From contig VCMS01000226.1 in NCBI GenBank assembly GCA_022539475.1, positions 44,659 to 108,658 of the forward strand: 64,000 nucleotides of DNA, given 5' to 3'. This stretch comes from Gracilaria domingensis. Lineage: Eukaryota; Rhodophyta; Florideophyceae; Gracilariales; Gracilariaceae. The translations under genes and the position numbers were made by a program. The notes below the pieces were generated by a model. The model worked only from the letters and a program-made list of their open reading frames with translations, was not told where the DNA came from and did not search any database. Below, piece after piece: positions 1 to 64,000 of this stretch (position 1 is the first letter of the stretch; every line of letters begins with the position of its first letter).

Positions 1-1079
1 CAGATGGAGTGCTACATGTGTCTACTGTACTCCAAATGCGCTCCCTCTGCGTATCGGGAGTCCTCAAATGTGATACCACGAAATTAGGCTGCATTTGCAC
101 ATTGCGCTCACTCACTGCGCGGTTTGTTAGGAGTTCATATATCATATATTGGTGCTTTCCAACCTCAAAATGCACTCCACTCTTTCTAGAAATTTCTCAT
201 ATGAAGTCAGTGCTTGGCTGTACTAAGTTCATTTCAGATCTCGTATCATTTTGATAGACGAAATATCTCTGATGTTTGAAGTTGTTCTAAGATGGTGAAT
301 CGCATATCGCATTTAAATCAAAAATATGACAACAAGTGCATTTGGGGAGTAATTTCGAATTTTCAACAATAATATAGACTGAGAAAATGCAATGCAGTAT
401 ATTTGATTTTCTGAAAATGGGTTCGATTAAAGGGTGACGTGTTTCTAGGTCGTCTGAGCACAGAAGAGGCAATGCGATATATTACCGTAACTAAATGTAA
501 CATGATACATCTGTAAAACGATTGATGTGTGAGAACAGAGGAATTACGAAAAGATAATTTTGAAGGATGCCATAAGCAAGCAACCCCTGAAAGCTGCCAG
601 CACAGAACAAACAATTTAAGAAAAGTAAATTATCAAGCCAGCGAAAACAGGGAAATTACAGAGAAGCTTTCGTTTTAAAAAGTGGCAGACAAAATTAAAA
701 GATCGCGGTAGTGTCCAAGAAAGAACGATGGCAGTCTTGGACACAGAAAAAGAAGAAAAGGTTTTCAAAAATTGAGATAGGACCTCGAAAAAAACATTAT
801 GAATATGAGTCTTTTTAGCTACACTGTGTGTGGCGGCGGATGCAGGGCCTCGCCCACCCTCCTCGGGACACGCACAAGATTGCTTTCGGGATCTTCTTTC
901 GGGATAAAGTCCATTGCTACCGCCATCATTCCCGACCCCACGAGCGACGCGCTCTGTGGCGCACCCGCTCGCACGAAAGATGGTGAGGTTGCGCACTGCG
1001 CGCTACTGCGCGCCCGCCGAATAGATGATAAGCTTGCGCGCTGCGCCCTGCAGTGCGCCAGATAACGAAGACGATGTCA
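1..1079. other. Left flank of the copia insertion, no gene recognised
   Basis: No reading frame here resembles a protein family I know. The right part (about 930-1065) is rich in GCGC and CpG and contains several short GCGCACTGCGC-like repeats. The flank ends at the 5-bp target duplication of the copia element that follows. Confidence 0.5.
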
Positions 1080-1084
1080 TGGAC

Positions 1085-1560
1085 TGTCGAGTGTTGACAC
1101 TTACGCGAGATTGAAACAGATTGTTTATGCTCAACTTCGATGAAGTTGAATTGTTGGTTTACAGAGTCATGATGCGAACGAGTGGTAATGATTTGTCGTA
1201 TCAAAAAGCTTTACTGGAGTGCAACGTAGAGAGAAGATTAGTACTTAAGTAGATACTTTGAAGCATTAAGTCAATGAAAGGTACCATCAATTACTACAAC
1301 TATTATTCAACGAACCTGCATCGAACCCATACCCCGAGAGTTCGCTTCACAGCAGCCTCAACCGCCGGCATCTATCGCCAGTGGAATCGGCAGATCATCT
1401 TCCACTCAGCCAACCAGCAGGCCGGTGGAAGATTGCTTCTGTGAGAAGCACACACTTTGGCGCACCAGCCCAACAGAGGGCCGCACGTCAAGGCGAGAGC
1501 TTGACACAGTGTCACTGCACCCCTCGCAGTACGCTGTCTCTTTCAGGCTGTGTTTTTACA
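1085..1560 (+). repeat. 5' LTR of the copia element
   Basis: 476 bp with TG...CA ends, matching 6592-7067 base for base except three substitutions (two C/T and one G/A). It is preceded by TGGAC at 1080-1084. I found no clear TGG-type primer binding site directly after it; the following bases are GTTATAACTGTACGG. Confidence 0.96.
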
Positions 1561-1609
1561 GTTATAACTGTACGGTCGACCACAATTGTAACCGAAACTC
1601 AGCTTGACC

Positions 1610-2335
1610 ATGTCGGAGCCTGGCGGAATTGAAGCCGTCGAAGCTCTCAGAGAGCAAATCGAAACTGGAGAAGGAAGTGGCAATGCTATTGCAGTCGACG
1701 CAGAAGCACTTCGTACCTTTAATGAAGCGCTCTATGACGCAGTTGGAGACCCTGATCCACCGCCTCCGAATTCATCCCGTGAAGTTATGAGCACCTATAA
1801 GAACGAATTGGAAAAGTACTCGAAGGAGATGATGGATGCTTTCAAGGAAACCGGAGCCCGCAATGAAGTTTTATGGTACGAGGTCACTTTCTCTTTTCGG
1901 CCAGAAACCTTTGGACATATGTCGAAAGCTAGTGCAGTTCGTTGGATAAATTTCTTGATCGACAATGGTGTTTGGGTTCGACGTCAACAAGGTTATAGAC
2001 GAGCTAGAGCTCTTGTTGACTGCCTCATGCAGCCAAGCTTTATTCCAGTACAGCAGCAACCCGGAGCAACAAACCAATCTGCAGCTATCGAAGGTGTCCA
2101 ACCTGAAGTAACGCCGATAGAGCAAAACACAGCACCAGCTTCCGGTCCAGCCGAACACGATGTGTTCCATGGAAACCGCCGGACATCTTTCCAAGACTCC
2201 AGAGCGAATGTTCGCGAGGACATGGAGGATTACAGTGGCATACCAACGGGAAAGGAGGACAAAGGGAAGGCAGATGACTACGTTGCTGTAGAGAAACACA
2301 AAGGCGGACTTCGCGATGTACTACCCAACGTCTAA
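1610..2335 (+). CDS. Copia gag-like N-terminal ORF
   Basis: A 241-codon ORF starting at the ATG at 1610, 49 bp inside the 5' LTR. The product is acidic, begins MSEPGGIEAVEAL and has no motif I can name. It ends at a TAA (2333-2335), but the same frame stays open on the other side and continues into the capsid-like region without any shift. Either the TAA is a nonsense mutation in a single gag-pol frame, or it is a leaky stop separating an N-terminal product from the rest. The position, ahead of the capsid-like part rather than after the zinc knuckle, makes plain mutation more likely. Confidence 0.6.
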   Translation: MSEPGGIEAVEALREQIETGEGSGNAIAVDAEALRTFNEALYDAVGDPDPPPPNSSREVMSTYKNELEKYSKEMMDAFKETGARNEVLWYEVTFSFRPETFGHMSKASAVRWINFLIDNGVWVRRQQGYRRARALVDCLMQPSFIPVQQQPGATNQSAAIEGVQPEVTPIEQNTAPASGPAEHDVFHGNRRTSFQDSRANVREDMEDYSGIPTGKEDKGKADDYVAVEKHKGGLRDVLPNV

Positions 2336-5300
2336 GCCAACTCGTTTCAGGGCACAAGACACGGCAACACCTCGAATGGGAGGTCTGGTGAACAAACCAG
2401 CTCCGGGTACGCCAACGGGTTTAACAACATGCTTAAGGCATGCAAGGGACGATGTTCGTATGGAGGTGGATTTGATGAAGACTTACAGGGCGCTTTAGAT
2501 TTTTATGATTCTATGGCGAGAATGTTCCGTCTCTCTGACGAAGAAGAGAAGGCCGAAGCACTTCCAGGTATCCTCTGCGACGATGCACTTCAGTTCTATA
2601 TGAAAGAATACCGAGTTGGAGACTCATACTCAATAATCTTGCAGAAGCTCGTTGATAACTACATCAATCCTGAGCAACGCAACCGAACGCTCATTCTGTG
2701 GCAGTCGATGAGACTTTCTCAGGCTATGCGAGAGAATCCGGGAAAGAGTGAGCTGGAGGTGTTCAGGTCCTTTTTCCACCGGTTGGTACAACTACAGAAT
2801 CAACTGGACCCTGTCTACAGAACCGACAATTTTCTACGAGACCAGCTAATTGTATCGACAGATACTTCGCAGATAGCGCAGTCACTTCGAGAACGCGTTC
2901 CATCCTCATCGCAAGAGGCCCGCAGCCGTATTGCAACATTTCGGTCAAACGAACCCAGATCCGCCGAAGCATTTGTGGCGTCCCATCCAAATTCAAGCAC
3001 TGATAGCAACGTTTTTTACAGTCTTGGTAACAGATATGGGGGTGACGCAAGGAAATCTTTGAAGGTGCATGGGCGACGTAAGAAAGAGGACCGCCGCGGT
3101 AGAAGAATTTCGTCGAAATGGCTCTCAGGCAAGAAAGGCTGCTATATCTGCGGCGAGAATCATATAGCTCGCACGAGACACTCTCAGCAAGAGATTAGAG
3201 AAGCAGTTGAGAAGATGAAGGCTGCTAAGCCATCCGCTTATGTCACGATTGAAGATCTTTCAAACGTTGTTCGTGACCTAACTTCTGAAGACCAACCTGT
3301 CGACGCCGCCAATATCGTATACTCTAGCGACAGCGAGGATTCATCAGTTTGCCATGACTCTGAAGAAGAAGCCGCTTACATAGTGGAAGGTGAATTGTCG
3401 TCACATGAATCGGATGAAGTTCTTCTGGCCAATGCTTCCTTTCTGCATGGGATTGGGTTTCATAGAGATCGAGATGTAGCTCTGGCTGCAATGGAAGACG
3501 AATTGAAGCAAGGAGAGGGCGACCAATTTCGTGGACTCTACATCGATATCTGTGCTAATCGGTCTTCTGTCATGTCTTACTCCCAGTACAAAGCATACTG
3601 TCAACAGTTCAACGTGCCGTGCACAATCGATCGCAACAACGTCAAGAATCTCAGAGGCCTTGGCGATAACAGCAAACCCATAGGCACAGCTACGATACCG
3701 GTTCCGTTCAAGGAGCTGCACTTGGTGATTGACGTAATTTTCCAGATCGTTCGAGACAACGTTCCCAGCCGGCTTAGCATGAAGGATATGGTCGACAACG
3801 GGCTTGAAATCAGTTTACAGAAACGAGAAGTCATGTACAAACACCTGCACCAACCGCTGACATTCAAGAATTACTTTCTCATTCACAACTGGAGCAACGG
3901 GGATCTGTCGTACTCCTCGTACACTGAATCTGAATTGAGAAAATTACATAGTTTCTTTGGCCATCCAAGTGTTCAGGCATTTACAAATGTCCTCAAGAGA
4001 GCCCGTCCAAATGAAATGACCCCTGAAGTGCGAAATGTAATTGCTGATTTTACGCAAGCATGTGTTAATTGCACTGAGAACGCACGGAGACCGAGAAGAT
4101 TCAAACTAACTGTTGGCATGGATGATCATAGGTTCAATCATATTGTGGCCATTGACGTAATGTACATCAATCAGAAACCAGTGCTGCACGCCGTCGATGA
4201 GGCTACGCACTTCAATGCTGCTCTGTTTCTCCGTCGCATGACCTCCGCTGAAGTCTGGAAAGCCTTTTTGCGCTGCTGGTTGCGGCTGTATCTGGGTCCA
4301 CCTGACTTCCTACGGGTTGACCAGGGCAGTAACTTTGTCTCGAAAGAGTTCCTCGATTTGTCCGACGCGGACGGAATTACCGTCATGCCAGCTCCAATTG
4401 AGTCACCTTCCACCATGACTCACGTAGAACGATATCATGGACGCCTTCGTTCAGCATATATGAAGCTTCGGTCCTCCCTACCTCGGAGCGAAAGTGACGC
4501 AGACTGCCTTCAGATGGCTGTAAAGTCTGTGAATGATACCATTGGACCCGAAGGTTTGTGTCCGACATTACTCGTCTTCGGAGCTATACCTCGCCAAGCC
4601 CGCCAAACACCATCAGAGTCTCAGTTGCAACGGGCGAGGGCCATAAACGAAGCTATGAACGTCGTGCGAAAGGAGCAAGCTAAGCGACGCATCGCGTTTG
4701 GCCTTAAACACTACAATGGGCCCAAGGGCAAGGAACACAGCCAGCCACTGTCCAATCTGCCTGCTAGAGCCCCAGTTTATGTGTACCGTGAGAGCTCGAA
4801 GAACTGGGAAGGACCTTTCCCCTTCGTTCAAATCGAAGGTGAAACAGTAGTCGTTCAACTTCCGCACGGCCGTCGTATATTTCGATCAAGCGTCATCAGG
4901 CCCGCGACTGGATCGGTTCTGGATGGGAATGGTTCCTTACCAATCCAAGATGCTGCAGGTGTGAAGGACGACTTAAAGCTTTCGGAAGAAGAAGTGACCG
5001 CAATATTTGGTGGAGCTTTCGGCATGGAGCAGGTTTCGTCGCAATCAGCAGAAGAAGAATTTCATGAGGCAAGGGAGAGAGAACAAACTGGACTCAAGGA
5101 GCGGGGAACTTTTGATGTAGTGGAAGTAGACCAAATCCCAAGCCACACAAGAATTTACGGCTCGAGATGGGTTGATGTTGTGAAATCAATTGACTGTAAG
5201 GCTATGAAGAAGTCTCGACTGGTAGCTCAGAACTATAGAGATCGTGGCGCGTTGGATATTGCAACTAAATCTCCAACTGTGAGCCGACTGGGGCAACGAC

Positions 5301-6019
5301 TCTCTATTGCTCTCTCTGCCATGATGCCAGGACATACCGCCTATGTCAGGGACATTTCTCAGGCCTACATCCAGTCTGAATCACCGATTGAGAGACCAGT
5401 ATTTCTTCGTCCTCCTCCGGAGATGGGGTTGCCCCCTGGAAAGATGCTGCGAGTTTTGAAACCTCTTTACGGTATACCAGAGAGTGGGCTGCATTGGTTC
5501 GTCACCTACCACGCTCATCACAGAAATGAACTCGAAATGAAACCAACCTCAGCCGACCCTTGTGTTCTTTACAAACGCTCCGGTAGTGAACTAGAAGGTT
5601 TGACAATTCTACAAGTAGACGACTCTTTCGGACACGGCACGTCTGAATTTCTGAAGAATGAGGAGAAAAATTCGAAGAGATTTGAGTCAAAACCGCGACA
5701 CTGCTTGGCAGACGGGGATATGGCTACTTTCAATGGTACAAACATTCGAAGGAAATCTGGAGCAACCGTTTCTCTCGAACAAAGTCGAAAGCTACGTTCG
5801 GTTAAGCATCCCATTTCGCCTGAAGAATTTGTCAGCGTTCGGGCTCAAGTGCAATACATTGGTTGCTCCACAAGACCAGATTTATCAGCTGCAGTACAAC
5901 TTCTTGCGAGTTCTGTCAATGCCCCGGAATCTATTCACTTTCGTGATATGAAAGCGATTGTGGACCGATGCCACGAGACTGCGAGACTGCAGATTCTGGA
6001 TTTACCTACGTGTCATTAG
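2336..6019 (+). pseudogene. Copia gag-pol: capsid, zinc knuckle, integrase, reverse transcriptase
   Basis: Same frame as the preceding ORF; the first ATG after the stop is at 2429. In order: a capsid-like region; a variant zinc knuckle near 3138-3182 (CYICGENH, with the last Cys not in place); and the protease position near 3535-3560, which reads IDIC instead of the usual D-T/S-G, so it probably lacks protease activity. Next come the pre-integrase HHCC region, integrase with Asp near 4150 and 4318 and Glu near 4425 (HVERYHGRLR), and a copia-type reverse transcriptase whose catalytic block reads LQVDDSFG near 5614. The frame breaks just before RNase H, at a tandem duplication of GAGACTGC (5975-5990). 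Confidence 0.9.
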
Positions 6020-6564
6020 ATATGGCTTCGTTACGCCTTATGCTGTTTACGGATGCGTCCTTTGGAAACGCAGAGAAGCTCAAATCACAACTTGGTTTCG
6101 TTTTACTCCTGGCTCACCGGAACAATCGTGCAAATATCGTACATTATGGTAGTTCTAATTGCAAGCGAGTGGCACGTTCCGTAATGGCAGCAGAATTGCA
6201 TGCTTTGGTTTCGGGTTTTGACCAGGCCTACGTTGCTAAATCGATGCTTGAGGAGATTTTGGGAACGGAAGTGCCGTTGGATGCGTATGTTGACTCCCGA
6301 ACTGTGTTCAAGGTTGTCGCGAAGAGCGGTTCAACTCTGGAAAAGAGACTTCAAATTGATGTCTCAGCTCTAAAGGAAAGCCACAGCCGTGGAGAACTCA
6401 GATATCTTGCATGGATCCCAGGCGATCAGAATGTTGGCGACGGAATGACCAAGGAATTAGTTAGAGACAATCACCCGCTTTGGAAGCAAATGATGACGAA
6501 CAAAATTTTGCTCACGCCAACGGGTTGGGTCGAAGAGACCAGGGTTAGCGCCAACACTCTTTGA
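5968..6564 (+). pseudogene. Copia RNase H, out of frame with the reverse transcriptase
   Basis: Frame +1 carries the RNase H end of pol: FTDASFGN near residue 27 of this block, AELHAL, the YVDSRTV acidic block and the C-terminal GDGMTKEL, then a stop at 6562-6564. It lies in another frame than the reverse transcriptase. The 8-bp tandem duplication at 5975-5990 accounts for the shift, because counting only one copy makes the two blocks continuous. The functional reading would be as the C-terminal domain of pol, removing the RNA strand during reverse transcription. Confidence 0.88.
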
Positions 6565-6572
6565 ATTCTTCC

Positions 6573-6591
6573 AAAGAGAAAAAGCTCGGAG
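6573..6591 (+). promoter_or_regulatory. Candidate polypurine tract of the copia element
   Basis: AAAGAGAAAAAGCTCGGAG abuts the 3' LTR. Its position and purine bias fit the plus-strand priming site of an LTR retrotransposon, although two pyrimidines interrupt it. Confidence 0.5.
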
Positions 6592-7067
6592 TGTCGAGTG
6601 TTGACACTTACGCGAGATTGAAACAGATTGTTTATGCTCAACTTCGATGAAGTTGAATTGTTGGTTTACAGAGTCATGATGCGAACGAGTGGTAATGATT
6701 TGTCGTATCAAAAAGCTTTACTGGAGTGCAACGTAGAGAGAAGATTAGTACTTAAGTAGATACTTTGAAGCATTAAGTCAATGAAAGGTACCATCAATTA
6801 CTACAACTATTATTCAACGAACCTGCATCGAACCCATACCCCGAGAGTTCGCTTCACAGCAGCCTCAACCGCCGGCATCTATCGCCAGTGGAATCGGCAG
6901 ATCATCTTCCACTCAGCCAACCAGCAGGCCGGTGGAAGATTGCTTCTGTGAGAAGCACACACTTTGGCGCACCAGCCCAACAGAGGGCCGCACGTCAAGG
7001 CAAGAGCTTGACACAGTGTCACTGCACCCCTCGCAGTACGCTGTCCCTTTCAGGTTGTGTTTTTACA
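6592..7067 (+). repeat. 3' LTR of the copia element
   Basis: 476 bp, the partner of 1085-1560, followed by the second TGGAC at 7068-7072. A short A/G-rich run lies directly upstream. Confidence 0.96.
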
Positions 7068-7978
7068 TGGACCCAGGCAAAACTCGCTAAGGGAAAACTA
7101 AAAGGGGTTTCAGTAGACTTGCAGACAAGATGACTTGTGTAGTACGGTAATATGACCAAAGTCATTGAAAAATAAGTAAGTTTTCTTTCACTGACATTTC
7201 CATGAGTGTGATTTTTTGAAAGAATTAAAATCCTCGAAAGTGCCCTTACCTTTTATTCAAAGACATCAATTTCATTTACCGCCGCATGATGATTCAATGA
7301 CAGTGGGTTTTGCTGAGAGGGCTGGGCAGTGGTGTTGCGCGTCGCGGGCTGCTGCTTCTGCGTACGGCTTGGTGCCAATGGACGCTACTACTGTGGACGA
7401 AGGAGAAGTGGATTCAGGCGCTGAGGATGAGAAACACGCTAATGCTAGAAGCTGTCGCCGACGCCGCCCCGCATCTGCGGTGTGCTGGGGCTCCACCTGA
7501 CAGAATCTCGCTGTCCGTGTGAGCGAGAGTCTTGGCGCGTGCGAAGCTGTCGCTATATGTGAGGATTCCTGTGTGCGCTCCGCCGGCAGCATTGCTCCTG
7601 TGAGCGCTGGGAAAAGTGTCTGCCGTGTCTGTTCCGCTGCTGCTGGCGTTTCAATCTAGAACATTCTGCCATAGTATGACTGAGGAGGAGCGGCTCATCG
7701 CACAGCAACACATTGCGTGCTAACTGGTGATGCTCTCTGGATGATGGTAAACATGCCACTGTCGCGTCGCCGAATCTAACACCCCACTGTCAATAATATA
7801 CATCAACGCAAACGCAGCTTCCACTCGAGCATATGCAGGATAAGAAGCGTGGAAAGCAGGCTGCGATCAAAGCAAACACCGGAGCTCACTGGGCCTCTAG
7901 GAGCAGGAATGTTTTCAATGCGCTCTATATCTTCGAAGCCAACTCATTGGGAGGAGAGTCATTGGGCGCCGTCTTGGT
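7068..7978. other. Intergenic, nothing recognised
   Basis: Short overlapping frames on both strands without family resemblance, start context or repeats I can support. It begins with the second TGGAC duplication of the copia element. Confidence 0.5.
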
Positions 7979-8377
7979 TTAAATGTCTGCGCCGCTGACG
8001 AGTCCCCTTACATAATTTAAAGGCAGGTGAGGTATGGCGGCGTAGACTTGCAGGAGTCCGACTTCCACGTCAACCCTCCGAGATATGATATCTGCAAGAA
8101 GCTCTTCGAACTGCTCAATACGAGACTTCGGGGAAGGCGGCGTTGGAGAGACATATCCATCATCTTCATCCTCTTTCATCGAACTTACTGTGTCGGTTCC
8201 CGAACACCCCTCTGCCTCATAATCAATTACGGTGGAGCGCAGAAGAGGGACATCCGAATTATCGGTTTCGTCATCCACAAGGTCGCGAATGCATTTCGTT
8301 GCGTAGGTCATCTCGATTATGTGGACGTGGTGAGGTGAATTCAACCCATTGGAAAAGAGGGAAACTTGGAAGCTCAT
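7979..8377 (-). CDS. Hypothetical ORF, 132 codons
   Basis: Minus-strand ORF from the ATG at 8377, open further upstream without an ATG to 8464. The middle is acidic (DLVDDETDNSDVP, MKEDEDDGYVSP), and the C-terminal third looks like an amphipathic helix (IEQFEELLADIISRR). The composition looks protein-like, unlike the neighbouring random frames, but I recognise no family. It could be a short gene or a fragment of a mobile-element protein next to the Ty3 relic on its right. Confidence 0.3.
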   Translation of the reverse strand: MSFQVSLFSNGLNSPHHVHIIEMTYATKCIRDLVDDETDNSDVPLLRSTVIDYEAEGCSGTDTVSSMKEDEDDGYVSPTPPSPKSRIEQFEELLADIISRRVDVEVGLLQVYAAIPHLPLNYVRGLVSGADI

Positions 8378-8589
8378 ATCATTCGAACCAAGAATGAAGC
8401 TGGTCACATTTACTTTGGTGTTTCGCGAGAAGATGCTCGATGGAACCGGAAAGAAGTTCCTCAAGAAGGCCCACTACTGCCTGAGGGGGGACATGCAAAT
8501 CCTGTCCGTGGACTTTTACCGGACAAAAACTTACGCTTCAGTAGCTTGTCATGAAGCACTTTGTGTCCCCCTTTCCTTCCTATGCTGGA

Positions 8590-11040
8590 AGGCGGAGAGT
8601 GAGCAGCGCAGCAGCGAAGGCGCGGTTTTAAGCTCGCGACGCTCCGTCGCACCTTTCATCAGCCTCCCATGTTCGTGGGCCTACGGACCGCCACTCGCTC
8701 GCGCCATGCCCTGCCGCTCACCTCGTTACGTCCGGCCTCCTTGCTCGCCCATTATGGCCCTGTGCTTCGTGCCGCTGTAGTCGGGCCTCTGCAATCGGCC
8801 GTTGGGCGCCGCCCCTGCTCCACTGCTCCCCGTCTTCGACCTCCATATTGTCCTTGGGCTCGCCGTTCTCCGACGAGGATTCGCGGCTCCACTATTACGT
8901 GGCCTAAGTGCAAGATAGCTCCGGTCACTCTCTGCCCTTCTCGATGCTTCCGAAGGGCGTAAAGGGTGGAAGCCGCGAGGCTTCTCGAGTGAGACGGAAG
9001 CAAAAGAGGCAAGAAGAGGCAGCGCGGCGCGAGGCCGTGGAGTCCACAGCTTTGGCCTCCGCAACGGAAGCCATGAATAACCCCCCTGCGCCCATTCGTA
9101 GATAACGTGCAGCGCCATCAGGAAGCAGGGGGCAAAGCCGTAGCCACATGGCTAGACTTTCAGTGCCACGTTCATCCCCGCTAGAACCACTTCCAACCCC
9201 AGGCTAGTCTCGTTCACATCCATCCTCGGCCCCGGGAGGTCCCTCGGCGTCTGTGGTGGACTTGGCGCTAGAAATGGTTCCTGCTACTCGAACTTGGGCC
9301 GTAAGGGAAAAGTCAATCCTTGGTATGTCCAACCTGTTTCTCCCATACAGGCTCGTAACCTTCCTATTGCACCCGTGCCACATAGTCCCTCTCCGGAACT
9401 TCATCAGCCCATGGTGCGAATGCTCCCCCTGACGCAAAGCCCAGCCCGCTCTGGTTCAATCTCCTCTGGCTTTAACACACCCATCCGGCTCCCGAAGAAG
9501 CAGACGAAGCACGTCGCTCCGGATGACAATGACGACATTCGCCGCGGGCCGGCGCCATCATCTCGGGGGAACTCTACCCGTTATCGTGTGTCTACATCCG
9601 CTCCGGCCACAAACCAAGACGCTGAGATCTGCCCCGATCCTCCGCGGGAGCATTCTAACCGAGCTCACCGCCACGTCGTTCGCGCTTCTCGCGGACGTCG
9701 TGCCCGGCATGCGGCAGCCGGCGGTGAGGTTCGTCACATCTCTATTAGAAGAGCACCGGCTGCGCCGTCTAGTATTCGACGCCAGACGGTGCGCGGCTTA
9801 CGGTCTCATGTCGACTCGACCCCTTTGTCTCGTCGCTCACGGAAGACCCATCGCGCTTCGGGCTCCTGTCGAACTCCTGAAAGTTCGTCCTCCTGTGACG
9901 AAACCAGTCGTTCCTCCGTTTCGTCGTCCTCGGGGGCTCGTTCGTTCTCCAAGTCCCGCTCGGAGACTCCCAGTACGCCATCGGAGTCTGATATCTCTTT
10001 CGAGCGCCAGTTAGATGAAGGGGATGACGCCGATGTTGATGATAAGGTGCTGGATGGATCCTATGGTCACAACTTTTCGGAAGCTCCGGCACGTTTAGGC
10101 CGTCATTCAGCAGCCGATGGACCCGGGGCTCCTTGGAATATCAACAGTATCTTGATGGGTGACGGTTACGCCATCGGGAATATTACTCTCGAAGAGGGCC
10201 GTCTCTATGTCTCAGCCAACTCCGGGAGCGGGCCAGAGTACTAATGGGCTATTAACCGTCGTTCTATTCGTGTTGCTTCTCTCTTTTCGTTAAAAAACGT
10301 TACGATTGCCTCGCGGCACGTCGCGGAAGAAAGCCGTTGGCGTGGTTCTATGCCTAACAGGCGCGAGTTGCCCTCCGCTCATCCTGGTCTGGGTCTTCCT
10401 TCTCACGATTTTCGGGCCTCGACGACTTCGCAGTAGTACACCGATGAAGGCATTCGAGCTACCGAGATGTTCCCCGGTACCAACGTAACTTTCAGGCGAA
10501 CCGGCGCCGGCCCATCTAGTTCGGCCTCGCGTTCGCATTAGGGGCGCTCCACTGGGCGACCGTTCGTGCTCGACCAAACGCCACGACTGTCTTGTTTCGG
10601 CCGTCGTGAATGCTTTCGACGGCCTTCTCGACCCTGTTGCAGCCGCAGAGGCATCGGACCACGCTCTCCGTGACTCTGCGATCCCTCTCGAGCACATCGG
10701 GTACGTTACTCCTGCGCTGCACAGTACCGGCCTTGGACTGAATGTGCGTCAAGTCCCGAGGTCCCGGCGATCGCGACTTCTCCGCAATAGCGGGGGCAGC
10801 CAACCGGCGAAAAAAGGGTTACGTTCTCGTCAGACTGCAGAGTGGCAACGACGCCGAGCAAGTGGTTACCATTGATGCCCGCCGAGAGATCATCTTGGAT
10901 AGTGCAGAAGAATATCCTCTTCGCCTCACTGAGGAAATCCTCCGCCTTTGCACGGGAGGATCCAACGCTCGCGTTACCGAAGTGTGCGAGCTGTATCGTC
11001 AACGCCATCGTTAGTTCCTATCCACTACGTTAATCTAAAA
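8590..11040 (+). mobile_element. Ty3/gypsy relic, 5' and gag portion, plus strand
   Basis: The first 850 bp (8590-9440) match the reverse complement of 13385-14215 over their whole length with many substitutions, so the two are oppositely oriented copies of one element's 5' part. Downstream, one frame is open from 9294 to 10244 and continues to about 10560 with three stops. It encodes an Arg/Ser/Pro-rich, then acidic product of gag-like composition. A further block, 10742-11014, ends in a plausible charged C-terminus (LRLTEEILRLCTGG). No pol domain follows on this strand. It is a decayed fragment. Confidence 0.6.
9294..10244 (+). pseudogene. Gag-like open block in the plus-strand Ty3 relic
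   Basis: 316 codons without an ATG at the left edge. The frame has a Pro/His-rich start, a long Arg/Ser-rich middle with RS and SR runs, and an acidic end (DEGDDADVDDKV). The corresponding N-terminal part is also seen, inverted, near 13370-13560, where it fuses directly to RNase H sequence. Assignment as gag rests on position and composition only; no capsid or zinc-knuckle motif is visible. Confidence 0.4.
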
Positions 11041-11419
11041 CGAAAAATGTCGTAGCTCGTCTTGTCTCTATGTAAATACATCGTGCTTTTCCCAATTCGT
11101 AAACTAGTGCTTCCCTTTTCATGCCTCGAACATTCTCCGGTTCCCAGCTTCTGTTCTCTCCTGCGAGCCACCAAGGCCTTGCGTGTGCGACACAACCTCT
11201 GGTGTGCCCCGGCTACTGTTGCGAACGGACCTCTCTGAACGACTCGCGTTCTCCTCACGACCACCTTTAAGCCTGGAGGTGACCAGGGCGGCGCTTGTAC
11301 AGCACAATACTGCGGGCGTGTAACGCATTCCTCTTCACCCTGCCGTGTTCCAACACCAGTTCGTAGCGTGCTTGATCATCGTCCGTGATTTTGCATGGGC
11401 CGTAGAAGAACGACTCGAA

Positions 11420-12690
11420 AGCCGGCCACTTCTTGCGGAGATTCAAGGCCTAGCCGTGAGCGACTAGTACTTCGTCACCTACGACAAAAGTCTTCACTTC
11501 TTTCTTCACTTCCCGTAGGACGAACCCCCGAGCCGCCTGCATCGTTCGCTTTCCCGCTTCGCCTAATAGCTCCGGGGTCCTCTGCTCCGGCGTTGAACCC
11601 GAGAGCAATGCTACGGTATCGTTGGCGAGCATGCTAGGTTTCACACCGTACATCAGTTCGAACTGCGAACACACCACACCACGAGGACGTTGACGGTACC
11701 CGTACAACACCTTCGGCAGAATCTCGTCTCAATCCATCTATGGGCGCATCACTATTTTCTTGATCGCTCTCTTGATCGAGCCCACCATCCGTACAGCCTT
11801 CCCATTAGACATAGTGGCGTGCGGCAACACAGGCATCCAGGCCATTACTTTCTCCTTCATATTGTCCTCCACGGCACGCGATAGGAAAGAGCTGGAGTTA
11901 TCAGAGATTATCGTGGCGGGGGGACCGAACCGTCTGATACCTATAAATTATGATGATTTTCATTAGATGTTACAAGTGCACATTTAGCGTTCATCCACTG
12001 CACATCTGATGGATATACTGGATGTACATATGATACCCTCTGATATTCTCTATATGTCCTACAGATGAACGTAAGAGATACTCATTGGATTTTATATCCG
12101 TGCCATATACATCAAATATGCAATAATACGTCCTTTAGATGTTCCACGTTTTGGTGCATCCTAGGAGTGCCTTATAGATATCTACTGAATATTATTGAAC
12201 ATCAGCAGGACATCCATGGGATATCTCTTACGCACATACAAGGAATATCATTATTCGATCTAACTTATATCCAAAGAATCCGATGAATATCCAACGTACG
12301 TCTGCGTGGTTCACTGTGGATGATCTCCTCCTCAACTAACTTGATAATGCTGTCCGACCGCAGTTCTCGTATGCTCGCGATCGCGATCGGCCAGCCAGTC
12401 AGATGCTCCACAGCGATCAGCGCAAAACGCTTCCCTCCTCTGGAACGCTTGTATGGGCCACCAAAGTGAGTAGAGAACCTCTCGAACGGCCCCGTTATGG
12501 GAATACGAAGGGTCGTCGTTTATACAGGGAGGTTCTGAGCGCGCTGACATTCGTCGCACCCTTTGACGTAGTCCTTAACATCATCGTAAACCGACGGCCA
12601 CCAGAACCTCTAGCGTATCATCGTCCTCGTAGCGGCCTTGTCCCAGTGTCCTATTTCATCGTGGAGCATCTGCAGAGCCTCCAGCCGCTC
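11420..12690 (-). pseudogene. Ty3 integrase relic interrupted by an AT-rich insertion
   Basis: Minus-strand blocks in order: the zinc-binding H...H...CX2C region (GCDECQRAQN) near 12540-12690; the core FGGPYKRSRGGKRFALIAVEH near 12400-12480, where the first catalytic Asp reads His (THFGG); then, beyond the 362-bp insertion, FGPPATIISDN with the second Asp, and SNGKAVRMVG where the Glu reads Val. The end (QFELMYGVKPS) lies near 11640. Two of the three catalytic acids are lost, so it cannot be active. Confidence 0.8.
11937..12298. mobile_element. 362-bp AT-rich non-autonomous insertion with 6-bp target duplication
   Basis: The sequence is clearly more AT-rich than the integrase relic around it and is flanked by CGTCTG at 11931-11936 and 12299-12304. 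Removing it with one copy of CGTCTG makes the integrase frame continuous on the minus strand, which proves that it is an insertion. It has no long ORF. It contains several GGATAT/GATATC-like words and an internal inverted repeat (12070-12090 against 12212-12232, about 17 of 21 matching), but I see no good terminal inverted repeat. It could be a MITE or another short non-autonomous element. Confidence 0.7.
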
Positions 12691-12749
12691 GGCCCTCGTT
12701 GTAATGGCTGTCAGGGCTTGAGGACCTGACAGCCATTCCAACGAGGGCC
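12691..12749. repeat. 25-bp inverted duplication inside the integrase relic
   Basis: Arms 12691-12715 and 12725-12749 are reverse complements with one mismatch and a 9-base spacer. One arm belongs to the integrase zinc-binding coding region; the other looks like a foldback copy of it. Confidence 0.8.
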
Positions 12750-13019
12750 GGGCAACAACACGCTATTCCGGCGTGTTGTTCCACAACATGAACTTCTTTG
12801 GGTCGCCGCGAATAGCTAGGCGGAGGCGCGGATTATTCTCCTGGATCGGAACGCCCGCGAGGAATCTTGCTATGTTAAGCAAGTATGGTTCCAGCTCCGC
12901 CAAGTTCGAGTCTTCTCATAACACCGCGGTCCCTACTGTCCACGTCGGACCCGGCGTCTTCATTCTCTTCCAAGTCCATTCTTGACAAATAGTCGGGGCC
13001 TCCGTTCGCAGCACCGGGG

Positions 13020-13370
13020 CGGTTTCAAACCGGATAGTTGTACTCCACCATGAAGTCCATCCAGCATGCCCACCTGCCTCGAATTTTCCTTTTCCTAAAG
13101 CCGTAATGATGCGCTTGGTGATCGGTAAGCACTTCGAAGAGCTTCTTAGAAAGGGGATATGATCGGAACTTGTTGAACGCGAACACTACGACCAGAGCTT
13201 CTCTCTCGCAGGTGCTGTACTTCCTCTCGGCCTCGGTCCTTGTGCGCGATGCGCAGTGGATGGGTTGAACCTTTCATTCCTCCTTCTTCTGAGAGAGAAT
13301 CGCGCCAAGTGAGAAGCAGGACGCGTCTGTCTCAACGATGAACGGCTGGGCGAAGTCGGGATATCAGCCG
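13020..13370 (-). pseudogene. Ty3 RNase H relic
   Basis: The minus strand encodes an RNase H block with ETDASCFSLGAILSQ, then after a frame break SRTRTEAERKYSTCEREAL and FEVLTDHQAHH. These match the first Asp, the Glu-containing helix and the DH motif of gypsy RNase H. At least one stop and one frameshift interrupt it. It starts within a few bases of gag-like sequence, which marks the deletion junction. Confidence 0.75.
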
Positions 13371-13384
13371 CATCATGGGCAGAT

Positions 13385-14215
13385 GGGGTTCCAGAGAAGG
13401 ACTATGTGCCACGGGTGCAACAGGAAGAGTACGCGCCTGTACCGGAGAAATAGGTTAGACATTCCGAGGACTGCCCTTTCCCTTACGGCCCGAAATTTGA
13501 GTAGCGGGAACCGTCTCAAGGGCCGTGTTTACTACAGACGCCGAGGGACCTCTCGGAGCCGAAGATAGATGTGAACGAGACGAGCCTGCCGCTAGAAGTT
13601 GTTGCAGCGGGGAAGAACGTGGCACTGAAAGTCTCGCCATCTGGATATGGCTTCGTTCCATGCTTCCCGATGGCGCTGCACGTCATCCACGAATGGAAGC
13701 AGGGAGAGATGTTCATGGATTCTGTTGCAGAGGCCAATGCTGTTGACTCCATGGCATGGCACCGCACTGCATTTTCCTGCCTTTTTTGCTCGCGTCTCGC
13801 CAAAGAGGCCTAGAAGCGTCGACCATTTACGGCTTTTAGAAGCATCGAGAAGGGCAGAGAGTCAAAAGAGCCTTCATCGACATAAGTAAGTGAATAGAAG
13901 AGCCGAGAATCTTTGCCGGAGAACGGTGAGCTCGAGCACAATATCGGTGTAGAAGAACCAAATCCGTGGAGCTAGGAAGGCTCGCAATGTTTTATTGGAG
14001 AGGCCCGACTACAGCAACAAGATGCAAAGAACCGTAGTGGGCGAGGAAAGGGGCCGGACGCAGACCGTGGAGTAGCACAGCAAAGCACGAGCTAGTCGGG
14101 GTTATTAGGCACACTAACAGAGAAGGCTGATGAAAGGGTTCGAGAAAGTGTCGCATACTTGAAACTGCCTTCGCTGCTGTGCTGCGTACATTCCAATTCT
14201 CAATACAGCTAAACT
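13385..14215 (-). repeat. Inverted partner of 8590-9440
   Basis: Reverse-complement similarity to 8590-9440 is visible throughout, for example in the blocks with GACGTGCAGCGCCATC, GAGACTTTCAGTGCCACG and GCTGTAGTCGGGCCTCT. Divergence is considerable, with small indels. Confidence 0.75.
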
Positions 14216-15316
14216 TGGGCAGGACTCGGCTTGCAGCACAGAGCACATTCCTCGACAGCGCGGGCTAAGTGAGAGAGCGTGCGGCACACCGTAGGTGTGA
14301 ATGACACTATGTGTGCAAAGGGATGAGAAACATTTCTGTTTCTTTTGCGTGAGCGAGAATAATGGAAGAAAGAAGCAAGAACAAAGTAAAACAAAAGTTA
14401 GATAGCCCGTGTTTTGTTTTGCAAACTTAGAAAGGTTCAAGATGAAAGCATCGGGTAAGGAATATAAAATAGCTCGTATAGAAACAATTAGTCGGTTGTA
14501 GAGGGCTGGAACGGCTTGTTTAGGAAAATGTGTGCTGAGACCATTAAAATTTTGGTTTAGATAAAGATATGAACACCACAACAGTTGAAAATAGTAAAAC
14601 TTGATTGGAGCATGTGGGTGGCAAAGGTGCTGACCCCCGCGCTAGAACAGAATTTTTAGTGGTGATTATAGCCTTCGGAACAGCTATAGCGTTAGCGATG
14701 GCGTTGAATGTGAACCGGTGGAGACGGAGAAGTGGGCAAACCGCTAAATATTCCGAAAATTGCTGTCGGTATGCTGTTTTAGCGTCATCGGTGGAGATGT
14801 CCTAAAAAGTAGAACTACTCTTGAAATATCTAATTTGTAATTTCAAAATGCCTTTCATTTGGCAAACATGCAACAATTTTGACTGCTTTTTGCTTTTTTT
14901 ACGATTTCAGGATGCTCCCAATACTTGAATTTTGCCCAATGACCTTTGACACGAGAGCGTTTTCACGCGATTTGATAAGATACGCAAAGTCATGACTGGC
15001 ACCTATACTGTATAGGGAATGTAATACAAAGGTATATTTGGCGCAACGCGTCACAGACGCGTTTTCGTCAGGCGATTCTCCAGAGCTCTTTCGCCGTTGA
15101 AAAGTTTGTTGTCCTCTCGCGTGCAAGGGTACGACGGTACATCTCACGCAATTCGAATGGCAATTCGACTCTCTATTGTTTCGCGTTGCCCTGCCGTTCG
15201 GAAAGGAGTTTCATCCCATCCTAGTTCCAGAGCGCCCCGCCTCTGCGATTGAAGCTGAAAGCAAGCCCCTCTCGGACGTTCTCTCCGTTCCCCCGTCCTC
15301 GTTCGTCCTCGTCGTC
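14216..15316. other. Intergenic region upstream of the XRN gene
   Basis: No supported gene. It should contain the promoter and 5' UTR of the XRN gene in its last few hundred bases; CT-rich sequence (CCGTTCCCCCGTCCTCG) precedes the ATG at 15317. I see no convincing TATA box. Confidence 0.4.
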
Positions 15317-17605
15317 ATGGGTATCCTTGGATTTCAGAAGTGGTTTCTAGGCACGTTTCCGGAAGTTGTGAGAGTTCAGCAAGGTCCTAGATTCGGGGAA
15401 GTGTACGATCACGGTGAGTGCAATCTCAACGTCGCGATGGTTTGCGCTGCACAATTACGCTTCGTGCTGCTAACGTGTTCACTGCCTATTCATCTCTCAA
15501 ATTTGCGTCACAGTCGCGTTCGATATCAACCAGATTCTTCACCAGGTGCTGCGCCGCGCTACCAACAGACAGACTCTTGCTGCAGCTATTTTCCGCGAAC
15601 TTGATCAGATCCTCAAGAATTGCGTGCCGAGAAAGTCAATATTCTTCGCGTTTGACGGTCCTGCGCCAGTGGCGAAGCTAACCACACAACGACGACGCCG
15701 AAGAAAGAAAACCGCAGATTATGTATCTGACTACGTCGACGAGAATGGAGTACTCCGAAAACCCAAATTTGCAAAAGCCGCTATCGACTCCCTGGAGATG
15801 ACACCCGGCGTTGAAACGTTATATTTCGTGCGCGACTCAGTAGAATACTGGGCTTATTCGCGTTTGCAAAACGATCGGAAGTATCGCAGCGTTGACATCC
15901 GCATTTCTGGGGCTGACGTGCCCGGTGAGGGTGAATTGAAGCTCGTGGACTATTGCCGCACAGGCAAATTTCTCGCGACGGATTCGGTTGTTGTTGTGGG
16001 TGGAGATGCAGATATAGTTCTCCAAGGACTTACAACCATTCCCATCCGAAATTTCTTCGTCTATTTGCGTAACTTTGCTGGTTTTAAAGGGAAGAGGCAG
16101 AGTTATGTCATCAGCGTCTGGGAACTGGCCCGAACATTTGAACGGATCTTTCCAAATGAGTCCTCAAGCGTACGTCTCGACTTTGTGCTCCTCACAATTT
16201 TGAACGGTAACGGTAAGTTCAGATATAAAGTACTCTTTACCAGGGCTTTCGCTCTTGTCGTCAAAGTAACCAGAGCATACTTTCTAACTCAATGTTCTGT
16301 TTAGATTACATCCCTAAAGTTCGCGGCATATCTCTCAGAAATACATGGCGTCGTTACATGAGCTTGAAGCTGGTTTCAAAAGACGGAGATTTACCTCCGT
16401 TTCACGGTCAATCTCTTGTGGACGCAGAAAAACGAACCTTAAACTGGCCAATGTTCTACGCGTTAATGGGCAGCGTTGGAGTTCCTGTGCCTTCCATTGC
16501 GGAGGCCGAGCAAGAGAAGCGATTAGGAACAAGGATACCTCTCGGCACCCGAAAGCCGAAGTCGAAGCAAGGTTACATGAGCCTGTCGGACTCTGAAGCG
16601 GAAGAGCATATTGTATATACTGGTAATGAAGATGGAATCCCGATGGACTGTCTAGACGATAGTTCAAACTCTGAGGGCATCGAGTCCGCCGCATCAGATG
16701 GGAGCACTACAGACTCTGAAGACACCGAAGAGGAATATGCGGAGGAAGAAGATGAGGAGTACTTTGACGAAGAGCAAGAACACATTCAAACGCTGATAGC
16801 GCTTTCTGGGAACTCTACAAAGTTTTATGATACAAGCCGATGGGCAAGAGCACTGCTTTGGAATTTGCACATGTACGTAGACGGTATTTGTGGGGATTAT
16901 AACTTTCTGTATGGAAAGCCCTACGGGCCACCGATTGAGGAAATTTTGAAGTATATACGCGACCACGATGGAGACCCTTTCTTGCTGCAAGCACCAATCT
17001 CGCGTTCAAGGCCACTTTTCCCACATGAAGCTGCCATGGCGGTTCTTCCAAAGACGGCGAAGCACCTACTCCCGAATCCTTTGCAACGGATGTATGATAA
17101 TCCGAACGTGCTGAAAAAAATTTTCTCGGGTAAAGACGGAGTGGATGTAGCAAGCATGACGGCCGAGATCAGTCGCATACCAAAATCTGACTTCAGCTCA
17201 GAAGAACTGCGGAGGACGGTGTTCGGCTCTCCGATTCTTCTGCGACTACCTCGCCCTAACGACCGCGTCGAACATATGAACCCAAGAGTGAAGAAGCCAG
17301 GTCAGAGATTTGAAGACGTACGCAGCCGGCCAGCAATCTATCGCGCATCTTTCACCATGACGACCATTCCCCCCTGTTATGATTGGCCGAAGGGCTCCAT
17401 CCCGAACATGCTGGAGTTGTCATATAAGACGGTTAGAGGCTCAAAGCTAAAGGCGAGGAAAAAAGTCCCTGCTGAAAGCAATGGAAGTGCAAGAAAGGCT
17501 AGCAGTAAGCCGCAGCGAAGGACTCATCGACGCACCAAGAACGTTCGAACGCGAATAGCGTCCTCGGATCGGTCACACGACAGCCTCAAGAAAGCTCAAT
17601 GCTGA
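15317..17605 (+). CDS. XRN-family 5'-3' exoribonuclease, short form (three exons)
   Basis: Joining 15317-15413, 15514-16212 and 16305-17605 gives one frame of 698 codons. XRN enzymes degrade 5'-monophosphate RNA processively in mRNA turnover (Xrn1) or in the nucleus (Xrn2/Rat1). All seven acidic metal ligands of the XRN_N active site can be placed: D36, D80 (FDGPAP), E171 and E173 (VPGEGE), D197 and D199 (GGDADI) and D266 (GNDYIPK). The second and third exons meet inside the D266 codon. The middle domain follows (WARALLW...YVDGICGDYNFLYGKPYGPP near 434-465, HLLPNPLQ). An acidic stretch lies at about 350-425 and a Lys/Arg-rich tail at the end. At 698 residues it is shorter than Xrn1 or Rat1, and I cannot tell cytoplasmic from nuclear type. 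Confidence 0.9.
15414..15513 (+). other. Intron 1 of the XRN gene
   Basis: 100 bp, phase 1, donor GTGAGT and acceptor CACAG. Removing it joins the N-terminal helix to the block holding D36, as in other XRN proteins. Confidence 0.88.
16213..16304 (+). other. Intron 2 of the XRN gene
   Basis: 92 bp, phase 1, donor GTAAGT and acceptor TTTAG, with a branch-point-like CTAAC at about 16284-16288. Splicing creates the catalytic Asp codon of GNDYIPK. Confidence 0.92.
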
Positions 17606-17952
17606 ACTGTAGACTCTAGAAAAGACCCGGGTTTGAGGTTGGAACCTGGGAGCAACTGATGAAGCAACCCACTCGACGATTTCCGAGAAGCTCTATCGAC
17701 GTTCGTAACAACTTCTTGCAGAACGCAGACATATAGGACGGGAAAAAAGTATGCGGTTGACGCATATGTTGTCATGTAGCTGGACGTTTTTGGATATGGG
17801 AGTGAAAGTATAAGAGGAGGATGACATCTCATCTGCTATAGAACTAAATGAGACTGGCTGCAGGCTAACAATTAGAGGGTGAGATAAGGCTAGGGTGGTG
17901 TCAAGACATGAGCCGTATACGCGTACTACAACAAAGTACAGGTACTGGACAC
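17606..17952. other. Convergent intergenic spacer
   Basis: 347 bp between the stop codons of the XRN gene (plus) and the diacylglycerol kinase gene (minus). It must hold both 3' UTRs; no canonical AATAAA is obvious. Confidence 0.5.
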
Positions 17953-19173
17953 TCAAGCCGGAGTTATTTGATCGTTAGTGTCGGCGACTGGCGCCGGTTG
18001 TTCGGTGTCACTGTCGAGCTCCACTACAGAATCTTGTTCATCGTCATCGTCAAGGTCTTCTGCGACATCGTTGGTCTTCGTGTTGAACTTCGCGCGTTTC
18101 TTTGGCGAGGATGTCCAGATAGGACCTCGGAGTACACCAACCTTGTTGCCTGGTTCAAGAGTGACGGTGCCACCGTGCTGTTCCCAGGGCTCGCCATCAA
18201 CCTGAAATGGGGTGGATTCTGACTTGAGAGTGAGGGACATCCTTGAACCCTGTGCAATGCGCACGCCATGACGACCGAACATGCGAATGGTACCAAAATG
18301 CTTGAGACTCTTGAGTCCAATGACCTCGAAAAGCTGGTCATCGACAAACATATCAGTGACGCTACGGCTATGATCGAGGTCGTCTTTCGCGTCGTGAGAC
18401 TTGACAGTGCCCCACGGCTGACTCCCCGCGCCATAGCTCGGAATGTTGAGGAAGATAATCGCTTGCAAGTAAGCAGGGATGGATATGGGCTGGTCGTCGA
18501 CCAAGAGCGTTTCGATATGGTCGGATACGTAAATCTTGCGACTCTTCGGCTGACACATGTATTTGAGGCCGACCATGGCATGCGCTTTGAAGTTGCCCAG
18601 ACGACTATTATGCTTGTCAGGATTCTGCCAGCGCATCTGATTGAAGCGCAATTCCACGTACGCATCGGCGCCCAGGCTGAGGTAGTTGCACACCAAAGGC
18701 CTCGCGCCGTGTTCAATGCCATCGTTATCGACATGGGTGTCCTTGGACTGAGTGGCAAGCCTCCACACATCCAGGCGCCTCAGCACCATCTGCTCGACCG
18801 GCGTCTCGTTAATTCTCTTGATAGCATCCTTGATAAAACGCTCGCCCGGGTACTTCTTGCCCCAGCCCAGCGCGCGCGCCATGTCATTGCCGGAGCCCAA
18901 CGGAATGACCAACAAGTGCACGTGCGACAGGTTCTGCTTCTCGACGGCGTTGGCGACCCAGGAGAAGGTGCCGTCGCCGCCGGCCACAATGCAGATGAGG
19001 TGCTGCGGCGAGTCGACGGCGCGCATGCGAAGGCCGCGCTCCGGACCCTTGTCGGCCTTGATGTCGAACACGTTCTCGTCGCCGATCTGGTTCTTGAGCA
19101 GGTCGAGCACGACGCCGCCCATGTTGCCGCCGGAGCCGGGGTTGACGAACGCAATCATGTTCATGACGTCCAT
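17953..19173 (-). CDS. Diacylglycerol kinase, catalytic domains only
   Basis: 406 residues from the ATG at 19173; the frame is open a little further upstream without another ATG. Diacylglycerol kinases phosphorylate diacylglycerol to phosphatidic acid with ATP, ending one lipid signal and starting another. The catalytic domain shows NPGSGG (11-16), GGDGT (65-69, ATP site) and PLGSGNDMAR (91-100). The accessory domain has NYLSLGADAYVELRFNQMR and a later QVDGEPW block. There are no C1, EF-hand, PH or transmembrane segments, so membrane recruitment must come from elsewhere. The C-terminus is very acidic (EDLDDDDEQD). It is transcribed divergently from the membrane kinase gene, so the two may be co-regulated. 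Confidence 0.92.
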   Translation of the reverse strand: MDVMNMIAFVNPGSGGNMGGVVLDLLKNQIGDENVFDIKADKGPERGLRMRAVDSPQHLICIVAGGDGTFSWVANAVEKQNLSHVHLLVIPLGSGNDMARALGWGKKYPGERFIKDAIKRINETPVEQMVLRRLDVWRLATQSKDTHVDNDGIEHGARPLVCNYLSLGADAYVELRFNQMRWQNPDKHNSRLGNFKAHAMVGLKYMCQPKSRKIYVSDHIETLLVDDQPISIPAYLQAIIFLNIPSYGAGSQPWGTVKSHDAKDDLDHSRSVTDMFVDDQLFEVIGLKSLKHFGTIRMFGRHGVRIAQGSRMSLTLKSESTPFQVDGEPWEQHGGTVTLEPGNKVGVLRGPIWTSSPKKRAKFNTKTNDVAEDLDDDDEQDSVVELDSDTEQPAPVADTNDQITPA

Positions 19174-20004
19174 GGCGCGCGGCGGAGCCGCTGGCGGCAG
19201 CGCGGGCACCGGGCGGGGGGTGGGGGTCCAAGCAAAGCGCGCGGCTGCGCGCGCGTCGGTTGCGCTGTGGAGGAGGCGCGCGCCGAGGCCGGCGCGCAGA
19301 TAACAGCGCGCGGGCGCATGTTTATGCGACTCAGTTTATGCACCGCATCTGCCGCGTGTGACAGCGCGCCGCGCGGCCGCGCCGCGCTACGTGTGCGCAG
19401 CCACACGTGCGCGCGCTGTCCCGCCGGTCCGCGTGGCCACGCACGATTGGCCGTTTCCGCGCGGCACGAAGGGCGCGCACGGCGCGCACTTGCGGCGCGC
19501 ATCCGGGGCGCGTGCCGCGCTGCGCGGCGAAGCGCGGCGCGCCACGTGTTGCGGGCGGCGGTTTGCCGTTTGTTGTTTGTCGTCTGTTTGTCTGCTCCGC
19601 TGCTGCTGCGCGCGCGCGCGCGCGCGCCGCGCCGCTGCGCTGCCGCCTCGCGTAGACGCAATGCGCCATGCGCCGCGCGCCCGCTGCCGACACGCAATCG
19701 CCGCCGCGCGCCCGCCGCGCCGGCGGCGTATGCACCGCGCCGCCCGCGCTCGCGTCCGTCCAAAGCGGCAACGCGCGACTGAAAATCCGTCGCCTGCTGA
19801 AAAAAGCGCGCCCTGCGAGCTTATGCCTCGCGCGCTCTGCCTTCTGCACGGCTGTTTCATAACAACTCCATTGCGAAGCGCGTGCGTCAAGCCCGCCGCC
19901 TTCGCTCGGCTTCCGCTCGTTCATCGCGTAGCACGCCCTCATTCTGATCCTCTCGTCGTCCTCGCTGCCGCGCGTCTTTCGTGCTTCGCGCTGCATACTT
20001 TTCT
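19174..20004. promoter_or_regulatory. CpG-rich divergent promoter interval
   Basis: 831 bp between the start codons of the diacylglycerol kinase (minus) and the membrane kinase (plus). It is extremely rich in GCGC and CpG, with an uninterrupted CG run at about 19609-19627. Long open frames exist on both strands, but they follow from the lack of AT-rich stop codons. Both 5' UTRs and both promoters must lie here. Confidence 0.6.
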
Positions 20005-22599
20005 ATGGCATGTGATATCTCCCCCGCTTTCACAGCGTCGCATCAACAAGTCTGGCACCAGTCCACCCCGTCTACGCCTCCTGTCAGTCCGCCCTTGCAC
20101 GCAGATCACCGTCACTCCTCCGGCGCCGTCGTGCCAGACGGCACCGTCTTGTCGCATCTCAACGTCCACAGCAGTCAGCAAGAGGAACAATTTTCCGACC
20201 ACAGCGGAACCATCAGCTTATTCGAAGCCCATCAAACGCCAAAGCCCTCCACCAAGGCCAGGACTGGTTTCAATCACCATGACTTCAAAGACTCCGACGA
20301 CGAATTCGATCGCCAATCGGCTTCTCGTTCCTCCCGCTCGCTTACTCTTCAGTCTAACTCCTCTCAACAACCGCTTCCAATCGCCGCGCGAGAAGTCGTG
20401 TACCGAATCATTGACTCTATTCCCGCTGCGTTTTTCTTCATTACGCTTTCCGCCATCGATTATGGCACCGCCTCTGCGTCTGTGTTCACCCAGTCTCACT
20501 CATATTTTCGTTTTTATCACGTGCTGGATTGGATAACCGCCGTCGCTTTTTTCATCGATGTCAATGCTCGTCTGTACAGTTACGGTTTTTGGTTTTATGT
20601 CCACGGCTTTATTCGATCTTTTGAGTACCTGCTCAGCGTCATCAACTTTGCGTTCGTCATAGCGTATGTGTTAACTGGTGCTCACTGGTTACTTATAACC
20701 AGGTACATCCGAGTTTTGCGTCTTCTAACAACTTCTCTACGTCTTCGTGAACGGCACCTCAAATGGCGTACCAGACTTGAACTGGAAAGTCTCGCTCAGG
20801 TTCTCGAAAGTGAACGGAGCGAACATAGCAAGCTCATCAAGTGGCGTATAGATTCATCCGCAATTGCCATTGGAGAACAGGCTGGACATGGCGGCTTCGG
20901 TACTGTATACTCCGGCCTCTTCAGAGGAACCCTTGTTGCTGTCAAGCAAATCTGCCCCTTGGAACGACACACCACTGTGGACTGCATCGACGATGAAGCC
21001 ATTACTTTGGTAAACCTCAGGCATCCCAATGTCGTTCTTTTTATGGGCTTTGTTAACGAACCATCAAAGCTGTGGATTGTCACCGAGTACTGCTCGCGTG
21101 GGTCCGTCAGAGACCGTCTCGACGAAGGTGATGCCGCGCTTACAGAGGGACGAATTCTTAAGTTAGCGCTCGGAGCCGCACGCGGATTGGCTTATCTCCA
21201 TGGGCAACAGCCACCAGTTTTGCATCTTGATTTGAAGACGTCCAATATTCTCATTTCCTCTGGTTGGGATGCCAAATTGGGCGACTTTGGGCTCAGCAGA
21301 AGTATCGACAATATCGAGAACAATTGGTTTTACGGAACTATGCAATACGCTGCGCCTGAAATTCTAGAAGCAAATAAGTTCACCACTGCTGCTGACGTGT
21401 ACTCATTTGGAATCTGCTTGTGGGAAATGGCTACGAAGGAAATTCCATATGAGCACATGGATCCGCCAGCAGTACTTTGGGGAGTTGTCAAGTCCAACTT
21501 GAGACCACCGCTTAATAAGTTGGTTTGCAGTACTAAACTGTCGGTCACAACGGGAGCCAGCGCTACGAGGAAATCTGTCTCGCCTGTCGCTCGAGACCTT
21601 CGTACACCATGCTCACCACCCTCACCAGCGTTTGCAAAGCGTGGAAGCTATGCAACAAGCACCATTACCCCGAATACCACTCCCGTAATTCGGCCCCTAA
21701 AATCTTGCGAAGGAGTTGCCGCATCAGGTGTACATAACAGTCTTGCACACACCGTACTGCCAATGAATGTGCAAGAAACCCTGATTACTAATACGGCAAA
21801 CGCGATGGCCAATCGAGCAGTTCCTGCAATGGCACCCATCGTGCCTCCAGTGCGTGTGAAGCAAATGATCCGGGATTTGGAGCGAAAGGAAAACAAGGAC
21901 GTGATGTTCAGCTCAGGCACGTTCCCTGAAATTAGCGAAGAACAAGATTCTGCGGTGAGGAAAGGGTCGACACGTCGAAGAGTCCAAAGGGGGGCCAGAG
22001 GGGAACAGAACACGTCAGGTTTGAATAGCTTGACAACAAAGGTGACTGCAACCATTCAAATGTTTGATGATAGGCCCCCCATTATCAGACGCAAAGAGGA
22101 CGAGGGTTCTGTGGACGCTCTATTAGAAACTTGCGGAAGTGTCGGCGATGCAAACAGTGTCATTGGGTCTCCTCGTTTCCAGTCAATGAGACGCCAAAAC
22201 ATCATTCCTAAGAGTATTGGCAAGGCCATCAACATGACGTCAAGGAAAGTCAATCAAAACACGACGGCGGAAGACAGTTCTACCGCAGACACGGACGAAG
22301 GAGAAATTGATCCGTTTATGAGACGGCTGGCAAACTTTTCTAGGAGAACAGATGATGCAAACAAGTACAAAGTAGACCAAGCTAATGTTCGAGATGAGAA
22401 CGATAACAACGTAGTAATGGGCACCGAGGGGTGTGCAGCAGGGGCAGCTAATTGCGGGCGAAAAGTAGCCAAAGTTCCGCAGGAATACATTGATCTGATT
22501 CAAAAGTGCTGGTCACCCAATGCTGAGGATCGGCCTACCGCAAGCGAGCTCGTGTGGCAGCTGGTGATTATGATGGATTGTCAGATGCGAGAAAAGTAA
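20005..22599 (+). CDS. Membrane protein kinase: voltage-sensor-like four-helix domain plus TKL/Raf-like kinase
   Basis: 864 residues from the ATG at 20005. A Ser/Pro-rich cytosolic N-terminus (1-128) precedes four hydrophobic helices: about 131-153, 171-197 (with F182/F183, D185 and R189, like S2 of voltage sensors), 203-223, and 226-250 with R233, R236, R239, R246, R248 and R250 (S4-like spacing). A charged, coiled-coil-like stretch (255-280) leads to a kinase domain. The kinase has a Gly loop 294-299, VAVK K314, E331, HLDLKTSN 407-414, DFG 427-429, APE 450-452 and DVYSFGICLWEM. The closest kinase type is TKL (Raf/MAP3K-like). About 320 mostly low-complexity residues (504-823) separate the body of the kinase from its last segment (EYIDLIQKCWSPNAEDRP, from 827). 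I infer a plasma-membrane or organelle-membrane kinase that may respond to voltage. HRD reads HLD, so it is a non-RD kinase. Confidence 0.9.
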   Translation: MACDISPAFTASHQQVWHQSTPSTPPVSPPLHADHRHSSGAVVPDGTVLSHLNVHSSQQEEQFSDHSGTISLFEAHQTPKPSTKARTGFNHHDFKDSDDEFDRQSASRSSRSLTLQSNSSQQPLPIAAREVVYRIIDSIPAAFFFITLSAIDYGTASASVFTQSHSYFRFYHVLDWITAVAFFIDVNARLYSYGFWFYVHGFIRSFEYLLSVINFAFVIAYVLTGAHWLLITRYIRVLRLLTTSLRLRERHLKWRTRLELESLAQVLESERSEHSKLIKWRIDSSAIAIGEQAGHGGFGTVYSGLFRGTLVAVKQICPLERHTTVDCIDDEAITLVNLRHPNVVLFMGFVNEPSKLWIVTEYCSRGSVRDRLDEGDAALTEGRILKLALGAARGLAYLHGQQPPVLHLDLKTSNILISSGWDAKLGDFGLSRSIDNIENNWFYGTMQYAAPEILEANKFTTAADVYSFGICLWEMATKEIPYEHMDPPAVLWGVVKSNLRPPLNKLVCSTKLSVTTGASATRKSVSPVARDLRTPCSPPSPAFAKRGSYATSTITPNTTPVIRPLKSCEGVAASGVHNSLAHTVLPMNVQETLITNTANAMANRAVPAMAPIVPPVRVKQMIRDLERKENKDVMFSSGTFPEISEEQDSAVRKGSTRRRVQRGARGEQNTSGLNSLTTKVTATIQMFDDRPPIIRRKEDEGSVDALLETCGSVGDANSVIGSPRFQSMRRQNIIPKSIGKAINMTSRKVNQNTTAEDSSTADTDEGEIDPFMRRLANFSRRTDDANKYKVDQANVRDENDNNVVMGTEGCAAGAANCGRKVAKVPQEYIDLIQKCWSPNAEDRPTASELVWQLVIMMDCQMREK

Positions 22600-22986
22600 G
22601 GTTAATGCTTTGTTGCCTCCTTTATTCTTGGCAGACGACGTCTCTCGGTGACCAAGTTTAATAGTGATACTTCTTTGTACTGTAGGTGAGCGAAATAGAT
22701 GATGTCGATGACGACGCCGTCACTTGGTTGGCATGAACAGCAAGACGTGATGTGCTTGAAAGAAAGTTACGCTTTTCTTTTATGTACTGAATGCTAACAT
22801 GAGATAAACTAAATGAAGCGCCCTTGTAAAAACGAACAGCGAGTGAGAATGTCACTGAGCAGGTAGCCAAGTGGTGCGAGTGTGGAGAGGAGGTATACAA
22901 TTTAAGAGGGCGGTGAGAGGTTCCATACAGACGACAGGGAGAGGAAGAAGCAGGCCGGGGGGGAAGGGAGGAGCAGAAGTTATGAC
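22600..22986. other. Convergent spacer, kinase and zinc-finger 3' UTRs
   Basis: 387 bp between two stop codons on opposite strands. No further gene is seen. Confidence 0.5.
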
Positions 22987-23208
22987 TTATTTGGAGTGAT
23001 GGTTCTTCTTGTGCCGGCTCCTTGAGCTGCGGTGGCGGAATACTTGATTGCATTCGGAACATGGGAACGTGTCCTTGGACTTGGTTTGAGAGCGCGAGCT
23101 ACCGACGTTTGCCGAGGAGCTGCTGCTGCTTTCCGACTTTGGGTCGTAAGACTTGTCCATGACGGTTTTCCAGTAATCGGAGCGTTGTGAGTCGTATGGG
23201 GTAGACAT
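22987..23208 (-). CDS. Small single C2H2 zinc-finger protein
   Basis: 73 residues from the ATG at 23208; the frame is also open upstream but only with Pro/Thr/His repeats typical of translated CT-rich leader. Residues 1-45 are Ser-rich and likely disordered. Residues 48-72 form one classical finger, FPCSECNQVF with C50 and C53, then H66 and H70 (or H71), embedded in a Lys/Arg-rich end (RHRSSRSRHKKNHH). One finger plus a basic patch suggests nucleic-acid binding; the target is unknown. A TATA-like box about 195 bp upstream of the ATG supports a real gene. Confidence 0.7.
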   Translation of the reverse strand: MSTPYDSQRSDYWKTVMDKSYDPKSESSSSSSANVGSSRSQTKSKDTFPCSECNQVFRHRSSRSRHKKNHHSK

Positions 23209-23400
23209 GTTGGTGGACCGAGGGGTGGTGCGGTGTGTGGTGTGTGGTGTGTGGCGTGTGGTGGAGGGTAGTTTAGTGGGTGGGTGTGGTTGTCGGGGAA
23301 GGTTGGGGGGGAAGAAGGTGGGGGGTGGGGGCAAAGGTGAGGTGAGAGCGATGCGGGATGAGAAAGGGGTTGGGGCAGCGGTGGAGAAGTCGATCGGGTG

Positions 23401-23410
23401 CTTTTATAGG
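23401..23410 (-). promoter_or_regulatory. TATA-like box for the zinc-finger gene
   Basis: On the minus strand this reads CCTATAAAAG, a good TATA consensus. It implies transcription start near 23375 and a pyrimidine-rich 5' UTR of roughly 165 nt with CA/CACAC repeats. Confidence 0.5.
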
Positions 23411-23469
23411 AGGAGGCATGGGAGAAATGATGTTGGTGCCGGGAGGGGGGATTTTGCACCATGAGTTTG

Positions 23470-23821
23470 CACGCGCGCGCGCATTGCTGCACCCACAACA
23501 TTTTTTTTAACGAAGTTTCTAACTGTAGCTCGGCGACGCGCGCGTGGCGCCCGCGTGCCGCACCACGCCTGCCGCGCTGTCATGATCGCAGCGCAGAGCG
23601 CAAGCGCGGCGCGCGCGTCGCCCTGTCACGCGCGCCTTTTCTCGTCGGTGCGTTTAAGCGATCACACGTCGCCATCGCTGGCGCTGCATTTGCTACGTTC
23701 GCGTCTCTCCGAACGAGTGCCGCTCGCCGCCCGCCGCTGTCGTCCGCGCTTGCATCCAACCCGCCGCCGTCCTCTTGGCGCGAGAAATTCATGTCATAGG
23801 GGTATGCCTCCTACTGCGCCC

Positions 23822-23855
<34 letters not shown>

Positions 23856-23960
23856 TCACGCTCGCCCTCATACACTGTCCATGCGTCGAGTACCGTCGGT
23901 AGCCCGTCGTGCTCTGCCGAATGAGCGTTGTGTGAACTCTTCTCTCATCCTGGTCCTCCT
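23470..23960. other. CpG-rich block upstream of the zinc-finger gene
   Basis: GCGC-rich sequence similar in character to 19.2-20.0 kb. It starts with alternating CG runs (23473-23483) and contains the poly-C run. It may be the distal promoter of the zinc-finger gene or a start region for an unrecognised rightward transcript. Confidence 0.35.
23823..23853 (+). repeat. Poly-C run of 31 bases
   Basis: An uninterrupted run of C from 23823 to 23853; a second run of about 10 lies near 23969-23979. Length may vary between reads. Confidence 0.85.
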
Positions 23961-26551
23961 TCACACACCCCCCCCCCCCACCGCCAATCCATTTCGAAAC
24001 GGCTAACGTGCATTTGCTGACTATGCCGTTTCCCGAAATCACTCAGTACGGTTACAGCGCACTGCCAGGGGTAAGGATAGTCGCACCCCTCATAACTCTG
24101 ACGCCAGCCGAACCGCTCAAACAAAGTCTGTTTGAGCACGGTACTTTATATGTTCTTCCCCCATATCCATGTGCCTGTGGTGTGTATCTGGTCCTCACTG
24201 TTTTTCAAACGCTAGATCTTCATTGAACACCCCAAATTTGTTGCCCCAGTCAACTCACATCACCTTAGCATTCGGCTATCATCAACCCATGCGGGTGCGC
24301 CTGGGACGCTTCACATCACTTACAAGCCTACATCGCTGGGAGAGCCGTCCAATGGACAGCCATGACACATTTCCACAACCACCCCATCGAGTGGTCTATC
24401 CGTCTCAATGCCGCCGTCACGAGAAATGCACCCTTTCAAGTGCAACCCACCCGTTCAAATTGTCGACAAACACTCATGTGTCGCAGAAAAAGTTTCATGT
24501 CTCAAGATCCGTCCGTAGTCCATCAACGTACTCACGCTTCCACTCTGCACCAGTAACGCACATCATAAGCCGCTCTCAGTAGTCTCGAAGCTGCTGCAGT
24601 AAACTTACTGCGCAGTTAGCTCTCATGCCCTCCTCACGTCCTCATTTCCACTGTCTTCTATTCGCAAAAGTGATTTAAGTCACCAGTAGCTTTGTCTATG
24701 CATCAACTACAAGTTTTAAAGTAGGATCCCCAGAGATGTCTCATCATGGAGTAGATATGGCCCTTTCACACAAAATCTCGTGTTTGCGACGTATTACAAT
24801 CCTCACGATTTTTCCAAAGTTGCTGCCACCATCAATAACGCAAAGAAGTCCGGACATGAAACTTGGAGCTTGTAAAATGCATTTCTAGTAAGAAAAGTGG
24901 CACAACAACAAGTCCCTTCGAGCATACAAGAGAAGCATCCCGCGCGCATCGCCCATCATCCTCAAGTTATCTTGCAAACGGTGTCATCTTTGAGCCAAGT
25001 ATTCTAACACTATTGCAGTTGGTTGTCCTCGTCAAAGAGACACCTAGGGTTCCACTCAATCAAATTGTAAATTACATTCCTTTGGAAAAAAACTTCTCAA
25101 ATTGTAGTCTTCAGGAGCGAATCCATTCAGAAATGAACGAGACTGTTTGAAAAGAGAAGGCTAGCGTTGCTTTTTGTTAGATATCCTACGCTTCTTTGCG
25201 TTTCTGTCTTGACACGAATACTCGCATACCAATGAAACGGGAAGTACGGCTGTTCGATATTTTGTTTGGTCGTCACGTTCTTTGGTGCTGTGTGGTTTTC
25301 TGGTTGCTCTTTCCATTCTGATCAGGTATGCCAGGCGCATTTCACAACGCTGATTCACGTTTGTATGTGGCATTTGTAGCCGCCGGCTTCACATGAGTCT
25401 TCTTGTTGGCAATACTTCTACGTGCTTTAAAATGATGCTAACGCATAAAATTAAGCTTCGGTATATCTCTTTGTGTACATATGTAGGGTTTATGTTCTCC
25501 TTCACCTTAAAGGTTATTTCTCTCTTCCGTGTCGTATTCCACCATCCTCTTCATCTGAGTCGACAATTTATACATAAAAAAGAAGTCCCAATCCTGGATC
25601 CTTTCGGATCATTGAAAGAAGTGATATGAATCTCAATAATTCTTGTGTCACTCTCCATTCCTTTCAATTTCTCTAGACGAATGGCGGTCGTTTTCAAGAT
25701 AAGGAACCGCATCGACTCTTCAAAATTGAGGTGCACCAGCTCATTGGAGGGGGGAATATTATTTTTGTCAAACCATAGCCATGTCAATGAACTCATCATC
25801 AAGCCTCGATAGTTGCAAAATAATATGAGTCTACCAGATGAAACATTTCAAGTGTGAAGGATATTTATAGAAATTTTTAGTGTTTTCAATTTTTGAGCAG
25901 ATGTTTTCGTAACGTGCTCCATGGAAGTATCTTTTTGTATGAGGCCTTTTATGTTGTAAAGCAACGCCAGGCTTTTATTATGTACCATCGGTACTGGTAG
26001 TACAAAGGTACCTTAATGGGGTTGTGGGTGTGGAGGTCAAGGCAAAAAGTTTTGATTGGCGATAGATTATGATTGGAATGACACTGGTTTGTCGCTCGAA
26101 GAGCATACATGCGCAGGTTTGCCAACAAATTGTACTGTACGGTAGCAAATTGCGCAACGTAGCTTGTGTAGCTTTTTCTTGCGCGACGCCTTTCAAAGGG
26201 TGCTCATTTGTTCCTGAGTGTCAAGGAACTACTTCCACAAGAGCTTTTGAAGCTTGTATTGCATGATGGAGCGACGGGCAAGTGTAGCTCGAAAAGTTGT
26301 CACAGCGAGGTACACCGACAAGGCTCGCCAGGCAGAGGCAAGCTGAAACCGCAAATTAATCTTCCATCGTTGGCCTGCCCTTTTTCAGATTGAAGCCAGG
26401 ACTACATTCGAGCTAGTTTTGGATAACTTTAGAGGAGATTTCTTTTCTGAATCGTGCTGTACGCTCCAAGGGGTAGTACTCTTGTTTAGTTACAAGTAGA
26501 ACGTACGTTACGTTAACAACCTTGTCACACAGAAGATTATTACGACGAGAA
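23961..26551. other. Gene-poor region
   Basis: No frame longer than about 140 codons and none with a recognisable family. No tRNA-like B box was found by eye. Confidence 0.4.
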
Positions 26552-26809
26552 CTATGACCTAGAGCAAAAAACCAGGCCAAATGTCACACGATCTACTCCA
26601 GTAGATCTGGCTCTCCACTTAGCATGGAATGTACAGTTTTTTTGCTTTCCCTCAACACACATATACCTTAATCTGCCGTTGAGCTCTATTTTGCACGTAG
26701 AAGTTTCAGACGTCGTCGCCATGCAGAAATTCCTCGACTCCCCGAATCTCTCTGTCTGCTTCTTGAATAAATTTTGCGTTTTAAACGCATCATCTCTTTC
26801 CTCTTTCAC
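26552..26809 (-). pseudogene. Possible MULE transposase N-terminal zinc-finger fragment
   Basis: 85 codons without an ATG at the left edge. The pattern of an F-containing helix, then RLRYMCVEGKQKNCTFHAKW and VDRVTFG resembles the FAR1/MULE leader (aromatic-C...C-x-F...). The DDE domain is absent. The resemblance is short and may be chance. Confidence 0.28.
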
Positions 26810-28570
26810 TAAAAAATGGGAGACAACAATCGGTTTGCATTGGTACTGAGATTGTTTCCCTAATTTCTACGAGGAAAACAATATCACAAGGCAGTTTCTT
26901 ATAATTGCAGTCATAATCTTTCTGATCCTTATCAGCATGTGCGCGATACATCATTGTTGAGTCGAGGCGGTCACAAAAAAGTTAGATGAAGATTACGAAC
27001 AAGGCCCTATGAAACTCATAACCAATGGATGCAAGAATCGCTCTTCGGTAAATATCAGCCCACGACAACAACGCTCCTTTCTAATTAGATCGACCCTTGT
27101 CGTGATCAACGGATAGATGATGTTGTGGAATTACATATACGTCAGTGGGAAAAGTGATGAGAGGTCCGTCGACGTCAATTCTCCCTCGAATTCTAGGACA
27201 GATGCAAAGCATGCGTGTGTGATGGGCAGCAAGATTTGTGACCGTTCTACAGGAGTGTTGGTGAAGATCAGAAGATGTGAAGAGTTCAATATTGATGCAT
27301 TCAACTCTTGAATGCATTTGAAACAAGCATGGCACGGCATGGCACGGAATCTGGGAGATTGAATGAGCGACAAAAATTATTACCTCGGGCTGAAGCAAGC
27401 AGCAGAGAGTGGTTCGGTCCGCGTGTATTCTTGGACAGGATACATTTAGATATTGCCACATGACATCTTACGTAAGACCATTATGTAAGTTGTGATGTGG
27501 CAATATTTAAGGATTAGAAAGGAAGGGGAACGTTATTGGGCAAACAAGTAATATGGGTAACGTATAAAGCTGAGTACTGGTACGTTCTAGAGAGATTAAA
27601 CCTCAGGGTTTAAACAGAGCGTACTTATATAGATACATTAAATATATTGCAGAGCAGAACAGCAGTGTTGCTGTTGCGGAACGGTTGTAGCGGTAACAAT
27701 GACCACATGTTCGATAACAAGTGGCTCGATGCGTTTTCATATGGTAGCAGTACATGTTGTGGTGCACAACACTGGGTCGAAAAAGACGTGAGTATGAACT
27801 AAAATCGAAACAGTTCAGGAGGAAGCAAACGAGAAGTAACAATGAAAAGGCCGTCTAGCGATGGTATGTTTGGGTGAAGATACGAGGTAACCTTTACTTA
27901 CAGCCACAGACCTTCCGCGGAGGCTTCAGTGAAGAGGGCACAATGATGCTTAGGGCTATTGTTTGCTCCCCTTTTTTTCTTGCAAGAAAATGGTAAGTGA
28001 TTAGATGCACGTAGTCTGTTTCCCTCAACAATGAGAAAATGAACAGAATTCCGTAATCTCTGAGATTTGACGTGAATGACCAGGGTGCAGCGCGCAAGGA
28101 CATAAGTCGACGCACTGCAGCGGGAGATTGAAATGATGCAATTGAGGAATGGAAGCTGAACAAGTGTTTGTCTGCACCGCATGGTATGTTGCTATGCAAC
28201 GTATGTTGCGCGTAGCGTAGGGCGCGTAGCGTGGGGCAGAGTATTGCTTTCCGGAGTGCGCGGAGGAGGATCACTGTGCGGCAAGTAAAAATACGAACGA
28301 CACATATCTGGTGGCGAGCTAACACCTTAGAACAGGTGGATATAGGTGTTGGGTTGATGGAGCAATATAGTTGGTTGCTGGTAGAAAGCCGCGATGGTGA
28401 GCCGGGAAAGGGTTTCGAAGTCACCAGTAGCAGCGTACGACATGCCACTGCTTGTTGCGGAATACAGCGGCCAGAAGGGAACAACTCGAGCGCACTGCAA
28501 GCGTCGAAGCTTTTACGAGTAGCGGGCAAGTTGTCGAGAGTTGCCGTTGGAATGACGTATTGATATTGAA
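26810..28570. other. Gene-poor region
   Basis: Nothing coding is supported. It contains one long hairpin at 27447-27510, listed separately. Confidence 0.4.
27447..27510. repeat. 30-bp-arm inverted repeat (hairpin)
   Basis: The arms at about 27447-27476 and 27481-27510 both contain ATATTGCCACAT in inverted orientation and match at roughly 25 of 30 positions around a spacer of about 4 bases. Confidence 0.75.
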
Positions 28571-29220
28571 GGCGCGTCACGACTGAAGGGGAGCTAGCGC
28601 AACCACGGGGCTTGCGGCGTTCGTTATTCCTGGCGTTACGTGCAGGCCGCGCGCGCCTTTATCGCCGCGTGACGGCTACCAGGGGGGGCGTAGCTGGCGT
28701 GACGACCGCCACCAATGACTGCGCAGCAACAACAATGCTACAAGCTCAGCAATCCCTCACCAATCACACGCGCAGCGCTGTTTTTGCCACCCTGCCGCAT
28801 GCCTTCGGGCTTCAGAATTGTGCCACGTGTTAGCTGTATTCAGCGTGATGTCATCATCCTGCTCATAGGTCACGCGCTTCCCGCTCCACATAAAAATAGA
28901 TCACATTTGCGCGCGCGCGTGGCGCTCACGCGCTCCCGCTCCAATTTGGCACACGTGGCATTACACGTTCGCCGCGCTTAACGTGCGCCTTTGCGCGTCA
29001 CTCCTCATTGCAGTGCTCCCGTGTGCACACACTCACCGCCAAGCGCCGCTTGGCTTGGAGCTCTGCCGCCTCTCTCTGCCTCCACCACAGCGACCGCCTC
29101 GTTGCTGCCTCATTCACTTGTTGCCGCAGCCTGCCGCCCTCTCTCGTGCTCGTTGTTTCCACACTCTCGCGCCTTGACACTCCTTTCCTGTTTCGAGCCT
29201 GCTCGTCTCCTCCACTTATG
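28571..29220. other. Orphan CpG-rich block
   Basis: GCGCGCGT-rich sequence (28650-28990) passing into CT-rich sequence (29040-29220), like the upstream regions of the zinc-finger and kinase genes. No convincing ORF follows on either strand. Confidence 0.35.
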
Positions 29221-32135
29221 AGATCTTATCCATCCCGCTGTTTTGGTCCTGTTCGGTTGCAATTTCGAGATTCTCTCCATAGACGTTTAAACAAGTCAAC
29301 ACGTCACACATTTAGACACGCTCCCACGCTGTGCAGTCCAACCATGACGTCCAATTAGCCTTGTTCAACAAGCATCTACCGATCCCTTGTATGTGAGCCC
29401 ATGCACCCCCAACTTTACAATGGCTTACAAACATTTGACATTCCGTGATCTGCACAGGTGATTTCCACCCTCTTGAAAATCCGAATCGTTAAGCTCTGCT
29501 TACATCATCTCGGAAACCCTCATTTTCCCAGGCTGTCCTTTCTCACAAACCTGCATACATTTCGCGAACTTCATGTCACCACACGTGCAAAGCTCAATTG
29601 GTCACCATCTAACTTTTCTACAGTCTCGGATCTATTATGGTTACGTTACCAGTATATGCCTTGGTACTCAGATACCTGTAGACCTCAAGTGGTGTTCGAC
29701 CAAAGTATCTACTAGTGCCACGTCTACGTTAATAATTCCTATCCTACTTTAACTTAAGCCAACATTTTGTATTATCTAGATCTTTGTTTTATAAAACTAC
29801 TTTTCTGAGCTGATCCCTGTTTCATCACGTATATTACCTAAAGCGCATATGCCAGCTGGGGAAACAAATTAATATGTTTGAGATTGTATACAATTTTTCT
29901 CCACTTAGTGAACATTTGCAACAAGTTAAACTAGAAAACAAGGAATACAAGCTTATTGTGTCATATTGGTTTAGCTCTTAGAGCGATCTTTACTGTTTGG
30001 TGAGAGAGTGGTGTTTCCGTAAACACGGAAAACACCAGAAATTACAAAGTAATCTGACTGCATGTGTGTCTTGAAGATATCACACGTCCAGGTGTGGGTG
30101 GGTGGGAAAAAAAGCAACTCAACAACGTATGTTTCCTAGGTGGGCGACGATCGATGCGGACAGCAGTCAGGATGTTTGCCGCCAAGATGTTGCAAACCAG
30201 CTGAGCAGCCTTTGTACTCCTTGGCGGCAAAACTGCTTAGCAAAGATCAAAGTCGCAGCACCCAATTTTCCAATAAATCTACTTCCTTGTTCCTGGAAAA
30301 TCCATTCTTTACTTAAATTTCAACAAAAATAGCCATTTAATTTGTGCAACGTATATTATTGCGCGTATGGTACTTAAAATATTTTATTACTTCGGTAGTG
30401 GATGATCAATCACCCACTTTGTCAGACACGCACACCTACGCATCCACCATGCAAGCTTGAATGAAAAACTTGTTTTGGCTTCACAATAGTAAGAGATGCG
30501 TAGCGCAATTGTGGCTATCTACCACAACTTTTACTGACAGTCCCATTCCCCTTTTCTTGGCGTTGTCTAACTTGCAACTAAAGATCAAAGTTTTTAAGAT
30601 AGACTGGAAAAGTGTGATGCAACTTCACCACACATGCCAAATATGTACCTCGTCTAGCCCGTGCTATAATGACTCACCATAATTCATAACCTTCATTTTT
30701 CACGTCCGCTGCCTATCCCTTCACTGCGATACATTTTCTTCTTTATTGCGCTTTTTTGAGCTCTGCTGATTTCTTCAGTCTCAAAATTGCTCTTTAACAG
30801 TTCAACGCGGAAGCCAGATCTGCTTTCCTGACTTTTTCGCTTCGTGGCGTGCTGAATCTAGATTTTTGGATTACTGGCGGCTCTTCTATCTCCTTCTCAA
30901 GCACGAAATAGCTCTGATATTTCTTGACCTTGAATGATAAACTAAACGATGTTAAAGTTTGCCGTTGCGATGCATCTTAAGTCAAGTGACGGTAACAAAG
31001 ACTCAAAGAAGTGATACAGTGCTAGAGAGCAAATTTCGTTTGCTCATTTTCTACCACACAGGCAGTAAACTCGCCACTTTTACCAGCTTCTCAGTGTTGC
31101 TGGATTCTTGAAACCATCTGCCCGGAAATGCGTATCACACTACCCATCGTTTGCTCCATCGGTTTTCCCAAAAGTCAATTTCCGCTGCTCTGTCGCAAAT
31201 GTGAAACATTTTTCTACCTTAACATCCCCTTCACCCATGGCTTTTTCTCTCAGATATTTTCTTGACGCGGCTTTCAGGAAGCCCGTAGGTGTTCTAATTC
31301 AAGTTATGTTATCGAACTTTATTGTTCTTCGAGCATCCGGATAGAAGAGAAAATCAAATCTTCTGTAACCCAAAAATTATATTACTTCACAGTAGGCCTT
31401 TTAAATTAAGAGAAAACGGCTCTCTTTTTGAAACAAGATAAGCCTTTCGCTTGCATCCTGTTTAATTAGCGCATCACAGAACGGCTTAGTTTGAAACAAG
31501 GTAAAAAATAACATAGCCAGCCACACACCCCTGCCAAAAAGCTTAGCTTATTTGCAGCTGATAAAATTTGTGATCCATCGTCGTTCAAGAACGCAGGGCT
31601 CATCATAGATGAAAAGATGTCGTTTTTCACTTCTGTTCCACCTGTGGATCAGACTTTCAACCGATCGGAACCATAGAAGTCCCCAACAGTTCCATCATCA
31701 GTTCCCCATGCAACCCTCTCTGCACCTCAAACGCCAAAAAACGAGCGCGCACCTCAAACCTTTGTCATGAACAAGATCAAAAAACATAAGTGTTGCGTAC
31801 GTTGATCGTTTACAGCGCTCCGCTGCAGAAACTGAAGACTGTTAAAAAAATGTTTGAAATAGTCGCTACACGCTGGCGCAGTAGACGTGCAACGGACGGT
31901 TTTCTCTTCTAAAATCAAATCAGGTACAAATTTTGTTAAAACCTTAGCTACATTAAGTGGATAAATGCGAAAAACGTCCGCAACACAGTCGATTCTGTAA
32001 ATGACTTGTTTAGGAAATTTATAGTCTTTGCCGACAGTTTGAGCCGAAAGAAAGGCCTTTTTGTAGTTCAAACGGCACAAAGAGAATGATTTCCAACACA
32101 TGTAAGATCAAACAGAAGCCTTACACAAGCATAAA
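29221..32135. other. AT-rich gene-poor region
   Basis: No family-like frame. A small foldback (GGTGTTTCCGT against ACACGGAAAACACC) lies at 30010-30036. Plus-strand frames at 31850-32090 contain a decayed stretch (NVRNTVDSVNDLFRKFI, SRKKG) faintly like a trihelix/Myb domain, which could belong to the next ORF. Confidence 0.35.
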
Positions 32136-32564
32136 ATGTCGAAAAAAATACTTACTACGGACGAAGGCACAGAGCGTGTATTGTCAAGAGCGCAAGAGTC
32201 TAGAGTCCAAAAGGGAAACCAAGGACGGCAAAAACGAGAAACATTCAAGAATACCAAGTATAAGCGTAAACACGCCAGTTTGGTTCGCAAAAAGCGACAA
32301 ACGGGAGCAGAGTTGCAAAACATACGTCCTGATACGAGAATTGTAAAGACTGGAATCGCTAGCGCAGCTCTGCGACAAAGTCAGAGCGAACAATTCGGCA
32401 TTCTTGTTGAACTATTTGCTCGTGGCAACAAAATGCAAGCAGAACAGCCTGCGACTCTTCTGCCTCTGCCGCTGCCATCGAATGCGTTAACGATAGACGC
32501 AGCCCTGTTTGAGCATTATAAAGTGGCTGCAAGCAGTGCGATAGAAAGTGATACAGAACATTAA
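32136..32564 (+). CDS. Basic ORF, candidate second protein of the Harbinger-type element
   Basis: 142 codons from an ATG at 32136. The N-terminal 70 residues are very Lys/Arg-rich; the C-terminal part has Ala/Leu helices (QFGILVELFARGNKMQAEQPATLL). It ends 204 bp before the convergent transposase stop. PIF/Harbinger elements usually carry a Myb/trihelix-like DNA-binding protein beside the transposase, and the position would fit. No Myb motif is preserved within this ORF, so the assignment is inference from place and charge. Confidence 0.35.
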   Translation: MSKKILTTDEGTERVLSRAQESRVQKGNQGRQKRETFKNTKYKRKHASLVRKKRQTGAELQNIRPDTRIVKTGIASAALRQSQSEQFGILVELFARGNKMQAEQPATLLPLPLPSNALTIDAALFEHYKVAASSAIESDTEH

Positions 32565-32768
32565 ACTCCAGAAACTGCATCATCAGGAACAAGCAATGCG
32601 GCGCAAACCAACGCCACCAATAATATTTAAGATTCTTTAACGTTCTTTATATCTTCGCAGTCGGGCGGAGGGCAAGCACAAAGTCCGCAGCGAAGCGAAC
32701 CGTAGACGAGCGTAGCAAAAGCCTTAGCGGCTTCAGAGCTGCAGCGCATGTCTTCTTTTATCAAACTT

Positions 32769-33031
32769 TCAGTTTCGAAGCATCGCAACCGTATTGTACG
32801 CTATGGAGAATAGCCTTGTATCAAAGGGTTTTCGCCCCAAGAATAAACAAAACCTGTTATTGATGATAAATATACCCCATTCATTATTGATTTGTTGCTT
32901 TTGGTTCGAACAATTGTGCTCTGTCCTGTACAAGCAGAGAATGCTCTCGTTCCTCTTTTTTGGCACTACAAGCTTCTTTATACTAGCAAATCCCATATCT
33001 GCTATTCCGTGTTGCCCGGGTTAGAGATACA
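32769..33031 (-). pseudogene. PIF/Harbinger-type transposase, C-terminal part
   Basis: In the minus-strand frame, GQHGIADMGFASIKKLVVPKK holds the second catalytic Asp (IADMGF), and NNEWGIFIINNRF holds the Glu position followed by the usual helix. The stop is at 32769-32771. The frame continues across the solo LTR (one ATACA removed) into 33772-33830 and across the chromovirus (one CTAGG removed) into 45403-45679. An in-frame TAA precedes GQHGIADMGF. The complete enzyme would cut and move its own element with TTA/TWA target duplications; this copy is dead. Confidence 0.72.
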
Positions 33032-33771
33032 TGTAGTGTAACGCTCATGTATAAGAAATTTTTCTTGACTTAGTCATAATTCCCATTCACGCGTTTGCCT
33101 TGTACACACCAGTCTATGACTAATAGTAACTAGTGGTTGCCATCAAGATGCTTTAGACACGTGGGATACGTTGGAGCTAATTGGAGGTTGGCCACTACAC
33201 CTGGACGTTATCCACAATAAGTCGGATGTGCACTTAATATCATTTGTTAATCTCAGTGAAGATACTACTTATTGCAACGCCGTTGCTGTTCTTGCCTCTG
33301 TATAGTGCCCCAACCCGAGCGATCCTACGTCGACGATTTTGGCTCTAGTTATTCCCGACTTCGAAGGTGCACAACTCCTTATTAGAGGGACTTCCTGTTG
33401 TTACGGTGCGGCTTTCCACCCTGCGTCCCCGCAGAACCCAACTTTGAGAGTGCTTCACCTTTGTTGTTCTTGTTCCACCTTGTATAGAGAATACCCTGGC
33501 AATTCGCCGTACCTCTCTTATCTCTTTTTCTCTTTCCCTCTCTTTCCAATTCCCCATTCTGTGGTTTCCTCTCCCTTTTGAGGCTGCTACAGTCACGGGT
33601 GAGTCACGCTTCCCTTCTAAACTCTCAATGCTCCGTCTTGACGGTCTGGCCTTGGCTATACACTTGGCTAGTTGCGCTAGCCCTGAAAAGCTCTGTTCAC
33701 TGGGCTGCCCCCAATAGAAAAAGATTCCGAACATCTTCGCGGTGTTTTATGCTCGCAGGCATTGCACTGCA
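33032..33771 (+). repeat. Solo LTR of the chromovirus family, opposite orientation to the full element
   Basis: 740 bp, starting TGTAGTGTAACGC and ending TTGCACTGCA. It is the reverse complement of the LTR at 33831-34570 with moderate divergence. The flanks are ATACA (33027-33031 and 33772-33776), a perfect 5-bp duplication. No internal region is present, so it is the product of LTR-LTR recombination. It lies inside the transposase reading frame. Confidence 0.9.
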
Positions 33772-33830
33772 ATACACACTCGCTTCACGAAAACGTTTTG
33801 AGCTCGTGTACATATTACGATCGCTCTAGG
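33772..33830 (-). pseudogene. PIF/Harbinger-type transposase, middle fragment
   Basis: About 55 bp of transposase left between the solo LTR and the chromovirus; it encodes SDRNMYTSSKRFREASVY on the minus strand, in frame with the parts on both sides. A TAG at the chromovirus target site precedes it. Confidence 0.65.
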
Positions 33831-34570
33831 TGTAGTGCAACCCGTGAGCGGGGAAAAGACACCACGAAGACGTTCGGGATCTTCCTCTACTGAGGGCAAC
33901 CCAGAGAACAGAGCCTCTCTGGAATGGCGCAACTAGCCGGGTGTAAGACCGGGGCCAAACCGTCACGACGGGGCGTTGAGAGTTGCGCAGAGAAGGGTGA
34001 CTCGCACGCGAGTGTAGTAGCCTCGAAGAGGGGCGAAACCACGGAGTGGGGAAAGGGAAAGATAGGAGGGAGAGAGGGAAAAAGAGAGGTACGGCGTATC
34101 GCCGGGGTATTCCCTATACAGGGTCGAACACGACAACAGATGGTTATAACACTCCCAAAGTTGGGTTCTGTGGAGACGCAGGGTGGATAGCCGCACCGTT
34201 ACAACGGGGAGTCCCTCCGATAAGGAGTTGTGCACCGCCGAAGGCGAGAGTGGCTAGAGCCAAGATCCTTGAGGTAGGATCACCCTGGTTGGGGCACTTT
34301 ACTGGTGCGACAGCGGCGACGCCGTCGCACTAAGTAGTGTTCTCACTAAAATTAATAAATAATATTAACTAAACTTCCCACTTATTGTGGCAACCGCCCA
34401 CGTGTAGTGGCCAACCTCCGATCAGCTCCACCATGTCCCACGTGTCCGAACCATCCCAATGGCAACCACTAGTAACTACTAGTCATATAGTGGTGTGTAC
34501 CAGGCAAACCCGTAAACAGGAAATATGACTAAGTCCAGTCAGAATACTCATAAATGAGCGTTGCACTACA
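33831..34570 (-). repeat. 3' LTR of the chromovirus
   Basis: 740 bp; on the plus strand it runs from TGTAGTGCAACCCG to GCGTTGCACTACA. The antisense ORF begins 44 bp beyond its inner edge, so any leftward/rightward promoter activity of this LTR could drive that ORF. Confidence 0.95.
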
Positions 34571-34586
34571 TATCCCCCTCCTTAGG
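34571..34586 (-). promoter_or_regulatory. 3' polypurine tract of the chromovirus
   Basis: The minus strand reads CTAAGGAGGGGGATA directly against the 3' LTR, the expected plus-strand primer site. The core CTAAGGAGGGG recurs twice inside the element. Confidence 0.8.
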
Positions 34587-34613
34587 CGGTAATACAACCT
34601 CGACGAGGGCAGG

Positions 34614-36548
34614 ATGGCGCCGAGCCAAGAAGATATAAGTGCAGCGCTCCCCGGTCCTCCGGTATGTTCTTCTCCTTCTCCCGTCAACGACGTGCTTCCT
34701 GCTCCTGCAGTAGCAGCACCTCCTCAGAGTACCGAACTCTCTCTCGCTCCTGCGATCAACTTTCCTCCGACACCGGAACTAGACCTCACTATGAGTGGTG
34801 TTCCACCGAATCAGCCTCCGAACCAACCACCGTTCCCCCAAGGGGGCCTCACCGGATTCCGCTCCGTTCCGCTCCCTCAACAGGGCTCCAACCCGTCCGC
34901 GGGGCAATCGAACACTGTCGCAGGATCCTCCGCGCAGCCTGCCGCTCTCGCGGGCCCCGTCCTCGGGTTCCATCCAGGTGTGGTCTGGCCGTCTTTCAAC
35001 TTTCTTGTAGGGCTCAACCCGGCGAACCGGCGACATGCGAGGCGCCTCCGGCTCGCTCCGTGGTTCCACTCAACTGCGGTGTTCAATGAAAGCCTCATCA
35101 CTGAGTATGCCGACGGACGCAACACCCTTCCGGGGGACCTCCCGGCAATGGTGACCACTTCGTGGGATTGGCGCACGGGCATCGCGATTCCTGTCCATCA
35201 GGTAGCGCGGGAAAATCGGCAATCCCGGGAAGAAGCCCATGCCGACTTTGTCATGGTGGCTTACAAACGGCAAGGCCGGGCGCCGTTCGAGTTTCCTATC
35301 CCGCCAGGGATGGACTTCGATGTGGCGTATTACCGCACCCGCGGGGAAATCAATTACTGCGACCGCCTAGCGGCGTTGGAAACCTTCGCCTGGCGGGGAA
35401 TGCCCGTTGCACGGCAGGAAGCCATATGCTGGACAAGACCGATTCTTCGGGCTGAGTTTCGATATCTCCCCCGCCGCTCGCGGTCTAACTTCCTTCAGAA
35501 CTTCATCCACCATGAGAGGCGGTCTCGATCCCAATTTGGGTACTTCGCTCCATATCAGAACGTGGAGATCCGCCATATCGCGGCTGCGCACCGACAGGGT
35601 CGGTATGTACCTCTGCCAGAGTGGTGGAGTTACCTCGAGGCATGCCGGGGGTGCTACATCGAGTTGCCCCCGGTGTCCACCTACTTAGGGTCATACCTAC
35701 TCACAGATCCCAGGACTGGGTTGTGGTCGGTTGTCGTCACCGAGTGGGCTGTCCGCACCGCGGCGTTTGTCCTCGCTGAGGCATATGACCAGTATCGACT
35801 GTGGTTCATCCCTCCCCGCGTGCGGGCGGCCATCCGAAATTTGGACTTGGAAGTCCCCCTCGGGGGTCGTGCCAACAACGACGAGGTGTTGAGCCTTCTC
35901 TATTATATCGATAGTATCAACTGGACCGAAGTGCCTCTTTCTCAGAGTAGTCGCGGTGATTCCCCGAACACGGGTGGATACGGCCCAGGTCTGGGAAGAA
36001 ATACCGCTCTTGCGGGCGATTATGTCTTCTTCGACCCGTGGGATTATCGGGAGATTACCGCTGAGGAAGCGGGTGAGCTCCGTTCTGCTCCCCGGCGAGT
36101 GCCGGCCGATCACCCAACTGGGTTTGTGAACTCGGATGAGTATTACCGAGAGTACCTCGGGGGAGATCCAATGGTGGATAATCAGCCCGAGGACACGGGA
36201 GGCGACGATATCGAGATGATCGAAGAGATCGACGCAACCCCTGCGGGGGAGGGCGCCGGCTCTGCTCCGGTTGTCGGCTCCGCCTCGGCGGCTGACTTCA
36301 TCGCTCCCACTCCGGTTCCCATTCCGGTACCCATTCCGGCTCAGCCGGCTCTTCCCGCTGTTGCGGCTGCTGCAGCTCATCCCCCGCCGGCGGGTGTGAA
36401 AGAAGGTGCGATTATCGCTCGCTTCCTCCGCGGCGCGGGTTTAAGTGCTAGTGCGGCCTCTGGCGACGTCACCGCTATGGCGGATGCCTTGGCTCAACGC
36501 CTTGGCGGTATGCCTCCTCAGAATGAGGGCGATGGCGACGGCCAGTAA
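34614..36548 (+). CDS. Antisense ORF of the chromovirus, 644 codons, unknown function
   Basis: An uninterrupted ORF with an ATG at 34614, opposite in direction to gag-pol and tail-to-tail with it. Residues 1-125 are Pro/Ser-rich. Residues 130-510 are a compact-looking, Trp/Tyr/Arg-rich domain with motifs SWDW, RPILRAEFR, RYVPLPEWW, GCYIELPP, GLWSVVVTEWAVRTAAFVLAEAYDQYRLWFIPP and FFDPWDYRE. The end is acidic, then Ala/Pro-rich with repeated PVPIPVPIP. The related ORF at 50383-51888 shares these motifs in the same order although the two differ at many positions, which argues for selection on the protein. I know no family for it. Additional ORFs, some antisense, are known from plant Ty3 and copia elements, so a structural, envelope-like or regulatory role is possible but unproven. 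Confidence 0.78.
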   Translation: MAPSQEDISAALPGPPVCSSPSPVNDVLPAPAVAAPPQSTELSLAPAINFPPTPELDLTMSGVPPNQPPNQPPFPQGGLTGFRSVPLPQQGSNPSAGQSNTVAGSSAQPAALAGPVLGFHPGVVWPSFNFLVGLNPANRRHARRLRLAPWFHSTAVFNESLITEYADGRNTLPGDLPAMVTTSWDWRTGIAIPVHQVARENRQSREEAHADFVMVAYKRQGRAPFEFPIPPGMDFDVAYYRTRGEINYCDRLAALETFAWRGMPVARQEAICWTRPILRAEFRYLPRRSRSNFLQNFIHHERRSRSQFGYFAPYQNVEIRHIAAAHRQGRYVPLPEWWSYLEACRGCYIELPPVSTYLGSYLLTDPRTGLWSVVVTEWAVRTAAFVLAEAYDQYRLWFIPPRVRAAIRNLDLEVPLGGRANNDEVLSLLYYIDSINWTEVPLSQSSRGDSPNTGGYGPGLGRNTALAGDYVFFDPWDYREITAEEAGELRSAPRRVPADHPTGFVNSDEYYREYLGGDPMVDNQPEDTGGDDIEMIEEIDATPAGEGAGSAPVVGSASAADFIAPTPVPIPVPIPAQPALPAVAAAAAHPPPAGVKEGAIIARFLRGAGLSASAASGDVTAMADALAQRLGGMPPQNEGDGDGQ

Positions 36549-36939
36549 ACGGGAGCCGAGCTTCCCCATGCGTGGGTAATTACCTGTTCACAGTAGTATA
36601 GCCTTGAGATAAAAAGATTCTTTGCTTCATTCACGTCTTCGACGGTGTATCCCTCCTCACCGACATAGCCGGCTAATGCAATGCGATGCGATGCGCTACG
36701 AAAAACGCACCCTTCCGAGGGGAAAAACCATGCTCATGGTGTGGCAGCGAGACCATTACCAGCGAGCTGGATGAAAAACCCTCAGGAGTGAGTCTTCTTT
36801 CCGAAAATCGGTGTTCGAGCGGCGCGAGCCGGTCAAACCGTCCATACGGCGAGCATTCCCACCAAGGTGGTATGGACTCAATCCCGTCGCATGACGTGTG
36901 TGTGCCAACGATCTGACTTCCTGCGTTTCCACGGCAACC
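36549..36939. other. Spacer between antisense ORF and pol
   Basis: About 390 bp holding the 3' ends of both transcription units. It includes a short GCGATGCGATGC microsatellite near 36678-36698. Confidence 0.5.
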
Positions 36940-39593
36940 TTATCCCACTTGGGCATCGTCCAGCGTCGCTGGTGTGGCTGTCCCCGCGGAGCGGTGGTAC
37001 TGTACGACCTTCGAGCGTGGCAGGTGCTCGATAGGTTCGTATGTATCCCACTCTGGGTCGTAGCCGTACCAACGGACGCGGTATAACAAGATGCCCTCCT
37101 GGTCCCAGGTATGCCCGACAATTCGGTCGACAATGTACTCCTGAATGTACACCTGCCGGCCTTGCCGTGTTATTGTTACTTCATCGGTCGACAACCCTTG
37201 CGGGGGAACGGTTCCCGTGACGGGGGTAACAGCGCGCGCCTGGCTTTGCGTCGCCAGTTCCCTCCGAAGGGAGGTGCTTTCGATGTCGCTGCGTACCGCC
37301 ACTCGGCGTGGGTCCTTCCGCTTCGGCGGCGTCGGCGTAGCTGTGTGCTCGCCTTGTCCGTTTGCGTCGGAGAGTCCCACCTCGGGTGGCTTCACAACCG
37401 TGCGTGCACGTGACTGTAGCGACGGTTGGCTGTCAAGCTCCCTCGGGAGAACCGCCTCCCTGTTGCAGGTGTCCTCCAACGGCTGCGCCGTTGGCCCTTT
37501 TCTTTCTTTGCTCAAGTTCCCGTTCTGAACGGTTACTTCCGGGTTACCGGGGTTATCGACACCGCCGGCGGCTTGCGATCTCGTGATCTCCGCGCGCGCC
37601 TGCGCTTGCGCCGATATTTTACGCCCAATATTTGGTGCCGTACCGTCCATGACGTGAACTCTTCCCGGAGTGTCCGGCATTCCCACGGCTGTACCGCCGG
37701 GTTCTACCGAGTTGCTCGGGACTTCTTTTTCCTCAGCTCGTGCCTGCTCCGCAGGATTTTCCAGGATTCCTGGTCGTTCTGCGTCGCGTCGCGCGGCGGG
37801 CCGCGATGTCGCTGCGCTTTCCCTAGTGGGGCTTCGTTCCGACGGCGTCGGCGTGATGCCGGCGACATCTTTCGACTTCGTTCGACCCAGCGCGGCTGGT
37901 TGGCCACGAGGTTCTGTTGACTTAACCGAATCCGCTTCTGCGTGAGCGTCCTTACCCGGCGACGGTGTAGACTTCCCGGCAACGGGGCTGTGTGTGCGGC
38001 GTGCGAGCGTGCGTTGCGGACGCGATGCCCGCGCACTGGCCGGAACATCCGGAGAGCTCCGTATGGTCCGTGCTTCACGGTTGTCCTCACGACGCGACGT
38101 CGGCTTATGACTCTCAGCAGAGCTGATAACCTCCTCCCCCTCCTTAGATGGAGCGGCGTGGGGAGTAACAGAATGTCCCGCATCGCGGGTAGGTGAACCC
38201 AGCGATGGGACAGAAACGGGGGTGCCCTGGTGGCGATCATTGTCCGACACAGTCGGCGGCACCGACTCTATCGGGAGGTCTGTAAGGCCTCGGTGGGGGT
38301 GGGGCAGGACGGACGGTCTTGTCACCACATTTGTTTCCGGTGGTACCGGGGTTGTTGACTTCGTAGACACGGGCTCTGTATCAGACGGGGTAACCTCAGA
38401 CGAGGGAGGAGGGGCCATTACCACGCGGTCGCGGGAGATCCACTCATGCGCGTCAGCGATCTCGACTACAACAGTGTCCGGTGCAACCGAGATTACTTTG
38501 TACGGTCCATCCGCCACAGGCGAGAGCTTATGACGTTTGCCCTTTTCAGGGTTGTAGTGTCCCTTCCGTACGAAGACATGGTTTCCCACCGTAAGGGGTT
38601 CAGGGGTCCTTCCTCGCAAGCGAGCATCAAAATCACGCTTGTGCGCGGCTTGGGCTTTCGCCATTGACTTCCGGGCAGCCGGTACTAACTTCGTTAGCGA
38701 GGCTTTCCATTGTTGGCGATAATCACCCAAAGATGGGAAACTGCCCAAGGTAGCTTGTGATTCTAACGCCAATGGCGGGGGTGTCCTTGACAAAACCAGT
38801 TCGAATGGGGAAACACCAGTAGTCCTGTGTACCTGCGTGTTATACGCAAAGGTTAACGCGTCGGTGTATAAGTCCCATGTTTTTGGGTGGTCAGCAACGT
38901 AGGAGCGGAGAGATGCCAACATCGTACGGTTATACCGTTCAACTTGCCCGTTACATTGGGGATGGTAAGTGGTCGTGAAGAGGTTCTTCACGTCCATGAT
39001 GCGGCAGACATCCTGGAAGAACCGGGATGCGAATTGCTTTCCGTTATCGGATAATAACTCCACAGGAGGACCGTACACGAAGATCCAGTGCGTGGCGAAT
39101 GCCTGCGCGACCGTGAACGCGGTGATCCTCTTTAGAGGAACTGTCCGAACCAGTTTCGAGAACCGATCGGTGATAACGAGAAGAAATTTGTTACCTCTCC
39201 GAGTGGTAAGCAATGGTCCGAGAATATCGATTGCCACAAATTCAAGCGGCACCCTGGCAGGGAATAGTTTCACTTTCTTAGAATTCTTTCGCAGCTTCAC
39301 GCGGTTTTTCGCGCAATCGGCGCAGAAGCGTACCGTAGCGTAACAATCCACCGCCATGGCGGGCCAGTAGAAATCTCTCCTAAAGTGAGGTACAATTTCC
39401 GTCCACCTGCGTGGCCACCTAACTTTGCGTAATGCGAAAGGTGTAGGATCCTCGTCTGTAACGAGTGTGGTACCACGACTTGTGGGTGTGACTCGACTGT
39501 CCTTATGAGATAGCCGATGTCATTAACCTCGAATGGGAGGGTGTCGCCTCCGTTTAGTCGGGCACGGACTTTTAATGAAGAACGGGTCTCCAT
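36940..39593 (-). pseudogene. Chromovirus integrase with long linker and C-terminal chromodomain
   Basis: The block 39593-39297 holds the start of the zinc-binding region (HLSHYAKLGGHAGG); after a frame change near 39380, an 805-codon frame starting at 39357 continues with CADC (C12, C15), the core D44, D104 and E140 (CNGQVERYNRTM; 35 residues between the last two) and a GPY/F module (DGPYKVISV, about 285). A Pro/Ser/Thr-rich linker of roughly 400 residues follows, then a chromodomain at the end (YIVDRIVGHTW, YRVRWYGYDPEWDTYEPIEHL). Chromodomains direct integration toward particular chromatin. The catalytic acids are intact; the frame change probably disables this copy. Confidence 0.93.
38133..38155 (-). 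promoter_or_regulatory. Internal polypurine tract 1 of the chromovirus
   Basis: The minus (sense) strand carries ATCTAAGGAGGGGGAGGAG within the integrase linker. The CTAAGGAGGGGG core equals that of the 3' polypurine tract, so this may be a second plus-strand initiation site. Confidence 0.5.
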
Positions 39594-41151
39594 GCTGTTC
39601 TCGGATCATTTCTTCCGGTGATACCGGGACAAAATTCCCCGGTAGGGGCTTTATAGCCTCGGTTTTGCCTGCAACAAGCAGTTCGTCGAAGTCAGCGTCC
39701 ATATCGTCCCAGTCATCTGGCCAGTCGTCTAGCTGCCACTCCGGGAGTTCCGGCTCATCTTCGCCAACGACGAAGCAAGGAATATCATCGTCCTCGACGG
39801 CCAGAGTTTCCCCATTTGTGGGTAAGCGCGACAACGCGTCCGCCTGGGTGTTCAGGGTCCCCTTTTTGTACACGACGTCGAAGTCGAATTCCGCTAGGCG
39901 GAGCCTCCACCGCATAATGCGGCCTGATGGATCAGAGATATTCATCAACCACCTCAACGAGGAATGATCCGTGTACACGGTAAAGTGCACACCTAGCAGG
40001 TAGGAACGGTGGGTGGATAATGCCCATACGACTGCAAGGCACTCCTTCTCCGAAACGGAGTAGTTCCGTTCATGAACGTTGAGCGAACGTGACCAGTACC
40101 CTATGGGTTTTCGTTCTCCTTCGGGAGTGGTTTGGAACAGCGCGCAGCCTACTTGGTAGTCGCTCGAGTCTGTGTCCACGGAGAACGGCAATCCCGGTTT
40201 GGGTAACGATAGTATCGGTGCTGACGTAACAGCCTCCTTTAAGAAGTTGAACGCTTCCGCTTGTGCGGGCGTGAAGGGGTCCAGTTTTGGTGGCTGGCCC
40301 TTCCGCAAGAGAGCGTTAAGGGGAGCCGCTATGTCCGAAATGTTCGGCACGAACCGTCTGTAGACGTTGACCAGCCCTAAGAAGGAGCGTAATTCCGTTT
40401 GAGTCCGCGGTTCTTTCGCCTTAGCGAGTGACTTGACGCGAGCTTCCTCGATCGTCAGCCGTCCTGGACGGATTATGTGCCCAAGATACTTGACGGTGTC
40501 GGTGAAGAATTCACACTTCCTCAACTTGAGGGTGATTTCTGCATCACGCAGAGTGGTCATCACGTCCCTGACATGGGTGAGATGATCGTCCAGATTACTG
40601 GAAAACACGATGATATCGTCAAGGTAGACGAGACAGGTCCGCCACTTGAAGCGGCTCAACAGAACGTCGATGGCACGCTGGAACGTAGCGGGCGCGTTGG
40701 TTAAGCCGAAAGGCATCCGCTTGAAGCGGTAGGAGCCCGAGTGGCACACGAACTCAGTCTTATCGCGGTCTTCCTCCCTGACGGGGACTTGCCAATATCC
40801 CCAATTGGCATCCAATGCCGTGAACACGGTAGCGTCACCGAGCGAATCGATGCACTCGTCCATACGAGGGATTGGGTAAGCGTCTCTTACCGTCACGGCG
40901 TTAAATCGGCGATAGTCGACACAGAACCTCCAGGTTCCGTCGGCCTTGAGAGCCAGTACCACTGAGGATGCCCACGGCGATTGCGCGTGCTCGATGACAC
41001 CTGCGCGGAGCATCTTGTCCACTTGGAACTGTTCTTCCTCCCGAGCTTTCGGTCCTGCCCTGTAAGGGGGTTGTGAAACCGGACGCGTGTTCGGTAACAC
41101 ATCGATACGGTGTTCCGTTGCATTGATCTCTCCAAGAGAGCCATCCCACAT
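39523..41151 (-). pseudogene. Chromovirus reverse transcriptase and RNase H
   Basis: A 542-codon frame on the minus strand. Reverse transcriptase: [15 protein letters not shown] with D114, [14 protein letters not shown] and YLDDIIVF with D178/D179. RNase H: VDTDSSDYQVG, the Glu helix NYSVSEKECLAVVWAL and TDHSSLRWLM, ending with ADALSRLP. All catalytic residues I can check are present. The frame is broken at both sides from protease (near 41150) and integrase (near 39570), so expression as one polyprotein would need shifts. Confidence 0.95.
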
Positions 41152-41305
41152 TGGGGTAAACTACCGTAACATGTCTCTTAGACGTTCACGGTGCGACTCC
41201 GGTACATGACCGAGGTCAAGTTCCTCGAGCGCCTTCAAGGGGTCAACCTTGTCGTAGCTCGTGGGCTTACGCTCTTCTGTCCCTGACACAGGGTTTGGTT
41301 CCGAG

Positions 41306-42219
41306 TCAGTCGTTTGCTTCTCCGTTGCGACGGTAGTGGTATTCGTGGAAGCGGCAGGAATTGCGACTCCTCCCCTCCTTAGATGAGGCGACGTCCTCTT
41401 CGGAGGTAACTAATCCGAGAACATCCGCAGCCGTCATCTTCGTTGGAAGCATCGCGAGTGGGTGTGGTGTCACAGACCCAATGACTTGGTTCTTCACCAG
41501 ATACTGGGGGGTGCTGCCAAGGTTGGCAACGAGTATCCGAAACGGAGTATCCGGTGTGACTTGCACAACCCATTCGCGACAGCGAGTTGGCACTTCTCGT
41601 ACAACGAGGTAAGCGGTTGAATAACCCGAAGACCGTGTTGACGGGAATTAACCGACACTATCATTTGGGACTCAGGCGGGATGCGGATCGACGCGGCGAC
41701 GCGAAGCTTGGTGGACTCGCGCGACGCCGATGCCGGGGCCTGCGCAGCAGGGAGTGGAACTTGCTTCCGCGATGACCGCTTCAGCGGACGACGGACGATC
41801 GGTACCGACGAACCGTCGTCGAGTTCTACACGCCTGAGGCGGGGCCTGATTGCATCGACAAACCTGTCGCAGTAATCGCAACCCAAAATGACTGGGGCAG
41901 CCAATGACCGACAAACGATGAAGTCGACCTTCACCACGGAGGTTCCCAAGCGTACGACTAAGTCGATTGTTCCCACCGTTGTTAACGGGTTGTTATTCGC
42001 ATCAGCGACATCAGGAAGCATGCTGCGGCGGATACGCTCCCGCAATTGCGGTGTGAGAAGGGACTCCACGATGAAGTTCGGACCTGCACCTGTGTCTAGT
42101 ACAGTCAGGTAACGCACCATAAACTGGGGGCTCAGGCCAAGGTCAGCGTACACCTTATAGTTTCGCTTGGCCATCACCATGATTCGGTCCGGGATCCGGT
42201 TTTCCTTACCCGTATCCAC
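41306..42219 (-). pseudogene. Chromovirus aspartic protease region
   Basis: Minus-strand frame from about 42219 with TVLDTGAGPNFI (catalytic D-T-G) and VILGCDYCDRF (the I-L-G flap-distal motif), then a basic/Ala-rich linker. It changes frame near 41560 into a block ending near 41306 which carries the internal CTAAGGAGGGG tract. This enzyme would cut the Gag-Pol precursor. Confidence 0.88.
41369..41386 (-). promoter_or_regulatory. Internal polypurine tract 2 of the chromovirus
   Basis: The minus (sense) strand reads ATCTAAGGAGGGGAGGAG in the protease/reverse-transcriptase linker. The related plus-strand fragment has CCTAAGGAGGGGGAGG at the corresponding place (46409-46424). Confidence 0.5.
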
Positions 42220-42369
42220 GGTCGACGCAAAACACCGAGGTGTTCCGAATCGCGTCTGCGGCGTCTTTCCTCGAGAGGATTTTCACCGGGGAGCGAGGCA
42301 ACGACGCCTCGGGCGTCAACAGCCTCAACTCTGAGGACGCCTCTCCCGAAAGGGAGACTCCCTCGTTCA

Positions 42370-44230
42370 GTTTCCCTGAACTTCCGCCTGCGGCGGCTGC
42401 TCAGGTTCCTCGGCTACGAGTGCTTGGGCTCGTTGGCCGTGGGGTCCCGCGTTAGCGGTTTGGGTTCGGCAACATGCCGAGGGTTTGGATGCACGGGGGT
42501 GCCTGGACATTCCGCTGCGGCGGTGGTGCTGCGACAGCGTGAGAGAAGTCCGTCTTCGCACGCAAGTACGACGTCATAGGGACGGTTCTCTTCTCCTCTG
42601 GAGTCAAGGCTTCATAGTTCACCGTAACCATGGACATATCCCTCATCGAGAGGAGGCACTGCGGTGAAATGTGACCATGCGTGTAGCAAAGGTGACAGAT
42701 CGGCATTGCCATCCCGAACGCGGGTTACTATTCCGAGCATCGGTGAACCCTACCCTAGGGCGTGTGTCCTTCCATCCAGGCCGTTGAAAACGGGTTGCTC
42801 CGTTCGCGTACGGGATTTTCGGCCCGTTCACACGGTTTGCATCTGCGTAAAGCAGCGTGCTGTCCCGAGCGGTATCGAAGGAGGCATCCGTCGTTGACGG
42901 TAGTTCCGTAGTTGGAATGGAACTCCGGCCTTCCTGGGCCAACTGGACGTTGTCGTACTCCCTTGGGGAGGCCTCGCTCGTGTGCAGCGACAACGATGGG
43001 GATCCAGTCTCCATCATCAACGCCTTGGCGGACTTCGACCTGGTGACAGGACCTCGTGCACGAAGTGCATCACCCTCCGCTCGAGCGTACTGGACTAACT
43101 CGAGGTAGGTAATCTTCCGCTTATCCTCGCGGTAGCGGGCGACCAAGGTCTTGATGGCCGGGTCGAGGCCGTCGACGAACATCGTACAACGTTCCCCTGC
43201 GGGGTAGACATTACCACAACGGTGGAAAGCCTTATTCAGGCGGACCGAGTAATCGGTTTCCGTCTCTCCAGACTTCTGCCGGGTGTCCGGAGTGCCAGGA
43301 TGGCCGTGCCGATTGCGTCGTTGGTGGCGTACGAGCGCAGCAAGTACTGGACCGCTTCCGGCCAGCACGTAACCCCTCCTTCGGAGGCACGAGATGAGCC
43401 TCTTACAGAGTTGAACTGGTCTTCGGCCACCCCCCGTAAGAAATACGGTAACGCAATGTAGGCCTGGCCTTCGTTCATCCCGAGAACATCGGCCTCCGCC
43501 ACAAAACGGGCGAGAAAATCAAGCACCAGGACTGGGTCGTCTCCAGAAAAGGTCTGGTTACGCAGTGAGAGCTGCATACGGCGGATGCAGTCCTTCACTT
43601 TACCCGTCCCACGGGGTGTGCGATCCAATGAGGAATCCTCCAAACGGTAATACCGGTATGAGAGTAGCTTCCGATACATCGGGTTCGTCGGCTTCAGCTC
43701 CTTCACCCGGAGTGCTTCCGTCCCTTCGACCGGGTACGAACAACACCTTGGGTGGCCGATGACCGCTTAGAGCGTGATGAGTGCCCTGCACGACCATCTT
43801 CGATGGAAGACTCTGACGAGTCAGAACTTTCCGAATCATTCGGGGCGTCAGCTGACGTACTCGAATCCGAGTCGGAGTACTGGTTTTGCTCCTTGGCCTG
43901 CCGCCTGCGGCGTGATTTGTCCCGACCGGTGTTCTTGTCGCGATGCGACACTTCAACCGGCTCCGCCGGAGTGGCGAGTTCCGCGATAGCGGCCTTCTCC
44001 AACGTCTCCAGACGGCTTCGAATCCGATCGAATCGGGTCTCGATTCCTTCCACGAAGGCAGCGGGTCCTCCAATGCATTCCAGCACGGAGTTGACATCGG
44101 ACCGTAGAATACGGAGATCCTCTGCAACATCCTTCACAGGAAATGTGCGGACTTCCTCCCGGAGCGTCCGGACTTCTCCCGCGAGGGAATCATGGGCTCC
44201 CATAAGGGAATTGTGAGCAGCGCGCAGCAT
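42370..44230 (-). pseudogene. Chromovirus gag with zinc knuckle, frameshifted
   Basis: Three to four overlapping minus-strand frames. An N-terminal coiled-coil-like and Ser/Arg-rich part (44230-43703) is followed by a capsid-like part (43706-43236: FSGDDPVLVLDFLARFV, PYFLRGVAEDQF) that continues after a shift (43368-42643: YSVRLNKAFHRCG, VDGLDPAIKTLV). Another shift leads to a CCHC knuckle CHLCYTHGHISPQC (42694-42653). The knuckle follows CX2CX4HX4C exactly. Gag would package the element RNA. Confidence 0.82.
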
Positions 44231-44659
44231 GCGAACCTGCTCTTCCAGGGTTGCACCCTGGGGGTCGTCAATCTTCTCCCGACGGGCCTGAGACGCCTCG
44301 GCGGCTCGCCTTTACCTGCCCAGCAGGAGCCAGTGCGGCAGCGGCAGATGCCGGAGCAATCCCATCAGTGGGAGGGATCAACGGGAAAACGGAAGTGTCC
44401 GGCGTGCCGGCGGGTTAGACGTCCGCGAGGACGGTCTGTTACCCAATGTAGATCCAGGGCGGACTGTATCCTCGAAGGGGCCGACCTTCCGTCGGATTAC
44501 CACCGTTGGTGGAACGACTGCGAGTGATCGCAGGCTCCGCATCGGAGGGCTTCCGAGACATCGGTATCCAACCAACCGTTACACGGGAACTTCCGAGAGA
44601 AAACGAACCTCAAAGAGGGTACACAAGAGTGGTCAACTTTCTAGGTCGGGAGACCACTT

Positions 44660-45397
44660 TGTAGTGCAACCCGTGAGCGGGAAAAGACACCACGAAGACG
44701 TTCGGGATCTTCCTCTACTGAGGGCAACCCAGAGAACAGAGCCTCTCTGGAATGGCGCAACTAGCCGGGTGTAAGACCGGGGCCAAACCGTCACGACGGG
44801 GCGTTGAGAGTTGAGCAGAGAAGGGTGACTCGCACGCGAGTGTAGTAGCCTCGAAGAGGGGCGAAACCACGGAGTGGGGAAAGGGAAAGATAGGAGGGAG
44901 AGAGGGAAAAAGAGAGGTACGGCGTATCGCCGGGGTATTCCCTATACAGGGTCGAACACGACAACAGATGGTTATAACACTCCAAAGTTGGGTTCTGTGG
45001 AGACGCAGGGTGGATAGCCGCACCGTTACAACGGAGAGTCCCTCCGATAAGGAGTTGTGCACCGCCGGAGGCGAGAGTGGCTAGAGCCAAGATCCTTGAG
45101 GTAGGATCACCCTGGTTGGGGCACTTTACTGGTGCGACGGCGGCGACGCCGTCGCACTAAGTAGTGTCCTCACTAAAATTAATAAATAATATTAACTAAA
45201 CTTCCCACTAATTGTGGCAACCGCCCACGTGTAGTGGCCAACCTCCGATCAGCTCCACCGTGTCCCACGTGTCCGAACCATCCCAATGGCAACCACTAGT
45301 AACTACTAGTCATATAGTGGTGTGTACCAGGCAAACCCGTAAACGGGAAATATGACTAAGTCCAGTCAGAATACTCATAGATGAGCGTTGCACTACA
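44660..45397 (-). repeat. 5' LTR of the chromovirus
   Basis: 738 bp, the partner of 33831-34570. On the sense (minus) strand it is followed, after 3 bases, by TGGTCTCCCGACC near 44657-44645, a TGG-starting candidate primer binding site; I cannot assign the tRNA. Confidence 0.95.
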
Positions 45398-45402
45398 CTA
45401 GG

Positions 45403-45679
45403 CGCTTTTGGCGGAGATCTTTATGCGGATAAACCGACCATAAAGATCGCAGATCAAAACGATAGAAAAGGTGTGTGCCTTCTTATACCCGTCGTACGCA
45501 CGCTCCTGTTCATTATTATCCTTCGGTCTCCACCTCCTGTTCTTGCTACCATACAAGAAAAATATACACTTTGGAAAACCGATTATCAAACCTTCTATTC
45601 CCTGCCGGCTGTCCGCATCAGGCCAACGAATGAGCTTAAGCGGTAGTTCGTCTAACGTTTTAAATATTCGTACAGGACA
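45403..45679 (-). pseudogene. PIF/Harbinger-type transposase, N-terminal part of the DDE domain
   Basis: The minus-strand frame contains LIRWPDADSRQGIEG, GFPKCIFFLYGSKNRRWRP and AYDGYKKAHTFSIVLICDLYGRFIRI. This order is that of DDE_Tnp_4/Harbinger transposases (IxWP, FP-G-x-DG-S, YKxxH, vcD-x-GxF). Where an Asp is expected in I-D-G-S, the copy has Tyr (LYGS), so one catalytic acid is gone. The first 100 or so residues are missing: the frame is cut near 45680 where a chromovirus pol fragment begins. It joins in frame to 33830-33772 when the chromovirus is removed. Confidence 0.75.
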
Positions 45680-45687
45680 TGTTTAAA

Positions 45688-46583
45688 ATAATTGGACACT
45701 GTTCGGGTGAGACGCTNTGCTGGCCACAACTTCATTGTTGAGTCGTTACTACCGCCGCAGTCCGTTGTCGAGTCGCCATGGACCGTCATGGACGTGGCAG
45801 ATGCTAACATACCCGTTTACAAACGGCTGGAATGGTTTTCACTGCTTGTCAGGATTGGTAACTGCATCAAGCAGGTAGGATTCATCGTCTGCAAGACGTT
45901 CGCTGTCCCCCCATTCTAGGTGTGACTTCTGCGACAGATATGTCGAGCCCATCCGAACCGCGTGCGCGTGCCAGTGGAATGGAAGATGGGTTCGGATGTC
46001 CGATGTTCGTTCGCTCATTACGCGAGCAATGAGCTAAGCTGGTACCACTACCGCTCCTCTACAGGAATCCTCACCTCCGAAAAGAAGTCGCCGAAGCTCC
46101 GCGAGCGGTGCAATTTCTATTCCGCCAGAAGCCCGGTTTGGGTTGATGTTATGCCCGCACCGCGGTTTGCGGGTTGTCAACCATTGAAACTCGTTATACG
46201 AGAAGTAATCAGGTCGCGTTGGCGAAGCGGAGTTGTTCAAATAACAGCGAACACTCTTTCGTTCTGGTAGCCAACTTTGGCAGAACCCCAAGTATGCTGG
46301 GGAAAGACCAAGTAATTGGTACTGTCTTACGCACCACGGCGCTTATCCCTATCAGGTGACTGCCGCCGAGATGCTCGGGATTGCTGAGGAACGCACTGGT
46401 GTGCTTCACCCTAAGGAGGGGGAGGGAGATTCGTCGCACTCATCTCCGTCGGACCCGTCTCAGACGGTTCAACAAACGAATGACTCGGAAGTTAGGACCG
46501 TTCCTACGAGTTATGACAAGATTAACCCTATCAAGGAGTTAGAAGAATTGAATCTCGGTCATGTACCGGTTTTCAGACCATGA
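45688..46583 (+). pseudogene. Protease region of the plus-strand chromovirus fragment
   Basis: HNFIVESLL, DVADAN and GFIVCKTFAVP correspond to GPNFIVESLL, DVADAN and DFIVCRSLAAP of the full element, but the catalytic motif and the following frame are disturbed by indels. The last block (46356-46583: MTAAEMLG, HPKEGEG) overlaps the start of the reverse-transcriptase region and holds CCTAAGGAGGGGGAGG. Confidence 0.75.
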
Positions 46584-47557
46584 GAAGTTGCGCAACATGT
46601 TGCGAGAGTTTACACCAATTTGGAATGGTTCCCTCGGAGAGGTTTCAACTACGGAACACCGGACTGACCTCCTGCCGGAGACCAAGCCGATTGCTCAGCA
46701 CCCTTACAGGGCAGGCCGAAAGCACGGGAAGAGGAAGAGTTTCAGATCAACAAAATGCTCAGCGCTGGCGTTATAGAACCGGCTCAGTCGCCGTGGGAAT
46801 CTTCAGTTGTACTGGCTGCGAAATCCGATGGGTCCTGGCGCTTTTGTATCGACTATCGTCGCTTGAACGATGTCACGTCAAAGACGTGTACCCTATACCG
46901 CGTATGGACGAGTATATCGACTCGCTTGGCGATGCTACTGTGTTCTCCACCTTGGATGCAAACTGGGGTTACTGGCAAGTACCAGTTAGACCGGAAGACC
47001 GTGACAAGACCGCGTTTACCTCTCATTCAGGATTATACCGCTTTAAGCGTATGCCGTTCGGATTAACGAACGCCCCGGCTACGTTTCAGCGTGCTCCGGA
47101 GATTTTGTTAGCTCGCTTCAAATGGCGGAGTTGCTTGGTATACCTCGATGACATCATCGTGTTTTCCAACAGTTTGGACGATCACCGCGAACATGTTCGG
47201 GAGATAATGACCGCTTTGCGGGATGCAGGAATCACACTCAAGTTGAGGAAGTGTGAGTTTTTCACTGACTCAGTGAAGTATCTGGGCCATGTCATACGTC
47301 CAGGACGGTTACTGATCGAGGAAGCTCGCGTGAAGTCCCTCAAAGAGGCGAAGCACCCTACTACACAGACAGAGCTACGCTCGTTTCTAGGGCTATGCAA
47401 CGTTTATAGACGCTTCATTTCTCGCTTCGCGAAGATCGCGGGACCGCTCAACGAACTCCTGAAGAAGGGACAACCGCCCAAATTGGGACCACTTACCCCA
47501 CGCAAGTGGAGGCTTTCAACTCTCTTAAAGAGGCTGTTACTACGGCACCCGTGTTAG
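46580..47557 (+). pseudogene. Reverse transcriptase of the plus-strand chromovirus fragment
   Basis: From about 46870 one frame gives [47 protein letters not shown] and YLDDIIVFSNSLDDH, closely parallel to the full element. The first third is distributed over two other frames. A shift near 47505 leads to RNase H. Confidence 0.88.
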
Positions 47558-49472
47558 CGTTACCGAAGAACGGGTTGCCGTACACCGTGGATACGGATTC
47601 GAGCGATTACCAGATTGGCTGTGCTCTCTTTCAGACTACACCAGAAGGGGAACACAAACCAATTGGCTATTGGTCTCGTACACTCAACGTGCACGAGCGC
47701 AATTACTCGGTATCCGAGAAGGAGTGTCTCGCCATGGTATGGGCTTTGCAGACTCTACGACCAAATCTTATGGGTTTGCACTTTACCGTCAATACGGATC
47801 ACTCCGCATTGCGTTGGTTAATGTCAGTCACGGAGCCTTCCGGACGCCTAATGCGTTGGCGTCTTCGGCTTGCCGAGTTTGACTACGAGGTCACCTATAG
47901 GAAGGGTTGTTTGAACGCGCAAGCGGATGCTCTTTCACGTCTAGGAACGGAAGGTGAAGCTTTACCCGTCGATGACGAGGATGAAGATATCCCCTTTTTC
48001 CTCATGGAGGAGGATGATGAAGACTACGACATCGTGTCGGACGACATCTGTGATGATTTGCTCGTCGCAGTTGGTGAAGACCCGGAACCCGGTACATTCG
48101 TCCCCATTACTCCAGAAGAGCTGGTGCGGGAACAGCAATCTGACCCGTTCTGTACGAGGATACGCGCCCAAATTAATGGTGGTGCTAATATCCCGTTCGG
48201 GGTTAACACACAAGGTTACCTCGTCAGAGTGGTTCGTTCTACCCCACAGATTGTGGTTCCTCACTCCTTACAAACAAGGGTATTGCATCTCTCGCATCAA
48301 TCGCGGATGGCTTCCCATCCGGGTGCTAAGCGGTTATACACGACACTGCGTCGGAATTTCTACTGGCCCGCGTTAGCGTTGGACTGCTACCCCACCGTGA
48401 AGGCGTGTGCACATTGTGCTCGCGAGCGAGTTAAACATCGTCGCCATGCGAAGAAACTAACACTTTTCCCTGCAAGGGCGCCGTTGGAGTTTATTGCCAT
48501 CGATATACTCGGTGAGTTCTTGCGTACTTCCCGAGGAAATCGGTTCTTACTCGTTATTACGGATAGATTCAGTAAGCTAGTCCGGACAGTTCCGTTGAAG
48601 TCGATTACAGCACGCAGTGTTGCGGAGGCATTCGTTCGCCATTGGGTTATGGTCTACGGTTCCCCGGTCAATCTCCTTTCGGATAATGGTCCGCAGTTTA
48701 CTGCGCGTTTCTTCCAAGATGTCTGTCGGGTACTCGACGTGAAGAATCTCTTCACGACGACGTATCATCCCCAATGCAATGGGCAAGTCGAACGGTTTAA
48801 CCGGACAATGCTCTCCGCGTTGCGGGCTTATACTGTTGAACACCCGAAAACTTGGGATCTCTACACGGATACCGCGACGTATGCGTATAATATGCAGGTT
48901 CACAGAGTAACTGGTTTAGCGCCCTTTGAGCTCGTGCTCTCACGGACACCACCGCCAGTTGCGATTGAACCATCAGCAAAGCTGGATACGTCACCGTCAA
49001 TACGGGATCACTGCTTGCAGTGGAAGCAGTGGTTATCCGCAATGGTACCTGTCGCCAGGTCGTCAATGGCGAAAGCACAACACGCTTGCAAGCGGAACTT
49101 TGATGCTCGGGTACGGAGACCACTACCGCCACTGAAAATGGGAAACCTCGCCTTTGTCAGGAAGAAGTACTACAACCCTGAAAAGGAGAGTCGCCACAAG
49201 CTTTCACCCATCGCTGATGGTCCATACCGCGTTATTAGCGTGAATACGGACACAGTCGTACTGGAAGTTGGCGACGCTCATGAGCGTTTCTCCCGCGATC
49301 GCGTTGTGCAGGGCCCAACCGTGCACACGAAAGTACTTTCGGATTCACAGCAGGAAGCTGGACAGACACAGAACCGAGAATTCTCGTCGCAGAACACTAC
49401 ACCTAATGTGGGGCTTCGCAACCCTGCAAGGGGTCTCGCAGAGGTACCGATTACATCGTCGCAAGCCGAGAT
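47506..49472 (+). pseudogene. RNase H and integrase of the plus-strand chromovirus fragment
   Basis: A long intact frame: VDTDSSDYQIG, NYSVSEKECLAMVWAL and TDHSALRWLM of RNase H; the HHCC zinc site ending CAHCARERV; the integrase core with AIDILGEFL, LLSDNGPQF and CNGQVERFN; and the GPY/F module DGPYRVISV. The frame runs on to 49554, but the codons after 49472 are LTR sequence, so the protein is truncated before the linker and chromodomain seen in the full element. Confidence 0.9.
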
Positions 49473-50329
49473 TGTGGTGCAAAACCCTCGACGGGAAGCA
49501 ACAAACCGCGTCGCGGACGAGCACCTCAGGGTGTTCAGGCCCTGCTCCCTGTGAAGGGCAGTCGAGCGGCAGAACCCTCCGATAGGGCCAACACGAGCCG
49601 GGTGTAAATCCGGGTGGCCCCGATCTGGGCGTGCAGTCGGAGGTAAAAGGGGTAGAATCGGCGTAGGTATCCGGATGGTTCCGGCGAGCCACAGCGAGTG
49701 GGGGTATCCAGCCCAACGGTATGGGACGACAAAAGATCGACAAACGAGCCGCACTGCGGAGCACTGACTCGCGATAAGCGGGAAAACTCCCGAGACAAAT
49801 AAAACAAACCTACAATGTAGGGCAGAGTAGCGAAAGCCGTAAGACGGAAATGAAAACAATAAAATAGATAAGAAAAGTGCCGTGACGACGGATTAGTACT
49901 CCTCAGGGACGGAGGTTGGTTGATCAGCCCGGAATTGCGGCGGTATTCCCCAGGATGGGGCTGGTGACCGTGCGCAAGCGGCAAGAAGATCAGAGCCAAA
50001 GGCCTCGTTGAGGTTTACTTCCCGTACAGTGGCGGCAAGTGCCGCCACTTATATACGGCACTTGAAAATATCAATTAAAATATCTAACTATCCGGCGCTG
50101 CCGGCCAATACACTACAGGTGTGCAACCGTGGCAGGCTTGCCACGGCGCACCCGCTATCGGGCCAACTTGGCACACGTGTGCAGAAATACTACCCTTCCT
50201 AGGCATAACCCAAAATAGGGGCACTACCCCAGTAGCCTCTCATAACCTGAGGTGTCGAAGCCGATGACGGATCAACAAACTATGAAAAGCACCTCGGTGC
50301 ATCCCCACAAAAGGGCGTTTTGCTCTACA
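49473..50329 (-). repeat. LTR of a related chromovirus, minus orientation
   Basis: It starts TGTGGTGCAAAACCC and ends TTTTGCTCTACA, about 857 bp, and shares blocks such as AGCCGGGTGTAA with the LTR of the full element in the same orientation. A pyrimidine tract (TCTCCCCCTTCTC) on its right, i.e. GAGAAGGGGGAGA on the minus strand, is the polypurine tract, so this is the 3' LTR of a minus-strand element. The matching 5' LTR is missing. Confidence 0.8.
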
Positions 50330-50382
50330 TCTCCCCCTTCTCAGGCTGAGACACCGACTCCGTCGGCTCGATACGCCTCGCG

Positions 50383-51888
50383 ATGGAGGTATATAAGGAA
50401 GTCTCCCAAGACGGGTCTGCCGAGAACTGTTCGGAGCCACCAACACCTCCGGTGTCAGTAGCGAACCTCGTCATCTCGAGCCCTCCCGCGATGTCCAACG
50501 CACCGAACGGCCCTCCGTCCTCGACGGCACGCATGCAAGTATCGAACCCGCCGTTCCGGTCTGTTCCTCTCCCGCAGTCGGCGGCTGCCTCCCAGCCGGG
50601 TTCTTCCGGACAAGATCACGCTCCAGCTCAGGCTGGTCCCGCGCCCGTGTGGGATTGGTTCAACGCCGAGATGCCAGCTACGCTGGGTGGATGGCCTACC
50701 GCAGGCGCGTTACGCATCCGGGATCCGCACCGGCACAGTTTCCTTTTTGCCCAGGCTCCCTGGTTTGACGCCGAAGCCGTTCGGGATACAGAGCTCGTCG
50801 ACTCGTACGCTGTCGACGGTCAACTCCCTGGTGGGCTTCCTGCTGACGTTACCCGTTCATGGGACTGGATCGCCCGCGTTGCGGTTATACCGAGCTGCCT
50901 GTTTGTAGGTCGAAACGAGACGAGACAATTCGCTCGCAATGAGATGGCCCGCATTGGGTACGCGCGACACTTCCGAGCTCCGAACGAACATCCGGTGCCG
51001 GCACAGTACCAGTACGATGTGGCACGTTACCGAACTTTCGGCGAGGTCGGCTACGGCGACCATCTAGCCAACGCGTTGGACGAAATTGACCGATATTCGG
51101 ATACCGTTCAGCCGCAGCAGGAGTTGATCCTGTGGGCGCGGCCGATCCTTCGCGCCGAGTTCCGGTTCCTTCGCCGTCCCGGACGGTCTCAATTTCATGA
51201 AGGCCTCCGCTTCGAGAGGAAATGGCGCTCCCGCTTCGGGGTACTGGTGCCGTACCAGTGCACGGAGGTGGAACGCATTGCGCGTCACTCCCATACTGGG
51301 CGATACCTGCCGCTGCCGTCATTCTGGCCTGCGGTCGAAGTCCCACGAGGGTGTCACGTAGAGCTACCGCCCTGCCTAACTTACATAGGCTCGTACTTCA
51401 TGAATGATCCGCCTCGCGGCCTGTGGAGCATCCTGGCAACAGAATGGACCGTCCGCGTTGCGGCTTTCCTCCTCATCGAGGCATATGACTCGTACCGAGT
51501 TTGGTTCATCCCGGAACTCATCCGGCAAGCGATCCGAGCGTTGGATCTCTCCGAAGTGCTCGGCTCGGTCCGCAATGCGCGCGAAGCCACCGCGTTGGTG
51601 GACGTCATTGACCAGATTGACTGGAATGAGGTGCCTACTAGTCAGGTTTCCGACGGGGTCCGTCGGCAGTCGGACCGTTCTCCCGGACGGAACGTCAACG
51701 CCGGCGACTTCGTATACTTTGACCCATGGATTTGGGAGGTAATTGGTCCCGCTGAGGCGGCTGGTCGCCGCCGAGAGGAGCGATATATCCCGGAAGGGCA
51801 CCCGCGTGGGTTCGTATACGTCGACGATGACGGTCGTCTGTGTTCTGCAAAGTGGAATATACTCTGTTCGCTTTGGAAACTAAGATAG
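50383..51888 (+). CDS. Second copy of the chromovirus antisense ORF, 3' truncated
   Basis: 501 codons from an ATG 54 bp inside the LTR, the same arrangement as at 34614. Shared with the 644-codon ORF in the same order: FRSVPLPQ, SWDW, RPILRAEFR, RYLPLPSFW, GCHVELPPCLTYIGSYF, GLWSILATEW, EAYDSYRVWFIP, AIRALDL, VDVIDQIDWNEVP, FVYFDPW and HPRGFVY. Many other positions differ, so it represents another lineage of the family. Similarity stops near 51835; the last 17 codons (RLCSAKWNILCSLWKLR) are unrelated and mark the truncation. Unknown function, as for the first copy. Confidence 0.72.
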   Translation: MEVYKEVSQDGSAENCSEPPTPPVSVANLVISSPPAMSNAPNGPPSSTARMQVSNPPFRSVPLPQSAAASQPGSSGQDHAPAQAGPAPVWDWFNAEMPATLGGWPTAGALRIRDPHRHSFLFAQAPWFDAEAVRDTELVDSYAVDGQLPGGLPADVTRSWDWIARVAVIPSCLFVGRNETRQFARNEMARIGYARHFRAPNEHPVPAQYQYDVARYRTFGEVGYGDHLANALDEIDRYSDTVQPQQELILWARPILRAEFRFLRRPGRSQFHEGLRFERKWRSRFGVLVPYQCTEVERIARHSHTGRYLPLPSFWPAVEVPRGCHVELPPCLTYIGSYFMNDPPRGLWSILATEWTVRVAAFLLIEAYDSYRVWFIPELIRQAIRALDLSEVLGSVRNAREATALVDVIDQIDWNEVPTSQVSDGVRRQSDRSPGRNVNAGDFVYFDPWIWEVIGPAEAAGRRREERYIPEGHPRGFVYVDDDGRLCSAKWNILCSLWKLR

Positions 51889-52299
51889 TTTTGGGGCTAT
51901 TTGGGGCGCGCGAGGGGGTAGCAGAGGCTGGCACTCAAAAAATTAAGAAATTTTGGAATATTAAATTCCATTTCGCGCAGTTTAGTTCTTGGGTCCCCTA
52001 GTTTTTATAGAGGTTCTACTTCGCTGCACCACCCCATTCACTCTTTTCCGCGACCCTCTCTCAAAACTGCATTCGTGCTAGTTTGCGTTTCCATTTTTTT
52101 TTGTTGCAATGCCAATCGCAACTCATCCCACCTCAATCATCCAATCAGTTCTTCCCAGTCCACACCACCCCCGCTATTTACCCATTTCTCGCCCATCACG
52201 CGTTCGCATCCTCTCTCTCCGTCTCCGCAAACGTCATTTTGTAGAAGTCAGGTGGACAACCCTCCCCCTTCTCGTATACCCGCCTCGCCCAAAACGGCT
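51889..52299. other. Spacer, 3' side of the hypothetical minus-strand gene
   Basis: AT-rich start (51940-51970), then CT-rich sequence. No gene recognised; it contains the breakpoint of the truncated chromovirus at its left. Confidence 0.4.
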
Positions 52300-53229
52300 T
52301 CACATCCCTCCCATCCTTCTCTCCTCCTGTCCCCTCAGAATCCCCTTCGCAGTCCGCGCTACCTCCGCCGCACTCCTAAACCCAGTCACCACCGGAGCTC
52401 CGACTCCCTCCCGCGGCACCTCCTCCACCACCTTCTTCATCTCCTTACGCCTATTCTTCAGACGGCTCTTCCCATCCCCAACCCCACTACCCTTTGTCTT
52501 CGGTGTCACAGGAGACCCCTTCTGCACCGCCACCCTTCCCACACTTCCCTTCTCCGTCTTTCCCTCCACACCTCCTTTCACCGTCTCCTCTTCCACCAAT
52601 CTTTGCCTCTTGCCCAGCTCCTTCACCTCCTTCTCCAGCACGTCCAACCTCTCGTTCAGAACCCTATTCTCTTCCCGCAACTCTCCAACCTCCCTTCCCG
52701 CACACTCCACTATCCCATACACATGATTTCTCATCTCCACTCCCAATACCGACAACGAATTCCGCAGGCTCGAAATCGCCTCAACCGAAACACCACTACC
52801 ACCCCCACGCAGCACCACACCGCCCATTTCCGTTACAATCTCCACAATTCCATCGTCCAGTTGCTCCTTCATCACCAACCTCAACATCCCCACTCTCGCC
52901 TTCATCTCCCCCACAAACCGCATCTCCCTGTCACCCTCTCCGCCCCTACTCTCTATCTGGTCTCCAACCTCTAACTGACTCAGATGCACCGCACCCCTTC
53001 TTTCCATTGTGACCCCCTCCACCTCCAATTCTACACCCTTCTCCACCTCATCACCATCCCCTCTCCTCGCCTCACACTTCTTTCCTTCATCAGCCACTTC
53101 ATTCTTCTGCGACATCCGACCAGCCACCGTAATCACGTCCTCTTCCCGCTTTGGTGACTGTGTCTGCGGTACCTCCTCCACCTCCAACAGCGCCAACAGC
53201 TCCTCATCCTTCACGTATCTGTTCGACAT
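52300..53229 (-). CDS. Hypothetical charged coiled-coil protein, 309 residues
   Basis: Starts at the ATG at 53229; the frame is open upstream without support. Very rich in Glu, Val, Gly, Lys and Arg. An acidic N-terminus (MSNRYVKDEELLALLEVEEVP) is followed by a Glu/Gly-rich part and then, near residues 185-220, a clear heptad-like stretch (ELREENRVLNERLDVLEKEV) predicting a coiled coil. The C-terminal third is basic (SRLKNRRKEMKKVVEEVP). I recognise no family. The regular coiled coil suggests a real protein; the opposite strand's long Pro/Ser/His frame is its shadow. Confidence 0.5.
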   Translation of the reverse strand: MSNRYVKDEELLALLEVEEVPQTQSPKREEDVITVAGRMSQKNEVADEGKKCEARRGDGDEVEKGVELEVEGVTMERRGAVHLSQLEVGDQIESRGGEGDREMRFVGEMKARVGMLRLVMKEQLDDGIVEIVTEMGGVVLRGGGSGVSVEAISSLRNSLSVLGVEMRNHVYGIVECAGREVGELREENRVLNERLDVLEKEVKELGKRQRLVEEETVKGGVEGKTEKGSVGRVAVQKGSPVTPKTKGSGVGDGKSRLKNRRKEMKKVVEEVPREGVGAPVVTGFRSAAEVARTAKGILRGQEERRMGGM

Positions 53230-53504
53230 CTTCAGAAGAACAAGTAGTAGTTGGATCGAAGTTGCCGCTGCGATACAGTGCAATCGAGCTAAACTGTGCT
53301 GTCCACCCCCACTGTCCAACCACACGGGCTATATCCAGCACCATGATTGCCACTGTTTCCCTCATCCATTTCCCGCCAAAACATCTACTGTACACCTTCG
53401 CACCTTCCACTATTTGAAAGCCACATCTCTGTCTCCTCTTTTGCGCTCACATAATCCCCAACCACCTCGCCTCGACCGGAGATATTTTTCTCTTCCACCA
53501 TAAC

Positions 53505-53826
53505 CCCACTCGATGGTTATAGCAAACCAGGAAGATATTGCCAGTGGAGGCAGCTAGGGACTAGTGATTGTACTTAGAGTTGCTCACCCTCTGTCTCGAC
53601 TGGGGGCATGTTCTTCTTCCGTCACATCCTTTGTGGGTTGTGACAAAAAAAGAATATGTCACCACTCGACACCGGATGGGTAACAATGATAGCACGTAGA
53701 GTAGTTCATCCTCCCTCTCAGCATCCACTGGGGATATATTGATGTTCTCTCACATCCTTGACCGGTTGTGATACAAGAGAAATACATCTCCAATGGAGAC
53801 GGAGAATATAGTCATGATAACACGTA
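53505..53826. repeat. Diverged tandem repeat, unit about 124 bp
   Basis: Units at 53576-53699 and 53700-53826, and a partial one before them, share the order CACATCCTT...GGTTGTGA...AAGA-AT-T...GATA-CACGTA. Identity between units is modest. Confidence 0.6.
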
Positions 53827-53867
53827 AAGGTAACAATGTAATAAACAATAAATTTATGCTACTATCT

Positions 53868-54230
53868 CTAACCAACCTTTCGAAAACCAGCTATGACATG
53901 AGCTCGGTTACTCGAGCCAAAGATGGCAGATCCTGCAACTGAAATGTTTGCATCGGCCTTCACTACTCTTTTCACAGTACTCAGTCCAATACCCCCATCC
54001 ACCTGTATCCCTATTCTTGGGTACAACTCCCTTGCAGGTCGCACCTTATCAAGAACACCCTCCATAAACGCCTGTCCTCCAAACCCTGGCTCCACCGTCA
54101 TCAACAATAACATGTCTACAACTCATTCCTTCATAAGTGCTTCTACGACCTTTATAGACGTATTCGGGCGCAACCCAACTCCATCCTTTTCATTATGGCA
54201 ATCCGAGTGAAGCTATAGAACCCGTTCACG
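53868..54230 (-). pseudogene. Ribulose-phosphate 3-epimerase, C-terminal fragment
   Basis: The minus-strand frame reads DGVGLRPNTSIKVVEALMKE, a TGA stop, then VVDMLLLMTVEPGFGGQAFM, IQVDGGI and VAGSAIFG, the hallmark of ribulose-5-phosphate 3-epimerase (reaction: D-ribulose 5-phosphate to D-xylulose 5-phosphate in the Calvin and pentose phosphate pathways). The catalytic Asp of VDGGI is present. The N-terminal half with the metal-binding His and Asp is absent upstream, and a shift occurs near 54185. It is a partial gene copy, not a functional enzyme. Confidence 0.85.
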
Positions 54231-54585
54231 TCATTTATGAAGCCAAAATGGCTCCTTTCATCCTGTATTCAAGCTCCCCGTAACTCGTACTTTACAACTA
54301 CTTTGCAACTCAGGTTCGAAATCAGTTTCATTCATTGTACACTTTCTACTCTTCCACCTACTTTTCATAAAACATCATCACACTTTGTGGCTTGTCGTCT
54401 CATACAAGCCCTATCATTCATTCAGTACAATCACATATCATACATTTCGCTCACTTTCACAAAGTGAACCATGTTCCCGTTCTGCGCTTCCCAACCGTTT
54501 GTACTTAAGTATCACTCTTTACCCCAGCAGTTCTCCGCCCCATCTTCCATTTTTATCGTCACACAAAAACAATCGAACACTTGCA

Positions 54586-55518
54586 ATGAACTCCGAGTCC
54601 GACATGCCTCCGGCTCCGCCTCCGAGTCCCAGATACTCTGACGTCCCTCAGGCCTCATCTCCCACCCGAAAGACTCGGGCCGTTATTGTTGGAAGGGGAC
54701 GTATAGGTACCATGCTGGCAAACGAAGAAGATACGGTCATTTCCGCACACGAATTCTGCAGCATGGCTGCTACCTCTCATCTTTCTGATGTACCGATACT
54801 AGTTTGCGGAAGAACGAACACCCTGGAGACCGTAATTCAGGCTTGCCCTTATTCGCTCAGAGAGAATCTCGTTTTCTTCCAGAATGGAGACATCATACCA
54901 TTGCTTTCGAAGCTCGGTGTGGACAAATGTTCAAAAGTTGTCCTATACGTTGGTGTCCCCTCAAGAAACGCAGCTCCGCAGGATGGTGTCACTCCTCAAA
55001 GTCCGGATGGTCTCACTGTCGCAACAGGAAAGTGGGCCTCCAACGTTGCAGACAGGTTTAGGTCTATGGGTCTCACTTGCGGGGTTGTCGACGAAGACAC
55101 ATTTCTCGTAAGCTATTATGAGAAGCTCGTGTGGCTATCATCGTTCAACATCGTCGGGGCCTCAAGAAGTTTCATTCCTATGGACGTAGTCGCTACGGAG
55201 TACAGTACGGTTGTGCTCACAATAATGAAAGAGCTGTTGAAGATAGTTTCGCTTAAGACAGGTACTACTTTCAACCTGTAAGAGACCGTTGGGCGATTTC
55301 TTGCATATGGGAAAACTCTCGTTGGCTTTCCTACTTCTTTCTCCGACTTTCAGTTTAGAAACGCGTACTTCTACGACCTTTCCCGCCAAGAAAGAAACAT
55401 CGTAGGCCGTGACCCGGCTCCTTTTCATACGAACTACGTCAACGTTGTTAAGGAAAAGTTATCCCCTCCCCATTCCCCCAGCTTTGAGGTTAGAACACAT
55501 GACTTTTCGGTGTTGTAA
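54586..55518 (+). pseudogene. Ketopantoate reductase-like (PanE/ApbA-type) oxidoreductase with one in-frame stop
   Basis: The ATG at 54586 opens 231 codons up to a TAA at 55279-55281; the same frame continues for 78 more codons to a TAA at 55516-55518, and these codons look like the natural C-terminus (GRFLAYGKTLVGFPTSFSDF, FRNAYFYDLS, DPAPFHTNYV). The N-terminus has a dinucleotide-binding motif VGRGRIG (35-41). ENLVFFQNGD and EKLVWLSSFNIVGA agree with PanE/ApbA-like NAD(P)-dependent reductases. The exact substrate is unknown. The stop may be a recent mutation, a base error, or true termination; note that GTAAGA, a possible splice donor, overlaps it. Confidence 0.6.
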
Positions 55519-56110
55519 ACCTTTTAGAGATAGTCAAACATAAGAGTTGCTTTATCGAAATGACCTGTTCCTATTACATTACTTATATTGTTCGTCCTTC
55601 TGTGGTTCAAATATGCCCTTGAAATCCTACATCCTTTATCACTAATACCTGGCTAAGTTTTTGCTAGATGGAAAAGGGTCATTCCACATCATTAAAGTGC
55701 ACGATACTACTAACAAAACAAGTACAAAATTGTGATATTTCTGAAGAACTAAGCCTTTGCAATACTTGGGTCACCCGTATAAAGTAAAGTAAACCTTTTA
55801 TGGGCTTCAACCCTTAATGGAGGTTGTTTTACTCTTCTTGATTTCTAAGCTCATGTTGAAGATATTCATAGTTTTCTTTACCCACTTGAACCGTACATAT
55901 AATTTATGACTAAATCATCCTTTCTTTACTGCAAATCAATGCAACAGCTTCTCGTCGTAGTAACGTTTTAAAACAGTGCTACAATACCGTATATGGTCGT
56001 TCTTAGACTATTTTTATACTACGAAACACCTTGTGAACATCAATCACATCCTTCTCATTCGTATACCCACACCCATTTGCAAAACGAACCCTTTCGAAAG
56101 CTTTCAAAAC
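55519..56110. other. AT-rich intergenic region with HAD gene promoter
   Basis: No coding sequence supported. TATTTTTATACT near 56008-56019, about 95 bp before the ATG at 56111, could serve as a TATA element for the HAD gene. Confidence 0.4.
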
Positions 56111-56983
56111 ATGTATAACTCAGAAGTTAGAGCCCAAGAAGTAACTCCTCAGCAGCTGGCTAACGAAATATTCGAAAATGGCTACGCCGTGATTAGTGAT
56201 ATTGACGGTACTCTGAAAAGAGCTGGGGAGAACATTCCGGCCGAAACAGTCAAATGCATGAAGTACATCAACGCACGCGTTGGTTTCGGAATTGCTACTG
56301 GGCGAGATATAGAGGATGCCGAGAGTTTCATGGAGCACCTGGGTGGCTACACTTTTGGCATCTCTGGAAACCAAGGCGCACGGGTGAGATTATCCAATGG
56401 TACCGAAATTGATCAGGACCTTGACAGGGAAGGCTACGAAAGATGTGCAGCCGAACTTGAGAGACTTGTACTCTCCTTAAATGAATCGCACGGACTTCAC
56501 GAAGAGCGTCAACAAGCAGTTGTGAGCACTAGAAAAGACAGTGGACTCCCGAACTTCACGTACAATGGACTGTCGAAGTGGAAAACAGAAGTTAACTCCG
56601 GTATTTCAAAAGTGTTGACATACTTTCCGAACCTGGTTGCGTACCCTCAGGATGAAAACTGTGACATAGGGGACATTCGTTTCACGAAAAACACTGGGGC
56701 GCTAGCCTTGGTTGAAAACGACCCCCAGTTCGACACACATTTAATCGTTGCTTTCGGGAATGCTTCCAATGATGGCCCTCTTTATGAAATGGCAACCCTG
56801 GCAGTTCATGTGAAGGGAGACGACCATCCAGCAGGGGTAACATATCTTGTTGATGGGGTGGAGGACGTGCATGAGACCATCAGAAGGGTGGCAGAACTGT
56901 ACGGGTACAGAAAATGCAAGTGTCAATGGTTTAGAAATGCTCTTGGAATTTGTTTCAAGTGCTACGATGCCTGTAATACTTAG
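56111..56983 (+). CDS. HAD-superfamily phosphatase, trehalose-6-phosphatase-like
   Basis: 290 residues from the ATG at 56111. Motif I is SDIDGTL with the nucleophile D30 and acid/base D32; motif II lies at ATGRD (62-66); motif IV is FGNASNDGPLYE with N230/D231. Between them a cap region with ISGNQGARVRL and SGLPNFTYN resembles the C2-type cap of trehalose-6-phosphate and related sugar-phosphate phosphatases. It should remove phosphate from a small sugar phosphate; the exact substrate cannot be read. There is no signal peptide or membrane segment. The last 23 residues are unusual, with five Cys (C269, C271, C281, C284, C288). It lies tail-to-tail with a broken paralogue 59 bp away. Confidence 0.83.
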   Translation: MYNSEVRAQEVTPQQLANEIFENGYAVISDIDGTLKRAGENIPAETVKCMKYINARVGFGIATGRDIEDAESFMEHLGGYTFGISGNQGARVRLSNGTEIDQDLDREGYERCAAELERLVLSLNESHGLHEERQQAVVSTRKDSGLPNFTYNGLSKWKTEVNSGISKVLTYFPNLVAYPQDENCDIGDIRFTKNTGALALVENDPQFDTHLIVAFGNASNDGPLYEMATLAVHVKGDDHPAGVTYLVDGVEDVHETIRRVAELYGYRKCKCQWFRNALGICFKCYDACNT

Positions 56984-57042
56984 CTAGGATATGAGATCTT
57001 AGTAATAAAAGTGTCGTATATATCTCAATACCCTTTTATGAT

Positions 57043-57879
57043 TCATGATTCATGGTGGTTTTTATCGTGCTGCTTTTCCTCGTAGCCGTACAACAGAGCC
57101 ACCAGCATAATTGTCGAATGTACATCCTCCACGCTTTCGAACAGGTTGTGTACTCCACCCGGGATACAATCTTCTTTGACGTGAACGCCGTACACGCCTA
57201 CCTCATGCAACGGCCCGTCGCTCAAAGCACTTCCGAACGTCACGACGTCATCCGTATCAATAAATCTCGGTTCATTATCCACAAGATTTGCTCCTCCGCT
57301 TCCTTTTGTGTATCGCTTGTCCACAATTTCGCAACTTTTATCGCCGGGATAGATAACAAACGCATCCATCTTCTGCAACAGGTCCCAATAGCAGAATCCA
57401 CTTCTTCTCTCACTGCCACAGTTTCTTGTACACGAAATTGGGAAGGCCACTATCACTTCTGGTCTCCACGAACCCCTTCTCATCATCATTCACAATACCA
57501 TGCCTCCTATTCAAATCCCTTGCCAGGAACAGTAGTCCGTCAACAGTGTGGTCAAGGGTGTGATCATTGAATGCACCCTTAATTTCCCTCTCGTCAGAGA
57601 AACGCAGGAAAGCTCCATGATTCGCCGAGACACCAAACTTATAGTCTCCGAGTCCTTCCATTTTCCCCTCCACGTCGCCCACATCACCCCTGTGACAAGT
57701 CCGAAACCAACACGTTCGTCAATGAACTTCATACACTTCACAACTTCTTCTGGAATTGACTCTCCTTCTCTTCTCAACGTTCCATCAACGGAACTTAATA
57801 TACCGTAACCATTGGCATATATGAACTTAGACAAGGTATTGGGTGAAATTTCGGCCAAGTCTCTCTGTTCCTCTGCCAT
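57043..57879 (-). pseudogene. Broken paralogue of the HAD phosphatase
   Basis: Minus strand, from the ATG at 57879 (MAEEQRDLAEIS). Three frames carry successive parts: SSVDGTLRREGESIPEEVVKC; FGVSANHGAFLRF and SDSGLPNFVY; then FGSALSDGPLHE and GGVHNLFESVEDVHSTI. These correspond one by one to the active gene on the left. Two frameshifts separate them, and the nucleophile Asp of motif I reads Ser (SSVDGTL for SDIDGTL). The inverted arrangement points to an inverted duplication followed by decay of this copy. Confidence 0.85.
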
Positions 57880-58086
57880 TTTTCCTGATACAGTTACCAT
57901 ACTGCCACAAGTACCGCATAGACAGCTGTATAGACTTCTCAGTTTCATACTTCTCTTAAAAGCAACCTTAAGTGCAGTTTCAGAAATGTTAGGACGCTAC
58001 ATGTTCAATTGCGAATTGCACAGTCCCAATCAGTTGGCTCTCCTTCAACACTTCTGTCACTTCTGCAGGATCCACGTCTGCCGGCG

Positions 58087-59481
58087 TCACCCCTCAACAT
58101 CTTCAATTAGAATGGCGACCACACTAACTATAGAGTGTATCTTGTCTGCAAACATCATCCTTCGCATGGTACTCGTCGACTCATTGAGGTACGAAGCAAC
58201 ACATAACAATTCCTTCATCCCAATGGGCCTCCCATCTCTTCGTATCAGCAGATTGCAACGCCAAAACCTGGCTAATCGCTTCCACTTCTGTGCACCAGTC
58301 GCTGCCAAATATTGTATAGCTTTCAGACGATGCAAACCATCTACAATGAAGCACTTCTTCCTTAGGCGTCCCTTGTCAGCATCCCTCTCTCCCGTAGTAG
58401 CATCTTGTAAGGCCACCACTGGAGAACCATCGACTGCAATATCCCCGCTCCTCCATACTCTTCACAAGGGCTTCAACGTGGCGTTTACTTACTCCACGGA
58501 GTAAATTGGGCGGAGTGTCCACCAGAGTGATGTTAACAGTAACAACAACCATCCGGTAGTGATTGAGGTTCACCTTTGGTACCTTCTGACGAATTCGTCT
58601 GTACGTCTTGCTCCGAGTAGGTGTCCCTTGTGTTCCAGACCGCTCGCCAGAAACACTTGAACGTGCCATTCTTGCGGACAGAAACAAAACGTCATCGTCC
58701 TGCTGCTCCGCAGTTTCTGGTGCAGTTTGGGGTACAGATGGACCAGCTCCTTGTGCGGATTGCGCATCCGCGTCTGGAAGGGGACCTTTCATGATCTCAT
58801 CTTCCTCCTCTTGCACAGCCGTCCCTGCTGAACCGTCTGTTTCGACGCAGAAGATCCCTTGTGTCGACGGTCTGATTCATTGCAGCAGATGCCCTTTTCG
58901 ACGCAGTGGGCTCCGTAGCGGAGATAGACTTTGTTTGACCTGTCCGCTTCGTAGCTGGGGATGATATTGTCTCCTTAGTCCGCTTCGCAACAGACGATGG
59001 ACCGGCCCGCGGAGGTGCTACTGATGCGCTACCTCTCGGTGTTGATGAACTTCGAATTGGCTCCGTGCGGCTTGTCGGCGTCATCGCTTCACTCATAGCG
59101 CTCACCGTTCGTCGCTTGGAGGCCGGAATGCTGGCTGCACCGGTTCCATCATTTTCTCATCCAAGGAGCGGCCGTCCGGAGATCCTGGATATATTGTGGA
59201 AGATCCAGGCCCTCCGCCCGGTAAGGGTAGAACGTCTGACTGCTTCGACTGATGAGAATATTATGAACCACCACAAGACCTGGGTCCAATTGCTTCCCGT
59301 GCAACTCGCGGCGTAGAACACTTCCAATTCCATGCAACAACGCTTCCCCGACTATCACCTTTCCTTCATTCTCAATATCCATCTGCAGCGAAACCCGCAT
59401 TCCACCTTGCAATAATCGAGTGCTCCGCTGAGTGCGAGGAGTCACGCTTTGCGTACGCTTTCGAACACGAGTTGGCTTCAT
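58087..59481 (-). pseudogene. Frameshifted gene with a ParB-like domain
   Basis: Four minus-strand blocks in successive frames: 59481-59149 (starts MKPTRVRKRTQ; contains VIVGEALLHGIGSVLRRELHGK), 59105-58797 (Ser/Thr/Arg-rich), 58816-58376 (acidic linker, then VTVNITLVDTPPNLLRGVSKRHVEALVKSMEERG) and 58419-58087 (KKCFIVDGLHRLKAIQYL). The last two read together like a ParB N-terminal-like (sulfiredoxin-fold) domain: substrate-binding LxRxxS, a helix and the xVDGxHRLxA motif. In bacteria ParB acts in DNA partition as a CTPase; eukaryotic relatives are poorly known. Three breaks suggest a pseudogene, unless short introns or base errors explain them. Confidence 0.48.
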
Positions 59482-59869
59482 GTTGAACAGCTATTGCAGT
59501 GAAAGGTGTATATCAACAATACGCTCGCTCTGGACGATACAAGAACGGATGCGAGCCTTTTAAATGGCGACTTACGCTGGGCACCCCCGCTTTCGGCAGC
59601 TCCTCCCAGCGCACTGCCAGTCTCGTCCGTGTCCTGTCCGTGGCCGCTCGCACGCTGATTGTACGCTTTAGAGTCGTGGAGTTCACGCAATGATGACTCA
59701 CGTGAGCAATGGTCGCGCTGTCTAATCGTGATCTTCAAATGCTTTGCATAGTAGTCAAGAGTACACTCATTCACTTCCATGTAGAGCCTACTCCCGCAAA
59801 TACACGTGGACAGCGGCGCCAACGTACCGGCGGCCGGGTGTACCGAAATCACTGCGGGGCGGCGTGTTT

Positions 59870-60470
59870 TGGGAGATCCCGGGAAGGCGCCGGAATGTGG
59901 CCAGAACGTGCCCGCGGGCGGGAGGGGTCGGTCGTGTTAGGGTACCTACCCTAACACGACCGGACCCCCCGCCCGCGGGCATAAAATCGCACATTTTTCA
60001 AAAAATCGTCCAAAACGTGCCCGCGGGCGGGGGGTCCGGTCGTGTTAGGGTAGCTACCCTAACACGACCGACCCCCCCGCCCGCGGGCATAAAATCACAC
60101 ATTTTTCAAAAAATCGTCCAAAACGTGCCCGCGGGCGGGGGGGTCCGGTCGTGTTAGGGTAGTACCCTAACACGACCGACCCCCCCCCGCCCGCGGGCAT
60201 AAAATCGCACATTTTAAAATCGCAAATTTTTCAAAAAACGTCCAGAACGTGCCCGCGGGCGGAGGGGGTCGGTCGTGTTAGGGTAGCTACCCTAACACGA
60301 CCGACCCCCCCGCCCGCGGGCATAAAATCGCACCTTTTTCAAAAAATCGTCCAAAACGTGCCCGCGGGCGGGGGGGTCCGGTCGTGTTAGGGTAGCTACC
60401 CTAACACGACCGACCCCCCCCCCCCCCGCCCGCGGGCACGTTCTGGCCACATTCTGGCACCCTCCGGAGA
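59870..60470. repeat. Array of five long palindromes in tandem
   Basis: The units are centred near 59944, 60054, 60163, 60287 and 60396, i.e. every 109-124 bp. Each has arms of about 35 bases: GTGCCCGCGGGC, a G-tract, GTCGTGTTAGGGTA, then the exact reverse. The centre is TTAGGGTAGCTACCCTAA in most. Between palindromes lies a short AT-rich linker (ATAAAATCGCACATTTTTC). The array itself is bracketed by inverted GAATGTGGCCAGAACGTG/CACGTTCTGGCCACATTC (left near 59894, right near 60435). It abuts the 3' end of the Plavaka-like transposase, so it may be a subterminal repeat of that element. Confidence 0.9.
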
Positions 60471-60499
60471 CCTTCGAAAGCACTCCTCCCGGCTCTTCC

Positions 60500-63400
60500 G
60501 GCAGTGATTTCGCTGCACACGCCGTGCACATATATCAAACTAGAGAAAACTAGCGCTTCACACCCACTTGATCCGCGACTTTTGGCACAATACGCGACCT
60601 TTGCAATAGCTCCGAATCGCGACGTGGCCGACATCAGAGCGACTACCTGGGCAACCCAAGTCTCTGAATCTTCTCCGCTTACCAATACAGTGGAAAACCT
60701 TGGCTTTCTACTGGGACCAAATGCTGGAGAAGCGAAGACATGTTGGATGATGGGGTATTTGGGTCGTCCCAGCTTAAGTGCCTTAGAAGACGAATCGAAG
60801 TGTTCAAGAGTCGGAACGAAACCGCCTTTCACGAGGGCCGAATTCACCAGAGTTATCCTTGTCTTTTCTGGGAAGTATGTAATAGAGTGCTCATCCAGTG
60901 TTTCTTTCACGAGACTGAGGAAAGAAGGAAGGGCCTGTTCACCAATTTGATCAAGAATCGACCTTGTGTCCCTACTTGAGAACATCTCTCTAACAGCAGT
61001 CCATGTTTTTGAACTGGACATACTTGAAACACAATGTTGAAGAGCTCGTAAAGTGAAAGAACGCCCTCTCATTGCAAACTGAGGAAGCTGTGTGGAAGTT
61101 CCTGGTAAACCTGGATTACGCTGGTAAGGAGTATTGCCATTCCATTGCTTTCTAACATGTCCGTGCTCAATGGAGCGAATAGTCTCCTCCACAGCCGTTG
61201 CTGTTCTTCTGGACGTCTTTTTGTAGTGTCTTTTAAATAGCAGGTGTGCATGTTCGTATATGCCTGCGTCGTAGTACTTGATACTTCCCAGACGGCGAAT
61301 ATCGTCCACGAGATGATCGAGAAGATGAAACTTCAGAGTTCCAGTCTGGAGGGATGAAAATCCGCCAGAGTCTTTGTTGCGGAACGCTTGAAGGCTTCAA
61401 TCTCCGAACTAAGACACAGGAGAGAGCTTTCAGTCCAATACGGGTCACGATTGTATCTGAATAAGGTCGAGAGCAAGTCCGAGTACTGAGAGAAAACGGT
61501 TGTGATTGGGGCAACGTCCTGTTCTCCACAGCATATGTCAAAGAATGCTCCTATGAAGGGAAAGACCATGTCAAGTGCTTTGTAGTTTTTGGCCTCCAGC
61601 ATTCCATGGAGACCGTCTTTCGTGAAGATACCATTCAAAGATTTGCCTTTCTCCTGCGTGGAGAAATCGATATGTAAACCTTTGGCAGGAGAATCGCGTT
61701 CTATGGCAGCTAGAATTGCGTTTGCATGGTTGAGGAGTTGGGTGCGTATCGTTCGAAATGAACGCGATGCAGATGTTCCTATTGTGGTGCACAGGGTGTC
61801 TGACTGCAGTCTCTCGATTGTGGCCGTTTTTATCAACTTTGAGATGCCGAGATGCAAGTTGTGTAATGGTTCGAATGAGAACAGACTGTATGGAGACAAT
61901 CCCGGGATCATTCCAAGGCTTACGGAAGTTTCGAGGAACGAAGGAATGAGAGATATGGAATTTGAACGCATCAGAGTATCCGCTTGAGATCTCCTCTCCC
62001 TCGCACGACGTGGACGTCTTTCCGCCTCGTCTTTTTGTGCATGTTGCAAGATAGCTGTGTATGTCTTTCGGATGCTTTTCGTGTGCTTTTGAGAACGTCC
62101 GTTGAATGAGGTGGGAATAGGACTGCATAAAGATGAGCGAGGGGCTTTGCATCTATGACACGGGCTTTCCGTTTTGGTCCCATGAAGAATGGACAGAATG
62201 TCCTTAGCCTCAGGAATATCCGCACAATAACTTGCAAGCAGAGGATGGCACACTCGACTTAGTTTGTCTTCGCCGATGAACTGAAAACCTTTCTGCGTGA
62301 GATTTAGAATGGGCTCCAGGACTTGACGAAGAGATTCTTGAAGGATTTGCATCCTGGACTCGCGTAGAGACTTGCTAGAAACAAATGGCATTGCGTCTGC
62401 TTCAGATGCGGAAACCTCGATCAGTGTGGTAGGGAAGTATGCCACTACTGTGAGGTCATCACGGATACACTTACGGCGAAGCTGGTCGGAGAAGTTGAGA
62501 AATATGAGGTGAAGAGGATAGGCGGTAACCGATGTTTGCTTTAGAGTTGTTGAAGACTTATCGGTGTATACCTGCAGAAGACCTACGAAAGATTCACTGT
62601 AACTTATTTCTTGGGAGTACCACACTATTCTACTATCCAAAGAGCCCATGACCATTTCCTTAAGTTTTGAGGTGGCGTCTCTTGCGAGAGAGCCGGACAT
62701 GGGGTGAGATATTTTCGTGGAGTGGGTCTGAGGTATAGGGTGGAAGAATGAGTTTTCGTTGTTAGCCAACTGGAGCTGTTTCACAAGTGTCTGAACGGGG
62801 TCTCTCGTGTAGAGGGTGGCGCTGAACTTACATCCTTCTGGCGAGACAGTTCTGCGATTGAAACCGTCCTTTGAGGCGTATCGTTCGAAAATGGCCTTCT
62901 TCAGTTCTGTACAGCGCTTGGAACTTGTTATGGTCTCGTTGAATCGCTTTTGCGAGAATCGCGGGTCCCGAAGTAGCCCAATTAGCTCGTCGCCTCACGA
63001 TGACCAAGGTTGGAAGCTACTGAAGCCAGACAAACCGTGAGATAATCCATATGCAAATCACCGAGGGCCTCCTCAGAAGGCACTGGGCGGGAACTGCTTC
63101 CGTGTTCTCGCTCTAATGACGCGGGAGCCGGGGAAGGAGAAACACAATGCGAAGTGTCCGGAATGGGAGGGGCGCACGGAGTGGGGTCGACGATGTCCTC
63201 GGACACTGGAGGCTCGGGAAGGCGACAAGGGGCAGTGACCGTTTCGGAAGATGCGGGCGCGGGTGCGGAAAGCTTGAGACGCTTGCTTCTCCGAATGGGC
63301 CGGCTATTGTCGTCTTCCAGCGCTGCTTTCAGACGAAACGGGCAATGGTTGACATGCTGTTGAAGGATAAGACTCCTCGGCGAGTAACGAAGGGGCACCC

Positions 63401-63514
63401 ACGCTTCTTATGTGTACAGTAGTAGACCATGGGAAGAAGAACTGAACGAGAAACGACGACAAAGACTGCAAGGGAAGGGCGTCCGAAGGGTGAAGGAGGT
63501 CGAGCGACAGTCAA
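60500..63514 (-). pseudogene. Plavaka-like (CACTA-related) transposase, frameshifted
   Basis: The minus strand, right to left, shows a Cys/His stretch (CTHKKRGCPF then LILQQHVNHCP, in two frames, perhaps one zinc finger; 63420-63320), a Pro/Ser-rich linker (63398-62982), and the main frame from about 62985 to 61333. The main frame contains SPEGCKFSATLYTRDPVQTLV, QVYTDKSSTTLKQTSVTAYPLHL, CHPLLASYCADIPEAKDILS, CHRCKAPR and FSFEPLHNLHLGISKLI. After a shift near 61330 the C-terminal part continues (KFHLLDHLVDDIRRLG, KYYDAGIYEHAHLLFKRHYKKTSRR). This order is that of Plavaka/KDZ-type cut-and-paste transposases known best from fungi. At least three frameshifts make this copy inactive. Confidence 0.6.
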
Positions 63515-64000
63515 TATCGACGTCTTGCTCAGAACGGAGAATATATTTTGAGTTTAAATCACGTGCTTTCGTTCAAAAAGGAACGTAGGTACACGTCGAC
63601 CTCAACACAAGGGTGTACTTCTCGTATTATCTACACTGGTTATAAACCTGTGGTTTCCAACGTTGTACGCTGTACACTTGTCCAATCTCGCACAGAAAAA
63701 TAAATCTCTTCCCTTCGCCGCCGCCGCCCGCCTCCGACGTCCGAACTTCGCGTTTTCCGTCGTGACCATGCCATCGATATCATCGCGTTTATACTCCGCT
63801 CCGGTTCGTACTTCCCCGCCTCCCTTTATGGAGGCTCCATAAGGTCGAGGGGGAAGAAAGTAGGACGGAGTCATCGTATCTCAGGGATTTTCAGTGCAGT
63901 CTTTTTGTACGTTCTTCCATATCTTCCCACGTATCTTTGGGCTCTAAACAAACCAATCCTCACCGCGTTCTTCGCGCTCTGCGACATGGAAACGCAGGAA
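63515..64000. other. Right edge, no gene recognised
   Basis: GC-rich CCGCCGCCGCC block near 63717-63729 and a mixed CT-rich end. An ATG at 63984 in a favourable context (GACATGG) could start a gene that continues beyond the window; five codons are too few to judge. Confidence 0.35.

Follow-up and report, generated by a model that had tools for sequence, protein, structure and literature searches.

Does a single gene of the red alga Gracilaria domingensis join a voltage sensor to a protein kinase? A preliminary description of this locus proposed that it does, on the basis of four hydrophobic helices, charged residues placed as in voltage sensors, and a Raf/TKL-type kinase that follows them. 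The gene lies in the window analyzed here, a stretch of 64,000 nucleotides from contig VCMS01000226.1 (assembly GCA_022539475.1). On balance, and with some reserve, we favor the reading that it encodes a membrane kinase, in which a pore-less S1-S4 voltage-sensor domain acts as the sensor and a TKL/Raf-type kinase as the enzyme.

The frame, which opens with an ATG and closes with a TAA stop at 22597-22599, comprises 864 codons and needs no intron. Its end agrees with the span given in the preliminary description, 20395 to 22599, but its start does not: the ATG is at 20005, and 20395 falls in codon 131, near the beginning of S1. The residue numbers given there for the S4 region (R233, R236, R239, R246, R248, and R250) are correct. 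An N-terminal region is followed by a predicted four-helix membrane domain (residues ∼126 to 250), a short basic linker, and the TKL/Raf-type kinase. When sequences were sampled from a first-order Markov model, the 286 codons at 20005-20862 stayed open in 14 of 20,000 samples, and the 323 codons at 21511-22479, which cover an insertion in the kinase, in none of 20,000. Sensor and kinase share one open frame, with no methionine between residues 1 and 347. Met347 lies downstream of both the kinase Gly-loop (294) and the VAVK lysine (314), so no ATG further down in the frame can give rise to a kinase that is complete yet lacks the helices.

Table 1. Features of the predicted kinase gene, with positions in the window and residues of the translated frame
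Feature	Residues	Positions	Strand	Basis
Entire coding frame of 864 aa (ATG to TAA)		20005..22599	+	Sequence; open-frame sampling
N-terminal S/T/Q/P/H-rich region, probably disordered and cytosolic	1-125	20005..20379	+	Sequence; inference
Putative S1 helix, acids D137 and D152	126-161	20380..20487	+	Hydropathy; low-confidence alignment-based model
Putative S2 helix, with F182, D185, R189	165-193	20497..20583	+	Motif; PDB alignments; model
Putative S3 helix, E207 at charge-transfer acid position	202-224	20608..20676	+	PDB and bacterial VSD profile alignments; model
Putative S4 helix, R233/R236/R239, then T242, L245, R248	227-250	20683..20754	+	Sequence; PDB alignment; model
Linker, basic then mixed-charge, helical in model	245-285	20737..20859	+	Sequence; weak model
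TKL/Raf-type kinase, main part	288-508	20866..21528	+	Pfam; PDB search; motifs
In-frame insertion in kinase C-lobe, A/S/T/R-rich, limits approximate	509-826	21529..22482	+	Sequence
Last kinase C-lobe segment, CW...DRPTASEL	827-864	22483..22596	+	Sequence; Pfam

Codon usage, in a test trained on the other genes in the window, favored the true frame over the two other forward frames in 15 of the 22 blocks from 20005 onward; it was tied in 2 blocks and beaten in 5, including the two that span the junction of sensor and kinase (residues 241 to 320), and the bias is too weak to serve either way. When 20005-20895 was scanned for the usual splice-site patterns, a single donor-like site emerged (GTATG at 20664), and no acceptor-like site began past 20345. 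Introns do seem to occur in this genome: upstream, an XRN-like gene is apparently interrupted by one of ∼90 bases with GT...AG ends. Scans of the window for tRNAs and for Rfam families each returned nothing.

The kinase is the plainest part of the protein. Pfam identified it as PK_Tyr_Ser-Thr and as Pkinase, with E values of ∼1e-48, in two stretches. The nearest relative in the PDB is the plant kinase CTR1 (E = 5e-41), followed by TNNI3K, MLT, and B-Raf among the best 60 of 1,822 matches. The motifs GHGGFGTV (294), VAVK (311), HLDLKTSN (407), DFG (427), APE (450), and DVYSFG (464) are all present, and the CTR1 alignment places E331 at the position of the helix-C glutamate. Judged from its sequence, this is certainly a kinase of the TKL/Raf type, as the preliminary description had it. 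What that description did not record is the insertion of ∼318 residues, which splits the kinase before the last C-lobe helices. The catalytic loop reads HLD rather than HRD, with leucine in place of the arginine. In kinases that lack the HRD arginine, control by activation-loop phosphorylation is less expected, and the HLD loop suggests that this enzyme may instead be controlled by position or dimerization.

The membrane domain requires closer argument. Hydropathy averaged over 19 residues exceeds 1.0 in three stretches only (135 to 153, 175 to 182, and 204 to 228, with some gaps). Three of the four hydrophobic helices proposed earlier are thus seen as peaks, but the fourth, the arginine-bearing S4, stays below 1.0 by itself; it was assigned from its arginine pattern and from a weak structure model in which it is helical. 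S4 helices usually fail such a hydropathy threshold. In S2, the segment FFIDVNAR at 182 to 189 contains the aspartate and arginine noted in the preliminary description and reads as F182-xx-D185-xxx-R189. It fits [FYW]xx[DE]xxx[RK], the S2 motif by which Kang and Baker searched for voltage sensors (PMC4878010). The S3 acid, E207, is a landmark that was overlooked earlier; it falls on the S3 aspartate in four alignments, those to the PDB entries 3wkv and 9c49 and those made by hmmsearch and hhalign. An alignment by MAFFT puts N214, not E207, at this position, with S3 shifted by 7 residues. In S4, arginine had been described at every third position; R233, R236, and R239, and further on R248, are in this register, but only three stand in a row, because T and L occupy positions 242 and 245, and R246 and R250 fall outside the register.

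The S3-S4 loop contains no K or R, and six K/R occur in residues 245 to 257 (also six in residues 245 to 260), a charge distribution that fits a cytosolic location for the C-terminal side of the predicted S4. The charged stretch that had been noted directly after S4 is present as the basic, then mixed-charge linker. No S5-P-S6 pore follows: S4 leads into the kinase, in agreement with the preliminary description, and the match to the Pfam profile Ion_trans stops at position 109 of 241. Two acids, D137 and D152, are found in S1, and their alignment to Asp112 of Hv channels is ambiguous in register. Chance occurrence of these landmarks was estimated with 300,000 shuffles that kept the composition of each segment. 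The S2 motif appeared in 2.1% of them, the S2 and S4 motifs together in 0.32%, and both motifs plus an acidic residue within an S3 slot of 8 residues in 0.09%.

Database searches point to the same family, at scores that need care. A Pfam search with residues 117 to 286 gave Ion_trans as its sole match (E = 0.014, 15.0 bits, profile positions 7 to 109 of 241, which correspond to S1-S4); with the whole protein the same profile, its only non-kinase match, scored 10.9 bits (E = 0.27). The profile search proposed in the preliminary description therefore found Ion_trans over S1-S4, but below the curated cutoff of 25, for a profile that includes the pore, which this protein lacks. In a phmmer search of 177,635 distinct PDB sequences, the top two matches were 3wkv (E = 0.41; titled "Ion channel"), which we take to be a proton-channel chimera, and 9c49 (TPTE2, E = 0.78). 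Of the nine matches with E ≤ 10, seven are voltage-sensor proteins, four of them titled "Ion transport protein," presumably one bacterial sodium channel and its variants. In the alignments to 3wkv and 9c49 alike, D185 and R189 coincide with the acid and the base of S2, and E207 with the aspartate of S3; the alignment to 3wkv also pairs RYIRVLR with RLWRVAR. The spacing from the S2 base to the first S4 arginine, judged by eye, is 44 residues here, 45 in TPTE2, 49 in 3wkv, and 36 to 37 in NavMs-type channels.

Controls were drawn from 19 shuffles of the domain and its reversed sequence. Ion_trans was matched by none of the 10 submitted to Pfam (9 shuffles and the reversed sequence), of which one reached an E value of 0.021 and another 0.036, both to unrelated families. 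Of four shuffles searched against the PDB, two had no match and two matched short stretches of unrelated proteins (E = 0.42 and 0.32); no voltage-sensor protein appeared for any of the four (for one shuffle, among the best 60 of 281 matches). Because controls reach similar values, the E values of the domain prove nothing by themselves, and all of its database similarities are below accepted cutoffs.

Local profiles allowed larger null sets. A bacterial voltage-sensor profile was built from 22 of 120 segments, near-duplicates having been removed. With hmmsearch the domain scored 13.5 bits against this profile, and the reversed sequence 1.4. This score was matched by 2 of 5,000 helix-preserving shuffles (16.8 and 13.6) and by none of 5,000 full shuffles; 4,858 and 4,644 shuffles, respectively, were given a score, and the others were counted as not reaching that of the domain. 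Comparison by hhalign gave a score of 31.8 over 95 columns (probability, 56%), which none of 1,000 shuffles attained, the best reaching 29.8 over 30 columns; in both tests the null sets consist of shuffles, which differ from real unrelated membrane proteins. In the MAFFT alignment with ten bacterial sensors, chosen from 23 loci kept out of 80, F182, D175, R233, R236, and R239 stand in invariant columns. The candidate domain is similar to voltage sensors at a level that is subthreshold but above shuffles.

Structure prediction was of limited help. AlphaFold run on the single sequence produced a first helix and then one helix of 128 residues (pTM, 0.38); this model, with its one very long helix, was discarded for the fold search. 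When ten bacterial voltage-sensor rows were supplied, helices were predicted at 126 to 161, 165 to 193, 196 to 200, 202 to 224, and 227 to 293, in the order expected of S1-S4 and with S4 continuing into the linker; the pTM was again 0.38, and the model leans to the voltage-sensor fold, since all of its rows are voltage sensors; its alignment is the one that shifts S3 by 7 residues. A Foldseek search of the PDB with this model gave 15 matches with E ≤ 10, 14 of which are S1-S4 cation channels, among them TPC1, KCNQ, HCN1, and NavAb (best E = 0.49). We regard model and search as agreement with the predicted fold, not proof of it.

A search for relatives of the fusion, or of the membrane domain, found none in viral contigs, prokaryote genomes, plasmids, or phages (by tblastn for the last two). 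These collections are non-eukaryotic, so that absence from them means little for a gene that reads as eukaryotic from its kinase type, the apparent intron upstream, and retrotransposons; moreover, a single-protein query of the contig sets could yield close relatives only. The sensor charges of the fusion are therefore without conservation support.

Known proteins resemble the predicted product in part. Ci-VSP and TPTE/TPTE2 share with it a pore-less S1-S4 domain, a short linker, a cytosolic enzyme, and FxxDxxxR in S2, and the S4 tryptophan of Hv channels is likewise absent from Ci-VSP (according to the portion of PMC10377628 that treats it). The voltage-sensing phosphatases carry a PTEN-like phosphatase, whereas a TKL protein kinase is the enzyme here; among the PDB matches TPTE2 ranks second, yet it aligned at an E value of only 0.78. 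Membership in that family was ruled out, as Pfam shows only the kinase and Ion_trans. Hv1/VSOP channels are also pore-less, with three S4 arginines in register, and the helical extension predicted after S4 by the weak model resembles their C terminus; the next position of the register after the third arginine is T here and N in 3wkv. They differ in having no attached enzyme such as this one and in the tryptophan of RxWRxxR, the pattern used together with an S1 filter to identify Hv sequences (as set out in sections of PMC10377628); RYIRVLR has isoleucine at that place, and we rejected assignment to Hv1. The Phytophthora PPTG_13136/13761 family and the protozoan K-channel/adenylyl cyclases likewise combine a voltage-sensor-like domain with a signaling enzyme, but the enzyme is a cyclase in place of a kinase. 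TRPM6 and TRPM7, like this protein, carry a kinase on the same chain as a membrane domain of the S1-S4 type, but they have a pore, and their alpha-kinase is of unrelated sequence. The transmembrane TKL kinases of oomycetes combine an enzyme of the same type with one to several helices; the word "voltage" is absent from the main text of the report on them (PMC3019232), which mentions no voltage sensor.

Could the resemblance of the membrane domain to voltage sensors be fortuitous, a four-helix or three-helix domain of another kind having been joined to a TKL kinase? Transmembrane kinases, all of the TKL type and each with between one and nine predicted helices, are common in Phytophthora infestans (PMC3019232, in the passages concerned), and membrane TKL kinases as such are therefore ordinary. 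The subthreshold database scores, the ease with which shuffles attain similar E values to other families, and the three clear hydropathy peaks in place of four would all fit such a domain. Against this, Ion_trans was found in 0 of 10 controls in Pfam, a voltage-sensor protein for 0 of 4 PDB shuffles among the matches listed, and the profile scores were reached by only 2 of 5,000 and 0 of 1,000 shuffles. The landmarks of S2, S3, and S4 also come into register in separate alignments, and the Pfam, PDB, and Foldseek searches ranked no other membrane family above the voltage sensors, an unrelated domain being the outcome that the preliminary description had named as counting against it. We consider an unrelated domain quite unlikely. 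Far less probable still is an artifact of the gene model, with helices and kinase on separate transcripts or the helices removed by splicing. The apparent intron of the XRN-like gene and the indifferent codon usage at the junction speak for it; the single open frame across the junction, the lack of methionine between residues 1 and 347, and the lone donor-like site, with no acceptor-like site beyond 20345 among the usual patterns in 20005-20895, speak against it.

The domain might also be a true S1-S4 member of the voltage-sensor superfamily whose main role is to provide a pathway for protons or cations, or to act as a voltage-insensitive anchor or ligand site, with the kinase under the control of pH, ligand, or dimerization. 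In some TRP-type proteins S1-S4 is such a voltage-insensitive anchor or ligand site. A pathway of this kind would agree with three in-register S4 arginines in a row, as in Hv1 (per the section of PMC10651576 concerned), with the S1 acids D137 and D152, and with S4 running into a helical linker in the weak model, but the Hv tryptophan is missing (RYIRVLR for RxWRxxR, the form given in PMC10377628 where Hv sequences are defined). Moreover, the predicted trio F182/D185/E207 favors a functional sensor, and we hold this explanation to be unlikely. Superfamily similarity, which appears in Pfam, in the PDB, in the profiles, and in the weak model, bears out that much of the earlier voltage-sensor reading, but no score rises above its cutoff. 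We conclude that the membrane domain probably belongs to the voltage-sensor family; that voltage controls the kinase would be an even chance or slightly better.

How might a voltage-sensor domain act on this kinase? We envisage a voltage-gated protein kinase in which movement of S4 in a pore-less sensor switches a Raf-type kinase, a proposal that, from the sequence features, could equally well be right or wrong. Both the N and C termini would be cytosolic. At rest the S4 arginines would lie low, against D185 and E207 around F182, and depolarization would drive S4 outward, carrying R233-R239 past F182. The S4 helix would continue into the basic linker, so that its movement would pull or turn the linker, altering the place of the kinase with respect to the membrane or a partner kinase and thereby its activity; depolarization could switch the kinase either on or off. 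It is the geometry of the dimer that switches Raf-type kinases.

Known voltage sensors occur on pores, by themselves (Hv1), and attached to a transporter (sNHE), to phosphatases, or to cyclases. In a review from 2023 (PMC10651576), the legend of Fig. 1 claims to give the topology of all voltage-sensor proteins reported until then. Fusions to phosphatases, an exchanger, and cyclases have already been published (PMC10651576 and PMC12223298, in the passages concerned). The word "kinase" does not occur in the main text of three reviews of voltage-sensor domains (PMC10651576, PMC13095418, and PMC10377628). No fusion of a voltage sensor to a kinase was presented in the listed titles and abstract openings of the literature searched, from which most subscription papers and all of bioRxiv were absent, and the term "voltage-sensing kinase" was absent from that literature. 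As fusions to phosphatases and cyclases are known, a kinase fusion would add a new effector to a known plan.

If the proposal is true, the same type of sensor can drive protein phosphorylation, and a single molecule would link membrane potential directly to a phosphorylation cascade. It would offer a new chassis for voltage-controlled signaling tools, and in organisms without nerves electrical signals would be able to reach MAP-kinase-type cascades through it.

The catalytic domain of the TKL/Raf-type kinase gene is interrupted in frame within its C-lobe by about 318 residues rich in A, S, T and R (21529-22482), which lie after the DVYSFG region and before the terminal CW...RP segment. Upstream, the kinase gene forms a divergent pair with a diacylglycerol-kinase-type gene, with roughly 0.8 kb of GC-rich sequence between the two; a small ORF with a candidate zinc finger lies close to the kinase gene on its downstream side. 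The XRN-type gene comprises two frames, and what appears to be a GT-AG intron, roughly 90 bases long, joins them.

Genes and retrotransposon regions in the window
Feature	Position	Strand	Pfam result or domains
Copia-type retrotransposon region	2429-6019	+	RVT_2, rve
XRN-type 5'-3' exonuclease gene	15546-17605		XRN_N, 5e-32; XRN_M, 0.004 (sub-threshold)
Diacylglycerol-kinase-type gene	17953-19173	-	DAGK_cat, DAGK_acc
Small ORF	22987-23334	-	Single C2H2 zinc finger (sub-threshold)
Long ORF	34614-36548		No match
Gypsy-type retrotransposon region	36940-41151	-	RVT_1, RNase H, rve
Gypsy-type retrotransposon region	46580-49554	+	RVT_1, RNase H, rve
Long ORF	50383-51888		No match
ORF, 341 codons	52300-53325	-	No match
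HAD-type hydrolase	55976-56983	+	Hydrolase_3, E 2e-13
Plavaka-type DNA transposase	61333-62784	-	E 1e-18

Strong strand asymmetry was found at 52001-54000 (GC skew, -0.47), and the 341-codon ORF lies within this region. The Copia-type and Gypsy-type names of the three retrotransposon regions were assigned in this analysis; one of the two Gypsy-type regions contains a chromodomain. The two long ORFs share 43% identity over 473 columns, and each has a Gypsy-type element no more than about 1 kb away. Perhaps they represent an accessory gene of the Gypsy-type elements.
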